Origin: Verrucomicrobiia bacterium
GTDB taxonomy: Bacteria; Verrucomicrobiota; Verrucomicrobiia; Verrucomicrobiales; DEV007
Length of the DNA: 64,000 bases
Assembly (NCBI GenBank): GCA_030427505.1
Contig: JAUICH010000005.1
Span: forward strand, 186,001 to 250,000
Direction of reading: 5' to 3'
The translations under genes were made by a program, and so were the position numbers. Under the pieces are notes generated by a model. It ran no database searches and was not told the origin of the DNA. It was given only the letters and a program-made list of their open reading frames with translations. This document shows, in pieces, positions 1-64,000 of the stretch (position 1 is the stretch's first letter; each line of letters starts with the position of its first letter).

Positions 1-2375
1 TTAGTCAAGAGGCACCACTGCAAACCGGGGAAGAAGCGGGGCCGAAAGCGGAGGTTCCACGAATCGGCGAGCAAGAGGGCGAACAGATTGGTCCCTATCG
101 CCTCTTGAACTGCCTGGGGGAGGGGGGGTTTGGGTCGGTCTGGCGCGCGGAACAAGAGGCTCCCGTAAAGCGGCTGGTGGCCCTGAAGATCCTGAAACTG
201 GGCATGGATACCCGGGAGGTCATGGCGCGGTTCGGTCAGGAAAAACAGGCGCTGGCCATGATGGACCATCCCTGTATCGCGCGCGTTCTGGATGCCGGAG
301 CAACGGCCACTGGCCGTCCCTACTTCGCCATGGAGCTGGTCAGCGGTGTGGCCATCACGCGCTATTGCGACGAACGCCAACTCAAGACCCGGGAACGGTT
401 GAAGATTTTCGTCGATGTCTGCCGGGCGGTACAGCACGCGCACCAGAAAGGGGTCATTCACCGGGATATCAAGCCCGCGAATGTCCTGGTTTCGGATGGT
501 GACTCGCCGCAGGTCAAGGTCATCGACTTCGGGATCGCCAAAGCCATCAGCGGCGAAACCCTCGCTGAGTTGACGATCGTGACCCTGGCCAACCGGTTCA
601 TTGGCACGCCCGCCTACATGAGTCCGGAACAATTGACGGGCGGGAGCGACGTGGACACCCGGACGGATGTTTACAGCCTGGGCGTGCTGCTTTTCGAGTT
701 GCTGACCGGCGGCGTGCCTTTTCCTCCGGAGGATTGGATGACGCGGGATTCCGAGCGGCTGATGCGCCGCATCCGGGATTGGCCGCCGCCAAAACCGTCC
801 ACGCATTTCAAGACGCAGACGGCGGACAAGCTGCACACGATTGCCGAGAACCGCGGGTCCTTGCCGCCGGAACTTTCCCGGCAATTGCGGGGAGACTTGG
901 ACTGGATCGTCCTCAAGGCTTTGGAGAAAGATCCCGCACGGCGCTACGTCACTCCGAGCGAGTTGGCGGCGGATGTGGAGCGTTACTTGATTCACCAGCC
1001 GATTGTGGCGCGGCCACCTAGCCGCACCTACCTGGCGCGTCAATTCACTCGGCGGCATAAGGCGGCAGTCATCAGCGGTCTGGGCATTGCGGCGGCGCTG
1101 GCTTTGGGTTTGGCGGCGTCTTTAATGCTCTACTTCCGCGAACGCGAAGCACGCGCCCTGGCGGATATGGAGGCGGAAAAAAGCCGGCAGGTTTCCGCCT
1201 TTTTGCGGGAGACTCTGGCGGCGGCGGGCATTTCGAAGGCCAAAGGCAGAGACGCCACCATGATGCGGGAAATTCTCGAGAGTACGGAGGAACGCATCGG
1301 AACAGAGCTCTCCGACCAGCCCGAAGTGGAAGCGGAACTTCGGGAGATTGTCGGCAAAACGTACCGGGATCTGGATGAATACGCCAAAGCGGAAGAGCAA
1401 CTGGCACGGGCGCTCACGTTGCGCCGGAGCCTCTTTCCCGGAAATAGCCCGGAACTGGCCAGCGCGTTAGTGGAAATGGGAGAAGCCGTGCTGAGGGCCC
1501 GATCCCCGGCCGCGGCGGAACCCTTTGCCCGCGAATCTCTGGAGATACGCCGTCAATTGTATGGACTGGACGATCCCCTGGTGGTGGAGTCCGAAATGTT
1601 GATGGGTTGGATCCTCGCCAAGACCGGGCGGGCCAAAGAAGCCTTGGACATGGCTCAGCATGCTTTCAGCCTTTGGATCAAAAATCCGGAGAATCCGCAT
1701 CTTTCTGAAGCGCCTCCCACCTTGAGCCTGGTCTATTGTTCCACGGGCCAGCAAGAGGAATCGCTGGCGGTGAGTTTGAAGGAACTGGAGATCCTGAGAC
1801 ATGTCCTCGGGCCGGAAGATCCCGCGTTGGTGAGGTGTCTGGACAATTTAGGAGTCTCCTTTGTAAAGCTCCATCGATTTGATGAGGGGGAAAAGTACCT
1901 TCTCGAATCCCTCGAAATGGCTCCGCGTTTTTTTGGCGACAGGAACCCGTTTGAAGATCACGTCTATTGGCATCTGTCGGTCATCGCCGCCAACCGGGGT
2001 GACCTCGAAAAGGAACTTTCCTATTCCCGAACCAGCATGGTCTCCGCGGATCGCGTGTTTGAGCCAGGAAACCTGTTTCGAAAGCAGGCGCGGGACCGGC
2101 TGGCGGCCGTGCTGCTCAAACAGGCTAAGGTGTTTCTGAACCGGGCGGAGGAGGCTAAGAAAGCCTCCGGGTCCGAGACCGCGTTCCGAGAGTCCGTGGC
2201 GAATGCCAATCAAAGGCTGGAAGAACTGGCCAAGTTGGACCAAGCGCACGCGAATTTGAAAGTAGACCGGAAACTTTGGGATTCCTTGAGCGCCAAACTC
2301 GAGGATTTAGGATTCCCGCTGGAATTACAGACCAGCGTGTCCCCTTCAGCGGCCCCCGTTGTCCATTCACCTTAG
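1..2375 (+). CDS. Membrane Ser/Thr protein kinase with TPR repeats (5' end outside window)
   Basis: Phosphorylates proteins on Ser/Thr, presumably in response to a signal sensed through its extra-membrane TPR part. The reading frame is open to the first base of the window (codons from nt 3), so the true start lies upstream. A glycine-rich loop (GEGGFGSVW, nt 114-140), VALK lysine (nt 180-191), catalytic loop HRDIKPAN (nt 459-482) and DFG (about nt 527-537) are all intact, so the kinase should be active. One transmembrane helix (about nt 1063-1128) is followed by a charged helical region with TPR-like repeats to the C-terminus. This layout is common in Planctomycetes and Verrucomicrobia. It ends 9 bases from the convergent ECF sigma gene; such kinase/ECF neighbours are known partners in these phyla, but a functional link here is inference. 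Confidence 0.93.
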   Translation, partial: SQEAPLQTGEEAGPKAEVPRIGEQEGEQIGPYRLLNCLGEGGFGSVWRAEQEAPVKRLVALKILKLGMDTREVMARFGQEKQALAMMDHPCIARVLDAGATATGRPYFAMELVSGVAITRYCDERQLKTRERLKIFVDVCRAVQHAHQKGVIHRDIKPANVLVSDGDSPQVKVIDFGIAKAISGETLAELTIVTLANRFIGTPAYMSPEQLTGGSDVDTRTDVYSLGVLLFELLTGGVPFPPEDWMTRDSERLMRRIRDWPPPKPSTHFKTQTADKLHTIAENRGSLPPELSRQLRGDLDWIVLKALEKDPARRYVTPSELAADVERYLIHQPIVARPPSRTYLARQFTRRHKAAVISGLGIAAALALGLAASLMLYFREREARALADMEAEKSRQVSAFLRETLAAAGISKAKGRDATMMREILESTEERIGTELSDQPEVEAELREIVGKTYRDLDEYAKAEEQLARALTLRRSLFPGNSPELASALVEMGEAVLRARSPAAAEPFARESLEIRRQLYGLDDPLVVESEMLMGWILAKTGRAKEALDMAQHAFSLWIKNPENPHLSEAPPTLSLVYCSTGQQEESLAVSLKELEILRHVLGPEDPALVRCLDNLGVSFVKLHRFDEGEKYLLESLEMAPRFFGDRNPFEDHVYWHLSVIAANRGDLEKELSYSRTSMVSADRVFEPGNLFRKQARDRLAAVLLKQAKVFLNRAEEAKKASGSETAFRESVANANQRLEELAKLDQAHANLKVDRKLWDSLSAKLEDLGFPLELQTSVSPSAAPVVHSP

Positions 2376-2384
2376 ACCTGCAGG

Positions 2385-3110
2385 CTAGCGCTCAGCCAGA
2401 GTCTGCCGCAGCCATGCCATCTCTTCCTTGAGTTCGTTGGGATGAGTCACGGTCCGTTCCACTTCTTTCTCTAATAGAGTGTGGAACTTCTTTCTCAGGC
2501 GGTGAACCAAGAGCCGCACCGCTCCGGGGGTGGAGCCCAGCCTGGCGGCTACTTCTTTATAGGGTGGATGAAATTCGTCTCCACTGATGAATTCGCAAAG
2601 CTCTTCGAAGATTTCCAGCCGGCCTTCCCGTTCGAACGCATTTCGGAGTTGAGCGCGCACTTGCTGCACCAGCTCGCCAGCCCAGGCGTTCAGATAGATC
2701 TTTTCGGGATCGCGGAGATCCAGCGGTTCCCGCCGGTACCGGGTCTCCGCCTGGGTTTCGTCAAAAGAGATCAGAGGCTGGCCTCCCCCCCGCTTTTGGG
2801 CTGAGTGGTGCCGGCCGTGGTCGCTCAGGTGCCGTACCAGGACCGTTAGCAGAAAGGTTCGCAGCCGCCCGCGGTGTTGTCTTGCGTCGTGGATGACCTT
2901 TTCCGAGATGAGCCTCGCGAAAAAGCTCTGCGTCAGGTCTTCCGCGTCGTGCTGGCCGCGGCCGGAACGGCGCAGGTAGGCATAGATAGGGTACCAGTAG
3001 GTCTGGCAAAGGACTTCCATCGCCTTTGCCGCCTCCTCTGAAGGGCCTTCCCGGACGGCTTCGACCAAAGTCCAGTGGGTGGTGGGGAAAGACGAATCAC
3101 CGGATTTCAT
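2385..3110 (-). CDS. ECF-type RNA polymerase sigma factor
   Basis: Directs RNA polymerase to a specialised promoter set. The 241-residue product has a sigma-2 region (DAEDLTQSFFARL, LRTFLLTVLVRHL) and a sigma-4 helix-turn-helix region (YKEVAARLGSTPGAVRLLVHRLRKKF). The N-terminal FPTTHWTLV and the length are typical of the PVC-phylum ECF factors found beside Ser/Thr kinases. No anti-sigma gene is adjacent. It is convergent with the kinase and divergent from the ten-gene secreted cluster, with about 200 bases between its start and cluster gene 1. It may control itself, the cluster or both; I see no promoter sequence that decides this. Confidence 0.93.
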   Translation of the reverse strand: MKSGDSSFPTTHWTLVEAVREGPSEEAAKAMEVLCQTYWYPIYAYLRRSGRGQHDAEDLTQSFFARLISEKVIHDARQHRGRLRTFLLTVLVRHLSDHGRHHSAQKRGGGQPLISFDETQAETRYRREPLDLRDPEKIYLNAWAGELVQQVRAQLRNAFEREGRLEIFEELCEFISGDEFHPPYKEVAARLGSTPGAVRLLVHRLRKKFHTLLEKEVERTVTHPNELKEEMAWLRQTLAER

Positions 3111-3311
3111 GGGGATTCGGGCCTTTTGAATAAAAGTTCAATATTCGATGAAACAACTCACCCCGCTTTCCGCAAGCACTAGGTGACAACTAGAGAATAC
3201 CGCCAGCGGCAACGCGACTCTTTCATCTTTCGGTCTGAGGCGCTGACACCGGGGCGGGTATCCCCAATGGGCGGCCGCCGTCAGGCGTCCGTCATTACTG
3301 TGAATACTCCT

Positions 3312-4685
3312 ATGTCCCGTCCTCAAAATCAATCTCATACACCTATCAGGATGCGGCGCTCCCCGCGGAGTGCCATCAGCGTAATCGCCTTGGCCGCCAT
3401 CATGGTCCTCTCCCTACCGTGCCTTTCCCTGGCCGGAATGAAGGAAGACCTCTCCAGCATCAAGAAACGCCTTTCCACCTGGCAGACCGCCTTGGACAAG
3501 GCTTACGGGACCGCCGCGAAAGCCGAAAAGATTCTTTACGGACCGTCCTCTACCCAAAAGGGGGTGGTGAACTGTACGCTGCCTCAGGCGAGGGGGTTCT
3601 ATGTCCAGGGCAAGACGAATCAAAACCCTTCCGGGGAAGTGTTTTTCAGCCCCATATCGGCCGCGATCAAAGAGAGTGAGACGGGTTTGGCGCAAATCAT
3701 GTCCCTCTATCAGGTGGGATCGAATGCGCGAGAAGTGGCGGTCAACGCCAAGGCCGAACTGCGGCTGATGCAGTTGGATTCGAGCTTTAAGAAGTATGAG
3801 AAGGATTGGGACGCGCAGTCTCAAAAAGCCACCGAGTTGGCGATCCAAGGGGATTTTGCCGCGCGCCTCGGCGGGTTCGCCGGCCAGGTGAAGTATCTCC
3901 AGGCCTTGAGCCGCGCCTACGGAGCGCAGGCGCTCAGCGAATTCGTGAAAGAGGACTTCGTAAAAGCTCCCACCAAAAGTAACCCGAATGGTGAGATCAA
4001 GGTCTTCAACGTGACGAACCAGAAGCGCAAAGACGAGGCCCAATGGAAGTTTGACTGCGAAATTTTCTATTACCTCCAAGACAGCGTGCGGCGGATGGAT
4101 ATGAAGCCCTGGTTGCTTCAGCAAACCCGGTACGAGGTGGAGGCATTGAACCAGGCCAGGCCGAGCAGCGTCGCCGCTTTCTTCGTGCAACTTTCGAAAG
4201 ATCTCCTGAGGGAGTACCGGGCGGTCGGGAACAGCTGCTTCCGGCATTTCTACTATTACACCGGACTGGTCCCGAGCCGCCTCAGCGCCATGAACTTTGC
4301 CCCGTCTCCCGGGGAAATCTGGATCTTTCCCTCTGAGACCAACGAGATGGGTCAGAACGTATTGCCGCGGGACTACTGGGCCTACACCGTGCATACCAGC
4401 CTCGGCTGGGCCTACGGGGTGGACCGCGTCTGGCAGGCAAATTCCACCGCAAGCGCGCCAAAAGGCAAGCGCCCGGCAAATCTGAACATGGCGCCCCTGG
4501 CGGGAGGGGGTGGCGGCGCGGCGGGGGCCGCGTCCTCCAGTAGCGCGGCGGCTGCCGCACGGCCGTTATCGATCTACGATCGCGTTCCCCCGCCGGCGCA
4601 ACCGGACTACGAAGCGGTGAGCGCCTTATTGGAGCCCGACAGTATCTACGACGTCGTGGACCAGCCGCTTCTGAATGTTCCCTAA
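3312..4685 (+). CDS. Secreted cluster gene 1: exported protein with a tyrosine-motif tail
   Basis: Family not recognised. The best N-terminal signal peptide begins at MRRSPRSAIS (ATG 3351), with a hydrophobic core and a cleavage-like LSLAG; ATG 3312 lies upstream in frame and either could be the start. The mature protein starts with a charged helical, coiled-coil-like region (MKEDLSSIKKRL) and ends in a distinct tail: a Gly/Ala/Ser low-complexity linker (about nt 4495-4560) followed by three YxxV motifs (YDRV, YEAV, YDVV) within about 30 residues. It is the first gene of the 16-kb co-directional cluster and ends 75 bases before the preferred start of gene 2. No catalytic motif was seen. Confidence 0.75.
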   Translation: MSRPQNQSHTPIRMRRSPRSAISVIALAAIMVLSLPCLSLAGMKEDLSSIKKRLSTWQTALDKAYGTAAKAEKILYGPSSTQKGVVNCTLPQARGFYVQGKTNQNPSGEVFFSPISAAIKESETGLAQIMSLYQVGSNAREVAVNAKAELRLMQLDSSFKKYEKDWDAQSQKATELAIQGDFAARLGGFAGQVKYLQALSRAYGAQALSEFVKEDFVKAPTKSNPNGEIKVFNVTNQKRKDEAQWKFDCEIFYYLQDSVRRMDMKPWLLQQTRYEVEALNQARPSSVAAFFVQLSKDLLREYRAVGNSCFRHFYYYTGLVPSRLSAMNFAPSPGEIWIFPSETNEMGQNVLPRDYWAYTVHTSLGWAYGVDRVWQANSTASAPKGKRPANLNMAPLAGGGGGAAGAASSSSAAAAARPLSIYDRVPPPAQPDYEAVSALLEPDSIYDVVDQPLLNVP

Positions 4686-4760
4686 ACCTTGATAAGCACC
4701 GAACTCACTAACGATCCCAAACAAGCACGCCTTCCGGCGTTTCCATACCGACAAACGAAA

Positions 4761-6761
4761 ATGAAACCACTGACTGCAAAACCACTGAACCGATGGCTCC
4801 TCGGCGCTGGAATGGCCCTGGTGCTGGGGGTGGGCGGAAACGCCTTCGCCTCGGATGCCATGCTCATGGAGCAAACCATCGACGTCCAAACCGGGCTCGA
4901 TCTGGCGAACTTCCCGACTAAGACCCTCTACCGGTCGAAGAAGGATGCCAACCAGTTCTACTACCTGCCCGCCAACCTGAGATTCGCCCTAGACAAGGAA
5001 GGGCGTCCCATGCTCACGGTCTACAAGTATAACCTGGTATACAACAACAAGAACCAGCAGTTCATGGAAGACAGCGAGGTGAAGACCAGCGAAGTCTACC
5101 AAGGCGGCACGCTGAAAGCCACGTTCACCATGGGCCTTCGGGAGAATGAGTTGGACATTCTGGAGCAGGCCGTCATTGCCAAGGGTCTCAGTTCCCAACC
5201 CAAAATCGGCCGCCTGCCCATCTCCAGCGCGGAGTTCAGCGTGACTCTGACGGATCCGGAAAACGAGGATGGCGCCAAAGTCTTGCTTGGGCCCTTCCCG
5301 GCGCCCGTCTCGGCGGATATCATTGCCGTTCAGGAACCGCTTTCCAGGTCCGCCACGGACATCTTCTACACCATCCTGACGAAGAAGAGTACAGACGGGA
5401 AACCAGTGGCGGTGCCAGATGCTCCCATCAACGTCCTCCTGGACTTCACCTATGAAGGCTACGGGCTGGACGGAATGGTCACCGTCGCGGGTAACTGGGA
5501 CAATCTGTACAAGGCCACGGAAACCAAGATGGAAGCCAAGGCCAACTACTGGTTTGTGAGCGCCAGCGCCTCCTATGAAGACAAGAGGTCCGAACTTGTC
5601 CAGGACGCGGACATCAAGATCACCTACGACGGCGACGTTCCGCCAGAGCTGGCGGAAGATGTGGAGAATCGCGTCATGGACAAGATCCTGGAACAGGCCT
5701 TCGACCTCGGTGGCCTCTCTCCGGCTCCGGAAGACAGCCTGGATCCCGCCGCTGGATCGGCCACCTCTCCGGACGGACAGACCCTTTTCGGAAAACCCGT
5801 GGGCGGCAGCGTTGGCTTCGCAAGGAAAGCGGTGAGCCGCCAGAAAAAGGGGAACATTCAGTTCACCAAGGCCATCCTTAATCGCCTCACCGTGGAAGAT
5901 GCCCGTTACGCCGTGCTCGACATCGGGGAGGTTGATCCGGAAAGAAATGTGTTGGTCGTCGAACCGAGTGACTGGAGTGTCGCTCTCGTGGAAGCGGACC
6001 TGGCCGCGGACGTCGAGCCCTTCCTGGTCGGAAAGAAAGACGGCGAGCCCATTGCGCAGCGCATCGCCATTACCTATGGCACGGATGTCTCGAAACAGAC
6101 TTTCCCCGAAAGCGTGGTTCCTGGTGGTGAAACCGTTTCCTTCGGTAACTTCCCCACGGGAGGAAGCCCGATTGTGGATCTGGTCTGGACGCTGCCCTTC
6201 GCGGAAACCGGACAACTGGCCGAGGACCTGGGAGTGGAAGAGTCCGCCATCCGGAACTCTTGGAAAACCACCACGGATGGCCTGAAGGCTTATTACGGAA
6301 GCCCGGCTGTCTATGAGCGCTCCGGCGATCTCCGGCTGATGTCCGGCATCAGTCTCTCCGCATCGTCACTGCCCGTGGTCCCGCAGCTCTACACCATTAC
6401 CCTTGAGGGTTTGGCGCCTGAAGAGGCCGACGTCGACAGGCGGGGCAACATGGCCAAGTTCGAAATCGAGCAGGTCATCCAGCTTCCCGGCGGCAAGACG
6501 AAGACCCTCAAATACACGGGTCCAATGGCTAAATTCGAAGGGGACACCTACTACGCCATGGACGAACCCTGGCAGCTAGTCATGCTCTCCGGTGAAGGCG
6601 TGCTGTCGACCAAGCTCTACGTCTCCAATTCCGGCACCGGCTTCTACATCGACGGGAAGCGCAAGAGCCTGAAAGCCCGGACCGCCATTCCGGATGACGA
6701 ATACCAGGTCGTCAGCGGTGACTTCATCTTCTTCGACCTCTCGACGGTCGAGTTGAAGTGA
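4761..6761 (+). CDS. Secreted cluster gene 2: exported protein of unknown function
   Basis: I prefer ATG 4761 because MKPLTAKPLNRW is followed directly by a hydrophobic stretch ending in NAFAS, a standard signal peptide; the frame is open further upstream. The mature part (about 640 residues) begins with a segment that includes FYYLP and KEGRPMLTVYKYN. It then has alternating beta-rich segments and a central region with charged helices (ELAEDVENRVMDKILEQAF). No enzyme motif was seen. The same general style (beta-rich, no Cys pairs, no transmembrane helix after the signal) recurs in cluster gene 5, suggesting shared ancestry or shared role, but I could not align them by eye with confidence. 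Confidence 0.75.
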   Translation: MKPLTAKPLNRWLLGAGMALVLGVGGNAFASDAMLMEQTIDVQTGLDLANFPTKTLYRSKKDANQFYYLPANLRFALDKEGRPMLTVYKYNLVYNNKNQQFMEDSEVKTSEVYQGGTLKATFTMGLRENELDILEQAVIAKGLSSQPKIGRLPISSAEFSVTLTDPENEDGAKVLLGPFPAPVSADIIAVQEPLSRSATDIFYTILTKKSTDGKPVAVPDAPINVLLDFTYEGYGLDGMVTVAGNWDNLYKATETKMEAKANYWFVSASASYEDKRSELVQDADIKITYDGDVPPELAEDVENRVMDKILEQAFDLGGLSPAPEDSLDPAAGSATSPDGQTLFGKPVGGSVGFARKAVSRQKKGNIQFTKAILNRLTVEDARYAVLDIGEVDPERNVLVVEPSDWSVALVEADLAADVEPFLVGKKDGEPIAQRIAITYGTDVSKQTFPESVVPGGETVSFGNFPTGGSPIVDLVWTLPFAETGQLAEDLGVEESAIRNSWKTTTDGLKAYYGSPAVYERSGDLRLMSGISLSASSLPVVPQLYTITLEGLAPEEADVDRRGNMAKFEIEQVIQLPGGKTKTLKYTGPMAKFEGDTYYAMDEPWQLVMLSGEGVLSTKLYVSNSGTGFYIDGKRKSLKARTAIPDDEYQVVSGDFIFFDLSTVELK

Positions 6762-6810
6762 GTTTGGGGGAGGGAACTTGCTACCCGGTCAGGACTAATT
6801 CCGATTAACC

Positions 6811-6816
6811 AGGAGG
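6811..6816 (+). promoter_or_regulatory. Ribosome binding site of secreted cluster gene 3
   Basis: AGGAGG lies six bases before ATG 6823. It is the best Shine-Dalgarno match in the ten-gene cluster. It supports the upstream ATG over a second ATG (nt 6949) that would start right at the hydrophobic signal core. Confidence 0.75.
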
Positions 6817-6822
6817 CTTGAA

Positions 6823-7878
6823 ATGAGAACTCATTGTCTCCGGTCTGACTGGGATACAAGCAGCAGCCATACAAACACACGGCGCGGGTCTTCCCCGCGC
6901 CGTGTGGGTGCCGGATTCGAAGGGCGATCCCCCTCAAGAGATTCCGGTATGGTTTGGTGGTGGTTGGCCGTGGGGCTGGCCGCGACACTTGCTTTGTCGG
7001 GTCTTGTCAGGGCAGCCGAATCTACGCCGGCGATTGAGGTTGAAGGGGAGAGCTATCGCACTGTCTCCCATGATGAGAAAACAAACCGGGCAACCGTAAT
7101 CGTTCTCGGCCCGGGCACGAAAGTTAAGCCGCTCGACTGGCGGCCGCTGGATGTCAGCTCAGTCACGCCAGGCGGAAAGCCCGGGACGGTTCACTTGAGC
7201 TTCAACATTCCCACGGCAAATCACGCTGAGGTGGAGACCCTGGTTAGAAAGGAACATCCTGGCTGTGAGATCCATTGGCTTCAGCCGGCAGAGGTGAACA
7301 TGAAAGCCGTCGTGATCGATGAACGGACCGGACGGGTGATCAAGGAACTGCAGCGGACGAAGGGCGGTACATTTGGTGACTTCGTATTCGCTCCGGAAGG
7401 ATACCTTTTTGATTTTCAGCTTTCGGACAAAGAACTGGCTGGTCAAGAGCCGGAGGGGGAGGCCGAAGGGGTCTGGGAACGCATTCATGGAAAGAAGGAA
7501 CCGGCGGATCTGGGCCTTCTCGTGACCGTAGAGTTGGGAAGTCCAAGCGCCGCTCCGCCATTGGCATATTCGGTCCAGGTTCCGGACCTTGCGGAGCAAC
7601 TGAAGGGTAAACCCGAGGTTGATGAAGAGGAGCTGGGCGCGGCGTTGTGGAACACCGGAATTCAGCCTTCGCGAAGCGAGTTGACGGATGATCAGGCGGC
7701 CAGCGTGGAATCGGACATCTTGGAGAAGCTGGCCAAGATGCGGCTGATCTCGCCGGTCGAATCAGAGAAACCGGCCCGATATCAACTACGGGAGGGTCTG
7801 GAAAAGATGGGCGTGACGTTGAAAGGGCAGGTGGCGGCTGCTCCCAAGGGGGAGACGATCCGTTTCCGGTTGAATTGA
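6823..7878 (+). CDS. Secreted cluster gene 3: exported protein of unknown function
   Basis: 351 residues. The start at 6823 is fixed by the AGGAGG six bases upstream. This gives an unusually long, Arg/Ser-rich n-region of about 42 residues before the hydrophobic segment (MVWWWLAVGLAATLALSGL) and an AxA-like site before AESTPA. That could be an extended signal peptide or a single-pass anchor. The rest is beta-rich with an acidic helical C-terminal third. No known domain was recognised. The stop overlaps the open frame of gene 4, whose better start lies 53 bases downstream. Confidence 0.72.
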   Translation: MRTHCLRSDWDTSSSHTNTRRGSSPRRVGAGFEGRSPSRDSGMVWWWLAVGLAATLALSGLVRAAESTPAIEVEGESYRTVSHDEKTNRATVIVLGPGTKVKPLDWRPLDVSSVTPGGKPGTVHLSFNIPTANHAEVETLVRKEHPGCEIHWLQPAEVNMKAVVIDERTGRVIKELQRTKGGTFGDFVFAPEGYLFDFQLSDKELAGQEPEGEAEGVWERIHGKKEPADLGLLVTVELGSPSAAPPLAYSVQVPDLAEQLKGKPEVDEEELGAALWNTGIQPSRSELTDDQAASVESDILEKLAKMRLISPVESEKPARYQLREGLEKMGVTLKGQVAAAPKGETIRFRLN

Positions 7879-7931
7879 CGCTAACCAGAGAGGCTGGCCC
7901 GCGGAATTGCCAGCAGCTTGCCAATCAGAGC

Positions 7932-10028
7932 ATGAACTCGAACAGAAGACCCCCTTACTACCTTTTGCTGTATGTGATTCCGGTATTGTTGACCGGACTG
8001 GCAAAAGGGCCGTTTCAGGCCCTTGCCGGAGCGGAAGAGGACAAGGTGGTGAAGCTATACGGCTCGTACGAAAAGTACCGCGAATACGCCGGCAAGTACC
8101 CGGGAATGGCGTGGGAAGCTGGAAGATGGCAGTGGACGCAACGGAAGCTACAGGCCACGGGATTTGGTCCCAAGAACTTCCCTAACATTACCGTTCTGGA
8201 AGAGCAGTTTTACAGCAAGGCTCAGGGTACTGCGGAGTCGACCCAGGAAAAAGCGAAACACTTTTTCCGCTTGCTGCCTTCCAACCGGGCGCTGGCTGAC
8301 CTGACCTCGGTGCAGGATTTGAGTACCATGGACTGGGAAGGCGAAGAACCGGATCTGATTCTGAACCTTCCCACCGTGGGCGAAGTAGACGGGGTCTATT
8401 CGGCCGGCGGCGTTCTGACCAGCCTTAAGGGCCGGGAGATCCGCCGGATCTTTGTGAAAGCGGACCGGATGGAAGATCTCATGGAGTTGTTCTGGCTGGA
8501 GGTCAATCAACCGCCGGAGCTTTCCGTAAAAGAGTATCTGCCTGTCTACTGGGTGCCCACGGATGATTGGGAGGTAGACCAGCCTTACACGAATGTTCTG
8601 GGGCCAAATGCGACGGATGGGCTGGGTCCGTTCCAGGCGCTACCAGGCGGCGGGGACCGGGTGGCGGCTCTCTACCGGGACGAGTTTGGCATAAACAGCG
8701 AGGGCGGAATTTTTCTGACCTACGGAGAAAGCGCGGGGTTCAGGGGAAACTGGGAGAACGGCGGCCTGGTGGAGAGAATCCGCCCGGATCCCTCTGCCGG
8801 TTACCTGCGTAATCTTCGCGGCACGGCGTGGGGACCCATGGCCAGCACTGCCGTCGTGTTTGGGGAGGCTGGGATGACTGGAGGATTGGCTCCCGGTGGC
8901 AGAATGAACACACCGGCCATGCCCGTGGTGGAGAAGAGATACCTGAGCGCGGTCAAACCCTACTTCAGAGCCGATCCTTTTGAAGGGCTGCCCTACGGCG
9001 TTCTCTGGTCCAGTACGCAGGATGGCAACGACTCATCTTTCGCGGACATTCAGATCAGCGTGGCGGTGAGCTACACCACTGGAGACAACGTGGCGGCATT
9101 GTTCGTTGTGGATACGCGGGGCGTGGAAATGGACCGGGGAAGGATTTGGAACCCCGCCCCGGAGGGGCTGTGGCTGGTGTCCATTAATTACAATACCAAA
9201 GAAGATAAGCCCGGTGGCATGTCCATGCGGCGGCTGGAACCGATCCTGAAACAGATCAAGGCCAAGGGCGTGGATATCGGCCAGAATGATGCGGGCGAAG
9301 TGGAGTTCGACCAACTCTTCGATCTGAAGTTCGCTATTTCACAGAATGGAGACTTCTGGGCCATCGGCGGTGGCAAGGGGCTCGTGATCTATCCGGGCAT
9401 GAAAGACAGCGACACTGCTACGGGTGGTGAATATTCCCCGGACCTCCTCGTCGATGCGGAGAAGAAAGTCACTGAAGGCGGCCGCATGGAGGAAGAGTAC
9501 AACTTCCATTTCGACCAGGACGCGGAGATTTCTCCCGCCGCGTCTTTCGTCCTGAAAGACGGGAAGATCAATGACTTCGACTTTCTGTTTGAAACGTACG
9601 ATCAACGCACCGCGGTTCTGACCACCAGCGGCGGGGGTGGCCCCTCGCAGTTCATCGTCTGGGAATTTCAGAAAAGTTCGAGCGTTAGCCACCCCGAACG
9701 CCGCCCGAATCGCAATGTTCGAACCCAGAACGCGCGTCCGTTCTTGGGGGACTTCCAGTTTGTCGACGTAAACGTGGGGCCGGAAGTCAGCGGAGAGGGA
9801 GGAAAGCCGTTCTCGGTTACCACCAGCAAAGGCTGGTGCGAGATCTGGAATTTTGACGGGGCCGCGTTGAGCCGGTGGATCGTGATGAACGCGGGTCCGT
9901 CCTACAAGGATGCGCGCATCCCGGCCTGGCTGGACGGATACACCGGCCGGATGTTTTTCCCCCAGGGGGGCGCCGTCAGAATCTATCATCCTTTTCAATG
10001 TCCGCCGCCTTATCGCGGAACCTTCTAA
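7932..10028 (+). CDS. Secreted cluster gene 4: exported, probably beta-propeller-like protein
   Basis: I chose ATG 7932 because MNSNRRPPYY leads straight into a hydrophobic signal core; the frame is open to 7875 but the extra residues have no signal character. The mature protein has recurring segments of the type F/W-x-aromatic followed by short turns, such as SQNGDFWAIGGGKGLVIY and SQFIVWEFQKS, as in WD40-like propellers. The protein resembles cluster gene 7: both have an early ELxxxFWxxVxQP element and a late DFxF...WxF block. Function is unknown. Cytoplasmic catalysis is unlikely given the signal peptide. Confidence 0.75.
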   Translation: MNSNRRPPYYLLLYVIPVLLTGLAKGPFQALAGAEEDKVVKLYGSYEKYREYAGKYPGMAWEAGRWQWTQRKLQATGFGPKNFPNITVLEEQFYSKAQGTAESTQEKAKHFFRLLPSNRALADLTSVQDLSTMDWEGEEPDLILNLPTVGEVDGVYSAGGVLTSLKGREIRRIFVKADRMEDLMELFWLEVNQPPELSVKEYLPVYWVPTDDWEVDQPYTNVLGPNATDGLGPFQALPGGGDRVAALYRDEFGINSEGGIFLTYGESAGFRGNWENGGLVERIRPDPSAGYLRNLRGTAWGPMASTAVVFGEAGMTGGLAPGGRMNTPAMPVVEKRYLSAVKPYFRADPFEGLPYGVLWSSTQDGNDSSFADIQISVAVSYTTGDNVAALFVVDTRGVEMDRGRIWNPAPEGLWLVSINYNTKEDKPGGMSMRRLEPILKQIKAKGVDIGQNDAGEVEFDQLFDLKFAISQNGDFWAIGGGKGLVIYPGMKDSDTATGGEYSPDLLVDAEKKVTEGGRMEEEYNFHFDQDAEISPAASFVLKDGKINDFDFLFETYDQRTAVLTTSGGGGPSQFIVWEFQKSSSVSHPERRPNRNVRTQNARPFLGDFQFVDVNVGPEVSGEGGKPFSVTTSKGWCEIWNFDGAALSRWIVMNAGPSYKDARIPAWLDGYTGRMFFPQGGAVRIYHPFQCPPPYRGTF

Positions 10029-10033
10029 CTTGG

Positions 10034-11569
10034 ATGGTTATGCTTTTCTTGAATGCCATCCACTCTGACCCGCCTGGAAAGGCCGCGAAAGCCGGTCTCC
10101 GCCGGACTGGGTGGCTTCTTAGCTGGCACGGAAGGCGGAAGGCTGCGATGTGGATGGCGGCTGGGATTCAGTTGGTCTGCCTACCCGCATTGTTTTCAGC
10201 GGAAGCCGGCGGGACGGGCTTGGGAAAAAAGGAAGGAACAGCCTACGCGTATGGCCCTTTCGGCGGTAAAGACACCTTTGCCAGAGACGCTTCGGGGGGA
10301 GAGGCCAGGTACCGGGTTCCGGGAAGGATGCGGGTGGCGCGGCCCGCGAAAGGTCCCGAATTCACCCTCGTGAAGTTTCTCTTGGTGGAAACCAAGGACG
10401 AAAAGGCCCAGGGACTCGAAGAGGGCTTTGTGGAAATGGGCGGTTTCGTGGCGTTTTCCATTGCGCCGGTGGAACCGGAAACCCAGGAAGCCGGGGCACC
10501 GGAAAGGGCGCACCACCTGGCGCCCGTCCTGTGGAAAGGATTGGAGGTCAGACTGCCGGGCTTTAAAGACCGTCCGAAGATTCTCTCCGGCGGCGGCGCG
10601 ATTGGGAGCCAATGGAACCTCAACCTCTTGCTGGAGCGGGAGATTTTCGATCCGCTCTGGGTGGATGCGGAGGCTGCCGGCGCGGACGCCGGGGGTGGGC
10701 ACCGGTTGGTGCCGTTGATGACGAGCACTCTCGTTTACCGGAACTATCTTGAAATAGAGCCGGACGAACAAGGGACCTATATCATTCGCCGCGAGCCCTT
10801 TCAGAAGGCGCTGAATCTTGAAGCGGCGGGGGCCGGCTTTCTCGTAACGGGATTCCTCACCGATGGGGATGGAGACGAAGAGCCGGTGCTGAATTTGATG
10901 CGCGGCCTGGTTCGGAACGGTGAAGTGGAAGGACTGAACGCCGGCCTGGCGGATTCCGTGTCTCCGGCGCTTCTGCTAGGGCTCTTCGCGGCGGCCCGGC
11001 AACAATGGTTGAAATATGTGCTGGAGCCTCAAGGGAGAGATTCCAGCGGACTCCTCGCGGCGCGTTGGAAAACTCCGGATACGGGCGAGACGCTGCCTGA
11101 GAAGTTAAGCTTTGGGACCGCGGCCTGGGTGCCAGTGGAGGCCTATCGCCGAATCCTGGTGGAGATCGAGTCCGCGACCTGCGGCATGGATACCATCCGG
11201 CAGCACGGGTTTCATCGCGAAACGAAACTGGACCTGGAGTTCATTCCGTATGGCGACTGGACGGACTCCGGCATTACCCGGGCACGGATGCTCTATGAGC
11301 TAAGAACCGATGAGCGAGTCGTCGACTTTGGGTCCGTGGTCGTGCCGACGGATACGACAGACGCGACCCTCCGAACCGCGAAGAGCCTCGATGGCGAGCG
11401 CGTCCGCTTCCGCTGCAAACCGGCGGGCTACTGGCGGGACGGAAGGTTCAGTCCTTTGAGATCCGCGGAATGGGTGGAAGAGCCCGCCTCGCTGCGCCGG
11501 CATTTCCATTACCTGATTCCCGAAGACTTTCCGCCGCGACCCGGGGCTCCGGCGGAGCCCGTGGAATAA
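10034..11569 (+). CDS. Secreted cluster gene 5: exported protein of unknown function
   Basis: The frame is open well into gene 4, but any start before 10029 would overlap it heavily. ATG 10034, six bases after the gene 4 stop, is the first sensible start. ATG 10148 (MWMAAGIQLVCLPALFSAEAG) would give a short classical signal peptide and is a fair alternative. The mature protein is beta-rich, with an acidic LLVETKDEKAQGLEEGF segment. It has no recognised domain, transmembrane helix or catalytic motif. Similar in style to gene 2. Confidence 0.7.
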   Translation: MVMLFLNAIHSDPPGKAAKAGLRRTGWLLSWHGRRKAAMWMAAGIQLVCLPALFSAEAGGTGLGKKEGTAYAYGPFGGKDTFARDASGGEARYRVPGRMRVARPAKGPEFTLVKFLLVETKDEKAQGLEEGFVEMGGFVAFSIAPVEPETQEAGAPERAHHLAPVLWKGLEVRLPGFKDRPKILSGGGAIGSQWNLNLLLEREIFDPLWVDAEAAGADAGGGHRLVPLMTSTLVYRNYLEIEPDEQGTYIIRREPFQKALNLEAAGAGFLVTGFLTDGDGDEEPVLNLMRGLVRNGEVEGLNAGLADSVSPALLLGLFAAARQQWLKYVLEPQGRDSSGLLAARWKTPDTGETLPEKLSFGTAAWVPVEAYRRILVEIESATCGMDTIRQHGFHRETKLDLEFIPYGDWTDSGITRARMLYELRTDERVVDFGSVVVPTDTTDATLRTAKSLDGERVRFRCKPAGYWRDGRFSPLRSAEWVEEPASLRRHFHYLIPEDFPPRPGAPAEPVE

Positions 11570-11617
11570 ACGGGTTAGCAAGAGAAACAGAAATCAGAAC
11601 GAAGCCGAACCATCCAA

Positions 11618-13684
11618 ATGTTCAAACTCTCACCATTCGTACGGCGCTCTTGCCCGTTGCTCTCCACGCTTTTCCTGATGCTCGTGGGGACGGGAGCCAC
11701 GGAGGCGCTGACGGAAGTGGAGCTGAACCAACTAAATGGCGTGGAAGAAAGGGAGTTCGCGGTCGTGGTGGGAACGCACCTCCGTGTCACCCGTCCCGGC
11801 GAAAAGCTGCGGCAGGACACCTTTGTTCACCCCCAGGTCATGCTGGGGGAACGGCACTGCTTGGCCTACATCGAAGAAACCTGCCGGGACCGGCTGACCC
11901 GGAATCGTCCCGATCCGGCGGAGCCGGGCGTGCGCATCGTGCAGGTGCTGTTTGAGGACGATGAACTTTCGATCTCCGAGCTGATGAATGACACCGGGCA
12001 AATGGCCCGGGTCAGTGCGCTGAAGGTGATGCCGGAGAGCCGGGAGTTCGAGGTAACGTATAGCGATACCGACCTGCCTCGCTATGGTCAGAAACACCGG
12101 TTCCGTTTTTTCGACGGAGAGTTTCTCGATCCGGGGCGTTTGCGCGGCGGGGAAGAGCCTGAACCGAAAGGCCTCGTCTGGAAGGTGACGCGAAAGGGAG
12201 ACGGCGAACTGATTCTGGAGTCGGCCAAGCCCGTCGAAGAAGGATTGGCGGACAGTGGCAGTACGGAGGCGGGAGCGAACTGCCTGCGTACCTACCGGCT
12301 GCACCCGGCCAAGCGAAAAGGCTACGAGATCACCGCCACCATCAGTGTCTCCATCGGCGCGGAATGGAGCCACGTAAACACTCAGGTCATCAGCCTGCCT
12401 ATGACCTCAAGCGACGCCAAGAGGTTGAAAGAGACGCTGGAGACACCTGCTCCAGCAGAGCCAGAGGGCCGGATCTTGACTACCGAAGGCATGCTCTATG
12501 TGCCGTTTCCCATTCCAGCGGGCAAGGGCGGAAAGTCCGATCTGGACATGAACGATACCGCCGGACTGGTCGTCGATCTGGAAAACCTGGAACTGAACAT
12601 CCTGGCCGAACTGATTGACGACCTGACCGACCGGGTACGCGAAGTGGAGAAGGATGTAGAAACCGGTGGCGCGGTAAAGGACGACCTGAAGGACTTTGGC
12701 AAGCTGGATGGAGATCTGACCCTGGCCAGGTTCTTCACCGGACTACAGGAGGAGAATCTCGACGACCGCTCCATTGCCGACGGCATCGCGGATACCCAGG
12801 CGCGGCTGGACGGGTTGGTCTTCCAGTTTCTCTATCCCTATGACGGCGATGAATATGCCGTGGCTTATTCTCCTGGGAAGAACTCGATCTACGCGTGCCG
12901 CACGGATTCCCGCTGGACCGCGGGTTCCCAGGCTCCCCTTCAATTCGAGGCGCCGGATCAGCAGATCTGCTTTGCTCTGCGTCTGACGGAGGAAAACCCT
13001 TTGCAGTGGAGCGGAGAAGAAAAGACGGGACTGACTGCCGCACTGGCAAAGTCTTTTGAGGTCAGAGATCTGAAGAACGCCACGGTGGCGACACAGCTAC
13101 CGCGAGGTGCTCTGGATGTGGTGATCGGGGATGCCGGGAGTGGCGCGGATAAGATCCGGTCTCTCAAGGTTCGCTCCTCTGGTGTGGACAGGTCAGGGCG
13201 GATGATTCTGAACCTGATGGCGGCGGATGGAGATGACAGCTTTCGCCTGAAGTCGAAGTACCTTCAGAACCTTGGCCTGCCGGTAGAGGCCGATATCCGC
13301 CATGCTCTGGGCATGGGCGGCCAAGGCGGGGTTGGCGGTCTGGGGCCCGTACGGTTTGAACTGACCGCCGTGGCGAAGGGTGACTTCGACGTGGTGCTGA
13401 ACAACCGGGACACCATGGAAGTCACCGTCATGGCGGACGATACCTTGTTTGCCAAACTGGACAAACCAGAGGTAACCGTACTGCTCTGCCACGCCAGCGA
13501 CGTCCAGCGGAAGAACCACACCCCGGTCCCTCTGAAGCGTGAGGAGCCCGAAACCGTGGTGGAGATGGCCATTCACCGCAGCGGGGATCGCGTGGAGGCC
13601 GGCGTCTACTACAGCGTGGATCAGGGGGAGACCTGGACCTTGGCCGAAGACGGGCTCTACGGCTTCATCTATGTCGAACCGTGA
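11618..13684 (+). CDS. Secreted cluster gene 6: exported protein of unknown function
   Basis: 688 residues with a clear signal peptide (MFKLSPFVRRSCPLLSTLFL, cleavage near GATEA). A long acidic central region (about nt 12540-12720) looks helical and coiled-coil-like (ELIDDLTDRVREVEKDVE). The flanking N- and C-terminal parts are beta-rich. The stop codon overlaps a GTG in the next frame (GTGA at 13681-13684), but the better start of gene 7 is 32 bases downstream. Family not recognised. Confidence 0.75.
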   Translation: MFKLSPFVRRSCPLLSTLFLMLVGTGATEALTEVELNQLNGVEEREFAVVVGTHLRVTRPGEKLRQDTFVHPQVMLGERHCLAYIEETCRDRLTRNRPDPAEPGVRIVQVLFEDDELSISELMNDTGQMARVSALKVMPESREFEVTYSDTDLPRYGQKHRFRFFDGEFLDPGRLRGGEEPEPKGLVWKVTRKGDGELILESAKPVEEGLADSGSTEAGANCLRTYRLHPAKRKGYEITATISVSIGAEWSHVNTQVISLPMTSSDAKRLKETLETPAPAEPEGRILTTEGMLYVPFPIPAGKGGKSDLDMNDTAGLVVDLENLELNILAELIDDLTDRVREVEKDVETGGAVKDDLKDFGKLDGDLTLARFFTGLQEENLDDRSIADGIADTQARLDGLVFQFLYPYDGDEYAVAYSPGKNSIYACRTDSRWTAGSQAPLQFEAPDQQICFALRLTEENPLQWSGEEKTGLTAALAKSFEVRDLKNATVATQLPRGALDVVIGDAGSGADKIRSLKVRSSGVDRSGRMILNLMAADGDDSFRLKSKYLQNLGLPVEADIRHALGMGGQGGVGGLGPVRFELTAVAKGDFDVVLNNRDTMEVTVMADDTLFAKLDKPEVTVLLCHASDVQRKNHTPVPLKREEPETVVEMAIHRSGDRVEAGVYYSVDQGETWTLAEDGLYGFIYVEP

Positions 13685-13716
13685 ACAGACCCAAGAACGC
13701 AATCAGAAAATTATCC

Positions 13717-15738
13717 ATGAAAGCTAAGCAACATTTTTCGCCCGTGCGCGCTTGCGGACTCTCTGTACTTCTGACCGTCTGGGCTGGCATTTCGGGACCA
13801 CGGCTGGAAGCGCAGGAAAACTACCTTAGCGATCTGCTTCCAGAGAAAGTTTACTGGAATCTTCAGCCAACGGATTTCAAAACTGATTTGCTGACTCCCG
13901 ATACCGTTGACGCCATGGTGTCCGAGGAAGCGAGCGACTACGGCGTCTTCTTCAAACTGCTGGAGACGAACCTGTCTCTCTCCGCCTTCCTTTCCGTGGA
14001 TGATCTCTCCAGCGTGGATCCGGCGGATCTGCAGGGCGACTACTTTCTACTCTCGCCCACATTCACGGTTTCGGGAAATGGAGACTATGTCGCCACGGCT
14101 AAGCTGAAGGACAACACCAACCAGCTGATCCGGGTCATCACCGTGAGCAGTCCCGCAGATATGGGAGAAAAGGAGCTGGTCCGGCGCTTCTGGAACGCGG
14201 TGGACCAGCCCATCGTGATCCGCGAGGAAAAGATGCTCCAGGGCCGGGACCGGGAACCGGCGGTGGCGGTGCGGCAGAACATGGCCATCAATGCCAAGAG
14301 CCAGCTCAAGGTATTTAACACACTCGGGTTCGACAATCCTCAGCCGATTCAGTTGCCGCGTGGTCACAATCGGATCGAGACGGTCACCATGGATGGGCCG
14401 GACAATCCCTACATCACCTGGGGCGTCGACGCGCCGGAGTTCGTCGTGCTGCAGACTGGCAAGAGCAGCAGACTTAAGAAAACGGCGACCGTGGGTCTGC
14501 CAGCCGAGTACCTGACGGAAGGAGTGCTCCGGGAAAACGTCCGGCTCCGGGAGGTGAAGTTCCTGGAGGTCGTGCGGCACAGCGGCGTGCTGGTGGAGGG
14601 CGCCCCGGAATATCTGGCCGCCAGTCTGAAGGATGGCAGCATGACCCTGGAACAGGCCGCCACCACGATGGGCGGACAATTCGAAGACTATGAGTTCTTC
14701 AGTCACTTCCTGAACGTTTGTTTTTACGTGGAGGAAGGCACCGGCGCGGCCGCCTACCGCTCACTGGTCTTCGGGACCTACGATCCCTATCAGAAAAAAT
14801 GGCTGAGCACCGGCCAGTTGAATACCGCGCGGTTTCAACGGATCGACGGCGGCGATGCCTCCAGTTCCATGATGGACGACCCGGGCAGAAATCTGAACGT
14901 TCGCTTCGATCCCGCCGGCGGTTTCTGGGCCTTCTCGGCCGAAGGCAGTTCGGACGTTTACGTGGCGCGGAACGCCGCGCTGGAGTATTCGGCCGGGAAG
15001 GGGAACTGGCACTCCCGCAGTAGTTGGGAAGATGAAATGACCAATCTCCTGGCCTCAGGGTATAAGGACTTCGATACGGACCAGGCGCGGGATCTACTCT
15101 GTACCGTGAACCCCCGCGTAACCGCGATGAGCCTGGTGCCGGAGGACGAACCCGCGGTAACCCCTTCAGGAGGTCTGCCTCCCGTGAACGTAAAGACCGG
15201 TTTCCGCCGAATCGGTTGGAAAGTGGTGGACTTCGAGTTCATCCCCAACGGCCGGGGCCTGGCCGTCATCTGGGAGAGAGAAACCGAAAATGGAAAGATC
15301 GATTCCGAAACTGTTCTTTGGGACTTTCGCTCCGATGAGGGAGTGGTGGCGGAGAACGCCCAGTGGGCTAACGGGCGACCGAAGAGCCACCTGATTCTGG
15401 CGCGCCGGGAGGCGGCCAAAGGCTCCGGCGGAGAATACGCGAAGATCATCTTCTCGCCGGTCCGCCGGGGTTTCCAGGGTGAGTTTGGCCATGGAAATGT
15501 GGTGAGCCTGCTTACCGTCAACGGTGGGTATGAGCTCTTTCGTTATGCCGTGCGAGCTCTTCCGCCGGCTGGCGACGAAGCTACCATCGCCTCGGACTTC
15601 TACTTCGCCTTCGATGGCGAGCCCGGCCGCAAACGCATCGTGCCGGTAGCAGTCGACTACGACATGAACCGCTTCATCGAGGGCGACGATAAGGTCAAAG
15701 TCTATCAACTCTACAAACAGGAAATGATCTCTTTTTGA
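13717..15738 (+). CDS. Secreted cluster gene 7: exported protein related to gene 4
   Basis: ATG 13717 (MKAKQHFSPVRACGLSVLL) gives a clean signal peptide; the upstream GTG at 13681 adds 12 residues. The mature protein shares with gene 4 an element where ELVRRFWNAVDQP aligns with ELFWLEVNQP. Both also have repeated FxAFSAEG / FWAIGG-like strands and a late DFEFIPNGRG...VLWDFRS block. This supports ancient duplication and a propeller-like fold (inference). 129 bases separate it from gene 8, the longest gap in the cluster, so a second promoter may lie there. Confidence 0.75.
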   Translation: MKAKQHFSPVRACGLSVLLTVWAGISGPRLEAQENYLSDLLPEKVYWNLQPTDFKTDLLTPDTVDAMVSEEASDYGVFFKLLETNLSLSAFLSVDDLSSVDPADLQGDYFLLSPTFTVSGNGDYVATAKLKDNTNQLIRVITVSSPADMGEKELVRRFWNAVDQPIVIREEKMLQGRDREPAVAVRQNMAINAKSQLKVFNTLGFDNPQPIQLPRGHNRIETVTMDGPDNPYITWGVDAPEFVVLQTGKSSRLKKTATVGLPAEYLTEGVLRENVRLREVKFLEVVRHSGVLVEGAPEYLAASLKDGSMTLEQAATTMGGQFEDYEFFSHFLNVCFYVEEGTGAAAYRSLVFGTYDPYQKKWLSTGQLNTARFQRIDGGDASSSMMDDPGRNLNVRFDPAGGFWAFSAEGSSDVYVARNAALEYSAGKGNWHSRSSWEDEMTNLLASGYKDFDTDQARDLLCTVNPRVTAMSLVPEDEPAVTPSGGLPPVNVKTGFRRIGWKVVDFEFIPNGRGLAVIWERETENGKIDSETVLWDFRSDEGVVAENAQWANGRPKSHLILARREAAKGSGGEYAKIIFSPVRRGFQGEFGHGNVVSLLTVNGGYELFRYAVRALPPAGDEATIASDFYFAFDGEPGRKRIVPVAVDYDMNRFIEGDDKVKVYQLYKQEMISF

Positions 15739-15867
15739 AGTGTGACCGCGAAAGCCAACCAGGCCTCAGATCACTGAAATAAGGAGACAGAGAACGCGAC
15801 TTCCAACCTGAAAGCATCGAGGCGATCACGAATCCAAAAGACCGTTAGAACTAGACTGAGGTAGAAT

Positions 15868-17295
15868 ATGAGAAAACTCCGGGAAAGATGGTCAGGCGCA
15901 AAGTTGCTTCTATGGGCAATAGGAATTTCTGCAATCTTCTTGCCGAAGGCTGAAGCGCTCTATCCGGTCGGAGAGATAGTAGAAAAGGAAGCCGGAAAAG
16001 GAAATGAATACACATTTCAACTCCCGGGGGACGGCAAGCAGGGATCGGGAAGTAAACTGCCGCAAAGAGCCTATTGGAAAACTTGCTTCTACGACGAGTT
16101 GACCAAGAGCGACAGCGACAACGCGTTCCTGGAAGACCTGATGCGGGTTCAGAGATTGCTGCAACAGCCAGACAAATTCTATGCCCGGCTCAAGGAGTTG
16201 AACAAACTGGTGGCGAGGATCAAGAAAACCGAACGCGGCTATTCGGACTGTCAGGCTCTGGAGCATGCTCTAACAGATATAGAGGCTCGCCACTTGTTTC
16301 CGGCAGCTCGGCTGGTACCCATTGGAATCCTAGAACCGGAAGTATTCATGTCGCTGCCTGTGCGTGGATTTATCCCTGCCGACGTGGGGGCTGGTTTGTT
16401 CCACGGAGAACTGGTTCATCGGCTGCAATGGGCGGCCATCATGTTGGAGTTTGAAAGCAATCCTGAGGAGTGGGCATATACGCCGTTGGAACTGTATGTC
16501 AAGATTGGCAAATTTGACGAGAAGCATGGTAAATCCGAGGCGGCAAAAGAAAAACCCGGTGCGGCGGGAGCCAATTCCAGCGCTACTCAAACTTTCACAA
16601 TGCCAAACCTGTGGTCGCATCTTTTCGACCAGATGGGAGTATGGATGAAGTATACCGGCAACCATACGTACGAGTGGTGTAACAATAAGGAAGAGATGAT
16701 ACCGGATGGATACCGGCACCCGGACCGGCTTACCAAAGAGTTTGGAAGAGAGAATGGGAAATCTCTACCCAAAGGCATGGAACTGGTGGCAGCCGGTGTT
16801 TCGGAGCGCTATCGCCAGAGAGTGGTCGCCGTTAATGTTCAAGTAAAAATCCTCGGGTTGGACTATTCAAAAATAGATGAACTGACTCCCTTGCAGGATT
16901 GTGCGTGGACAGAACTGTCGAAATCTCTTCAAAAAGAATTCGAACTGGAAGGTTCGATCCTAGTTCACAAAGAAGACTTAGACGACTTTAAGAAAGAGAC
17001 GGAAGAAACCACAGAAATGAGGATTGCGCTGTCGCGCCTAAAGTGGAAGAACGACAGTACTTCTGTAGTTCTTAAGAGCTTGGAAAAGAAGGGAAAGGAG
17101 AAAAGCGACTACCCGAGTGACTTGTCGACTACAATATCCAAAATCAGGCAGAGATCCGGTAAGTATGTAAGGGAGAGTATTGTAGGGAGTCGAAAGGCAT
17201 TCTTCACGCTTCCCCTTCCAAGCAGAGAAGAACTAGTCGAAATGAGGAAGCTTGGGGACGAACCCCTTCCGTTGAAGCCGGTCTCCAGGGAGTGA
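15868..17295 (+). CDS. Secreted cluster gene 8: exported protein, paralogue of gene 10
   Basis: 475 residues. GAGG (15858-15861) lies six bases before ATG 15868 and fixes the start. The signal peptide ends near KAEALYPVGE. It aligns along nearly its whole length with cluster gene 10. Shared blocks include FLEDLMR, QALEHAL, HLFPAARL, RGFI.ADVGAGL.HGEL.HRLQWAA, LWSHLFDQ, DG.RHPDRLT, RYRQR and ALSRLKWK. The conserved His/Glu cluster in HGEL.HRLQW might bind metal or form an active site (inference). Base composition is visibly AT-richer than in genes 1-7. The family is unknown to me. Confidence 0.78.
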   Translation: MRKLRERWSGAKLLLWAIGISAIFLPKAEALYPVGEIVEKEAGKGNEYTFQLPGDGKQGSGSKLPQRAYWKTCFYDELTKSDSDNAFLEDLMRVQRLLQQPDKFYARLKELNKLVARIKKTERGYSDCQALEHALTDIEARHLFPAARLVPIGILEPEVFMSLPVRGFIPADVGAGLFHGELVHRLQWAAIMLEFESNPEEWAYTPLELYVKIGKFDEKHGKSEAAKEKPGAAGANSSATQTFTMPNLWSHLFDQMGVWMKYTGNHTYEWCNNKEEMIPDGYRHPDRLTKEFGRENGKSLPKGMELVAAGVSERYRQRVVAVNVQVKILGLDYSKIDELTPLQDCAWTELSKSLQKEFELEGSILVHKEDLDDFKKETEETTEMRIALSRLKWKNDSTSVVLKSLEKKGKEKSDYPSDLSTTISKIRQRSGKYVRESIVGSRKAFFTLPLPSREELVEMRKLGDEPLPLKPVSRE

Positions 17296-17415
17296 TGCCG
17301 ATCTCAATCCTCAGAGGCCGGGCGGCCGGGAACTTCAGATATGCAAGGAAGTTCATATACTACCAGTTCAAACAGATTCAGAAGATTCGCATACCTAACC
17401 TATAGACCAAAGACT

Positions 17416-18345
17416 ATGAAACGACTCGCACTACTTTCTTGCTTCCTGCTCTTGGCTGGCGCAAGCGCTTCCCATGCTCAGGACCTGAAGGCTTCGAAAC
17501 CTTTGAAATATTCCGCTTTGACGCCGGTGGACGCCCCCATTCCAGGAGGGACCAAGGGCAAGAGCTGGTTCTGCACGAAGGAAGAGATCTTCCTGGTCAA
17601 GGAAGGCGGGGGCTACGGCTCGGGAGGAAAAGGCCTGAGTATGGATGAACTGGGGGACCTGATGGCTATCCGGGAAGCCATGGCGGGAGACATCTATAAA
17701 GCGCTTCTGGAAATTTACACTCCTACTACCTATTTGGTGGACGTTCCGAAAGGAACAAAGGCCTATCTGGCTGGTTTAGAAACGAAGAAGTCGAAGTTAA
17801 TCGCTTCTCAGCAGCTTCCCTATTTTTCTGGGCTGGAAACGTGGGCGGGTCCGCAGAGTGAAAATCTCTATGGCACCTACGCAGGGTTTACTTCCTCCTG
17901 GATCATGGCGAGATTATTGGGAGACACAGATACTAAGACAGATAATTTTGGGGCCTACTTTCCAATTGGGGGCACCAACTACGTGGCCTGCAAGATCGAC
18001 CACGGTCTGACTTTCGACAATTTCTTCGGAAGTGGCGACCAGTGGCTGGCGGACATCAAAAACGGCCGGGTGGAGATATCTCCGACTAAGAGTGGGGCTG
18101 CCGTTTCATTTCCCATGGATCCGGCTGAGAAGGCCTGGATACTGGACCGTATCAAGAAGGTCAAAGCCGTTCAGATCAGCACTCTAGTGAAATACTATGA
18201 GACCAGTTACTTCGCTAACTACCGGAAAAAACATAAGAAGAATGCAATCGCCACGAAAGAAATAGAAGACCTGGTCGGAACACCGGAGAACTCCGTCGCC
18301 ACGGAACTGCTTCGGCGCGTGGAACTCGTGAAGAAAGAGCTATAG
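17416..18345 (+). CDS. Secreted cluster gene 9: exported protein with kinase-like motifs
   Basis: 310 residues from ATG 17416, where MKRLALLSCFLLLAGASASHAQ is a textbook signal peptide. The order of motifs suggests a PI3K/HipA-like kinase fold. A Gly-rich PGGTKGKSWF (loop) is followed by EIFLVKEG (possible ATP-binding Lys) and a helical IREAMAGDIYK (possible alpha-C). Then come LLGDTDTKTDNFG (catalytic-loop D...N) and ACKIDHGL (metal-binding D, in the DFG place). This is pattern recognition only; overall similarity to known kinases is low. If right, it is a secreted or periplasmic kinase. It lies between the paralogues gene 8 and gene 10, 22 bases before the latter. Confidence 0.72.
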   Translation: MKRLALLSCFLLLAGASASHAQDLKASKPLKYSALTPVDAPIPGGTKGKSWFCTKEEIFLVKEGGGYGSGGKGLSMDELGDLMAIREAMAGDIYKALLEIYTPTTYLVDVPKGTKAYLAGLETKKSKLIASQQLPYFSGLETWAGPQSENLYGTYAGFTSSWIMARLLGDTDTKTDNFGAYFPIGGTNYVACKIDHGLTFDNFFGSGDQWLADIKNGRVEISPTKSGAAVSFPMDPAEKAWILDRIKKVKAVQISTLVKYYETSYFANYRKKHKKNAIATKEIEDLVGTPENSVATELLRRVELVKKEL

Positions 18346-18367
18346 TCCCCTTTTTCCCCTTTTCGCC

Positions 18368-19696
18368 ATGAGACTTCTTCGATACCTGTCTGTCCTGCTT
18401 TTCGTGGGGATGGGTGGTCTATTCGCGCCCGCGGCTTCTGTCGCGGCGGTCGGTTTCTTTCCCGTGGGGGAAGATTTCGCTTCGACTGGTGGCGCGGCTG
18501 GTTCTTACAAGATCAAGATGCCCGTTGCTGGTGCTGCCTATTACCCCCAGATTGATTTTTGGAAACATGCTTTCCTCGATGAGTTGACGGGATCGAGTAG
18601 TGATCCTGCTTTTCTGGAAGACCTGATGCGGATCCAGTATCTAGTCCAGCAGCCGGCTAGCTTTTACCAGCGCCTCAAGGAGTTCAATGTGAGAGTCGCG
18701 GCAGTAAAGGCGGCTCATGGCGGTTATGATGATTGGCAGGCCCTGGAACACGCTCTTTCGGACTTGGAAGCCAGTCACTTGTTTCCGGCCGCGCGTTTAG
18801 CAGCGATCAAGATACTCCCGTCCGATGTTTACGTGACGCTTCCAAAACGGGGATTTATTCTGGCGGACGTCGGCGCTGGACTGTTGCATGGAGAGCTGAC
18901 GCACCGGTTGCAATGGGCCGCGCTGATCATGGAGTTCGAAGCGGACCCCACGGTATGGAACTACACCCCTCTGGAGCTGTTCATCAAAATAGGAGTGTTC
19001 GATTCGCTGCCTGGCGCGGACCGAAGGAGCCTCTGGTCTCATCTCTTTGATCAGGCCGGACGCGGCATGAGAGAAAGTGGAGGCAGTTTCTTTGCCTCAA
19101 ACGATCCCTGGTTACCCGACGGTTTTCGTCATCCGGACCGCCTGACTTTGGAGCTAGGCATACAGGCCGGTGCGAGCGTTCCCGCGGGACTTGGAACGAT
19201 CTCCTCCGGGGTCTCCCAACGCTACCGTCAACGGCTCGTGGCGGTTAACCGCGAAGTCGATGCGCAGAACAAAGACTTCTATGCCGATCTCATGGGACGG
19301 GAAGACTTGCAGCAAGCCGCCTACCAGAAACTTACTGCTTCCTTAACCGGGCAGTTTGTCGTGATTAACGAGTTGCTTGTTCATAAAGACGATGTCCAGG
19401 ACTATAACAAAGAGAATGATACAACCACCAGTCTCCGCATGGCGCTTTCCCGCCTGAAATGGAAAGGGGACACGTCGTCTTCCGAACTGAAATCTCTGAA
19501 CAAAATCTCCGCCACCAAGTACCCGAGGGATCTGGTAGCTACCGTTAAGGGCATGAAGAAATCCAAGAGTTCCTACGATCCCGCCACGATCGTGGGCGCG
19601 CGGTTTTCGCCCTTCATTCTCCCAGGCCCCGACGCCGCCGAACTGGCAGAAATGGGAGCGTTGGGTCCCAATCCACTACCGAAAAGTAAGAAATAG
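18368..19696 (+). CDS. Secreted cluster gene 10: exported protein, paralogue of gene 8
   Basis: 442 residues with a signal peptide (MRLLRYLSVLLFVGMGGLF, cleavage near AASVAAVG). It is a clear paralogue of gene 8 with the same ordered blocks (FLEDLMR, QALEHAL, RGFI.ADVGAGL.HGEL.HRLQWAA, RHPDRLT, ALSRLKWK). It lacks the Ala/Ser/Lys-rich insert of about 25 residues that gene 8 carries before LWSHLFDQ. It is the last gene of the co-directional cluster; the next gene is convergent. Function unknown. Confidence 0.78.
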   Translation: MRLLRYLSVLLFVGMGGLFAPAASVAAVGFFPVGEDFASTGGAAGSYKIKMPVAGAAYYPQIDFWKHAFLDELTGSSSDPAFLEDLMRIQYLVQQPASFYQRLKEFNVRVAAVKAAHGGYDDWQALEHALSDLEASHLFPAARLAAIKILPSDVYVTLPKRGFILADVGAGLLHGELTHRLQWAALIMEFEADPTVWNYTPLELFIKIGVFDSLPGADRRSLWSHLFDQAGRGMRESGGSFFASNDPWLPDGFRHPDRLTLELGIQAGASVPAGLGTISSGVSQRYRQRLVAVNREVDAQNKDFYADLMGREDLQQAAYQKLTASLTGQFVVINELLVHKDDVQDYNKENDTTTSLRMALSRLKWKGDTSSSELKSLNKISATKYPRDLVATVKGMKKSKSSYDPATIVGARFSPFILPGPDAAELAEMGALGPNPLPKSKK

Positions 19697-19715
19697 GGGG
19701 ACCGGTTTACCCCCT
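19695..19715. terminator. Possible hairpin between convergent genes
   Basis: AGGGGG and CCCCCT pair across a nine-base loop just after the stop of secreted cluster gene 10 and 56 bases beyond the convergent peptidase gene. There is no T-run, so this is only a weak terminator candidate. Confidence 0.3.
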
Positions 19716-19770
19716 GTAAGTCTCAGGCTATGTGAGGGATTCAGGGAATCGAGCGAACCGCTTTCTCATT

Positions 19771-21564
19771 TCACACCTGCGCCATTAAACTCTTACAGCG
19801 GCTAATGGTTTGTTGAACGCTGTCGATAGCTGAACCCCAGAAGTCGGCCTTTCGAATGTCGGCCTGCAAAACTTTCTTGGCAACATCCTCGCAGGACATG
19901 GAGCCGGAATCGAGCAGGTACTGCTCATAGTTCCCGAAAAAGCTACTGCCGTGTTCTTTCAGTGAATTAAAGAGAGAGCGGCTCATTAAATAGCCAAATG
20001 TGTAGGGGAAGTTGTAGAAGCTGACTTCACCAATGTAAAAGTGCATCTTTGAAGCCCAGAAGTAGGGATTCTCTTCGCCCTCCTTCAAGGAGTCTCCGAA
20101 GATCTGCCGCTGAGTTTCGACCATGAGACGGTTGAGCGCGCTGACACTCAGTTCCTCCTCCGCGCGATGTTCGTAGAGAGCCTTTTCAAAGTAAAAGCGC
20201 GTGGGAATATCCAAGAGGAAACTCAGCGAGTGATTGAGTTCTTCGTCGAGGAAATGAAGTTTGATCGACGGATCGATGTCTTCTGCTTCGATGATTCCGT
20301 CTATGAGAATGAGTTCAGCGAAGGTCGAGGCCGATTCGGCCAGCGTCATCGGGTAGCCCTTCTCCCAGTGGCGTTTGCCCTTGAGAATGTGACTGTGGAA
20401 AGCATGCCCAACCTCATGAGCCAGGGTCATGATATCGTGAGGGCACGCGTTGTAAGTCATGAAGACCCGGGACTCTCCGTTGAAATCGGAAGTGGTGCAA
20501 AAGGCCCCAGGCCGTTTCGATGCCCTTGGTCTCCAATCAATCCATTTCGCCTCGCAGATCTCGTCGAAGAACTCCCCTAGTTTTGGATAGGAAGCGTGAA
20601 AAGAACGGCTCACCCAGGAAACCGCCGCGTCCCAGTCAATGGATTCGCTCGCTGCCTCGCTCTTTTGTGGAAACGCGGATTCCAAGTCATACCAGGAGAT
20701 GGCGTCGAGCCCCAGCCGCTCGGCTTTGAACTTCACGATTTCACGGGAGGTTTCGAGCCGAGTGTCGATCGCTTCGAACAGCGCATCCAGTGTCTCCCGT
20801 TCGATTCCCGCATCGAAAAGGGCTGGCTCCAGGAAGTGCTGCCCGCCCCGGTGGCGACAAAGGATCAACCGGCTTCCTGAGATTCCGTTCAGCGCCGACA
20901 TGGTCAGGGGAGCCACTTCCTTCCAAGCCGCCTCACCTCCCGTGAATGCGGCTTCCCGAATACGGCGGTCCGCATTGCTCATCAACGACCGGCATTGAGA
21001 AATTGGCAGCCTCTTGGTGCTGCCATCCGGGAACTTCATGTCGAACTCGAGCCGGGCCGAAACACCATCGTAAAGCCGTGACCAGGCATCCTTCGCCGTG
21101 ACCGACAGTTCAGCTGCTAAAGCCTCCTCCTTTAACGACATTCGCCAAAGAGATTGCTTCCTCAATCTCTCCAACTGGTAAGAAGCGGACTGAAGTTCTT
21201 CCGTATTGACCAGGTCGGTGAACTCTTCCTCAGAGTGGGCGCGCAGCCTGGCTTCAAACTGGCTGGTCAGGATCTCGACTTTCGCCTTCAGCTCACTAAG
21301 ACGTGCCTGTTCCGCAACATAGTCCTCGTTTGAGGCCTCGGCGGCCGTCAGGCAATCGATATACGTGGTGAGATGGGTGATCCGGCTGCCGATCTCCTCC
21401 AAGGCGAGGGCCGTGTCAATCTCGGTTGCGCGGTCCAAGTCTGATTGAGACAAGGTTTCCAACCGTTCTCCGAGAGCCTCAACGGACCCATGCAGGCCGT
21501 TCACAAAGTCCGTCATTGAAGAATCACGGAACGCAGAAAAAAAAGAGGTCAGATCCCAATCCAT
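19771..21564 (-). CDS. pepF: M3-family oligoendopeptidase (PepF-like)
   Basis: Zinc metallopeptidase that cleaves short peptides in the cytoplasm. The HExxH motif is HEVGHAFHSH (about residue 383), with the third ligand in the downstream ESASTFAEL helix. The 597-residue length and the conserved C-terminal PYTFGYLMSRSLF fit the M3B/PepF group. There is no signal peptide. It is the first of four unrelated peptidases within 9.3 kb (M3, M29, M20B, M42) around an ATP-grasp ligase gene. It is followed in the same direction, 87 bases upstream, by the PhyH-like gene. Confidence 0.92.
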   Translation of the reverse strand: MDWDLTSFFSAFRDSSMTDFVNGLHGSVEALGERLETLSQSDLDRATEIDTALALEEIGSRITHLTTYIDCLTAAEASNEDYVAEQARLSELKAKVEILTSQFEARLRAHSEEEFTDLVNTEELQSASYQLERLRKQSLWRMSLKEEALAAELSVTAKDAWSRLYDGVSARLEFDMKFPDGSTKRLPISQCRSLMSNADRRIREAAFTGGEAAWKEVAPLTMSALNGISGSRLILCRHRGGQHFLEPALFDAGIERETLDALFEAIDTRLETSREIVKFKAERLGLDAISWYDLESAFPQKSEAASESIDWDAAVSWVSRSFHASYPKLGEFFDEICEAKWIDWRPRASKRPGAFCTTSDFNGESRVFMTYNACPHDIMTLAHEVGHAFHSHILKGKRHWEKGYPMTLAESASTFAELILIDGIIEAEDIDPSIKLHFLDEELNHSLSFLLDIPTRFYFEKALYEHRAEEELSVSALNRLMVETQRQIFGDSLKEGEENPYFWASKMHFYIGEVSFYNFPYTFGYLMSRSLFNSLKEHGSSFFGNYEQYLLDSGSMSCEDVAKKVLQADIRKADFWGSAIDSVQQTISRCKSLMAQV

Positions 21565-21651
21565 TTCGTACTTTGATATTGATTGCCCTGATTACAAGAA
21601 GCAAAATTCTAGCTCTCTAGGCGATCTAGAAGTCAGACGAGCTCTTTCTAT

Positions 21652-22488
21652 CTAAAGTATCGTCGGGCAAATTTCTGGATCTGAATAGTCCGGGTCGCCT
21701 GCATCGTTTCGCCTTACCAGCAGGTCTACCTCGTGCTGGATAAGTTCACCATTTGCGCGGGTTGCGCGTACCCAATGATTGTCTTCCGGCTGATAGTGAA
21801 TGGCTACGACTATTCTTTCGGTTGAGCTAACATTCGGGCCGCTCCCATGTATCAATCGACACCCGTGAAAGGAAACAGAACCTTTCCGTAGAGTAGTGGC
21901 TGTCCTTTCTATTTTCCTTCCCGAAGAAGCGATTCTGAACTCGATCCCACTTCTGTCTTCCTGATAAAAATCTAACCCTTCATGGCTCTGTTCCCAGCGA
22001 TGGCTTCCCGCCAAAAATTCTATAGATCCATTCTCCGGCCCACAATCCGCAAGGGGGATCCAGGCGGTGACCATGTTCCGTGAGCCGCAAGTGCGCCAGT
22101 ACTGGCGATCGCGATGCCATCCGATGACTCCCTTCTTCATGGAGTTTGGGGAGGGACGCTTGGCGATGACCATATCGTTCCAAAGTCTAACAGATGAAGT
22201 CTCCAGTAGCTCCTTGGCTATTTCAGCTAGTTGCTGATTGAAAACAAGCTTTCGTAACCGTTTGCAGCAAAAACTGGCGAAATTCACCTGTATCAAACTT
22301 TCTGACCAATATTCCGTATCAAGATTCTTGTTCTCAAATTGAGGAGGACGCTGATCTCTCTTTCCCGAAAACAGGTCTTTTACGGCAACAGATATTTCAT
22401 CGAGTAGATGGTGATCCAGCAGACCGTCGATGGAGACATGTCCGTCGGCTTCGAACTTCGATACCAATGTGGGCTGAGCCAAATTCAT
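21652..22488 (-). CDS. PhyH-family Fe(II)/2-oxoglutarate dioxygenase
   Basis: Probable hydroxylase of the phytanoyl-CoA dioxygenase superfamily. The metal triad is visible: H and D in GWHRDRQYW and the distal H in LIHGSG, followed by the Arg that binds 2-oxoglutarate (STERIVVAIHY). The EFLAGSH block is also typical. 278 residues, the family's usual length. Base composition is AT-richer than the flanking regions. Substrate unknown; PhyH relatives in biosynthetic loci often hydroxylate amino acids or natural products, which would suit the peptide-processing neighbours (inference). Divergent from the GNAT gene, 61 bases apart. Confidence 0.87.
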   Translation of the reverse strand: MNLAQPTLVSKFEADGHVSIDGLLDHHLLDEISVAVKDLFSGKRDQRPPQFENKNLDTEYWSESLIQVNFASFCCKRLRKLVFNQQLAEIAKELLETSSVRLWNDMVIAKRPSPNSMKKGVIGWHRDRQYWRTCGSRNMVTAWIPLADCGPENGSIEFLAGSHRWEQSHEGLDFYQEDRSGIEFRIASSGRKIERTATTLRKGSVSFHGCRLIHGSGPNVSSTERIVVAIHYQPEDNHWVRATRANGELIQHEVDLLVRRNDAGDPDYSDPEICPTIL

Positions 22489-22549
22489 CTTGATTTCGTA
22501 ACGATTCTCTGACTCGATTGTTTCCTCACCAGTAGATCATAGCAACCTA

Positions 22550-23059
22550 ATGTTTTCATATCGCCAAGCGAAGGAGTCCGACCTGCGTGAAATTGCAGCG
22601 CTCGAAAAGATCGTTAGTCCAAAGGACTTCGCGACGCTTTCAGTTCTACGAGCAAGGCAGAATATGTTTCCGAGCGGCTTTTGGGTTGCGGAGACCAAAG
22701 GCAACGGGAAGAAGATGCTGATAGGTTACGTGATGTCGTGCAGGTGGAACCGGGAAGAATACCACCGCTTTGAAGACGTAGCCGATTTCCCCTCCAATCA
22801 CAACCCCAGGGGGGCAAACCTATACGTCATATTTTTGGCGGTCCACCCTGATTTTAGACGGCAGGGCGTTGGCAGTGAGTTGCTGTCGTCGATGATAGAA
22901 GCGCAAAGGAAAAAGTATACCGGGATATCAAAAGTTCAATTGGTCGCTCTCGATACTCTTCGCAACTTCTACGAACGGATGGGTTTCAAACTGATCCGCG
23001 AACTCCCGGAATGGCTGTCATATGCAGCAGGTCTTCTGATGCAAAAGAGCTTACGTTAA
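22550..23059 (+). CDS. GNAT-family N-acetyltransferase
   Basis: 169 residues. The acetyl-CoA-binding motif A is clear: LYVIFLAVHPDFRRQGVGSELL (R/Q-x-x-G-x-G/A type), followed by the late FYERMGFK motif. It transfers an acyl group from a CoA donor to an amine; the substrate is not predictable from sequence. It lies in the lower-GC segment with the PhyH and ATP-grasp genes and could act as tailoring or self-resistance for a peptide product (inference). It ends 21 bases before a 186-bp inverted-repeat element. Confidence 0.88.
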   Translation: MFSYRQAKESDLREIAALEKIVSPKDFATLSVLRARQNMFPSGFWVAETKGNGKKMLIGYVMSCRWNREEYHRFEDVADFPSNHNPRGANLYVIFLAVHPDFRRQGVGSELLSSMIEAQRKKYTGISKVQLVALDTLRNFYERMGFKLIRELPEWLSYAAGLLMQKSLR

Positions 23060-23080
23060 TCTTGTCCGTTGCCTAGTTCA

Positions 23081-23266
23081 CTGAACGCCTTAAAATGATG
23101 AGTGTTTGGTCTGAGCAAAGAGCCGCTGGCGACAGGGCGTTAACCGGTCTTTTTGGCTGGGGTCATCGTTGCTCTTCAGTCGGTTATGATTCACATAGCC
23201 TCCTTCATCGCGCCTTGCCCCCAGCCAAAAATCCTCGCCAATCACCCATCATCTTAAGGCGGTCAG
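23081..23266. repeat. 186-bp inverted-repeat element (MITE-like)
   Basis: The two ends form an inverted repeat: 23081-23109 pairs with 23238-23266, with 25 of 29 positions matching; the outermost 24 match at 21. The left end begins CTGAACGCCTTAA and the right end finishes TTAAGGCGGTCAG. A second, internal perfect 13-bp inverted repeat (23150-23162 and 23219-23231, TTTTTGGCTGGGG type) flanks a 56-base centre. There is no coding frame inside. This fits a miniature inverted-repeat transposable element or a structured RNA; no certain target duplication was seen. It fills the gap between the GNAT gene and the convergent membrane-protein gene. Confidence 0.6.
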
Positions 23267-23273
23267 CGCACTG

Positions 23274-24134
23274 TCAGACAGAGTATTTGAAAATGAATCC
23301 GAGGGACTTTGGATTCGGAGTGAACGATGTGATAAAATGACTCTCTGAGCCCTGTTTTTCGGGTTTGGCACTTACGTTGAGCTCCATTTGTCCGGTCTTG
23401 GAAATGTCGTATACAAAAACCGACTGAACTGGAAAATCTAGTCTCAGGTCTAACTCGACATTCCCGGAAATCTTAGCTGGCGGGTAGTGCCAAAGCGCAA
23501 AAAGGTCGAAGTCATCTTCTTTCGTGCCACAAGAGCGAAAGAAAGAAAACGTCCATGACACGTCAAAAGACTCTCCTTCGTGAACGGCTGTGTTGAATTC
23601 TATTTCAAAGGGAAACAGTTCCGCGTAGGCCTTTGTTAAATCCGATATTCTAAGGGATTCACCTGTAGCAGTGTCGGTTGCTTTTAGGTTGTCAATCTCT
23701 CTTGCCGCGGCAGCCATGATCAGCTTTAGGCCGGAAACGGGCCGGTTTGAAACAACCTGACCTTTTGCCTGGTAGGTGCCAACATAGGTGCCCTGAGAAT
23801 CGATAGTAGCCGAGAATTTTAGCAAATTGTATTCGAGGCCGTCATTTTTTAGATCAGGTCGCGGCTGTAAAATTGCTTCAAGAACGCGTACGTTCTGAAG
23901 CTGTAAGCCGGTCTTGAGAGGGGCAATTTTGCTCACAAAGCTTTTCTCGAAAACCTTCCGGTCAAAACCTTTGCCAACAAGCTTCATTACCAATAGATAG
24001 ATAACGTAGCTGACCGTGATGGCGGAACACGTTATCACCGCAACCATCGGCTCAAAGGCGACAATTGTTCCAACCACGCCTAGTGCGGCGGTAAAGAAAA
24101 CAATGAAGTTTTGAAACGTCTTGCCTTTTTCCAT
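23274..24134 (-). CDS. Membrane protein of unknown function
   Basis: 286 residues. Two hydrophobic helices near the N-terminus (FQNFIVFFTAALGVVGTIVAF and the AVITCSAITVSYVIYLLV segment) are joined by a very short loop. They anchor a soluble domain of about 220 residues that is beta-rich with several aromatic patches. By the positive-inside rule both ends should be cytoplasmic. No family recognised. It shares the lower GC of its neighbours. It could be an exporter accessory, immunity or sensor protein for the adjacent ATP-grasp locus, but nothing in the sequence proves that. Confidence 0.75.
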   Translation of the reverse strand: MEKGKTFQNFIVFFTAALGVVGTIVAFEPMVAVITCSAITVSYVIYLLVMKLVGKGFDRKVFEKSFVSKIAPLKTGLQLQNVRVLEAILQPRPDLKNDGLEYNLLKFSATIDSQGTYVGTYQAKGQVVSNRPVSGLKLIMAAAAREIDNLKATDTATGESLRISDLTKAYAELFPFEIEFNTAVHEGESFDVSWTFSFFRSCGTKEDDFDLFALWHYPPAKISGNVELDLRLDFPVQSVFVYDISKTGQMELNVSAKPEKQGSESHFITSFTPNPKSLGFIFKYSV

Positions 24135-24296
24135 AGTTTAAAAATCTACTGGCCGTTCATCTGATCTGACCTCTAAGAGCAAAATCCAACTCCGAAATCC
24201 ACTCTGAACCGCTGCTGTCACGCAAAAGGATTAGAATTTACTTGAGTTCCTGGAAGCTTCCAATCAAAATTTGGCGGAACTTCGAACCATAATCCT

Positions 24297-24368
24297 ATGA
24301 ATACCAAAATTGTTAAAGCGAAATCCCGGCAGGGTGGGAAAACCGTTAAGGCGATTGGAACCAGCTGA
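24297..24368 (+). CDS. Candidate short peptide gene, 23 residues
   Basis: ATG to TGA, encoding a Lys/Thr/Gly-rich basic peptide beginning MNTKIVKAKSRQGG and ending AIGTS. It is followed after 20 bases by a strong terminator and lies 219 bases before the ATP-grasp ligase gene. This is the common layout of a ribosomal-peptide precursor with an attenuator before its modifying enzyme. Against it: no clear ribosome binding site, and no Asp or Glu, which classical graspetide cores need. Real as an open frame, uncertain as a gene. Confidence 0.35.
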   Translation: MNTKIVKAKSRQGGKTVKAIGTS

Positions 24369-24388
24369 GATCGGTTTTGGCTATCTTG

Positions 24389-24432
24389 AAAGGTCAGCGC
24401 GGGATTAGTTCCCGCGCTGACCTTTTTGTTTG
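24389..24432 (+). terminator. Strong intrinsic terminator
   Basis: A perfect 16- to 17-bp stem (about 24389-24404 with 24410-24425; GGTCAGCGCGGGA arm) with a five-base TTAGT loop, ending in a T-rich run (TTTTTGTTTG). It is by far the best terminator in the window. It closes whatever transcript covers the 23-codon ORF at 24297 and would limit read-through into the ATP-grasp gene. Confidence 0.9.
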
Positions 24433-24460
24433 CTGGGAGACAGGTTTGCTCCGCTCAGGC

Positions 24461-24532
24461 ATGCCGGGAAAGAGCGTCTTGTGGCTTGAGCCTGAATCGC
24501 TTTCTGAAGTAAGAGCTCCGGACCGTCTCTGA
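24461..24532 (+). CDS. Second candidate short ORF, 23 residues
   Basis: ATG to TGA in the space between the terminator and the ATP-grasp gene, ending 55 bases before the latter. The peptide (starts MPGKSVLWLEPESL) contains Lys, Ser, several Glu and an Asp, so it has the side chains an MvdD-type ligase could join. There is no recognisable ribosome binding site, and frames of this length arise by chance. Listed as an alternative precursor only. Confidence 0.2.
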   Translation: MPGKSVLWLEPESLSEVRAPDRL

Positions 24533-24587
24533 AGAGTTTCTGCGCCGCAAGTGTCAGAGCAATAAATTGACACAATCTATCTAAGTC

Positions 24588-25592
24588 GTGAAACCAAAGG
24601 TATTGGTTATCGCTGAAGACTATTGGGTAGGGCGCCTGAATGGGCTATTTCTTTCTGAAATAGAGTCACTAGGCACTGTAGAATTGGAGTGCCTCAATTT
24701 TCGATCCGATGAGAGTCTCTTTACCGCGGACTCTAATAGAGTGCGAGTCCGGGAAGGAGATAAGACCGTAGACGTCCTCTCATATAGCCTTGTCATCTAC
24801 TTTCCAATGTATGTGACAGAGGCACGTTTTGAAAGGATCTCTGATGGTTCTTGCGGTGGAAACGAGGTTCGATCCGCCGAGTTCGAAAGATTCTTTCTGA
24901 AGCAATGGGATGCTCTGACTGAGTATGTCGAGTGGAGGCTTTCCGGTTACGCGAGAGTCCTGAACAACCCTGAAGGTGCCCGGAAGCTGGCGAACAAAGC
25001 AATCTTGTATAATTCTCTGGAGGAGAGCTATCGTTGTTCCCCTTGGCAGATGGGCAACGATGCCAAGGAAATTGGCTCGATGTTTCCGGAGCTGAGATCG
25101 GTAGTGATTAAGGCTGCTTCTGAAAGTTGCCAGATAAGCGAGGACTTGGCATTTGAAGTTTCTTGGCTGACAGAGCCTGACTTCAAGAATATCGTTTCGG
25201 ACCCACAAGCGCCAGCAATCTACCAGGCGGGTTCGGAGCAGCCTTCCGAACTTAGGCTCTATGCTTTTCAAGACGAAGTCTATTGCGTCCGGATTGAACT
25301 GGGATCTCGCGAATCTGTCGATGTGAGAGGCAGGGGATCGAACGAACTCACTTTTGTTGAATTTGAATGCGATCCTGAACTAAAGGATTATATCTGCGCT
25401 CTTTGCGGGAGTTTTGGCGTTTCATACTGTGCATTCGACTTGGTCCAGTTCGATAACCAATGGAAAATTGTGGATGCCAATCCTTCTGGGACTTGGGGGT
25501 GGCTACCGGATGAGTGCCAGAAACGTTGTGGCGAGATGTTTGCAAAATTGATTCTGAGAAGACTACAGGAAACTGACGATTTGCTTCACTAA
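24588..25592 (+). CDS. ATP-grasp ligase, MvdD-like (possible peptide maturase)
   Basis: 334 residues starting at GTG 24588. ATP-grasp ligases join a carboxylate to an amine or hydroxyl using ATP. The C-terminal signature YCAFDLVQFDNQWKIVDAN followed by PSGTWGW resembles the [E/D]xNPxGQWxW ending of MvdD/graspetide ligases that cross-link ribosomal peptides; the metal-binding Asp/Asn pair (DAN) is present. The N-terminal half (MKPKVLVIAEDYW) is a typical pre-ATP-grasp alpha/beta domain. Two very short ORFs and a terminator precede it. It overlaps the convergent M29 peptidase gene by four bases. Lower GC than surroundings. ATP-grasp is confident; ribosomal-peptide maturase is a reasoned guess. 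Confidence 0.8.
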   Translation: MKPKVLVIAEDYWVGRLNGLFLSEIESLGTVELECLNFRSDESLFTADSNRVRVREGDKTVDVLSYSLVIYFPMYVTEARFERISDGSCGGNEVRSAEFERFFLKQWDALTEYVEWRLSGYARVLNNPEGARKLANKAILYNSLEESYRCSPWQMGNDAKEIGSMFPELRSVVIKAASESCQISEDLAFEVSWLTEPDFKNIVSDPQAPAIYQAGSEQPSELRLYAFQDEVYCVRIELGSRESVDVRGRGSNELTFVEFECDPELKDYICALCGSFGVSYCAFDLVQFDNQWKIVDANPSGTWGWLPDECQKRCGEMFAKLILRRLQETDDLLH

Positions 25593-26692
25593 GCAGAGCT
25601 TGCGTTTAGAACTCGAAAAGTATCATCTGCAAACAAGCCGTCTTTTCTGAGAACTTGATTGTCCAAATAGATGGTGCCTGGGAAGTCTCTTCTTTGTATG
25701 GAAACCAAGTCCCAGTGTAGCTGGCTCCTATTGCCATTATCGGCGCAATCGTAGGCTCTTCCCAAAGCCAGGTGGAAGGAGCCCGCGATTTTCTCGTCGA
25801 AGTGAGTGTCGAATAGTGGCGCCGTGATCTTGGGGTTTAGTCCGAGAGCGAATTCGCCGAGAAATGAAGCTCCTTTGTCAGTGGCGAGCAGGCGTTTCAG
25901 CTTGTTGTCATTGGTTTCGGCTTGGGACGAAACGACCTTTCCATCCTTGAAACAGAGAGAGACCCTCCCGAAGATGGTGGACGCGTGGCTTGAGGGTACG
26001 TTGAAGAAAACCTCCCCATTCACGGACTTCTTGACTGGCGCGGTGAAGACTTCGCCACCTGGAATGTTTTCGCGGCCGCAGCAAAGACAGGCGGGTATTC
26101 CAGCGATGCTGAAGGCAAGGTCCGTGTTCTCTCCCACGATTCGCACTTGGTTAGCGTCTTCTATGATCTGGCGCAATCGCTCGGTTTCGGAGGCTACCGA
26201 AGACCAATCGAAAAGGCAGGCTTGGGCCCAGCTGTCGACAAACGCGTCCCACTCCTGATTGGCCTGTTGCGCCATCGACGGATTCGGCCAGCGTAGCCTC
26301 GTCCATTTACGATTCTTTGAGACGAATGAGGAGAATGGCGCTCTGACCTTTAGCAGCAAAGACAGCTTGTCGGAAGGGAGGTCGCTTTCCAAGGCCACGG
26401 GCGTTCCATCGAGGACAAGCACGACCGTTGAGGCTTGAGCTTTCTTGAGCTTTCGGGAGGCCATGATTTCGGCTTGCTCTTTAGTGAGCCTGCGGGCAAT
26501 TTCGGAATTTGACAGTGACGACTCGTTGTCGGCGATGGCGGTGGCTCCACGCTTTTTGGCTCCCTCAACAAAGGCGGCCGTGGCTTCCGGGGCGATGTCC
26601 TTGGCCTCGATGTAAAGACAGTCAGTGGGGCCAATCTCCAGGGCGAAATCCAGTACGCGATCAACAAGCTTTGCCAGCAGTTCGTCAGTCAT
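25589..26692 (-). CDS. M29-family aminopeptidase
   Basis: Cytosolic metallo-aminopeptidase releasing N-terminal residues from peptides. The typical M29 blocks are present in order: NIPGGEVFTAP, FLGEFALGLNP, FDEKIAGSFHLALGRAY and SQLHWDLV, which carry the Glu, His and Asp metal ligands. 367 residues, close to the usual size (about 370-410). No signal peptide. Divergent from pepT with only 33 bases between starts (AT-rich, with TATTATAG), so the two genes probably share a compact promoter region. Confidence 0.9.
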   Translation of the reverse strand: MTDELLAKLVDRVLDFALEIGPTDCLYIEAKDIAPEATAAFVEGAKKRGATAIADNESSLSNSEIARRLTKEQAEIMASRKLKKAQASTVVLVLDGTPVALESDLPSDKLSLLLKVRAPFSSFVSKNRKWTRLRWPNPSMAQQANQEWDAFVDSWAQACLFDWSSVASETERLRQIIEDANQVRIVGENTDLAFSIAGIPACLCCGRENIPGGEVFTAPVKKSVNGEVFFNVPSSHASTIFGRVSLCFKDGKVVSSQAETNDNKLKRLLATDKGASFLGEFALGLNPKITAPLFDTHFDEKIAGSFHLALGRAYDCADNGNRSQLHWDLVSIQRRDFPGTIYLDNQVLRKDGLFADDTFRVLNASSA

Positions 26693-26725
26693 CTATTGCA
26701 AATATATTATAGTCCCAGCGAATCT

Positions 26726-27988
26726 ATGGAAGACTTAGAGAAAGTAAAAGAGTTCCTCTTGGAAGATCTGCCGGCCCGGTTCGTGCGTTATGCGCGAGTC
26801 TATACCACCGCCAGTCTGGCGCCGAAAGAAACGAACGGTCCGTCCTCGAAAGGTCAGTGGAAACTGCTCGAGATGTTGAAGAGCGAACTTCTCGAACTTG
26901 GCTTGAAGCAGGTGGAGCTGGACGAGAATGGCTACCTGTACGCCGTGGTGCCTCCGACGAGAGGAATCAAGTGCGAGGACATTGGGTTTTTGGCACACGT
27001 AGATACGTCACCAGACCAATCGGGCCGCTTCGTAAAGCCCAGGCTGATCAAAGATTACGATGGTTCTCCGATTTCTTATCCAGACAATCCCGAACTGGAA
27101 CTAACTACCGCGAATTCTCCACAACTGAAGAATTGTCTCGGGCATACTATCATTACCGCGTCGGGCAAGACATTACTGGGTGCGGATGACAAAGCCGGTG
27201 TCGCGGAGATCATGTCGGTGGCGGCGGCATTGATGAAGTTTAAGAAGATTCCTCACGGCAAGATCGTGCTGTGCTTTACCCGGGACGAAGAGATCGGCTG
27301 CGGTGTAAACCATATCAATTTAGAAAGGCTACCGACTTATTGCTATACGGTGGACGGTGCGTCACCTAACGAATTGGAAGATGAATGTTTCACCGCGTGG
27401 GGGTTCCGCGCTGTTTTTAAAGGATTCACGACACATCCTGGCTATGCGAAAGGAAAGCTTGCAAACGCGCTTAAAGCGGCGGCGGCCTTCGTGGATGGCT
27501 TGCCGCCAGATGAATCGCCTGAAAGAACCGGCGGAACGAAAGGGTTCATTCATCCCATGCATATGGACGGCACCACTGACGAGATGGTTGTCAGCGGTAT
27601 CATACGCGACTTCAAAAGCGCGAATTGTAAAAGGCGGATCGCAAAGCTGGAGGAGCTAGGCAGGTTGGCGACTGAAGGAGATCCCAGATTTTCGTTTCAC
27701 TTGGAGACGCGTCTGCAATACCAAAACATGAAGGAGTTGCTGAAGGACCATCCCCGGGTCACGGACCATGCGCTGGCCGCCATCAAGCGCTCTGGGCTCA
27801 CTCCCAAAAGGGAACGAATTCGTGGCGGCACGGACGGTTCCCGTCTTACTTTTCAGGGCAAATACACGCCCAATCTCGGCTCGGGAGCTTATATGATTCA
27901 TTCGAAGCTCGAATGGACCAGCGACAAGACCATGGCGAAGTGCGCGGAGGTGATCGTCAATCTCGCCATGCAATGGGCGGGGCATTGA
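26726..27988 (+). CDS. pepT: Peptidase T (M20B tripeptide aminopeptidase)
   Basis: Hydrolyses tripeptides in the cytoplasm. ATG 26726 (MEDLEKVKEFLL) is the likely start; the frame is open to 26696. The M20 metal ligands are visible: H and D in AHVDTSPD (about residue 90), D in LLGADDKAG (about 152), the catalytic E in RDEEIGCGVNH (about 188) and the distal H late in the chain (GAYMIHSKLEW). 420 residues, as expected for PepT. Convergent with the M42 gene, 12 bases apart. Confidence 0.93.
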   Translation: MEDLEKVKEFLLEDLPARFVRYARVYTTASLAPKETNGPSSKGQWKLLEMLKSELLELGLKQVELDENGYLYAVVPPTRGIKCEDIGFLAHVDTSPDQSGRFVKPRLIKDYDGSPISYPDNPELELTTANSPQLKNCLGHTIITASGKTLLGADDKAGVAEIMSVAAALMKFKKIPHGKIVLCFTRDEEIGCGVNHINLERLPTYCYTVDGASPNELEDECFTAWGFRAVFKGFTTHPGYAKGKLANALKAAAAFVDGLPPDESPERTGGTKGFIHPMHMDGTTDEMVVSGIIRDFKSANCKRRIAKLEELGRLATEGDPRFSFHLETRLQYQNMKELLKDHPRVTDHALAAIKRSGLTPKRERIRGGTDGSRLTFQGKYTPNLGSGAYMIHSKLEWTSDKTMAKCAEVIVNLAMQWAGH

Positions 27989-28000
27989 GTCCGTTTGGAG

Positions 28001-29086
28001 TCAGACGAAAGCGCCTTCGCGGATGCTTTTGAGGACCACGCGAGGGGAGCCTTCCAGGAAGGCGGTTATCAGTTCCACCGAGGAGCTCAGGTCCGCCATG
28101 TCAACGACTTCAGAAGCGGTATGCATGTACCGAAGCGGATAAGAGAGAAGAATGGTGGGAATTCCACCATTCGCCTGGCAAACGGTGTCGGCATCCGTTC
28201 CGGTGATCTTGGGAAACACTTCCTTTTGGATCGGTATCTGTTTTTCGTGAGCCAGTTTTTCGAAGGCTCGATTCAGCAGCGGATTCATTCCGCACCCGAA
28301 AGTTAAGGTGGGGCCGTGGCCCAATTGGACAAGCCCATCTCGTTCGGGCTGGTCAACGGGGGAGTCCGTGGAGAAAGTGGCGTCCAGGACGACTGCGAGA
28401 TCGATGTCCAGTTGGCTGATGGCGGCCCTGATACCCTGTCCGCCGGTTTCTTCATTGACCGCGAAAAGCACCGAAAGCCGTACTTCGTTGTCTCGCAGAA
28501 GACCGGCATCCACGCGCTCGAGGACACTTAGAATAATCGAACAGGCGAACGAGTTGTCGAGACCGCCCGCCATGACCCTCGACGGAGAAATCTCTTTGGG
28601 GTCCGATCCAAAGTATCCCATGCTCCCGACTGCCAGCCCAGCGTTCAGGACTTCCTCTTTTGAGGAAAAGCCAAAGTCCACGTAGACCTCCTCCCAATTG
28701 GTCGGGAGGGCATCGTGGGTATTTCCTAGAAAGCTTGGATCTGTGTAGGAAACCACGCCACGTACGTCTTCTCCCGATCCGGAGAACACAAGCACTTGGC
28801 CCAGGCTGCCCTCAATATCGCCGCGCCCCAACGGAATGATGCTGGCTCTTCCGTCTTTCGCGATGTGCTTGATGGCGAAACCGATTCTATCGCGATGAGC
28901 TTCAAGCAGTATCCTGACAGGATTCTCTCCGGCGTCGTTACCCATCTGAGCAAAAACGTTTCCCATGCTGTCCATGCGGACTTTGCAACCCAAAGCCTTG
29001 AGACGATTCAGCAACTGGTCGGGCTTCCGGTCCCCATTGGGTTCGAAAAGGGGATAGTAATCTTTTAGAAATTGGGATGGCTTCAA
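28001..29086 (-). CDS. M42-family aminopeptidase
   Basis: Large cytosolic metallo-aminopeptidase/endoglucanase-family protein (FrvX/TET type). Motifs in order: RILLEAHRDRIGF (metal His, here H-R-D rather than the common H-x-D), GGLDNSFA (Asp ligand), NEETGGQG (catalytic Glu pair), GTDAD, and SYPLRYMHTASEVVD (last His). 361 residues, usual length. The frame begins at TTG 29086; I see no ATG early enough to replace it, so a TTG start is likely. Fourth peptidase of the 19.8-29.1 kb region. Confidence 0.88.
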   Translation of the reverse strand: MKPSQFLKDYYPLFEPNGDRKPDQLLNRLKALGCKVRMDSMGNVFAQMGNDAGENPVRILLEAHRDRIGFAIKHIAKDGRASIIPLGRGDIEGSLGQVLVFSGSGEDVRGVVSYTDPSFLGNTHDALPTNWEEVYVDFGFSSKEEVLNAGLAVGSMGYFGSDPKEISPSRVMAGGLDNSFACSIILSVLERVDAGLLRDNEVRLSVLFAVNEETGGQGIRAAISQLDIDLAVVLDATFSTDSPVDQPERDGLVQLGHGPTLTFGCGMNPLLNRAFEKLAHEKQIPIQKEVFPKITGTDADTVCQANGGIPTILLSYPLRYMHTASEVVDMADLSSSVELITAFLEGSPRVVLKSIREGAFV

Positions 29087-29198
29087 CGATCTGAGGAGAA
29101 ATGAAGTGGAGAGCGAACTTGATAGGCGGGTTCTCTTTGTGTTCGTCGGTGAAGACTGGTTCCGAGGAAAGGAAAAAGGACGAGTCGAGACCTCGGGG

Positions 29199-32156
29199 TC
29201 ACGAACTTGGAGAGCCTCTCAACTCGGAAACTTCCTTTCCGCTGATCTTTGCCAGATCCCCCATGACTTCGGAAAAAGGCACGGGAGGCACGTCTCCGAA
29301 GGGGATCAGCCTGGGGTCGTCATCATTGCTTGGTTCGTCATAGACGTAGCTTCCGATCTGGACCGAGCCGGCTTTGACGAAACAGAATTGGTCCAGCTCG
29401 ATGGTTTCGTCCACACCGATCCCCACATACATGCCATCCAGATACAGAAAAGCTTCCACGCCGGCTCCGGCAAAGACCTTTCGGTAGGCGGAGACGAATC
29501 CCGCGTCGGCCACCGAGCCCCGGGTCCAACCCAGCTTCTCGGCGCGGCCGCGGAAGGTCATGGCGTTCAGGCTGGTGCCCTTCACATGTTTGCCGAACTT
29601 CAGGGCGCGTTCGTCTTCGGAGGCCAGCACGACCGGCCGGTCGAGTTGGGCGAAAGGCGGCGCGACATTGTAGTCCACCAGATGCTGGAGCCAGGCCGCG
29701 CGGTCAGCTTCCTCCAGATCCAGCGGATGCACGAGAGAGACCTCCGCGTCATCAGGTAGTTCCACGCTTTCGTCTTCGACATCGGTCAGGGAGCCGTCTT
29801 CCAGGGCGCGGAAAGTGAAGGGGGCCGAGCCATCCGCGGCATGCCCCGCCCAGATCAGCCGCTCGGTGAAGGGTTTCAGGAGGGGGTTACCCAGGTAGAG
29901 TTCCTTCCAGCGCTTCGCGGGCCAGCGGAATTGCCGCACCAGCAGCGTTTCGATGCGCAGGAGTTGGGCTTTGACGGCTTCCTTCAGCGTCGCGGTCAGG
30001 GTTTTAAACTCCGCCTGGATTTCGGGAGGCGTGCCCGCGGGCAGTTTGGCCAGTTTCTTGCCGGTGGCGGTGTCCCGGAACTTCAGTTTGAAGTCGCTAT
30101 CGATCCTGACCTCCACCTCTCCCTTGATGGACCGGATCAGCCTGGGCTGGCCGGGTTCAAACCCCAGCCAGGGTACCACCAGGTCGCCGAGTTCTTCCAC
30201 GCTGACACCCCGGGCCTCAGCGGCGGCGGCAAAGGCTTCGGCGGCGGCTTTGCCGATGTTCTTGTATTTGCTACGGTAACGCACGCTCAGGCTGTCCACG
30301 ACCATGAGCGCGGCATCCGTCCCCAGCAGGGCCAGAGCCTGAGCGCCGTATTCGGCCAGCTTGCCGCGGCTGTTGTCGGCCCAGTCGATGATGGCCCGGT
30401 GGATGAGCGGGACAAGGCTGTCGTCGCCCGTGAGGGCCACAAAGGCCAGCACCCAGCGGTCCGCCGCGTTTTGTTCCGAACCGAGAAACGCGTTGCACAA
30501 GTCGAGCGCGCTCTCTCCGCAGGCAGACCGTTTCAGCGAGGCAAAGATGGGTTTCGCCTCCAGGTCGGCACGCATTTCCTTACAGCGGGACTGCCGGTAG
30601 AGCAGGTAAAGCACTTCGTCTTCCGAGAGCTTCGTGCCGTCCGCGCGCCGCAGGGTCAGGTTCGCGGCGGAGATCCACGTTACCGGGGGTTCTTTGACTT
30701 TCTTCAGAGTGACGGCAATCCGTTCCTGGAGTTCTTCCGGGGTAAAGATGGGGTCGCCGCCGCTTTGTTCGAGCGCCAGCAGGATGTCGTCGCGCACGTT
30801 TTCGTTCTTTTCCGCGTCCAGACGTTCTTTCAGGGCGGCCACCGGCGCCTGGTCTTCGATCTTGCCGAGGAGGGTTACCGCCGCCTGCCGGATGTCGGCC
30901 TTCTTATGGTGGAGAAGCTTCAGAGCGCGGTCTTTCACCTGCTTGAAGCCCAGCCCAGCCAGGGCTCTTGCCGCCGCGCCCCGGACCGGCCGGGACTTGT
31001 GCTCCATGAGAGGCCAGATGTCGTCTTCGAGCGCGCGGAGATCGAAGGACACCGCCCGGGTGATCCCGGAAATGACAATGGTGCTGTTCTCGTTATTCAG
31101 GGTGCGCCGGAGCGCCGCCAGAAATCGCGAATGATCGTCCCCGATGCCCAGTTTTTCCCACCAGTCCAGTCCCATGAGGACAACATTGCCGGCAGGGGAG
31201 TGGGTGCAAGCTTCAGCCATGGAAAGAAGCTCCTCGGGATGGGTTTCCTGGAGTTGCTTGAGCACCAGTTCCCGCTGGTGGGCAGCGTTCCAGTCGCTGG
31301 TTCCCTGAAACCTGGCCATCCACTGGCGTGTCAGGTCCAAAGCGTCTGGGTGGTTTGCCGCCAGCAAGAACTGGCAACACTGCCGCCCAACAGGATCGTC
31401 AACCTCGCAAATTTCCCGCAATATGGCAATGGCTTCACCACAGGCCCAGTCACGGTATTGACCGGGCGCATTCTCTCCCAGAGCCCGCAGGAGACACAGG
31501 CGCTCCACTCGACCACGAAGGTTGTCGTATTCCTTCCGGGCCAGCTTGTGAAAGCGCTTAGGATTCGCCCGCACCATGGCGGCATATCCGGAATCAGACC
31601 GGGTGGGATGCCGGCCTTTCCGGAGAAGGGTCTCCAGACGTTTCGGTTCCTTTCTGGCAAGGACCGCGATGAGTTGCTCTTCGTGGAAATTGTTTCTTTG
31701 ATTTCCCAAGGGCAGTTGGGCGTCGGTTGCCATAAGCAGCATCATTCCTGCTTCGGTGGGTTCGTTAGCTTTCCAATCCCAGAGCGTTGCTTCGGAGAGA
31801 GCTTCAAACAGTTTTTCCTTTGGAAGGCCGGCCGCTCCCAGGATCTTGACGGCGTCTTTGTAGTGGGCCCAGTCCGCGTAGTCGTAGCGGCAGTACTTAT
31901 AGAGCCACTGGTAGCAAAGGGACTTCATCGGCACGGACACCGCCAGCCGGATGACCCGCTCAGCCTCAACGGTCCAGGCGTCCGGGCTGGGAAGCGCCCG
32001 GATCAGAGTCCAAGCGCCTCTTCCGTCAGTTTTTGGAATGGATTTTAAAAGGGTTTCGTCTCCCGTCCTTACATACTGGAGGATGGCGGGATGTCTGAAA
32101 TCCTGTGGGTAGGATTGCCGCGCCAATTGTTCGAGGATTTCTTGGATCTCAGACAT
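29199..32156 (-). CDS. DUF4132 protein with HEAT-like repeats (YehI/MolR-like)
   Basis: 985 residues from ATG 32156 (MSEIQEILEQLA); the frame is open 12 codons further. The N-terminal two-thirds is helical with HEAT-like repeats (VRGAAARALAGLGFKQVKDR, IRQAAVTLLGKIEDQAP). The C-terminal 250 residues are the DUF4132 domain (FRALEDGSLTDVEDE, LVHPLDL, PPFAQLDRPV). In E. coli the counterpart YehI (once called MolR) lies beside yehL, yehM, yehP and yehQ, and the other four members are here in the same orientation. Biochemical role unknown. An insertion sequence now separates it from the upstream members and may have broken co-transcription. Confidence 0.88.
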   Translation of the reverse strand: MSEIQEILEQLARQSYPQDFRHPAILQYVRTGDETLLKSIPKTDGRGAWTLIRALPSPDAWTVEAERVIRLAVSVPMKSLCYQWLYKYCRYDYADWAHYKDAVKILGAAGLPKEKLFEALSEATLWDWKANEPTEAGMMLLMATDAQLPLGNQRNNFHEEQLIAVLARKEPKRLETLLRKGRHPTRSDSGYAAMVRANPKRFHKLARKEYDNLRGRVERLCLLRALGENAPGQYRDWACGEAIAILREICEVDDPVGRQCCQFLLAANHPDALDLTRQWMARFQGTSDWNAAHQRELVLKQLQETHPEELLSMAEACTHSPAGNVVLMGLDWWEKLGIGDDHSRFLAALRRTLNNENSTIVISGITRAVSFDLRALEDDIWPLMEHKSRPVRGAAARALAGLGFKQVKDRALKLLHHKKADIRQAAVTLLGKIEDQAPVAALKERLDAEKNENVRDDILLALEQSGGDPIFTPEELQERIAVTLKKVKEPPVTWISAANLTLRRADGTKLSEDEVLYLLYRQSRCKEMRADLEAKPIFASLKRSACGESALDLCNAFLGSEQNAADRWVLAFVALTGDDSLVPLIHRAIIDWADNSRGKLAEYGAQALALLGTDAALMVVDSLSVRYRSKYKNIGKAAAEAFAAAAEARGVSVEELGDLVVPWLGFEPGQPRLIRSIKGEVEVRIDSDFKLKFRDTATGKKLAKLPAGTPPEIQAEFKTLTATLKEAVKAQLLRIETLLVRQFRWPAKRWKELYLGNPLLKPFTERLIWAGHAADGSAPFTFRALEDGSLTDVEDESVELPDDAEVSLVHPLDLEEADRAAWLQHLVDYNVAPPFAQLDRPVVLASEDERALKFGKHVKGTSLNAMTFRGRAEKLGWTRGSVADAGFVSAYRKVFAGAGVEAFLYLDGMYVGIGVDETIELDQFCFVKAGSVQIGSYVYDEPSNDDDPRLIPFGDVPPVPFSEVMGDLAKISGKEVSELRGSPSS

Positions 32157-32196
32157 GACCTGATTTTTTGTGAAGCACCTTCCACAAAGCAAGCCT

Positions 32197-32202
32197 GTCC
32201 GC
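32197..32202. repeat. Left target-site duplication (GTCCGC)
   Basis: GTCCGC directly outside the left end of the insertion sequence is repeated at 33748-33753 outside the right end. Six bases, so the call is suggestive rather than certain. Confidence 0.5.
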
Positions 32203-32206
32203 GAAT

Positions 32207-32286
32207 TGCGCCAAAATGAATGACACCGGGGAGAGGAACCTTGAAGAGGTAATTTACCTACGTTGCGCCAGAATGGATGACACCGG
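32207..32286. repeat. Left IS terminus: two tandem copies of the end repeat
   Basis: Copies at 32207-32229 and 32264-32286 differ at two positions (TGCGCCAAAATGAATGACA against TGCGCCAGAATGGATGACA). The inner copy ends directly at the transposase ATG. Confidence 0.85.
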
Positions 32287-33684
32287 ATGGATCGCCCATC
32301 CGGAATGAGTCAGAGGAGCCAAGACGAGTATGTCGAGAAGATGCGAATGCGCTACCAGAGCCGGGGCCGGGAGGGCAAAAGCCGGTTGCTTGACGAATTG
32401 GCCGAAGTCTGCGGCCTGAGCCGCAAGCATGCCATCAAGCTGATGAACCGCCCGGTGGGTTCGACGCTGGGCCGGGCGGAAACGCGGGGACGAAAAGCCG
32501 TCTATGGGGAGCCAGAACGCAAGGTTCTCAAGGCGATATGGCTGGCGGCCAACCAACCCTGCGCGAAGCTCCTCCAGCCGATGCTGGAAGTGTGGCTGCC
32601 ACACTACGAGAGGCAATACGGACGCCTGGGCAATCCCTTGCGCAAACGGCTCAAGGCCATCAGCGCGCGCAGTATCGACCGGCTCCTGGCGCCGGTGCGC
32701 GCGAGCGAGACCCGGAAGCGAAACAGCGGGACCAAACCCGGAACCCTCATCAGGACCCAGATCCCGATCCGGACCGATAACGATGACATCGACTCCCCTG
32801 GATACGTGGAAGCCGACACCGTCGCGCACTGCGGAGGGCGGCTCGAAGGCGACTTTGTCTGGACGGTCGATCTGACCGATGTGCACACCCAGTGGACCGA
32901 ATGCCGGGCGGTATGGAACAAAGGCCAGCACGGAGTAGTCGCCGCCATCGCCGAGATCGAAGCCGACCTGCCCTTCGGGCTGCTTGGGTTCGATAGCGAC
33001 AACGGGAGTGAACCGGAGCGAAGCGAAGATAGCCAGCCGAAGGCTGCCCGCAGGGCGAACGCAGTGAGGCAATTTTTGAACTGGCACCTGGTAGCCTACC
33101 TTCAGGAACGGGGGGAAAAGCCAGCCGTGGCCTTCACCCGGTCTCGCCCCTATCGGAAGAACGACAACGCGAGAGTGGAGCAGAAGAACTGGACCCATGC
33201 CCGTCAGTTGGTGGGCTACGACCGGTTGAGCTGTCCCAACTGCGTAGCGCCGCTCAACGAAGCCTATCGGGCCTGGTGCCTGCTGAAGAACTTCTTTGTG
33301 CCAGTGATGAAGCTGGAGGCGAAGACTCGAATCGGAGGAAAATACCGCAAGCAATACGACCGTCCGAAGACCCCCGCCGAGCGGGTCTTGGAGTGGGAGG
33401 GAATCACGCGTCAAAGGGCGTCGTGGATCCGCGCTCAACAGCGGGAACTCAATCCCTTCGAACTGCAAAGGCGTGTGGAAAGTTCCCTCAAAGCCGTCTT
33501 CGAGAAAGCGCGAAACGACCTCGAAGAGGAAGTGGAGCCCCCGGAAACGCCCACTGCTCTGCCTTCGGCCTCGCTCATCGCCCGGTCGCCTACGGCTCCC
33601 GGTCTCTTCGCTCAGCCGAAGGCAGAGCAGCCCCTATCAAACCCACCTAACAAACCTAAAACCAAGTCCGCTCCGGTGTCATGA
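32287..33684 (+). CDS. IS transposase, DDE/integrase-core type
   Basis: 465 residues. The N-terminal helix-turn-helix region (ELAEVCGLSRKHAIKLMN) should bind the end repeats. The integrase-like core has D in YVEADTVAHCGG, D in GFDSDNGSE (codon 32998) and E in DNARVEQKN (codon 33178). The second D and the E are 60 codons apart instead of the roughly 35-40 usual for this fold. A 20-residue Arg/Glu/Ser-rich insert (nt 33013-33072) directly after DNGSE explains the excess. The C-terminal tail (nt 33550-33660) is also foreign-looking and holds a 14-bp inverted repeat. ATG 32305 is an alternative start. Activity is doubtful. Confidence 0.9.
   Translation: MDRPSGMSQRSQDEYVEKMRMRYQSRGREGKSRLLDELAEVCGLSRKHAIKLMNRPVGSTLGRAETRGRKAVYGEPERKVLKAIWLAANQPCAKLLQPMLEVWLPHYERQYGRLGNPLRKRLKAISARSIDRLLAPVRASETRKRNSGTKPGTLIRTQIPIRTDNDDIDSPGYVEADTVAHCGGRLEGDFVWTVDLTDVHTQWTECRAVWNKGQHGVVAAIAEIEADLPFGLLGFDSDNGSEPERSEDSQPKAARRANAVRQFLNWHLVAYLQERGEKPAVAFTRSRPYRKNDNARVEQKNWTHARQLVGYDRLSCPNCVAPLNEAYRAWCLLKNFFVPVMKLEAKTRIGGKYRKQYDRPKTPAERVLEWEGITRQRASWIRAQQRELNPFELQRRVESSLKAVFEKARNDLEEEVEPPETPTALPSASLIARSPTAPGLFAQPKAEQPLSNPPNKPKTKSAPVS
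33013..33072. repeat. In-frame 60-bp insertion in the transposase core
   Basis: A 60-base segment containing GAGCGAAGCGAAG and the palindromic AGCCGAAGGCT. It lengthens the D-E spacing of the catalytic core by 20 codons without a frameshift. The GCCGAAGGC core recurs in the 14-bp inverted repeat near the gene's 3' end, so both look like copies of one small palindromic (REP-like) element. Confidence 0.5.
33556..33628. repeat. 14-bp inverted repeat inside the transposase 3' end
   Basis: GCTCTGCCTTCGGC (33556-33569) and its exact complement GCCGAAGGCAGAGC (33615-33628) enclose 45 bases. It sits in the variable C-terminal tail of the transposase and shares the GCCGAAGGC core with the insertion at 33013-33072. 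Confidence 0.65.
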
Positions 33685-33743
33685 ATACTGGCGCAACGTA
33701 TCCTTCTGGAAATTATATCCCGGTGTCATTTATTTGTGGCGCA
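33673..33743. repeat. Right IS terminus: two copies of the end repeat, inverted
   Basis: Copies at 33673-33695 and 33720-33743 (CCGGTGTCATGAATA... and CCGGTGTCATTTATT...). They are complementary in form to the two left-end copies; the outer one has one extra base. Confidence 0.85.
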
Positions 33744-33747
33744 ACAC

Positions 33748-33753
33748 GTCCGC
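33748..33753. repeat. Right target-site duplication (GTCCGC)
   Basis: Second copy of the six-base GTCCGC that flanks the insertion sequence (first copy at 32197-32202). Confidence 0.5.
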
Positions 33754-33839
33754 ACAATAATCGGCTATTGCACCCGCCAAACGGGAAATTGGGCACAAGA
33801 GAAGACGGGGAAGGCAGTAAACGGATGGCGCCGTGACTC

Positions 33840-35831
33840 TCAATGCTGTGACTGGAGCATGACTCCGGCGATCCATCGCAGCCTCAGCACCCGGCAGGCC
33901 GCCGGGTTCTCCCGCAGTTCGTTCAGCAGCGCGGCCAGCTTGGACAGGCCCAAGTTTCGGGCCTGATTTTCCAGGGCGGGTTCGACCTTTTCGCCCGCGT
34001 CGCGGGAATAGCCGCTCTCAGCCACCCATTCCAGACCACTGATCAGGGAGTGGGCCCACCCTTCGAGAGCGCTGAGTTCCGCCGGCGAGGGTGGCGTTTC
34101 CATTTCCTCAATGTCGTCGTCTTCCGGCGGGGGAGGCGGAGCCTTTTTCTGGGATGCCGCTTGGGCGGATTTGTTTCCCGGGAAAAACAGCGGTACCGGG
34201 CCTTTGTCGTTGTGAAGGGCCAGGGGAAAAGCCTGGATGCCGCCACCGTCCCGGAAACAGCGGGCGACGAGAAAGCTGCCTTCCAGGTCTTGGGGTGACA
34301 GCTTTTCCAGGGCCTCGATCAGGGGTTTGGTCAGGGTATCGAAAGGCGCCACCAGCCGGATAGCCTGTCCTTTCCCGTCCAGCAGGCGCCAGACCAGGGA
34401 CTGCGATACCGGATCGAACGGCTGCCGGTCCCAGATGGCGGGTTGGAGAATCACGTAAGCCGCGCGGGGATCGCGCTCCTTCAGGCCCAGGGGCACGGCA
34501 GAATGAAGTGAGGCACTCAGTTCCCCCCAGTCCGACATGACCGGGGCGGAAAGCGACTTCAGCTTGGCGGGACCCACGACGATGGCGCGGCTGCGCGTGG
34601 AGGAAGACAGCCGTCCCCAACGGTTTCGGCGGGCCTGGATCAGCCGCAGAGAACTCCGCGCCACCTGCGCCGGGCATTCGGCGCCTTCCCAGGGGCCGGG
34701 TTGGGTCCATCGGGCTACCGCGCTGAAACCGCCCTGAAAAGCGCGGGGCCGCGCCTCCGACCAAGTGCACCACTGTTGGCCGCCGGAATCCCAGAACAGC
34801 ACGGTCAATCCCTCATAGCCGGAGGGCGTGCTCCAGGGCCAGCCCGCGACGCCGGTGAGGTCCAGCGCGCCCATTTCGGCATACTGTTCCCGTGCTTGGC
34901 CGGTGAGGTGAGGTTGAGGCTTTTTCAGCGTGGCCTGGGAAAGGGCGTAGGCTTCAGCTAACTGGGAAAAGAGAACACTTAAGTCCGCGTGGGGCCGCCG
35001 CTCCAGCCAGTCATTCCCCAGTGTGGCCAACCGTTGGAGCAACAGGGACAGCCGGTACAACTCTGCGGTCTGGGCGGAAACGCTCAGGGATTCCAGGCGT
35101 TGAATGGTCGAGGACGAAAGCCGGGCCAGCCCCGCCGAGACCGTTTCCTCGCAAAGAGCGGCCGCGGCTTGCAAGACGGATTCGCGATGTTGTGGCGCCG
35201 GCGAACCGGCGGCTGCTCCCGATGCCGGGGGTTCCCAGGTCTTCCCGCCTTCCCGGCGCACGGCGAGCAGAGAGGCCGCGGCCAGGGTAGGCCACTTCTG
35301 CTCGGTGGCTCCGGTCACGATCAGGCCCTCCAGGCCACCGCCAGGCACGGCGCGGACCGCGGCGTTCAGAGCCGGAAAGCGGACAGTGAATGTTTCGCTT
35401 TCATCGATGGTGGGCAGGTGCCTGGCCAGCAGGTCATGGGCGGCGCTCATGACCGGCATGCCAAAGTGGGTAACCAGGGTGCTGTCGTCCAAACTCAGCC
35501 ACTCTTCCCTTACCGTGGTCGCCGGGGGAGAAGACGAGGCGCCTTCCGGAGACGGTTCCCGCATCAAATGCAGACACGCGGCCAGGATGTGCTGGCAGGT
35601 GCCGGCCGCCGGACAGGAGCAGGTGGCCTTGGCTGGTCCGGCTTCCACCAGACACACCCGCTGTTCCCCGACCGTCACGGCCAGGCCGTCCTTGGCCATC
35701 GTCACGTCGCCCACCCCTCCACGGTCCAGGTCTTTCTGAGCCCGCCGCAGCAGTCCCTTGTTGGCCAGCGCTTCCAGCGTGGCCAGGTCCAGGCCCGCAT
35801 GCGTCGCGCGAATGGATTCCTCTCGGGACAT
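33840..35831 (-). CDS. SWIM zinc-finger protein (YehQ-like)
   Basis: About 663 residues from ATG 35831 (MSREESIRATHAGL), 11 bases after the vWA stop; a TTG at 35873 would overlap the vWA gene. The SWIM motif is CSCPAAGTCQHILAACLHL (CxC...CxH) near residue 80, a zinc-binding module that contacts DNA or protein. The remaining 550 residues are helical, with beta segments late in the chain and no enzyme motif. In E. coli the counterpart YehQ has the same zinc finger and similar length. An acidic, Pro/Glu-rich segment (about nt 34080-34150) links to the C-terminal helical part. Confidence 0.88.
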   Translation of the reverse strand: MSREESIRATHAGLDLATLEALANKGLLRRAQKDLDRGGVGDVTMAKDGLAVTVGEQRVCLVEAGPAKATCSCPAAGTCQHILAACLHLMREPSPEGASSSPPATTVREEWLSLDDSTLVTHFGMPVMSAAHDLLARHLPTIDESETFTVRFPALNAAVRAVPGGGLEGLIVTGATEQKWPTLAAASLLAVRREGGKTWEPPASGAAAGSPAPQHRESVLQAAAALCEETVSAGLARLSSSTIQRLESLSVSAQTAELYRLSLLLQRLATLGNDWLERRPHADLSVLFSQLAEAYALSQATLKKPQPHLTGQAREQYAEMGALDLTGVAGWPWSTPSGYEGLTVLFWDSGGQQWCTWSEARPRAFQGGFSAVARWTQPGPWEGAECPAQVARSSLRLIQARRNRWGRLSSSTRSRAIVVGPAKLKSLSAPVMSDWGELSASLHSAVPLGLKERDPRAAYVILQPAIWDRQPFDPVSQSLVWRLLDGKGQAIRLVAPFDTLTKPLIEALEKLSPQDLEGSFLVARCFRDGGGIQAFPLALHNDKGPVPLFFPGNKSAQAASQKKAPPPPPEDDDIEEMETPPSPAELSALEGWAHSLISGLEWVAESGYSRDAGEKVEPALENQARNLGLSKLAALLNELRENPAACRVLRLRWIAGVMLQSQH

Positions 35832-35842
35832 GGGTGAAACGT

Positions 35843-36973
35843 TCAGCGGAATTGAATGACCGTGGCCAACCAACTGGCCAGTTGCTTAGGAGTCAGGGCA
35901 GCCACTTCCATCCCGGCATCCACCAGGCTCGCCGCCAGGTGTTGGTCGTAGAATGGCTTGGCATCCGAATCCAACGCCGCCAATCCGAGCTGAGTGACGC
36001 CGGCTTCATGCATTCGTTTCGTGGTCGCCAGGAGTTCGGTCGCGGAGCCGCCTTCATAGAAGTCGCTGACCAGCACAAACACGGTGCGTTTCGGCTGGTC
36101 GACCAGCCCTTCGCAATACTTGACGGCCCGGGCGATGTCCGTCCCGCCGCCGAGTTGCACGCTCATGAGGACTTCGACCGGGTCGCTGGCATGTTCGGAC
36201 AAATCGACCACCGCCGTGTCAAAGACGACCAGCTTGACCCGTAGCGAAGCGAGACCGGAAAAGATGCCGGCCATCACGGCGCTGTGGATGACGCTGTCCG
36301 CCATGGAGCCGCTCTGGTCCAGGCAGAGGATGACATTCCAGGGCAGGTGCCGGGTGTTGCGGGCAAAGAATTTCTGCTCGTGGGGGATGATGACCTTCCG
36401 CTCCGGATCGTAGTGCTTCAGGTTCCGGCGAATGGTGACGCGCCAGTCAAAATTCCGGGCGACGCGAAGCGGGGAATGGCGAAAGCGATTCAGCTTCCCG
36501 CTCAGGGCCTGGCGCACGTCGCTTTCCCAGAGATGCCGGAGTTCCTCCACCACCTGCCGGATGATACGCCGCGCTTGATCGAGGACCTCGCCATGCAAAA
36601 GGCCCCGAAAACTAAGCAAGGTTTTGAGCAGTTCCTGGCTGGGCTCCAGCTTGGCCAGGGTTTCGGGATCGGTCACCAGCTCTTTCAGGTCGTACCGTTC
36701 CAGGGCGTGTTTCTCGATGATCTCCACGGTTTCCTGGGGGAACAGCTCACGCACCTCGGACAACCAGGAGGGAATCGTGAACTCGGAGGGATTGTTGCCG
36801 CCCTCTCCGCCGGAGGCGTCCCCCTCGCGCAGACCGCGTCCGCCGTATTCACGGGAGTACAGGAAGTCGAGCGCGGCTTCCATGCGGCGCTGTTGGGTGC
36901 TTAGGTCACCCGGTAGTTTGTCTTTCGCGAACCTGCCCAGGACCAGTCGCCAGCGTTCATGTGCGGTGTTCAT
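35843..36973 (-). CDS. vWA-domain protein (YehP-like)
   Basis: 376 residues, matching the length of E. coli YehP (378). The C-terminal von Willebrand A domain has an intact MIDAS: DQSGSMADS (DxSxS), the Thr in GGGTDIARA, and a later Asp in VLVSDFYEGG, so it should bind Mg2+ and a protein partner. The N-terminal half is helical. Paired with the MoxR-type ATPase two genes away; MoxR-vWA pairs act as remodelling machines in other systems (RavA-ViaA, CbbQ-CbbO). ATGA overlap with the DUF5682 gene shows translational coupling. Confidence 0.92.
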   Translation of the reverse strand: MNTAHERWRLVLGRFAKDKLPGDLSTQQRRMEAALDFLYSREYGGRGLREGDASGGEGGNNPSEFTIPSWLSEVRELFPQETVEIIEKHALERYDLKELVTDPETLAKLEPSQELLKTLLSFRGLLHGEVLDQARRIIRQVVEELRHLWESDVRQALSGKLNRFRHSPLRVARNFDWRVTIRRNLKHYDPERKVIIPHEQKFFARNTRHLPWNVILCLDQSGSMADSVIHSAVMAGIFSGLASLRVKLVVFDTAVVDLSEHASDPVEVLMSVQLGGGTDIARAVKYCEGLVDQPKRTVFVLVSDFYEGGSATELLATTKRMHEAGVTQLGLAALDSDAKPFYDQHLAASLVDAGMEVAALTPKQLASWLATVIQFR

Positions 36974-39456
36974 GTGATGGAAGGAGATTCGGGTTTCAGC
37001 CAGTCGTCCAGTCCATCTTCAGCGAGCGCTTTTTCCACGGAAGAAAAGACCTGAAGAGCGTGCATCAGATCGCCTTCGCTTACACCGGCGTGGCGCGGGG
37101 CCCGGACACTTTTGGATCCGTGCTTGTCCGCCACCAGAGCCGCCACGCGATCCGCCTCCCGGGGCGTGAGATCGCTCCAGGCCAGGCGGAGGTGCGGCAG
37201 GCGAAGGAGAAACTCGTCTTCGCTCCACGACTCGAAAAGGTGCTCCACGCTTTCCAGCAGGCGGGGTTCGCGCCAGGCCAGTTCGCGGGCCGCCCGCAGA
37301 AGGCCGGTCAGGAAATCGACCTGCCGGGCGCTTTCGCCCACGGCGGGAGAAAGGGCTCCCGCAGTCAGTGAAATCAGAGCGTCCAGTTCCAGGATGCCCG
37401 CTGTGTGAAGCAGCCCGGCGCCTCCGCCGCGCAGCAGGGGCGAGGATCGCGGATCTTCGACAATGCTTTCCAGGGCCATCCACAAAAGCGAGGGGTCCAG
37501 GGCGTGGTCTTCCTCATTCTGCGTGGCCAGGCGCGAGCGCAGAAGCAGACACCCATCCAGGACCGGAGCGGCTTTGTCGTCCGGCACGTTGGCGGCATCG
37601 TCCAGAAGCTGGCAGGCCCTTTGGTAAGCGGTTTCCGTAAGCTCCGGAAGGAGGGTCAGCTTCCGGGCCTCCAGCGGTTCCCGGCTCTGCCAGAGCAACA
37701 TCATCTGGCTTAGCGCTTCCGCCACCGAGGCGAAGGAGGCATCCAGTCCCACCCAGGTTTTCAAGTGAATGGTCATATCCTCGGCGGCATCCGGTAGTCC
37801 CATCAGGCAGGCGCGTACCAGGAGCGACACCCCGCTCCGGGCGGAGTAACTGCCGGAGGCTTCCAACTGCGCGGCCACTTCCCGCAGCCGGGCCGCCGCC
37901 GCCTCATGAACCGAGCTTCCATAGGCCGCGCGCTCGATGAGCGTGCTTTCCGTGGCCGGTTCCCAATGACAGTCCCAGTGTTCGATAATGCGGCGGAGAT
38001 CCGTTCCCTGGAGGAAGTCAGGGCCGGCACCGCGCTGCCCGTAGGGCACATCCAGGAAGCTTAGCTGGTGAAGCAGTCGGCTTACCCGGCGGTGGGCGGG
38101 CTTCTTGTAGATTTCCAGTTTGATAGACCGGCTGCCGCCGAAGGCGACGGGCAGCTTGGCTTCCTTCGCCCGGCGCCGGAAGTCGTCCACCAGGGGCGGC
38201 ACGCCCGCGTCCGGGGGAACATCGCCCGTGGCGTTGCCGGTGAAAAGCTTGCGGGCCAGGGCCAGCAAGGCTTCGCCATCCACGCCTTGTTCGCCTTTTA
38301 TCAAGCAACCGCGCACGGCGTCCCAAAGGTCCTCCCGAGACGGGCCGGAATGACCCCGTAATTGGCCGAGACGGCGCGCCTGTTCCAGGGCGGCGATTTC
38401 ATCCGCCACGGAGACCGAGGCTGACATACCGCGCGTGCGGGCCCGCCGCCCCAGTTCCACCAAGAGGTGGAGCGCCACGCTTTCCAGGGGCTCCGCCTCT
38501 TCCCGCGTGAGTGCTTCCCAGTAGAGCTGGTAGAAGCCGGGTTGCGGCATTCCCGCGCCATAGCCCGTCAGGGAATCCAGTTGGGCAAACGTGTAGCGGG
38601 TCAGGCTGGCGTGTTTCTCCGTGGGCCGGAAACGCTGAACTCTGGCTGGGGAAGCCGCGACGAAATCCGGCAAGACCACGCTGTGGAAACCGCCGGTTAC
38701 GACCAGGACCGGACCGCCATTAGAGCGGCCGCGTTGCTTGATGGCTTTGCGAATCGCGCTCGCCATCACCTTTTCCCGCGCCAGGGTTCCGTCCGCCTCG
38801 AGCATTTCCGGCGGAGCATCTTTTCGGGAGACCCAGCAGTAGGCCGCCACTTCGTGAACGAACTGCTCCAGCGGTTTCCGCCAGCCGTGCACTTCCACGA
38901 GGTGATCCCAGAGTTCGTCGTGGTCCCGGCAACCGCAACGCTCCGCCATCGCCTGAAGCAGACGGCTCCGCTGAAAGTAGTGCTCCGCCTGGAGCGACTC
39001 CACCCGCAGAGCGCCCGGGTCTTCGCGGGCCGTGCTTTCCAGGTGGCGCTGCGTGGCGTAGTCCAGGTCGATGAAGCGAAGGTCCGCGCCCACGGCATGG
39101 CCTTCGCGCAGCGCGACCCATTCCGGAGAGTAGTCGCAGAGGGGATAGTAAGAAGCGTGACGCTCGTCCTCGGCTCCGGTGGATTTGCCGCCGACGCGGA
39201 AGTAAGAATAGATCGCCACCGGAGGGACGCAGCGTTCGTCCACCAGGTGAGGGAGAAGCGAGCGATAGTCTTCCGGGCCTTCGATCAGCACGGCGCGGGG
39301 CCGGTTTTCCCGGATCCAGCGCCGCAATTGCCAGGCGCAGGCGGGGCTGTGATGCCGGACGGGAAAGTACAGCACCTCCGGCGTGACCAGGGTCCGCGCC
39401 AGAGCGGCGACTTCCGCCGCAATGCTGTCCTGCCTTACCTTTACCTTCCCAGGCAT
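36970..39456 (-). CDS. DUF5682 protein (YehM-like)
   Basis: 828 residues. The N-terminus (VLYFPVRHHSPACAWQLRRW, then AVLIEGPEDY) is the signature of DUF5682 and resembles the TraB/ChaN-like fold that uses His/Glu residues; a later GFHSVVLP block fits the same domain. The rest is helical with no known motif. Overlaps the vWA gene by four bases (ATGA) and the MoxR gene by 16, so all three are translated as one unit. Counterpart of E. coli YehM; its biochemical role is unknown. Confidence 0.88.
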   Translation of the reverse strand: MPGKVKVRQDSIAAEVAALARTLVTPEVLYFPVRHHSPACAWQLRRWIRENRPRAVLIEGPEDYRSLLPHLVDERCVPPVAIYSYFRVGGKSTGAEDERHASYYPLCDYSPEWVALREGHAVGADLRFIDLDYATQRHLESTAREDPGALRVESLQAEHYFQRSRLLQAMAERCGCRDHDELWDHLVEVHGWRKPLEQFVHEVAAYCWVSRKDAPPEMLEADGTLAREKVMASAIRKAIKQRGRSNGGPVLVVTGGFHSVVLPDFVAASPARVQRFRPTEKHASLTRYTFAQLDSLTGYGAGMPQPGFYQLYWEALTREEAEPLESVALHLLVELGRRARTRGMSASVSVADEIAALEQARRLGQLRGHSGPSREDLWDAVRGCLIKGEQGVDGEALLALARKLFTGNATGDVPPDAGVPPLVDDFRRRAKEAKLPVAFGGSRSIKLEIYKKPAHRRVSRLLHQLSFLDVPYGQRGAGPDFLQGTDLRRIIEHWDCHWEPATESTLIERAAYGSSVHEAAAARLREVAAQLEASGSYSARSGVSLLVRACLMGLPDAAEDMTIHLKTWVGLDASFASVAEALSQMMLLWQSREPLEARKLTLLPELTETAYQRACQLLDDAANVPDDKAAPVLDGCLLLRSRLATQNEEDHALDPSLLWMALESIVEDPRSSPLLRGGGAGLLHTAGILELDALISLTAGALSPAVGESARQVDFLTGLLRAARELAWREPRLLESVEHLFESWSEDEFLLRLPHLRLAWSDLTPREADRVAALVADKHGSKSVRAPRHAGVSEGDLMHALQVFSSVEKALAEDGLDDWLKPESPSIT

Positions 39457-40571
39457 TGGCGCGCGGAGTGGAACTTGGCCCAGGCTTTACTTTTCCTGGC
39501 CCGGGACTTCACCACCACATCCACATAGTGGCGGAGCTTCTTGGCGTCTTCCGGGTTGTCCTTCAACGCCGTGCCCAAAAGCTGCCGGGCCAGGTGTTCC
39601 GGGTCCATGATACCCGAGCCGAAATAGTGCGCATCCAGCGCGGCGGCGTGCGCCACGGCGACCGCTTCCGCGGTGGACATGACCGTGCTGGGCTTTTCGA
39701 TCACCGTGCCCTCCTCGGTGCGGCCCTGGCGGAGGTCCTGGAAAGTGGTGACGAGCACCTCGATCACATCCTCCGGGCACTTCACCGCAATGCCAGAGCC
39801 GGCCAGCAAGGCTTCGGCCTGTAGCCGCACCAGTTCGATCTCCTGCGTCTTGTTGTCCAGGGGAGGGACGGTTTCAAAATTGAAACGCCGCTTCAGCGCG
39901 CTGGACATTTCGTTCACGCCCCGGTCGCGCAGGTTGGCGGTGGCGATGACGTTGAAGCCACGGCGGGCATACAGCATGGCGTCGTCTCCCAGTTCGGGAA
40001 TGTGCATGGCCTTATCCGAAAGAAGGCTCACCAGGGAGTCCTGAATCTCCGGCTGGCAGCGGGTGATTTCTTCAAACCGGGCCAGGCCCCCGCGCTTCAT
40101 GGCGACGTGAATGGGCGAAGGCACCAGCGCTCGCGGCGAAGGGCCCTCCGCCAGGAGCAGCGCGTAGTTCCACGAATACTTGATGTGGTCGTCCGTGGTG
40201 CCGGCGGTGCCCTGGATCACCAGGGTGGACTCACCCGAGATGGCGGCGGCCAGCAGTTCCGACAGCATGGACTTGGCCGTGCCGGGCTCGCCCACCAGCA
40301 TCAGGCCGCGCTGGCCCAGCAGCGTCACGATGCAGCGCTCGATCAAGGCCGTCTCGCCATAGTATTTCCGGGAGATGACGGTTTTCGTCTTCTTCCGTTG
40401 CCAGGTGTGAGAGAGCGCCGCGCCGTTGGAACCCACGATAAACTCCCGCACGCGTTGGGGAGAAAGCCGCCAGTTTTCCGGTTTCGGCGCCTCGTCGTTG
40501 GCGGCCAGAGCCGCCAGCTCTTCCGCGAAGCGTTGCTCTGCCGGGGGTTGAATCGCGTTCAGTTCAGCCAT
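39441..40571 (-). CDS. MoxR-family AAA+ ATPase (YehL-like)
   Basis: 376 residues from ATG 40571 (MAELNAIQPPAEQRF); the frame is open further upstream but without coding character. Walker A is GEPGTAKSML, the Walker B strand is GGLARFEEITR, sensor 1 is FNVIATANLRDRG and the arginine finger lies in the following ALKRRFNFE. This is the YehL subfamily of MoxR proteins, which remodel target proteins together with vWA partners. First gene of the five-gene operon; the promoter should lie in the 240 bases toward metE. Confidence 0.93.
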   Translation of the reverse strand: MAELNAIQPPAEQRFAEELAALAANDEAPKPENWRLSPQRVREFIVGSNGAALSHTWQRKKTKTVISRKYYGETALIERCIVTLLGQRGLMLVGEPGTAKSMLSELLAAAISGESTLVIQGTAGTTDDHIKYSWNYALLLAEGPSPRALVPSPIHVAMKRGGLARFEEITRCQPEIQDSLVSLLSDKAMHIPELGDDAMLYARRGFNVIATANLRDRGVNEMSSALKRRFNFETVPPLDNKTQEIELVRLQAEALLAGSGIAVKCPEDVIEVLVTTFQDLRQGRTEEGTVIEKPSTVMSTAEAVAVAHAAALDAHYFGSGIMDPEHLARQLLGTALKDNPEDAKKLRHYVDVVVKSRARKSKAWAKFHSARQCLGR

Positions 40572-40809
40572 GGGAAAAGAAAAAGAAAAAGCGAAGTTCG
40601 CCGGGGGAAACCCGTCGCGGCGTAGCCTGTCACAAGGAGGTGGGCATGACAACTCCGCCGGAGTGGTGGGTCGCGATTTCGGGCAAGCGTACACCGCATC
40701 GCCAAAGCAAACGCCGCGCGTGGCTGGCGCGCAGCGTCCATTCACGGCCGTGGCCGAGTCGCCGGGATGATGCTCCCGGCCTCTTGGCTCCACAGATGAA
40801 TCGGGTTGC
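40572..40809. other. Intergenic region between the MoxR gene and metE
   Basis: Must hold the promoter of the Yeh-like operon (read leftwards) and the end of the metE transcript. A perfect seven-bp stem (GCCGGGA/TCCCGGC, 40761-40780) lies 30 bases past the metE stop but lacks a T-run. On the plus strand AAGGAGGT (about 40635) sits before an ATG at 40646 whose frame continues antisense into metE; I do not accept it as a gene. No riboswitch recognised. Confidence 0.5.
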
Positions 40810-43161
40810 TTACTTGGCCGTGTGTTTTTTGCGCAACTCACGCGCGGCGCCGACCATGCGCTCAAGGGAAGGCGTGACTTCCGCCCAGCCCCGGGTCTTG
40901 AGGCCGCAGTCGGGGTTGACCCACAGGTTTTCGGAAGGCAGCACCGAGGCGGCCCGCTCTAACAGGCCCACCATCTCTTCGGTTTTGGGAATGCGCGGGG
41001 AGTGGATGTCATAGACTCCGGGTCCGATCTCGTTCGGATAATGGAACCCGGCGAAGGCCTCCAGCAGTTCCAGGCCGGAGCGGGCGTTCTCGATGGTAAT
41101 GACGTCCGCGTCCATTTCCCGGATCGCGTCCAGCATGTCGTTGAACTCCGAGTAGCACATGTGGGTGTGGATCTGGGTGTCGTTCCTGACTCCGGAGGAG
41201 GCGAGCCGGAAGGCTTTGACCGCCCAATCGAAATAGCCGGCCCAGTCGCCCCGGCGCAGGGGAAGACCTTCACGGATAGCAGCTTCATCGATCTGGATGA
41301 TGGACAGGCCCGCGGCTTCGAGATCCACGACCTCGTCCCGGATGGCCAGGGCGATCTGGTAAGTCGTGTCGCGGCGCGGCTGATCGTCGCGGACAAAGCT
41401 CCACTGAAGGATTGTTACCGGACCGGTCAGCATGCCCTTCATCGGTTTCTTCGTGCGGGACTGGGCGAACTTGGCCCACTCCACCGTCATGGGTTTCGGA
41501 CGGCTTATGTCGCCAAAGATGATGGGCGGCTTCACGCAGCGGCTGCCGTAGCTTTGCACCCAGCCAAAGCGGGTAAAGGCAAAGCCTTCCAGTTGTTCGC
41601 CGAAATATTCGACCATGTCGTTCCGTTCGAACTCGCCGTGAACCAGAACGTCGAGCCCGGCCCTTTCCTGCAACTGAATGCAGTCACAGGTGCGGAGGCG
41701 GAGAAAGGTCTGGTACTGGTCCTCCGTCCAGTCGCCCCGGCGGAGTTTCGCCCGGGCGTCGCGGACTTCCTTGGTCTGGGGAAAGGAACCGATGGTGGTC
41801 GTGGGGAAGGGGGGGAGTTTCAGTTTTTCCCGCTGTAGCTCCTGCCGCTTGGAGAAGGGCGCTTCGCGGGTAAACAGGTTGTCCCGCAGGACGGCCACGC
41901 GCGCCTGCACTGCCGGCACGGTGACCCGTTTGCTCCGGCGGCGGGACTGGATGGCGCTTTCATTGGCCATGAGGGCTTCGGCGGCCTGTTCGGGGTTCGC
42001 CACCGCGTCGCGCAAGACGGTCAGTTCCACCAGTTTTTCCTCGGCAAAAGCCAGCCAGTTGGCGATCTCAGGGTCGAGATCCGTTTCCTGGGCGAGGCTG
42101 ACGGGCACGTGCAGGAGAGAGCACGAAGGCGCCACGATCACACGCCCGGCGCCGAGTTTGCTCACCACGGCCTTGAGGACGGACAGGGCCGCTTTCAGAT
42201 CCGTCTTCCAGATGTTGCGGCCATCAATGAGACCGAGCGACAGCGTCTTGTCCGAGTTCGCCAGCTTGCTCGCCACGGTGGCGACTTCGCTGGCGGCCCG
42301 CACGCCGTCGATGTGGATTCCGGCCACCGGCAAAGCCAACAAGGTTTCCAGATTTTCCCGTAGTTCCCCGAAGTAGGTGGTTACGTTCAGCGCCAGACCG
42401 GCGGCAAGTTCCGCGAGGGTCTCGTAGGCGGTCTTCACCAGCGCGCGCTGGCGGTCCGTGAGGTCCAGCGCCAGGGCCGGTTCGTCCAGGCGGACGGCCG
42501 TGGCGCCCGCTTTCGCCAAGCGGTCCAGGATCTGGCCGTAGACCGGTAGCAGGGCGTTCAGCAGGCTGAAACGGTCGAAGCCTTCGGCGGCATCAATCTC
42601 TTTACCGAGCGCCAGATAGGTAAAGGGACCGATCAGCACCGGGACCGTGTCGATGCCGAGCGCCTTGGCCTCCGCGTATTCGTCGAAAGGTTTTGCGGAA
42701 GAAAGGCGGAACGTAGTGCTCCCGCTAAACTCCGGGACCAGGTAGTGATAGTTAGTGTCAAACCACTTGGTCATTTCGCAGGCCAGTTGAGGGCCCTGCT
42801 GACCGCAACAGCTATCCGTTTCCTCCTCCTTCGCCGCGTCCACCTGGCGTCCGCGAGCCATGCGGAAGTAGAGATCGAGGCCGATGTCCGATTCGCCATC
42901 CCAGCTGAAGCGGGCGGGCACGTGACCCAGCAGGCAACTCATGTCCAGCACCTGATCGTAGAAGCTGAAGTCGTTGCTGGGAATGAGATCGATTCCGGCC
43001 TCTTTCTGGGTTTCCCAGTGAACGCGGCGCAGCGCTGCGGCGGTTTCCTGGAGTTCCTCCTCCGGCAGTTCGCCTTTCCAAAACGCTTCCACCGCTTTCT
43101 TGAGTTCGCGGCGGCGTCCGATTCGGGGGTATCCGAGATTCTGGGTCTTGAGGGAAGTCAT
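40810..43161 (-). CDS. metE: Cobalamin-independent methionine synthase
   Basis: Transfers a methyl group from 5-methyltetrahydrofolate (polyglutamate) to homocysteine, the last step of methionine synthesis. 783 residues from ATG 43161 (MTSLKTQNLGYPRIGRRREL), the standard MetE N-terminus. The zinc ligands are all present: H and C in IHTHMCYSEF, E in IENARS and C in VNPDCGLKTRGW. The two duplicated barrels are complete. Divergent from metR across 90 bases holding a MetR box, the classical regulatory arrangement. Confidence 0.97.
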   Translation of the reverse strand: MTSLKTQNLGYPRIGRRRELKKAVEAFWKGELPEEELQETAAALRRVHWETQKEAGIDLIPSNDFSFYDQVLDMSCLLGHVPARFSWDGESDIGLDLYFRMARGRQVDAAKEEETDSCCGQQGPQLACEMTKWFDTNYHYLVPEFSGSTTFRLSSAKPFDEYAEAKALGIDTVPVLIGPFTYLALGKEIDAAEGFDRFSLLNALLPVYGQILDRLAKAGATAVRLDEPALALDLTDRQRALVKTAYETLAELAAGLALNVTTYFGELRENLETLLALPVAGIHIDGVRAASEVATVASKLANSDKTLSLGLIDGRNIWKTDLKAALSVLKAVVSKLGAGRVIVAPSCSLLHVPVSLAQETDLDPEIANWLAFAEEKLVELTVLRDAVANPEQAAEALMANESAIQSRRRSKRVTVPAVQARVAVLRDNLFTREAPFSKRQELQREKLKLPPFPTTTIGSFPQTKEVRDARAKLRRGDWTEDQYQTFLRLRTCDCIQLQERAGLDVLVHGEFERNDMVEYFGEQLEGFAFTRFGWVQSYGSRCVKPPIIFGDISRPKPMTVEWAKFAQSRTKKPMKGMLTGPVTILQWSFVRDDQPRRDTTYQIALAIRDEVVDLEAAGLSIIQIDEAAIREGLPLRRGDWAGYFDWAVKAFRLASSGVRNDTQIHTHMCYSEFNDMLDAIREMDADVITIENARSGLELLEAFAGFHYPNEIGPGVYDIHSPRIPKTEEMVGLLERAASVLPSENLWVNPDCGLKTRGWAEVTPSLERMVGAARELRKKHTAK

Positions 43162-43218
43162 GCCCCTACGATCTCTCCGAAACAACATGAACAAAACGAA
43201 ACCTCTTCAGCGTTAACT

Positions 43219-43231
43219 TGAACCAGATTCA
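43219..43231. promoter_or_regulatory. MetR-binding site (TGAA-N5-TTCA)
   Basis: TGAACCAGATTCA matches the known MetR consensus TGAANNNNNTTCA exactly, and is symmetric one base further each way (TTGAA...TTCAA). It lies in the divergent metE-metR gap, 58 bases from the metE start and 21 from the metR start. It probably serves both metE activation (homocysteine as co-activator) and metR autoregulation. Confidence 0.8.
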
Positions 43232-43251
43232 ACTACCCCTATCGTGCGATC

Positions 43252-44166
43252 ATGCTCGAACTGCGGCACCTAGAAACCATGATCGCGCTGGCGGAGACCG
43301 GCAGCCTGGCCGGAGCGGCGAACCGGGTGCACCTGACCCAGTCCGCCTTGTCCCATCAGCTCAAGGCCCTCGAAACCCACTACGGCTGCGTGTTCTTCGA
43401 GCGGAAGTCTTCCCCTCTGCGCTGGACTCCGGCGGGAGAGCGCCTCGTGGCTTTGGCCTATGACGTTCAGCGCCGGATCGCCGGCGCGAATCGCGAATTG
43501 TCCCGGCTCCTGGAGGGGAAGGCGGGGCAACTGCGCATCGCCGTGGAGTGTCATTCCTGCTTTGACTGGCTGATGCCGGCGATGGACGTTTTCCGGGAAA
43601 ACTGGGAAGAGGTGGAGATGGACCTGGTGTCCGGATTTCACCCCGACCCAGTGGAACTGCTCACGGAGAACCGCGCGGATCTCGTGATCGCGTCGCGGAA
43701 AAAGAGGCGCGCGGGCACGGACTTTCACCCGCTGTTTGCCTACTACATGCCCGCCATCCTGGGAAAGAAACATCCCCTGACGCGGAAGAAACACCTCACG
43801 GCCCGCGACTTCGCGGAAGAGACCTTGATCACTTATCCGATCCCTGACGAGCGTCTGGACCTGGTCCGCCGGGTGCTCGAGCCCGCGAAAGTCATTCCGG
43901 AAAGGCGGATGGCCACCCTGACCGAGGCCATCCTTCAACTGGTCGCCAGCGGACGGGGTATTGCCGCGCTCCCGGCCTGGGCCATTCAGCCCTACCTGGA
44001 CCGGGAATACGTCATCGGCCGCCCCATCACGTCCCGCGGGCTACGGTGCGAACTTTACGCGGCCACCACCGCCAATGGATCGCGGATGGCCTACTTGAGG
44101 GACTTCATTCAAACCATGCGCAACGTTTGCTTCCGGGATCTGAGAGGGATCGAGCCTTTGTCATAG
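43252..44166 (+). CDS. metR: LysR-family regulator of methionine synthesis
   Basis: 304 residues. N-terminal winged helix-turn-helix (LETMIALAETGSLAGAANRVHLTQSALSHQLKALE) and a C-terminal co-inducer domain. Several blocks match E. coli MetR closely, e.g. LRIAVECHSCFDWLMPAMDVF, the VEMDLVSG segment and LITYPIPDERLD. In known systems homocysteine modulates its activation of metE. Divergent from metE with a consensus box in between. Confidence 0.93.
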   Translation: MLELRHLETMIALAETGSLAGAANRVHLTQSALSHQLKALETHYGCVFFERKSSPLRWTPAGERLVALAYDVQRRIAGANRELSRLLEGKAGQLRIAVECHSCFDWLMPAMDVFRENWEEVEMDLVSGFHPDPVELLTENRADLVIASRKKRRAGTDFHPLFAYYMPAILGKKHPLTRKKHLTARDFAEETLITYPIPDERLDLVRRVLEPAKVIPERRMATLTEAILQLVASGRGIAALPAWAIQPYLDREYVIGRPITSRGLRCELYAATTANGSRMAYLRDFIQTMRNVCFRDLRGIEPLS

Positions 44167-44426
44167 ACGCCAACCGAGCCGTGGCGCCGCTGCAAAGTAC
44201 CCGCAACGGCGAGGCCCTGGCCGCCGTAATGAACTGCGTAAGAATTGCCTGGGGCGGACAAGCTCCGGCCGGGCGCGAAGAAAACAAAACAACTACCAAC
44301 CTTGTACCCAGGCCGGGGGCGCAAGAGCGCGCTGGAAAGACCGGTGGGGAATCTTAAATACGAACGCCTCCCGTTCTCCAGCTTGACCAGACGGGCCACC
44401 AAGTGAACGTTTATTACCATAGAGGA
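44167..44426. other. Intergenic region between metR and the SCO genes
   Basis: 260 bases with no recognisable gene, terminator or operator. It must contain the promoter of the two SCO genes. A GTG at 44403 opens the SCO frame eight codons early. Confidence 0.5.
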
Positions 44427-45317
44427 ATGAACTCAAAACCGCCCCTCCACCACTTGGCTCTGTTCGTTGTTTTCGCCGCCGCCTTGGTTTCGTGCGGTTC
44501 CGGCGGTGATGCCCGGGTCTTCGAAGTCCGGGGCGTCATTCAGGAACTGCCTGAGGATCAACCCCTCCGGGTAGTGATCGATCACGAGGAAATGCCCGGC
44601 TACATGGGCGCCATGATCATGCCTTTCCGCGTCAAAGACGCCGCCGAACTGGAGGGACTTCAGCCCGGAGACCAGGTGACCTTTGAGTATCACGTTACCG
44701 GCACGCAATCCTGGGTGGAGAAGATCACCCCCACTGGCAAAAGGGGGGAGGTACAATCCTCCACCGATCTGGACGACTCAGCCGAAGAACCGCTGGAGGT
44801 GGGTGCAGTACTTCCTGATTTCGAGTTCGTGGATGAAAGCGGTCAGGACGTGAAGCTCAGCGACTTTCGCGGCAAGACGGTGGCTCTGACTTTCGTCTTT
44901 TCCCGTTGCCCGGTCCCGGAGTATTGCCCCGCCATGATGCACAAGTTTCGCGCCGCGCTCGATTCCCTGAAGGAGCACTCCGAACTGAACGGGCACTACC
45001 AACTGCTGACCGTTTCTTTCGACACCGAAAACGACACCCCTGAGACCATGAAAACCTGGGGCGCCGCCTTCGGTTTTGAGAGCGGACAACCCTGGAAGCT
45101 TCTGACCAGCGATTCCTGCTGCACCATCAACGAGATCGCCGCCAAGGTGGGGCTGAAATTCGGCGAGCACAATGGCTCCTATCAGCATAACCTGCGCACC
45201 GTGGTGCTGGATTCCGAAGGCCGCATCAGCCGGATCTTTAAGGACGAAACCTGGAAAACCAGCGAGCTGGTCGAGGAGATCCTGACGCTGAACGGCGGCT
45301 ACCTGAGCGCCCGGTAA
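44427..45317 (+). CDS. CusF-SCO1/SenC fusion lipoprotein
   Basis: Copper-handling lipoprotein, probably for cytochrome oxidase assembly or redox homeostasis. ATG 44427 gives a lipoprotein signal with lipobox LVSC (MNSKPPLHHLALFVVFAA then ALVSCGS). The first domain is CusF-like (GVIQELPEDQPLRVVIDHEE, then MPGYMGAMIMPFRVKD), with the Met/His copper residues. The second is a SCO1/thioredoxin-fold domain with cysteines in FSRCPVPEYCP (CX5C, not the usual CX3C) and the distal His in GSYQHNLRTVVLD. The next gene is a second SCO protein 15 bases away. Confidence 0.9.
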   Translation: MNSKPPLHHLALFVVFAAALVSCGSGGDARVFEVRGVIQELPEDQPLRVVIDHEEMPGYMGAMIMPFRVKDAAELEGLQPGDQVTFEYHVTGTQSWVEKITPTGKRGEVQSSTDLDDSAEEPLEVGAVLPDFEFVDESGQDVKLSDFRGKTVALTFVFSRCPVPEYCPAMMHKFRAALDSLKEHSELNGHYQLLTVSFDTENDTPETMKTWGAAFGFESGQPWKLLTSDSCCTINEIAAKVGLKFGEHNGSYQHNLRTVVLDSEGRISRIFKDETWKTSELVEEILTLNGGYLSAR

Positions 45318-45332
45318 CGTTTGAAATTCCCC

Positions 45333-46025
45333 ATGGAACCCCAAGCCGAAACGAAACCCAGCGCGCTTCCCGTCGCGGCTTTCTACGGCCTGCTTCTTCT
45401 GGTTCTGGGGATTCTTTCGGTGCTGTGGTTCCAGTGGGTAAGTTCCGCCAGAAACCGTTCCAACACCGGGGCTTATACCGAGCAAGATGCTGTCCGCCAG
45501 TACAAGATGGTGGAAGAGTTTCGCCTGACCAATCAGCACGGCCAGGAGTTCGGCAGCCAGGAACTGGCCGGAAAGGTGTGGATCGCGGACTTTGTTTTCA
45601 CATCCTGCGCGGCCGAGTGCCCCATCCTGAGCACGCGGATGGCGGAACTGCAAAAGCGGTTCTCCGGCCAGCCGGACGTCGCCTTTGTCTCGATCTCGGT
45701 GGACCCTAACACGGACACTCCGGAGCGGCTGGCCGACTACGCAGGCCGTTTCAACGCCGGTCCCGGCTGGAACTTTCTAACCGGCCCGCCCCGCCAGGTG
45801 AACAGACTAATCAAAGGCAGCTTTCTCCTCCCCGTGGCCGAAAGCGACGGGGAACGCAACGACATCCTGATGGCCAACCTCATCCACACCGAAAAGATCG
45901 CGGTGGTCGACCGCATGGGCGTGGTGAGGTTTTATACCGAAGGCTTGCCCGCCAATTCCGTGGACGAAATTGAAGATGCGGTGCGCAGCCTGCTCCAGGA
46001 AAACGCGGAACTTCCGCCTTCTTAG
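45333..46025 (+). CDS. SCO1/SenC-family protein, membrane-anchored
   Basis: 230 residues. ATG 45333 gives MEPQAETKPSALP and then one transmembrane helix (AFYGLLLLVLGILSVLWFQW). The thioredoxin-fold domain faces the periplasm with the CX3C copper/redox motif SCAAECP and the distal His in NLIHTEKIAVVD, all canonical for SCO1. Likely delivers copper to, or reduces thiols of, a cytochrome oxidase subunit; no oxidase gene lies in the window. Co-transcribed with the CusF-SCO fusion. Confidence 0.92.
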   Translation: MEPQAETKPSALPVAAFYGLLLLVLGILSVLWFQWVSSARNRSNTGAYTEQDAVRQYKMVEEFRLTNQHGQEFGSQELAGKVWIADFVFTSCAAECPILSTRMAELQKRFSGQPDVAFVSISVDPNTDTPERLADYAGRFNAGPGWNFLTGPPRQVNRLIKGSFLLPVAESDGERNDILMANLIHTEKIAVVDRMGVVRFYTEGLPANSVDEIEDAVRSLLQENAELPPS

Positions 46026-46127
46026 GTTTTTCATCAAGGCGCAACGCGATTCCCGAGCGCGTTCGCTGCAGCGGGAAAGCGCCGCCTTACGCCTTTGTCA
46101 GGGCCTTATTGATTCCCGGCGGAAGCT

Positions 46128-46355
46128 CTATCTCCCCTTTAAGGACCCGCCGTTCTTCATCATCATCCCGGCCCGGTACCATTTCTTCCCGGTGTCGTCG
46201 CTCTTCCAACATTCGGTATCGAAGCCGGGGACACACGCCTTTTTGTCTCCGCCCGGGCTGGCGACGTAAACCGTCCCATACGCGTCGCAAACGTTCAGTT
46301 TGTCGCCCGGACCAAAGGTGACCGTTGAGGGATTGATCAAGGTCAAACCCTGCAT
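46128..46355 (-). CDS. Small hypothetical protein after tpsB
   Basis: 75 residues from ATG 46355 (MQGLTLINPSTVTFGPGDKL), 18 bases past the tpsB stop and in the same direction. It contains three Cys, an Asp/Lys-rich middle and a Met/Gly-rich end (AGMMMKNGG). No signal peptide or known domain. Position and spacing suit a third gene of the TPS operon, but short length keeps confidence modest. Confidence 0.4.
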   Translation of the reverse strand: MQGLTLINPSTVTFGPGDKLNVCDAYGTVYVASPGGDKKACVPGFDTECWKSDDTGKKWYRAGMMMKNGGSLKGR

Positions 46356-46373
46356 CACGGTTTCCGCTTCACC

Positions 46374-48149
46374 TTAGAACCGCACCATCGTACTGATGTG
46401 CCAGCGGGCGGACTCGCCGTCTTCGAAACCGCTTTGGTCGAGTTGCCAGCCGTAGGCGAGGCGGAGGGACAGATAGCTGGCCAGCCGGTACTCCAGGCCC
46501 AGGCCGGCGCCGCCCAGGCTCTGGCTGTCGGGTTCGCCCGGCAGGCGATCCACGTTGCAGGCCCAGGCCGCGTCGTAGAAGCCGAAGACACGCATCTTCT
46601 CTTCGTCGAGGTCCAGCCCCAGCGTGTTCAGGGGGTAAAACTCGGGGCCATACAGTTCGGCACTGAGGCGGATGCCTTCGTCGGCGCGAGTGATATTCTG
46701 CTCGAAACCGCGCACGGATCCGATGCCGCCGAGGACCATCGCCTCGCTGGGCAGCAGGTTACCGTTGCTCCATTGCCCTTCCAGTTTGAACACAAAGACA
46801 AAGTCGCTTGGTAGATTCACGATCTGCGTGAGTTCGCCGGTCCAATAGAGGTAGTCCGCGCTGCCCAAGCCGCGGAGTTCCTGGAAAGATTCATCAGAGT
46901 TATGAGCGCTCAGGTCCCCCGGGCTCCAAACCAGTTGGGTGCTGAGGAATTGCCGGCCAAAGGGCTGTTCCTTCTTGGCCGAAAGGCCAGCCGAAAACTG
47001 GAAGATCTCAGCCGTGGAGTCCGCCACCGTGGCGCCGCCGAACTCAAGGTTGTTGTTGGTGCTCTTGAAGTCAAAGCCCAGGCGCAGGTCCGGTGTGTAG
47101 CCCGCGAATTTCGGCAGCGGGATGAGGTAAACGCCACTCAATTGCTCGCTTTCGCCCTTGGTTTCCAGCACCTCGCCCGCCGCGCGGAGTTCCGCGCCAC
47201 TTTCCACGTAACCGGCCAGAAACTGGAACTCGTGGCGCCACTGGTGAATGGGCAGGCGGTAGCTCAGGGCATGCGCGTGGAGATTTTCGAACTCCAGCGT
47301 GGTGGTGTACTGGTAGCCGAGGATGTGGTCCCAGCCAAATACGTTACCCCACTCCAGGCCAAAGAAGAGGCGGTCCTCGCCGATCAGTTCGTTGCCTGTG
47401 TTGTCATAGCCGGCGTACGCGCTGTAGGGCCGTTTCTCCTCCACTTCCAGGGTCAGGTCGGCTTCGGCAAACTCATCGCCGGGGCTGTACACCAGGCCTA
47501 CTTGGCGGTAGGGGTTGCGGTTCAGGTAGCGCAGGTCATCCAGTAGCGGGTCCTGCTTGATTACCTGGCCCCGCTGGATGCGGAAGGAGCGCAGGTAGAG
47601 GTTTTCGTCGAAATACTTCGTGCCGGTCACGTTGATGTCTCCGGCCCGGCCTAGCACCACCACCAACTGCAGGATGCCGCCGCTGACGTCCTGTTCGGGC
47701 AGGGCCACGTCCACTACCGGCATCCCGGCTTTCCGGTAGGCCAGCACCACATCGCGGGCCATTTCGTGAACTCGCTTCAGGCTCAGGGGGCTGTCGATGT
47801 AATCAGCCAGCGCGGACATCACTTCCACCGGCACCGGCAATTCGCCGTCTCCCACGTCCAGCCCCGCCACCTCCGGCGGGTTGTCAGCCTGGACCTGGTC
47901 CGGATGACCCCAGAGCATGATGCCCTTGATCTCACCGACGATCTCATCGCTGTACTCGCTGATGTCCGCGGGTTCGTCTTCCGGAGGCATCTGCACTTCC
48001 GGTTCCTCCCGCGCCAGCGGCTCTGGTTCCGCCACGGCGGGTTTGATACGTTCCATGTCCTGCGCGAAGGTCACGCCCATGACATGAACGCCCAGGGCCA
48101 GGACGATTGGCCGGATTAGGACAGTAAAAGTGTTGCGAGGCGATTTCAT
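46374..48149 (-). CDS. TpsB outer-membrane transporter (FhaC/ShlB-like)
   Basis: Beta-barrel pore that exports TpsA across the outer membrane. 591 residues: signal peptide ending near VTFAQ; an acidic linker; a POTRA region (DYIDSPLSLKRVHEMARDVV to LGRAGDINVTGTKYF); then the barrel, with the conserved loop-6 motif VRGF in GGIGSVRGFEQN (about residue 481) and an aromatic C-terminal end (STMVRF). ATG 48149 is one base from the TpsA stop, so the two genes are translationally coupled. Confidence 0.95.
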   Translation of the reverse strand: MKSPRNTFTVLIRPIVLALGVHVMGVTFAQDMERIKPAVAEPEPLAREEPEVQMPPEDEPADISEYSDEIVGEIKGIMLWGHPDQVQADNPPEVAGLDVGDGELPVPVEVMSALADYIDSPLSLKRVHEMARDVVLAYRKAGMPVVDVALPEQDVSGGILQLVVVLGRAGDINVTGTKYFDENLYLRSFRIQRGQVIKQDPLLDDLRYLNRNPYRQVGLVYSPGDEFAEADLTLEVEEKRPYSAYAGYDNTGNELIGEDRLFFGLEWGNVFGWDHILGYQYTTTLEFENLHAHALSYRLPIHQWRHEFQFLAGYVESGAELRAAGEVLETKGESEQLSGVYLIPLPKFAGYTPDLRLGFDFKSTNNNLEFGGATVADSTAEIFQFSAGLSAKKEQPFGRQFLSTQLVWSPGDLSAHNSDESFQELRGLGSADYLYWTGELTQIVNLPSDFVFVFKLEGQWSNGNLLPSEAMVLGGIGSVRGFEQNITRADEGIRLSAELYGPEFYPLNTLGLDLDEEKMRVFGFYDAAWACNVDRLPGEPDSQSLGGAGLGLEYRLASYLSLRLAYGWQLDQSGFEDGESARWHISTMVRF

Positions 48150-48150
48150 T

Positions 48151-51100
48151 CTATTCTTCGACTTCCACTTCGCCGCTGCCCAGGGTGAAGATGTTTCCGA
48201 ACTCGGGTAGCAGGTTGGAGTCTCCTCCGATGTTCAGTCCCTGCGGGTCGAACAGCGGCAGCTTGAACGGATCCTCCAGTTGTTCAAGGACACTTTGGGT
48301 CAGAACGAAGTCAAAGAACGGGTTGGCCAGCAGGTCCAGCACCTCCGGCGGCAGGGCATCCTCTACCTGGATGACCACCAGTGGGGTCTCATCGCCGTCA
48401 CCAGGTACCACGCCAAAGGGGATTCCCAGGTCCACCAGCACTTCCAGGTCGTCCTCCACCTCCGGAGGCAAGGAATAGAAGGCGTAGTTCCCAATCGTGA
48501 GATCCGGCGTGTAGGAACCCTCCCCGAAGGCGAAGAGTCCCATGTTGTTCAAGACCGTGCCATTGGTTGGGACCGTGGTGGCTTCGTTCAGAGTCGCGCC
48601 CTCGCCCTGCCAACCCGTGGTGCTGGGAATGTAGAACCGCAACTCACCCGACGGCCCGCTGAAGAAGCCGGTGGTCGAGTCCGCGGTCAGGGTGGCGGAA
48701 AGGTCCAGGAAGGGCTCCGTCTGGCCCACGCCGATGTAGGTGTTTCCACTGACGTAAGTGCCGTCTGGCCCGATCACGTGGCCGATGGCGGCGTTCGTCA
48801 GCGTGGCGGAACCGCCCGCCTTCACCATCACGTCGCCCTCCACCGTCTGCCCCGCGTCGTCATCCAGGAGCAAGTCGCCGTGGCCGAGCAGCACGTAGCG
48901 GGTGGCCAGGCCCTGGCCTTCCAGGGTCAGGTCGCCATTCAGGCTGACCTCGATCATCCCGCTGAAGTCGCCGCCGGTCAGCGGGCCGCCGTTGCCCACC
49001 TGCACCTGGGTAAAGAGCCCGGTTCCCGCGGTCAGGGAAACGTCTTCCACATCCACCACCCGGATGTCGCCGCTGTGATCGCCCATGGAAAGGACACCCC
49101 CTTGGCCGAGCTGTGCGTAGGCGCCAAAGCCCTCTCCGCCAGCGAAGGTGACGTCCCCGGTATCGCTGATCTCCGTGGTGCCGCCGTGGTCGCCGAAGGC
49201 GCCGGCGCCGCCTTGGCCGAGTTGGGCGTAGGACAAGATTCCTTCCCCACCCGTGAAGGTCACGCTGTTGGCCTGGCTGATGGTCGTGGTGCCGCCGAAG
49301 TCTCCCGTGGCCAGGAAGCCGCCCTGGCCGATCTGCGCGTAGGCCAGATCCCCGTCACCACCGGTGACCGTGACCTTGTTGCCGGCGATGATGCCGATGT
49401 TCGAAGTCGCCCAGGCATCGTCGAAGGAATCAAATCCCGCCTGACCTCCCACGTGCCCGATCTGGGCATAGTTGAGCGGCCCGTCATTTCCGCCCGCGAC
49501 CTTCAGGTTATTCCGCACCCGGAGATTCATGTCCCCGTCCACCGTCAAAGAGCCGCCGTCCGCCGTCAGGTCGTAATCGCCCATGGCGTAGCCATCGCGG
49601 GCCCGGAAGCCCAGCTGCGCGAAGCGGCCCGGAGCGCCGGAGCCGTTCCCGCCCTGGACCGTTACGTTATTCCCGAAGACATTCGCCGTGCCGGAGCGTG
49701 TGCCCACCGCCACTCCCAGAGGCTGCAAACCGGCCCCGACAATGACCGAGCCCAGGTTCTGCCCATACAGGGTAGTGGAGGAAACGTCCTCATCCAGGAA
49801 AGTAGCCGCGTCGAACATCGTGCCGCCATCCCAGCCGGCCACGATGTTCAGGTCGCCCCCCGTGGTGTTGCGGTTCTGCAGGCCGCCCAGGAAAGTGACA
49901 TTCCCGGTGGCGATCAAGTCCAGGGAGTAGGGCGAGTCATACAGCAAATAGGAGGACAGGCGGATGAAACTCGTGCCGCCGTCCGTATCCGCCACCGCGC
50001 CAAACTCCGCCCGGCCCAGGCGGTTGGTGATCAGCGACAGGTTCCCCATGCCCAGCGCCGCCTCGATGTTCGCCGAGGCTTCCGGATCGATGATGTAGTT
50101 CACCTGGTCCGGCAGCACGTAGTAGGAAAACTCCGGCGTGTAGGGGCCGTCGCCAAAGACAAACTGGCCCTGGAAATTCGGCGCCTGGGCGCCGCCGTGG
50201 GCCACGCCATTGAGTTTGGTGGCGGTATCGACCAGGTCGTTCGCCGCGTCTCCCAGGTAAATGCGCAGCTCACCCCCCTGGGCATCCAGGGCGCTGTTCA
50301 GTTGGCTGTCCGCGTCCGCCGTCAGATCTCCCAACAGACCGAGGTAGGTGTTTCCGCTGGTATAGCTGCCGCCCGTGGGCGTCCGGTGGCCGAGAATAGC
50401 CCGGGTCAGGGTCACGTCGCCACCCACCCGCACGGTTACATTGCCCTGCACGCTTTCGCCCGTGTCCGTGTCCCCCGGCTGATCGCCATGACCGAGGATG
50501 GCATACCGGTTGTTCAGCGCCGTTCCCCCGGTCAGGGTGAGATCCCCGTCAATGGTCAGGTCGATCGTTCCGCTGAAGTTCCCCTTGGCGAAATAACCGC
50601 CCTGGCCCAACTGCGCGACTGCCTCCGGACCGGTGCCGCCGTTAAAGGTCACGTCGTTGACAAAATTCATTAAGGTCGTCCCGCCGTGGTCGCCATCCGC
50701 GCTGGAGCCGCCCTGGCCGAGTTGCGCGTATGCTCCGGGAGCGCTGCCCGCGGAGAAGGTAATGTCGTGGATGTGCGACAGCTGGATGGTCCCGTCGTGG
50801 CTGCCGTCCGCGTCATGCCCGCCCTGACCCAGGTGCGCGTAGTTCACGTTCATGCTGCCGCCCGTGAAGACAATGTCGTTCACCCAGCTCAACTCGATGG
50901 TGCCCTCGTGACTGCCAACGGCGTAGGCGCCGCCGTTCCCCAGATGCGCGTAAGCGTTCTTGCTCGTCATCCCGGCAGTGAAGGTCAGGTTATGCACCTG
51001 CGTCACCAGGATGTCCCCGCTGTGGCTGCCCTGGGCGGTGTAGCCGCCCTGGCCGAGCTGCGCGTAGGTTTCCTGGCCCGTGCCCGCTTCGAAGGTCACA

Positions 51101-54100
51101 TCATTCGCCTGAGTAATGGAAATGTTCCCGCCGTGGTTGCCGTAGGCGTTCGCGCCGCCCTGGCCCAGCTGGACATAGGACCGGATGGCTCCGCCGCCGG
51201 TAAAGGTAATGTCATTGCCCACCGCGATCTCGATGTCTGATGTGGCCCGCGCTTCCGTCTGCCGGAAGCCGGTCAGCGCCCCGCCCACGTGCCCCACTTG
51301 GGCGTAGGTGTTCGCGCCGGTGTCCCCGCCCGTGGCGCTCAGGTCGTTCCGGACGCGGAGGTTCATGTCCCCGTCCACCACCACGTCCCGGCCATCCGTC
51401 CGGGTGGGGTCCAGGTCAAACCCACCCTGGGCGACGCCGTCCGTCACCTGAAAGCCCAACTGCGCGAAGCGGTTGTCCCCCGCGCCGTTGCCGGCCTGGA
51501 GGCTCACGTCATACCCAAAGACATTCGCCGTTCCCGAGCGCGTGCCCACCGCCACCCCGGCCGCCTGCGTGCCGTCCCCGATGAAGACGGAGCCCATGTT
51601 CTGCCCGAACAGCGTGGTGGTGGAAATGTCCTCGTCCAGGAACGTGTCCGCGTCAAAAGCCGTGCTGGCGTCCCAGCCGGCCACCAGGTTCAGGCCGCCG
51701 CCCGTGTCATTCCGGTTCTGCACGCTGGCTAGGAAGGTGATGTCCCCCGTCGCGATCATATCCAGGTCGAACAGCGAGTCGTAGAACAGGTCGTTGTCCA
51801 CCCGGATGAAACTCGTGCCGCCGTCCAAGTCCGCCACCGCGCCAAAGTCCGCGCGTCCCAGCCGGTTGGTAATGAGGGACACGCCGCCCGTTCCCAGCGC
51901 CGCCTCGATGTTCGCGGCCGCCGTGCTGTCCACGATGTAGTTCACCAGTTCCGGCAGCGTGTAGTAGGAGAACTCCGCCGTGTAGGGCCCCGCGCCAAAG
52001 ACGTGCTGGCCCTGGTTGTTCGGCGCCGGGGTGGCCCCGTGGGCGATGCCGTTCAGCAGCGTGGCCGCATCCACCAGGTCATTCGCCGGATCGTCCAAGT
52101 AGAAGCGCAGTTCGCCCCCTTGTGCCGCCAGGGCGCTGCGGAACTGGCTGTCCGCGTCCGCCGTCAGGTCGCCCGTCAGACCCACATACGTATTGCCGCT
52201 GGAGTAAGTCCCGTCTCCGTCTATCTGGTGCCCCAGGAAAGCCTTCGTCAGCGTGATGTTCCCGTCCGCCCGCACGGTCACGTCGCCCGACACGGTGTCT
52301 CCAGCGTCTCCGTCCCCCGGGTCGTCCCCGTGGCCGATTTGGGCATAACGGACGCTATGGTTCTGACCGGTCAGCGTCAGGTTCCCACCCACGTAGACGT
52401 CGATGGTCCCGCTGTTACTGCCATCCGCATCCACTCCCCCATGGCCCAGGAGCGCGTAGGCCGCGCCGTCCGCATCCGCTTCAAAGGTCACGTCCCCCGT
52501 CGTGCTCACGGTCAGGTTGCCGCTATGGTCGCCAATCGCCCCACCGCCACCTTGGCCCAATTGCACGTAGGCCGATGTGCCGAGCCCGGCTTTGAAGGTC
52601 AGCGATCCGATCTGGCTCAGCACCGTGGTCCCGCTGTGGTCGCCCACGCTTCCGGCGCCCCCCTGGCCCAGCTGGGCGAAAGCTGTGGAACCCTCACCGC
52701 CTTGGAAAGAAACCTCATCGATGTCGCTCAGCGTTGCCGTGCCATTGGTATCGCCATGGGCGCCAAATCCCCCCTGGCCCAGTTGCACATAGGCCAAGTA
52801 CCCGTCCCCGCCCAGGAAATCCAGCAGACCGATGTGGCTCAAGGTCGCCGTGCCGTCGTGATTGCCACCCGCGATTAGGCCCCCCTGGCCCAGTTGCGCA
52901 TAGGCAAATTCGCCCTCGCCTCCATAGAAATAAACTTCGCCGATGTCGCTCAGCGTCGCCGTTCCTCCGTGACTGCCATCGGCGGTGGAGCCGCCCTGGC
53001 CCAACTGCGCATAGGCATAGTCACCCTCACCGCCGTAATAGTCCAGGATGCCAATGTGGCTCAACGTCGCCATGCCATTGTGATTACCGGAGGCTTCGTT
53101 ACCTCCGTTGCCCAACTGCGCGTAGGCATAGTCACCCACGCCTCCATAAAAATAGACCTCATCTAGATAGCTGAGCGTCGCCGTGCCGGTGTGATCGCCG
53201 TCGGCCGCGAAGCCGCCCTGACCCAGTTGCGCGTAGGCACCTTTTCCTTCACCGCCGAAAAAGTTCAAAATGCCAATGTAGCTCAACGTCGCGGTACCCT
53301 CGTGATTTCCGAAAGCGGATAAACCGCCCTGGCCCAACTGCGCGTAGGACCCAAGCCCCAGCCCGCCTTCAAAGTAGACCCCATTGATGTAGCTCAACGT
53401 GGTCGTTCCGCTGTGCGCGCCATCATTCCCGGCGCCGCCCTGACCCAGTTGCGCGTAGGCCTCCACCCCGTCGCCCCCTTCGAAGTAAACCTCATCTATG
53501 TAACTCAGCGTCGTGGTTCCGCTGTGTTCGCCATCCGCAATATCGCCCCCCTGGCCCAATTGCACGTAGGCATAGTCTCCTTCCCCGGCCACAAAGTCCA
53601 ACAAGCCGATATTGCTCAGCGTCGCCGTGCCGGTGTGATCGCCGCCGGCCGCGAAGCCGCCCTGGCCCAGTTGCGCGTAGGAACTTTCACCCACGCCTCC
53701 GTAGAAATAGACCTCATCAATGTCGCTCAGCGTCGCGGTGCCTCTGAAGTTGCCCATGATGACTGCGGCGCTGGAACCGCCCTGACCCAATTGCACATAG
53801 GCGTCATCGCCTTCGCCGCCATTGAAATCCAACAGACCGATGTCGCTCAGCGTCGCGGTGCCTTCAAAGTCGCCGCTGGCTCCGAACCCTCCCTGACCCA
53901 GGTGCGCGTAGGCTCTATCTCCGTCGCCTCCATAAAAATAGACCTCATCAATGTCGCTCAGTTCCACCGTTCCCTCGAGGTATCCCAAGGCGTGGTACCC
54001 GCCTTGGCCGAGCTGCGCATAGGCATCGTTACCTACGCCTCCTTCGAAGTCTAACGTGTCGAGGTCTTCTATCCACACTTCGCCGCTGTGATCGCCTTCG

Positions 54101-57100
54101 GCGTCTAAGCCGCCCTGGCCCAACTGCGCGTAGGCTTGGGTACCTCCTCCTCCGTAAAACGTGACATCTTCGGCGTCTTCAATTTCCACCCATCCCCAGT
54201 GGTCGCCATCGGCATCCAGGCCTCCCTGGCCCAGTTGCACGTAGGCGCCTTTCCCGTCGCCCGCGGTAAAGTGGATGTCATCCACATCCCAAATCACCGT
54301 CTCACCCCACTGATCGCCGGTGGTGGACGCGCCGCCCTGGCCCAGTTGCGCGTAGGCTGCCTGCCCGCCGCCTCCGCTGAACTCGACATCGTCGGCTTCG
54401 TAAATGATCACGCCGCCGTCGTGACCGCCACGGGTGAAAGATCCGCCATGACCGAGTTGCGCGTAGGCATTGTCACCCGCTCCGCCAGAAAAGAGGATGT
54501 CGTCGCCGGCGGCAATCTCAATCCAGGAGTAAGCCGACGCCTCAATATAGGGGTCCACGGCCAGGTCCGCGCCCACGTGTCCCACCTGGGCATAGGTGAA
54601 CTCCCCGGTATCCCCGCCCGTGGCGCTCAGGACGTTCAGGACACCGACATACATGTCCCCGTCCACCCAAACGTAGCTCCCGTCATTACGGGTGGGGTCC
54701 AGGTCAAAGCCGCCCAGCGCCATGCCATCGGATACCTGGAAGCCCAATTGCGCGAAGCGGCCATCCCCCGCGCCGTTGCCGCCCTGGAGACTGACATCAT
54801 AACCAAAAACGTTCGTTATCCCGGAACGCGTGCCCACTGCCACTCCGGCGGCCTGCGTGCCGTCCCCGATGAAGACAGAGCCATCGTTCTGGCCATACAT
54901 CGTGGCGGAACTCACGTCCTCATCCCAGTAGGTGACCGGGTTGTAGGCCGAACTCCCGTCCCACCCGGCCACCAGCTCCAGGTCGCCGTTGGTGGCATTC
55001 CGGTTCTGCAGGCTGGCGTTGAAGGTGATGTCCCCCGTGGCGATCAGGTCCAGGTAGAAAGGCGAGTCGTAGAACAAGTCACTGTCCACCCGGATGAAGC
55101 TCGTGCCGCCGTCCAGGTCCGGCACCGCGCCAAACTCCGCCAGGCCAAAGGGCGTGGTGTCCAGCACCAGGCTCCCGCTTCCCAGCGCCGTGGCAATGTT
55201 CGCCGCCGCCGTGGCGTCGATGATGTAGTTCACCGCCGACGGCAGGGTGTAGTAGGAAAACTCCGCCGCGTAGGGACCGGAGCCAAAGAGGTGGGAACCC
55301 TGGCTATTCGGCGCCTGACTGCCCCCGTGGGCCACGCCGTTTAGCGTGGCGGCGGTGTCCACCAGGTCGTTCGCCGTGTCCGTCAGGTAAATGCGCAGTT
55401 CGCCCCCCTGCGCGTCCAAGGCGCTGCGGAACTGGCTGTCCGCGTCCGCCGTCAGCGTGCCCGCCACGCCCAGGTAGGTATTGCCAGAGGCGTAGGCGCC
55501 ACCGGAACCATTCTCGTGGCCGATGGTGGCTCTTTCCAGGTTGGCGTCGCCCAGCACGCGCACTATCACGTCACCCGTCATCGTGTTCCCCGTGTCGCCG
55601 GCCCCGGTATCATTGCCATGGCCGATCCGGACGTAACTCGAAGGGATTGCCAACCGGGTCAGTGTCAGGTCTCCCTGGATGTATAGATCGATCGTTCCGC
55701 TGTGGTCGCCTCGGGACTGATTTCCCCCGTTTCCAAGTTGCGCGGAAGCCCCGGTGCTGGTTTCAATGGTCACGCCGGAGACTTGGCTCAGCGTCGTGTC
55801 GCCGCTCTGGTCGCCCTCGACCGAGCTACCCCCCTGACCGAGTTGCGCGTAGGCGACGACACCGCTCCCGGCCCTGAAGGTCACCTCTCCCGACTGGCTC
55901 AGGGTCGTGGTGCCGCTGTGGTTGCCATTGGCGTGGACCCCCCCCTGACCCAGTTGGGCGTAGGCTTGGTCGCCTGATCCTCCCTCGAAAATCACGTCAC
56001 CCGCCTGGCTCAGCAGCGTGGTGCCGCTGAAATTGCCGGAAAGCAGGGATCCTCCCTGTCCAAGTTGGGCGTGGGATCCTTCGCCCGCGCCTCCTTTGAA
56101 GGTCACGTCATCCACCTCGGCCACGGTCGTGGTGCCGCTGTGGTTGCCATCGGACTCGTCCCCGCCCTGGCCCAGTTGCGCATAGGCATAGTCACCATCA
56201 CCTCCCAAAAAATCGATGTCTTCGGCATCGATGATGGTCAGGGTGCCACTGTGGTCGCCGCTCGCCGCGTATCCGCCCTGGCCAAACTGCGCGTAAGAGT
56301 AATCACCCGTCCCCCCTTCGAAGGTGAGGTCGTAGGCATCAACCACCATCGTGGTGCCGCTGTGGTTGCCGCGGGCTGAATACCCTCCCTGGCCGAGTTG
56401 GGCGTAAGCGTTGGCCCCGCCGCCCCCGATGAAATCCATGTCTCCCACGTCGTAAATTTCCGTGGTGCCGCTGTGGTTGCCATAGGTGCGGTATCCCCCG
56501 TGACCCAGTTGGGCGTAGGAACGGGCGCCGTCCCCACCTAAGAACTCGACATCCCCGGCTTCGAAAACCGTGACGCCGCCGCCGTGGTTGCCGCGGGCGT
56601 TTGCGCCCCCCTGGCCCAGTTGCGCGTAGGCATTGTTGCCCGCTCCGGCGGCGAAATAGATATCGCCGCCGGCCGCAATCTCAATCCAGGAGGTAGCCAC
56701 GGCCTCGACGTCCGTGTCATTCACCTGGTCCGCGCCGACGTGCCCCACCTGCGCATAGGTGCGGGCCCCGGTATCCCCGCCCATGGCGGTCAGGCCGTCC
56801 AGGACGCGGAGATTCATGTCGCCATCCACCACCACGTTCTCCCCGTCCGTCCGGGTGGGATCCAGGTCAAAGCCGCCCAGTGCCACGCCGTCGGTCACCT
56901 GGAAGCCCAATTGCGCGAAACGGCCGTCCCCCGCGCCATTGCCGCCCTGGAGACTGATGTCATACCCCATGACATTCGCCGCGCCCGAGCGCGTGCCCAC
57001 CGCCACTCCGGCGGCCTGCGTGCCGTCCCCAATGAAGACGGAGCCATCGTTCTGCCCATACATCGTAACGTCATCCACGTCTTCCCACAGGAAAATGTCC

Positions 57101-60100
57101 GGGTTATACGCCGTGCCGCCGTCCCACCCCGCCACGATGTCCAAGTCGCCGCTGGTGTCGTTCCGGTTCTGCAGACTGGCGTTGAACGTGATGTCCCCCG
57201 TGGCGATCAGGTCCAGGTAAAAGGGCGAGTCATAAAAGAGGTCGTTGTCCACCCGGATGAAGCTCGTGCCGCCGTCCGTGTCCGCCACTGCGCCAAACTC
57301 CGCCAGGCCAAAGGGCGTGGTGTCCAGCACCAGGTTCCCGGTTCCCAGCGCCGTGGTAATGTTCGCCGCCGCCGTGGCGTCGATGATGTAGTTCACCGCC
57401 GCCGGCAGCGTGTAGTAGGAAAACTCCGCCGTATAAGGACCCTGACCAAAGAGATGGGAACCCTGGCTGTTTGGCGCCTGGGAGCCCCCGTGGGCCACGC
57501 CGTTCAGCGTGGCGGCGGTGTCCACCAGGTCGTTCGCCGGGTCCGTCAGGTAAATCCGCAACTCACCCCCCTGCGCCGCCAGGGCGCTACGGAACTGGCT
57601 GTTCGCGTCCGCCGTCAGCGTGCCCGCCACGCCGAGGTAGGTGTTCCCGCCCGTGTAGGAACCATCGGGGTCGATCTGGTGCCCGATGGTGGCGTTCTCC
57701 ACGCCGGCGTCGCCCAACACGCGCACGGTCACGTCGCCCATCACCGTGTTCCCCGCGTCGGAATCCCCAAGTTCATCGCCATGGCCGATCCGGGCATACT
57801 CCGCGGCGGTGCTCCTCCCGGTCAGCGTCAGATCTCCCTGGATGTATAGATCGATTGTCCCGCTGTGATTTCCGTTGGCCCAATTCCCCCCGTTTCCGAG
57901 CTGCGCGTAGGCAACGTAGTTAGCTTCAATGGTCACGTTGGAGACCTGGCTCAGCGTCGTGTCCCCGCTGTGATTACCTTCGGCTCCGGCTCCCCCCTGG
58001 CCGAGCTGCGCGTAGGCTCCCAGGCCTTCCCCCGCCGTGAAGGTCACTTCACCCACCTGGCTCAAGATCGTGGTGCCGCCGTGGTTGCCATTGTTGGACC
58101 CTCCCCCCTGACCCAGTTGCGCGTACGACGTACTACCTGTCCCTCCTTCGAAGGTCACGCCGCCCACCTGGCTCAGTAGCGTCGTGCCGCTGTGGTTGCC
58201 CAAGCCAGAGTACCCTCCCTGCCCGAGGTGGGCGTAGGTTTCATCACCTGACCCTCCTTCGAAGGTCACGTCGTACACCCGGGTCACGGTCGTGGTGCCG
58301 CTGTTATTGCCGATGCCCCCGGTAGAGCCCTGGCCCAGTTGCACGTAGGCGCCGCCACCATCACCTCCCCGAAATACCATCTCATCCGCATCGGTGATGG
58401 TCAGGGTACCGCTGTGGTCGCCGTCGACCCCAATTCCGCCCTGGCCAAACTGCGCATAAGCATCGATGCCCGTCCCCCCGGCAAAGGTGATGTCATCGGC
58501 ATCGATCACGGTCGTGGTGCCGCTGTGATTGCCGTTGGCCGAGTTCCCGCCCTGCCCGAGCTGAGCGTAGGCTCCCATCCCACCGCCTCCGAAGAAATCG
58601 ATGTCGTCCACGTCAAAGAGGTTCGTGGCGCCGCTTTGGTTGCCATAGGCGCGGTATCCCCCCTGGCCAAGCTGCGCGTATGAAAGGATACCATCCCCAC
58701 CGTAAAAACCGATATCATCGGCTTGGTTAATGGTCGTGGTGCCGCCGTGGTTGCCATAGGCGCGGTATCCCCCCTGACCAAGCTGCGCATAAGAAGAGTT
58801 ACCGTCTCCACCGGAGAAGAAAACATCGTTGCCGGCGGTAATCTCAATGTTCGAGGTCGCCATGGCCTCCACTTCCGAGCCACCAACCATGTCCGCGCCC
58901 ACGTGCCCCACCTGCGCATAGGTGTAGCCGCCGGTGTCGCCCCCCGTGGCGCTCAGGTTGTGGACGAAGTGGAGATTCATGTCGCCATCCACCACCACGT
59001 CTTCCCCGTCCGTCCGGGTGAGGTCCAGATCGAAACCGCCCAGCGCCACGCCGTTGGTGACCTGGAAGCCCAACTGCGCGAAGCGGCCGTCTCCCGCGCC
59101 ATTGCCGCCCTGGAGATTCACGTCATACCCAAAGACATTCGTCTCCCCGGAGCGGCTGCCCACCGCGATGCCGGCGGACTGCGTGCCGTCCCCGATGAAG
59201 ACCGAGCCCTCGTTCTGCCCGTACACCGTGGTGGAAAGAACGTCCTCGTCCAGAAACACGTCCGTGCTGTAGGCGGTGGTGCCGTCCCAGCCCGCCACGA
59301 CGTTCAGGTCGCCCCCGGTGTCGTTCCGGTTCTGCACGCTGGCGTTGAAATTCACGTCTCCCAGCGCCAGGAAGGTCAGGTCGTTCAGCGAATCGTAAAA
59401 AATGTCCGCGTTGATGGTGATGTGCCCCACGTCGCTGGAGGACCCGGAGGAGCCGAAGGTCCCGTCGTCCGCCGTGGTGTCGATAGTAACGCTGCCGCCC
59501 GCCAGCGCGCCCGCGATGGCCGTGGCCTGCGTGGCATCGATGGTGTAGTCAAAGGGGTCCAGCAGCAGCTGCCCGCCGCCCGTGTCTACCGTGCCCGCGA
59601 AGTAGAGTTCTTCCCGGCCGGACACTTCGGCAAATCCGCCGCCGTCCACCGTTTCATCCGTGCTGCCGGTGTTTTCGATGGAGCCCCGGAAATCCGTGGC
59701 GCCGTCCGCCCAGATGATCACGTCGCCGCCTTTCTCGCCGCCATTGGCGATGAGCCGCGCCCCAGGCGCCACCGTGGTGCTCCGCGCGTTGCGCAGGCTG
59801 GCGTCCCGTCCCCCGCGGCCGCCGCCGATGTAAAGGTAGCCGCCATCGATCGCCCCGGAGGCATCCAGCAGCGCCGTGGAGCCCAGGGTGACGTTCTCGC
59901 CCAGCACATCCACCCGGCCGCCGTCGCCACCGCCGCCCCGCGCCAGGGCCGTGCCGTTGAAGTTCATCTGGTCCTCCGCCTCCAGGGAAATCCACCCGCC
60001 GTCCGCTCCGCCGGACGCGTCCAGGTAGCCCGTATCCGCGACAGTCACGTTTCCGCCCGTGGCCTGGATGTAACCGCCGTTTCCGCTGCCGCCGGTGGCG

Positions 60101-61326
60101 TGAATGTTGCCGCCCAGCCATACTTCGCCATCCGAACCGCCAAAGAAGAAAATGTTCCCTCCGTTCGCCGCGCCGTTCGCGCTGACCTCCGCCGTGGCGC
60201 CGACCCGGATGTCGCCGCCCGTCACTTGGACCAGCCCACCATTGCCCATTGAGCCATTGGCCTGAATGGACCCGTCGACAATGGCCGTCTCCGTGGCCAA
60301 GACAAAGACGCTGCCCGCCTCATTCCCAGAGGCATCCACGCTGGAGCCCTCCGCGAGAGTCACGTCCGCCGCGGCGATGGAAATTTCCCCGCCGTTGCCC
60401 GTTTCCTCATCCTTCGCGCGGATGGCGCCGGTGTTTTCGACTTTTCCTTCCAGATTGGTGACCGTCACGGAATCTGACGCTCTTAATTCTCCGGAGTTTA
60501 CTACCCGGCCGCTCCCGGCCGAGAGATAGAGTTTCCCGCCGCGGGACTCGAATTTCGTTGCCCGCACTACTCCTTCATTATTAACGGCCAAGGCGTATTC
60601 GTTGCCGCCCGCCGCCTTCAGTTCCGCCGTCATCGCGGCGATCTGGCCCTTGTTCGTGACCGTCCCTTCGCCGCCAGGAGAAATGGAAATCCGCTCGTCT
60701 CCCTCCGCCGCCACGCGCACCTCACTGCCCGCCGCCAGGCCTACGGTGCCCTCCTTTGCGTTCAGCGTGCCCTCGTTCGTCACCTGTTTCGCAATCAGGA
60801 AGATATCGCCTCCATCGATGGCGTTGATGGTGCCCAGGTTAACTACCGCCGCGTCTGAGTCGCCCCGGAAAATCATATCTCCGCCACTGAGAAATTCCGC
60901 GTCGCTCACGTCCAGGGTGGATCCGAGGAAGCCCGCCGTATCGATGACACCGGTCGGTCCCACCAGTATCCCATTCGGGTTGATCAGGAAGATCTGTCCG
61001 TTCGCCTGCAGAGCCCCGTGAATCGCGCTCGGCGCTCCGCTGAACACGCGGTTCAGCGCCGCGCTGCCGGAGCCTGGCTGAACGAAACGCGTCAGCTCAC
61101 CCGCCTCGATGGAAAAGGACTCCCAGTTGATAATCGCCCGGTCGCTCAACTGATCGATGATCAGTTCCCCTGGATTATCGAAGTTGAATTCCGCCACTCC
61201 GCTTCGAACCTCTGGGTTCTGCGGATTGGCTGAAATATCCGGAGCCCTCAACAGTGTTGAAGTGACGATTGCCAGCACTAAGCCAGCGCGTAAAAAAGAA
61301 AACGAATTGCTCACCCTGACAAGCAT
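48151..61326 (-). CDS. Giant TpsA exoprotein with 47 copies of a 37-residue repeat
   Basis: About 4,391 residues, a two-partner-secretion adhesin/exoprotein. ATG 61326 (MLVRVSNSFSFLRAG) gives a normal signal peptide. ATG 61389 is in frame but overlaps a -10-like TACAAT, so the shorter start is preferred. The TPS domain follows (INWESFSI, NRVFSG, SAIHGAL, INPNGILVGP). From about nt 59450 the protein is built of five macro-modules, each starting with FIRV...DLFYDS / NRN / VAGWDG / SVFIGDGTQ, then an array of 37-residue repeats (9, 9, 19, 6 and 4 copies) centred on YAQLGQGG, then a DLTLTG / GHGD / GNTYLG / ELRIYL block. A Gly-rich beta-helix is likely. The repeats give wide antisense open frames that are not genes. 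Confidence 0.93.
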   Translation of the reverse strand: MLVRVSNSFSFLRAGLVLAIVTSTLLRAPDISANPQNPEVRSGVAEFNFDNPGELIIDQLSDRAIINWESFSIEAGELTRFVQPGSGSAALNRVFSGAPSAIHGALQANGQIFLINPNGILVGPTGVIDTAGFLGSTLDVSDAEFLSGGDMIFRGDSDAAVVNLGTINAIDGGDIFLIAKQVTNEGTLNAKEGTVGLAAGSEVRVAAEGDERISISPGGEGTVTNKGQIAAMTAELKAAGGNEYALAVNNEGVVRATKFESRGGKLYLSAGSGRVVNSGELRASDSVTVTNLEGKVENTGAIRAKDEETGNGGEISIAAADVTLAEGSSVDASGNEAGSVFVLATETAIVDGSIQANGSMGNGGLVQVTGGDIRVGATAEVSANGAANGGNIFFFGGSDGEVWLGGNIHATGGSGNGGYIQATGGNVTVADTGYLDASGGADGGWISLEAEDQMNFNGTALARGGGGDGGRVDVLGENVTLGSTALLDASGAIDGGYLYIGGGRGGRDASLRNARSTTVAPGARLIANGGEKGGDVIIWADGATDFRGSIENTGSTDETVDGGGFAEVSGREELYFAGTVDTGGGQLLLDPFDYTIDATQATAIAGALAGGSVTIDTTADDGTFGSSGSSSDVGHITINADIFYDSLNDLTFLALGDVNFNASVQNRNDTGGDLNVVAGWDGTTAYSTDVFLDEDVLSTTVYGQNEGSVFIGDGTQSAGIAVGSRSGETNVFGYDVNLQGGNGAGDGRFAQLGFQVTNGVALGGFDLDLTRTDGEDVVVDGDMNLHFVHNLSATGGDTGGYTYAQVGHVGADMVGGSEVEAMATSNIEITAGNDVFFSGGDGNSSYAQLGQGGYRAYGNHGGTTTINQADDIGFYGGDGILSYAQLGQGGYRAYGNQSGATNLFDVDDIDFFGGGGMGAYAQLGQGGNSANGNHSGTTTVIDADDITFAGGTGIDAYAQFGQGGIGVDGDHSGTLTITDADEMVFRGGDGGGAYVQLGQGSTGGIGNNSGTTTVTRVYDVTFEGGSGDETYAHLGQGGYSGLGNHSGTTLLSQVGGVTFEGGTGSTSYAQLGQGGGSNNGNHGGTTILSQVGEVTFTAGEGLGAYAQLGQGGAGAEGNHSGDTTLSQVSNVTIEANYVAYAQLGNGGNWANGNHSGTIDLYIQGDLTLTGRSTAAEYARIGHGDELGDSDAGNTVMGDVTVRVLGDAGVENATIGHQIDPDGSYTGGNTYLGVAGTLTADANSQFRSALAAQGGELRIYLTDPANDLVDTAATLNGVAHGGSQAPNSQGSHLFGQGPYTAEFSYYTLPAAVNYIIDATAAANITTALGTGNLVLDTTPFGLAEFGAVADTDGGTSFIRVDNDLFYDSPFYLDLIATGDITFNASLQNRNDTSGDLDIVAGWDGGTAYNPDIFLWEDVDDVTMYGQNDGSVFIGDGTQAAGVAVGTRSGAANVMGYDISLQGGNGAGDGRFAQLGFQVTDGVALGGFDLDPTRTDGENVVVDGDMNLRVLDGLTAMGGDTGARTYAQVGHVGADQVNDTDVEAVATSWIEIAAGGDIYFAAGAGNNAYAQLGQGGANARGNHGGGVTVFEAGDVEFLGGDGARSYAQLGHGGYRTYGNHSGTTEIYDVGDMDFIGGGGANAYAQLGQGGYSARGNHSGTTMVVDAYDLTFEGGTGDYSYAQFGQGGYAASGDHSGTLTIIDAEDIDFLGGDGDYAYAQLGQGGDESDGNHSGTTTVAEVDDVTFKGGAGEGSHAQLGQGGSLLSGNFSGTTLLSQAGDVIFEGGSGDQAYAQLGQGGVHANGNHSGTTTLSQSGEVTFRAGSGVVAYAQLGQGGSSVEGDQSGDTTLSQVSGVTIETSTGASAQLGNGGNQSRGDHSGTIDLYIQGDLTLTRLAIPSSYVRIGHGNDTGAGDTGNTMTGDVIVRVLGDANLERATIGHENGSGGAYASGNTYLGVAGTLTADADSQFRSALDAQGGELRIYLTDTANDLVDTAATLNGVAHGGSQAPNSQGSHLFGSGPYAAEFSYYTLPSAVNYIIDATAAANIATALGSGSLVLDTTPFGLAEFGAVPDLDGGTSFIRVDSDLFYDSPFYLDLIATGDITFNASLQNRNATNGDLELVAGWDGSSAYNPVTYWDEDVSSATMYGQNDGSVFIGDGTQAAGVAVGTRSGITNVFGYDVSLQGGNGAGDGRFAQLGFQVSDGMALGGFDLDPTRNDGSYVWVDGDMYVGVLNVLSATGGDTGEFTYAQVGHVGADLAVDPYIEASAYSWIEIAAGDDILFSGGAGDNAYAQLGHGGSFTRGGHDGGVIIYEADDVEFSGGGGQAAYAQLGQGGASTTGDQWGETVIWDVDDIHFTAGDGKGAYVQLGQGGLDADGDHWGWVEIEDAEDVTFYGGGGTQAYAQLGQGGLDAEGDHSGEVWIEDLDTLDFEGGVGNDAYAQLGQGGYHALGYLEGTVELSDIDEVYFYGGDGDRAYAHLGQGGFGASGDFEGTATLSDIGLLDFNGGEGDDAYVQLGQGGSSAAVIMGNFRGTATLSDIDEVYFYGGVGESSYAQLGQGGFAAGGDHTGTATLSNIGLLDFVAGEGDYAYVQLGQGGDIADGEHSGTTTLSYIDEVYFEGGDGVEAYAQLGQGGAGNDGAHSGTTTLSYINGVYFEGGLGLGSYAQLGQGGLSAFGNHEGTATLSYIGILNFFGGEGKGAYAQLGQGGFAADGDHTGTATLSYLDEVYFYGGVGDYAYAQLGNGGNEASGNHNGMATLSHIGILDYYGGEGDYAYAQLGQGGSTADGSHGGTATLSDIGEVYFYGGEGEFAYAQLGQGGLIAGGNHDGTATLSHIGLLDFLGGDGYLAYVQLGQGGFGAHGDTNGTATLSDIDEVSFQGGEGSTAFAQLGQGGAGSVGDHSGTTVLSQIGSLTFKAGLGTSAYVQLGQGGGGAIGDHSGNLTVSTTGDVTFEADADGAAYALLGHGGVDADGSNSGTIDVYVGGNLTLTGQNHSVRYAQIGHGDDPGDGDAGDTVSGDVTVRADGNITLTKAFLGHQIDGDGTYSSGNTYVGLTGDLTADADSQFRSALAAQGGELRFYLDDPANDLVDAATLLNGIAHGATPAPNNQGQHVFGAGPYTAEFSYYTLPELVNYIVDSTAAANIEAALGTGGVSLITNRLGRADFGAVADLDGGTSFIRVDNDLFYDSLFDLDMIATGDITFLASVQNRNDTGGGLNLVAGWDASTAFDADTFLDEDISTTTLFGQNMGSVFIGDGTQAAGVAVGTRSGTANVFGYDVSLQAGNGAGDNRFAQLGFQVTDGVAQGGFDLDPTRTDGRDVVVDGDMNLRVRNDLSATGGDTGANTYAQVGHVGGALTGFRQTEARATSDIEIAVGNDITFTGGGAIRSYVQLGQGGANAYGNHGGNISITQANDVTFEAGTGQETYAQLGQGGYTAQGSHSGDILVTQVHNLTFTAGMTSKNAYAHLGNGGAYAVGSHEGTIELSWVNDIVFTGGSMNVNYAHLGQGGHDADGSHDGTIQLSHIHDITFSAGSAPGAYAQLGQGGSSADGDHGGTTLMNFVNDVTFNGGTGPEAVAQLGQGGYFAKGNFSGTIDLTIDGDLTLTGGTALNNRYAILGHGDQPGDTDTGESVQGNVTVRVGGDVTLTRAILGHRTPTGGSYTSGNTYLGLLGDLTADADSQLNSALDAQGGELRIYLGDAANDLVDTATKLNGVAHGGAQAPNFQGQFVFGDGPYTPEFSYYVLPDQVNYIIDPEASANIEAALGMGNLSLITNRLGRAEFGAVADTDGGTSFIRLSSYLLYDSPYSLDLIATGNVTFLGGLQNRNTTGGDLNIVAGWDGGTMFDAATFLDEDVSSTTLYGQNLGSVIVGAGLQPLGVAVGTRSGTANVFGNNVTVQGGNGSGAPGRFAQLGFRARDGYAMGDYDLTADGGSLTVDGDMNLRVRNNLKVAGGNDGPLNYAQIGHVGGQAGFDSFDDAWATSNIGIIAGNKVTVTGGDGDLAYAQIGQGGFLATGDFGGTTTISQANSVTFTGGEGILSYAQLGQGGAGAFGDHGGTTEISDTGDVTFAGGEGFGAYAQLGQGGVLSMGDHSGDIRVVDVEDVSLTAGTGLFTQVQVGNGGPLTGGDFSGMIEVSLNGDLTLEGQGLATRYVLLGHGDLLLDDDAGQTVEGDVMVKAGGSATLTNAAIGHVIGPDGTYVSGNTYIGVGQTEPFLDLSATLTADSTTGFFSGPSGELRFYIPSTTGWQGEGATLNEATTVPTNGTVLNNMGLFAFGEGSYTPDLTIGNYAFYSLPPEVEDDLEVLVDLGIPFGVVPGDGDETPLVVIQVEDALPPEVLDLLANPFFDFVLTQSVLEQLEDPFKLPLFDPQGLNIGGDSNLLPEFGNIFTLGSGEVEVEE
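48930..49400 (-). repeat. TpsA repeat array in macro-module 5 (4 copies)
   Basis: Four 111-bp (37-residue) units of the YAQLGQGG family, the most divergent array (AYAQIGQGG, TQVQVGNGG). Module 5 lies nearest the C-terminus. Confidence 0.85.
50540..51230 (-). repeat. TpsA repeat array in macro-module 4 (6 copies)
   Basis: Six 37-residue units, one with an extra residue (MTSKNAYAHLGNGG). Flanked by the same module borders as the other arrays. Confidence 0.85.
52380..54520 (-). repeat. TpsA repeat array in macro-module 3 (19 copies)
   Basis: The largest array. Units 6 to 16 mostly alternate between two types (EVYFYGG... and LLDF/ILDYxGG...), giving a 74-residue, 222-bp super-repeat that points to recent tandem duplication. 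Unit 7 carries a three-residue insertion (SSAAVIMGNF). Confidence 0.88.
55640..56690 (-). repeat. TpsA repeat array in macro-module 2 (9 copies)
   Basis: Nine units that match module 1 position by position (unit 4 has YAQFGQGG and unit 9 ends in DLYIQG in both), showing that modules 1 and 2 arose by duplication of the whole roughly 2.1-kb block. Confidence 0.88.
57800..58840 (-). repeat. TpsA repeat array in macro-module 1 (9 copies)
   Basis: Nine 37-residue units after the TPS domain, of the form xxTFxGGxGxxxYAQLGQGG followed by xxxxGNHSGTTxLSQxx. Near copy of the module 2 array. Confidence 0.88.
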
Positions 61327-61389
61327 AGCGACAAGCAGTAAAGGCTGGATTTCGGGAAGACAAGCAATAACCTTGCCGGTTAAGTGCAT

Positions 61390-62651
61390 TGTAACATTAA
61401 CGGCAATAGGTTAGCTAAGCCCTTTGGTTTTGCGGTGTTGTCTTGAGAGCAGAAACTGAGGATCTCCAGAGCTCCACCGATAGAGGAATGGGGGACTCTA
61501 TGGGCCCTTCTCATCAGGCATTGATCTCTGGATGGCGCCTATAACCATGCGGTACGTTTCCCGGTCTTCAAACCAACGCCAGAGTAGAGCAATCACGTTA
61601 GGGGAACAGGGAGAAGGAAAGGGGCCTCATGCCGCTGAGTTATCGAGATGAAGAGATATTTTTGGCAATGAATTCAGGGGTTTTTTTTGGGGCCGCCAAC
61701 AGGGGGTGGATTGCGAGAAATATAGGTCTTTCTCATTCAAAACAGGCCCGCTCTTTGGATGAATGAAATTGTCTCCCTCCTGTTCCTTCGATAAGGCTTA
61801 TTTCCATTGGCGAAATCTTTTCCGAAATGAATGGAGCCTTGGATATGGAAATCAAAGGTTTCTATTACAAAGCCAATCAGGCTTTGTTCATTCTCCCTAG
61901 CGGCGTCGTGCCTGACGGCCTTTTTGATTCGACCATTTCGGAAAAGACTGGTGCAAATGGGTATATATTGGCGATTTCTCTTAACCGAAAGTACCGAAAA
62001 CAGACGGTTGAATATTTCAGTGATGGGTCTCAAGATTTCACGGGATGGCGCCATCTATATATATTCGGAGTGTGCCATCCTGTGATCCCTATATAATACT
62101 AAGCTCTTTCAAGACGCGGGAGCGAATGGACAGTTCGCACGGTCCCGGGGGGATGGCTTTTGAAAGAAACGCGGGCATTGTTTGCCCGAAAGCATGTCCG
62201 CGATGCGTTTGCCGCTGGCATTGGTAGGTGTGGTGACCATGACGGGGCGGCTGGCGACGATCGCGGCGATGATCGCGGACTGCCGGTCCGGGGCGGAGAT
62301 GGCGCCCACGGCGGGAAGAGTGGCCTCAGCTTTTAAGGCAAGGGCGATGGCGGCGCCGTGGGCGAGCCAGGCGCCGGCTCAGGGAAGGCTGGCGGCCGTC
62401 GAGGGCTGCTTCTGGCCGCCGGTGGCGTGAATTGGGAATTTCAGGCAATCAGGATTACCCTTGACATTTTCTGTACGAATCTTTTCAATACGAATCATTC
62501 GTGTACGAACGATCAAAGTTCAGGACACGTTCGACTCACCATTAACCCTCTTGGCGTCTCAGGGCACGCCACCGATTCGACCTCGATTTGGATCGGCAGC
62601 CGCTCGATGACGCATCCCCACGAAAGAACCCCTGAAACCCCCTAAAGTATT
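61390..62651. other. Long intergenic region between the divergent TpsA genes
   Basis: About 1.26 kb. The left part holds the tpsA promoter (TACAAT read leftwards at 61388-61393). A middle stretch (about 61660-62100) is clearly AT-richer and includes a G4T8G4 run near 61677-61692; two overlapping frames there (61827-62096 plus, 61737-62054 minus) are not convincing. The stretch 62110-62440 is GC-rich and has coding-like character on the minus strand (HGAAIALALKAEATLP...), broken by a stop, possibly a gene remnant. The right end holds a promoter-like TTGACA and three periodic TACGAA repeats. Confidence 0.6.
62461..62516 (+). promoter_or_regulatory. Promoter-like region with three TACGAA repeats at 15-bp spacing
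   Basis: TTGACA (62461-62466) is a perfect -35 box, with TTCAAT 17 bases later as a weak -10. Overlapping it, TACGAA occurs at 62474, 62489 and 62504, exactly 15 bp apart, and the middle copy is part of a palindrome (ACGAATCATTCGT, 62490-62502). This looks like a regulator-binding array controlling the second tpsA gene 140 bases downstream. Confidence 0.55.
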
Positions 62652-64000
62652 GTGAATTTTTCTCTGCTGAGCGCATTGCGCAGCGAGCCGGCCTTTAAGA
62701 CCGCCGCACTCCTTCTGCTGATCCCGAGTCTGGTCTTTTTTCCCTCTCCCTCCGTAATTGTCGCCAATCCGGCTGGCGGCGTGGTCGTCCATGGCGCGGC
62801 CGAATTCGGTGAAGACCTGGGAGGGCACCTCTCCATCTTTCAAGGCTCTGACAAAGCCATCATCAATTGGGAGAGTTTTTCGATTTCACCGGGTGAACTC
62901 ACCCAATTTCAACAACCCGGTCCCGAGTCCGCCGCCCTGAACCGGGTAGTGACGGGAAATCCGAGCGCCATCCACGGTGCGTTGCGGGCCAATGGCAAGA
63001 TTCTGCTGGTGAATCCCAATGGCGTCGTCGTGGGCCCGGCTGGGTCGGTGGATACAAACGGTTTCGTGGCGTCCACCCTGAATGTCTCCGACGCGGAGTT
63101 TCTGGCGGGTGGAGATCTGAACTTCTCCGGTCCTTCCGAGGCTGGCGTGGAGAACTATGGGCGCATCAATGCCGTGGGCGGAGATGTATTTCTGATCGGC
63201 AAACACGTCGTGAACGCGGGGTCCATCAGTGCTTCCAATGGAAGGGTGGGGCTGGCGGCCGGGAGCGACGTCTTGCTCGCGGCGGAGCCGGACGCAAATG
63301 GAGAGCAGGTCTTTGTGCGGCCCACCCCTGGCGGCGTGGGCAGCGGCACCGGGATCTCGAATACGGGCATCATTCAGGGAGCCTCAGTGGAATTGAAGGC
63401 GCATGGCAATATGTATGCCCTGGCGATCAATAATGGCGGAACCATCCGGGCGACGGGTGTCACCCGGTCAGGAGGGTCGGTCTTTCTGGTGGCGGAAGGA
63501 GGCCGAATCGACAATACCGGCATAATCGAAGCGACATTGCCCAATGGAGACGGGGGCCGCATCGTCATCGACGGCGGCGCGGGCGGCTTGGTGAACGCGG
63601 GTGGCCAGATCCTGGCCGAGGCCATTGGCGGCGGAACCGGCGGCAGCGTCACGATCCTGGGCGAAGAGATCTATGTTCCCGGAGGGGCGGTCATCAGTGC
63701 CAATGGCGGCACGGGAGGAACGGTGCAAATCGGCGCGAATCCGTTCTCTAACGTCCCGGGTGAAGCGGAAGCTCTCAGCGTGGACATCGCGCCGGGCTCC
63801 AGTGTCAGCGCAAACGGGCTGACGGGAGCCGGCGGCCAGGTGACCATCAGCGGCGGGGATGCCGGCGTGGTGACCGTGGGCGGAGAGGTCTCCGCCACCA
63901 GTGACGAAGCGGATGGTGGCGAAGTTCACGTGAAAGGTCACGACGTGACCGCCAGCTCCACCAGCACGATAAACGTGAGCGGCGGCCAGAATGGAGGAGG
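62652..64000 (+). CDS. Second TpsA exoprotein (3' end outside window)
   Basis: Open from GTG 62652 to the window end (449 codons seen); an in-frame stop at 62643-62645 makes GTG the only reasonable start. MNFSLLSALRSEPAFKTAALL is a signal-peptide start with cleavage near SVIVANP. The TPS domain is a close paralogue of the other TpsA: AIINWESFSISPGELTQF, NRVVTGNPSAIHGALRANG, NPNGVVVGPAG, NVSDAEFLAGGDL and GGDVFLIGKHVVNAG align block by block. Gly-rich beta-helix repeats (GGTGGSVTI, GAGGQVTISGG) follow. No 37-residue YAQLGQGG repeat is seen in the visible part. It may use the tpsB pore of the divergent operon. Confidence 0.92.
   Translation, partial: MNFSLLSALRSEPAFKTAALLLLIPSLVFFPSPSVIVANPAGGVVVHGAAEFGEDLGGHLSIFQGSDKAIINWESFSISPGELTQFQQPGPESAALNRVVTGNPSAIHGALRANGKILLVNPNGVVVGPAGSVDTNGFVASTLNVSDAEFLAGGDLNFSGPSEAGVENYGRINAVGGDVFLIGKHVVNAGSISASNGRVGLAAGSDVLLAAEPDANGEQVFVRPTPGGVGSGTGISNTGIIQGASVELKAHGNMYALAINNGGTIRATGVTRSGGSVFLVAEGGRIDNTGIIEATLPNGDGGRIVIDGGAGGLVNAGGQILAEAIGGGTGGSVTILGEEIYVPGGAVISANGGTGGTVQIGANPFSNVPGEAEALSVDIAPGSSVSANGLTGAGGQVTISGGDAGVVTVGGEVSATSDEADGGEVHVKGHDVTASSTSTINVSGGQNGG

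Follow-up and report, generated by a model that had tools for sequence, protein, structure and literature searches.

Does a short reading frame lying upstream of an ATP-grasp ligase gene, with a strong terminator between the two, mark a new ribosomal-peptide locus? The question is raised by a 64-kb stretch of DNA (the window) from a 6.4-Mb draft genome of the phylum Verrucomicrobiota, assembled in 56 contigs, for which a preliminary description had proposed such a locus, composed of a 23-codon ORF (ORF1), a terminator, a second 23-codon ORF (ORF2) and a GTG-started ligase gene. Each of these features is indeed present, in the following arrangement:

23274..24134, minus strand: 286-aa protein with a hydrophobic N-terminal part, divergently oriented, without family assignment
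24297..24368, plus strand: ORF1, MNTKIVKAKSRQGGKTVKAIGTS followed by a stop, 23 codons, codon score +6.3 bits
24388..24426, plus strand: intrinsic terminator hairpin, 17 pairs, loop of 5, T-rich tail
24461..24532, plus strand: ORF2, MPGKSVLWLEPESLSEVRAPDRL followed by a stop, 23 codons, a frame that scores as non-coding
24588..25592, plus strand: divergent graspetide-type ATP-grasp peptide ligase, GTG start, 334 aa
25589..26692, minus strand: M29 aminopeptidase, convergent, sharing 4 nt with the end of the ligase gene; context, outside the unit

The explanation that we favor, and consider on balance probable, is that 24588-25592 codes for a graspetide-synthetase-type ligase, orphan and strongly diverged, whose substrate lies elsewhere, and that the short unit upstream is separate from it. 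This reading is based on the family affinity of the ligase, its fold, its invariant residues, the lack of a canonical adjacent precursor, its orphan status and its low-GC setting.

By profile as well as by fold, the ligase is nearest to the MvdC/MvdD/TgmB-type (graspetide) ligases, as expected for the MvdD-like enzyme initially described, and it carries the reported PSGTWGW ending, within the sequence DANPSGTWGW. It matched TIGR04187 (E 1.3e-13), MvdC (2.1e-9) and MvdD (4.2e-5), while no match to the RimK-family profile was found up to E 1. These scores stay far below the curated cut-offs of TIGR04187 (50.8 of 350 bits), TIGR04185 (36.9 of 425) and TIGR04184 (22.9 of 475). All nine columns that are invariant in a 60-sequence alignment are kept (Q213, R223, D245, R247, D284, N298, P299, G301 and W305), as are K137 and K175, and position 296 holds an Asp where the family has Glu. 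The N-terminal R-R-P motif, where 58 of 59 relatives have Arg, is gone, the ligase reading VIYFPMY in a region of low pLDDT; also missing are the Arg aligned to residue 32, present in 56 of 59 relatives, and, in the middle part, a number of Gly/Pro landmarks. Judging from the loss of the two arginines, the ligase may have left the graspetide ligases for a different ligase role. The microviridin leader contacts the middle subdomain (Makarova et al., PMC8939145), so that the losses of the R-R-P motif and of these landmarks would fit an altered or lost leader interaction. The libraries of defense systems and phage families that we searched contain no match for the ligase.

An AlphaFold2 model of the ligase, built from the 60-sequence alignment (pLDDT 82.8, pTM 0.83), predicts an ATP-grasp fold that is closest to the MdnC/PsnB structures. 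Its top PDB matches are PsnB (7drp and 7drm, Z 24.5 and 24.3), MdnC (5ig9, Z 24.0) and AMdnB (7m4s, Z 23.7), followed by a ligase from Chryseobacterium (7mgv, Z 22.8); RimK (5zk6, Z 22.0) ranks below all of these. With the graspetide synthetases (MdnC, MdnB, PsnB, AMdnB, 7mgv; TIGR04187, TIGR04185, TIGR04184) the ligase thus has in common the ATP-grasp fold over its whole length, the DxR motif, the NPxGxWxW ending and the other invariant residues. In contrast to them, it shows 14-17% identity in structure alignments, falls below the family cut-offs and lacks both the N-terminal R-R-P motif and an adjacent precursor.

The ligase is isolated. A search of 57 genomes of the family and order yielded no relative within the organism's own family, and among the genomes of the order, class and phylum, plasmids, phages and viral contigs, relatives are only distant (about 20-30% identity over partial length); the relatives searched include no genome of the same genus. 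Exact ligase peptides found no relative in 85,000 species genomes, and the family profile, run against the same set, returned only distant relatives among the matches listed, none of them above about 30% identity over partial length. In the genome itself, no second ligase of this kind was found. In the tree, the branch of the ligase has a length of 3.68 changes per column, 11 times the median of 0.33, which leaves its place unsure; only the stem of a same-order pair, L006 and L007, rivals it in length (3.43). The ligase of one same-class relative, L009, is identical to that of L077. We also noticed another type of graspetide-like ATP-grasp protein with a very long branch, 312 aa in size, encoded at L150:4715-5653 on the minus strand and also present in L006 and L007, all of the same order; its gene lies directly upstream of a hemC-like gene and overlaps the reading frame of the latter.

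We then considered whether either 23-residue ORF could be the precursor, as had been suggested. At 72 of 91 related ligase loci, the ligase gene is adjoined by an ORF of 40-150 aa whose tail is acidic and T/S/K-bearing, compared with 23 of 472 other long ORFs taken from these loci as a control; examples of such precursor-like tails are TKKCDIEKGEDMKDRRMWA and TKKNDLETGEDQKGE. The ORFs that abut these 72 ligases are unrelated to ORF1 and ORF2 and much longer, typical precursors having mostly 50-120 aa against the 23 aa of ORF1, which argues against the suggestion. No acidic-core ORF in the 40-150 aa range adjoins the ligase of the window. One same-class genome holds a canonical-looking graspetide locus (L148:958-1938), with a precursor, MKFTPFLFRFARAC...TKKCDIEKGEDMKDRRMWA, just upstream of the ligase. 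Genome-wide, the best hit of the TIGR04186 precursor model had an E of 1.3 and 12 bits, against a cut-off of 25, and an alignment of eight precursors found none at E 1, in a search that had no positive control; unusual precursors would escape both searches. Beside related ATP-grasp genes, we found no credible relative of ORF1 or ORF2, a result that the preliminary description itself had named as speaking against its proposal; because the related ligases are distant, these missing relatives weaken the precursor claim rather than exclude it. The precursor-terminator-enzyme layout is compatible with the DNA, its one support being position. We find no support for the more specific proposal that this is a new ribosomal-peptide locus.

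Are the two frames genes at all? When the 453-nt intergenic stretch is subjected to dinucleotide shuffling, 63% of the shuffles contain an ATG-started ORF of 23 codons or more on the plus strand, and 5% contain one with the codon score of ORF1 (6.3 bits), or 20% when six frames and all start codons are counted. Among the 62 intergenic small ORFs of the window, ORF1 ranks second by codon score. It harbors a GG doublet at residues 13-14 and, as previously described, contains neither Asp nor Glu. Its GC1 is lower than its GC3, the neighboring accessory genes showing the reverse or near equality. No relative of ORF1 was found in its own genome, in relatives, on plasmids or beside related ligases, and it matches no family; weak matches in relatives (E 0.7-0.9) were treated as chance, since none is a short ORF adjoining a ligase. 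Since chance could account for its length and score, neither relatives nor a family were found and, outside the terminator, the RNA folds no better than shuffles, the gene status of ORF1 is undecided between a small protein and a small RNA carrying a chance ORF. ORF2 is probably not a gene: its frame scores -9.1 bits when read from an upstream TTG, and neither relatives nor other positive evidence was found for it.

The terminator, in contrast, is not a chance feature, and its description as very strong is borne out: the hairpin at 24388-24426, with 10 GC among its 17 pairs, is the strongest terminator-like site in the window. The folded segment that includes it has a z of -5.1, which is due to the hairpin, the region 24270-24387 alone having a z of +0.6. 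The hairpin probably ends a short plus-strand transcript. Since the gene at 23274-24134 lies on the opposite strand, we can fairly infer that such a transcript ends near 24430, the alternative being read-through from a GNAT gene at 22550-23059. Promoter matches before ORF1 reach only 8 of 12 positions, as in TTGAGT-17-CAAAAT at 24242-24270. ORF1 and the terminator would form a separate short transcription unit, producing a small RNA or a small basic protein and lying upstream of the ligase by happenstance. This unit is most likely independent of the ligase and unrelated to it.

The locus lies in a low-GC setting. The ligase and its left-hand neighbors from 21652 have a GC of 0.46-0.50 and a GC3 of 0.50-0.58, while most other genes measured are higher (GC 0.51-0.66, GC3 0.59-0.79). 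For the 286-aa neighbor, a search of 338 genomes sampled from the phylum found no relative. Nor do relatives offer a convincing counterpart to the DNA of 24140-24590, whose sole other match within the genome is the hairpin against its own reverse strand. Nothing reached the family cut-offs of Rfam, either over the whole window or, at a low threshold, over 24100-24650. The low GC, the orphan neighbor and the isolation and long branch of the ligase together suggest that 21.6-25.6 kb is an accessory patch, perhaps acquired. Farther along, the minus strand of the window encodes a two-partner secretion pair (46374-61389), composed of a ShlB/FhaC-type transporter (46374-48149) and an exoprotein of 4412 aa (48151-61389) that carries a TPS secretion domain at its N terminus and shows a weak cohesin-like match.

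The genes around the ligase raise the possibility that it partners the surrounding peptidases and joins or caps peptides cut from other proteins. Genes for M3, M29, M20 and M42 peptidases lie within 5 kb of the ligase, in 10 kb of the window (19771-29086), and no precursor was recognized in the locus. Graspetide ligases that associate with peptidases and lack precursors have precedents in branches 7 and 8 of the graspetide ATP-grasps, for which Makarova et al. (2022, PMC8939145) report several peptidase families and no precursors, and propose that the substrates are peptides released from other proteins. The likeness of our locus to these branches is one of locus content, namely the nearby peptidase genes and the lack of a recognizable precursor. 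Unlike in branches 7 and 8, the peptidases here are neither co-directional with the ligase nor conserved as a cluster. None shares an operon with it, M29 being convergent and the others lying beyond M29 or in the opposite orientation. Moreover, M29 is single-copy in almost every relative from the order, also where the ligase is missing, and in the ten relatives examined we found no conserved peptidase cluster, M29 being the only one of the window genes tested that was found near its counterpart. Given that M29 is order-wide, that the other peptidases do not travel with it and that none is in the ligase operon, the resemblance to branches 7 and 8 is a lead only, and a partnership with the peptidases would, on this analysis, be improbable.

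A role as a RimK-like amino-acid or protein ligase, no longer acting on ribosomal peptides and arisen from, or branching beside, the graspetide ligases, is unlikely too, if less so. The very long branch, the loss of the N-terminal Arg and of the Pro/Gly landmarks, the lack of a precursor and the near-equal closeness of RimK structures (RimK and LysX-type ligases share the fold, with Z about 18-22) would all agree with it, but the ligase retains two features that do not vary within the graspetide-type set, the D245-x-R247 motif and the NPxGxWxW ending, and sequence profiles favor graspetide ligases only. RimK and LysX/ArgX extend protein C-termini, and the resemblance of the ligase fold to theirs could also be taken in support of ORF1 as the substrate, made from its own strong promoter, with the terminator setting the ratio of peptide to enzyme, and modified at its C terminus, in a RimK- or LysX-like manner, or on Lys, Ser or Thr by an external acid. 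The position of ORF1 on the same strand, the strong terminator between it and the ligase, the GG doublet and the positive codon score are in keeping with such a system. We nevertheless regard it as very unlikely: besides lacking Asp and Glu, ORF1 has no Phhx(1,2)h leader motif and falls short of the usual precursor length, its relatives are absent everywhere searched, its length is expected by chance, its GC1 and GC3 are unlike those of neighboring accessory genes, and the ligase lacks the RimK profile match. That ORF1 is a genuine acid-free substrate or carrier of a graspetide-derived ligase, receiving a C-terminal extension or a Lys/Ser/Thr acylation, is highly improbable; if true, it would mean that graspetide-type enzymes modify a ribosomal peptide without an Asp/Glu core.

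We thus retain the orphan graspetide-type ligase with a substrate encoded elsewhere. The predicted enzyme is probably active; with ATP and Mg, it would phosphorylate a peptide carboxylate, on an Asp or Glu side chain or possibly at the C terminus, and the activated carboxylate would then be joined to a Ser/Thr hydroxyl or to a Lys or N-terminal amine. The substrate itself would more likely be encoded in trans or produced from another protein. As neither tiny frame resembles the peptide of such a ligase, the locus holds a lone member of a known enzyme family and does not demonstrate a new peptide system. The graspetide-type ATP-grasp ligases, rare in the genomes of the phylum that we searched, gain one extreme outlier with it. 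The locus is also a reminder that a short ORF next to a RiPP-like ligase says little in favor of a precursor. If the substrate were found, it would show how far such enzymes drift in leader recognition.
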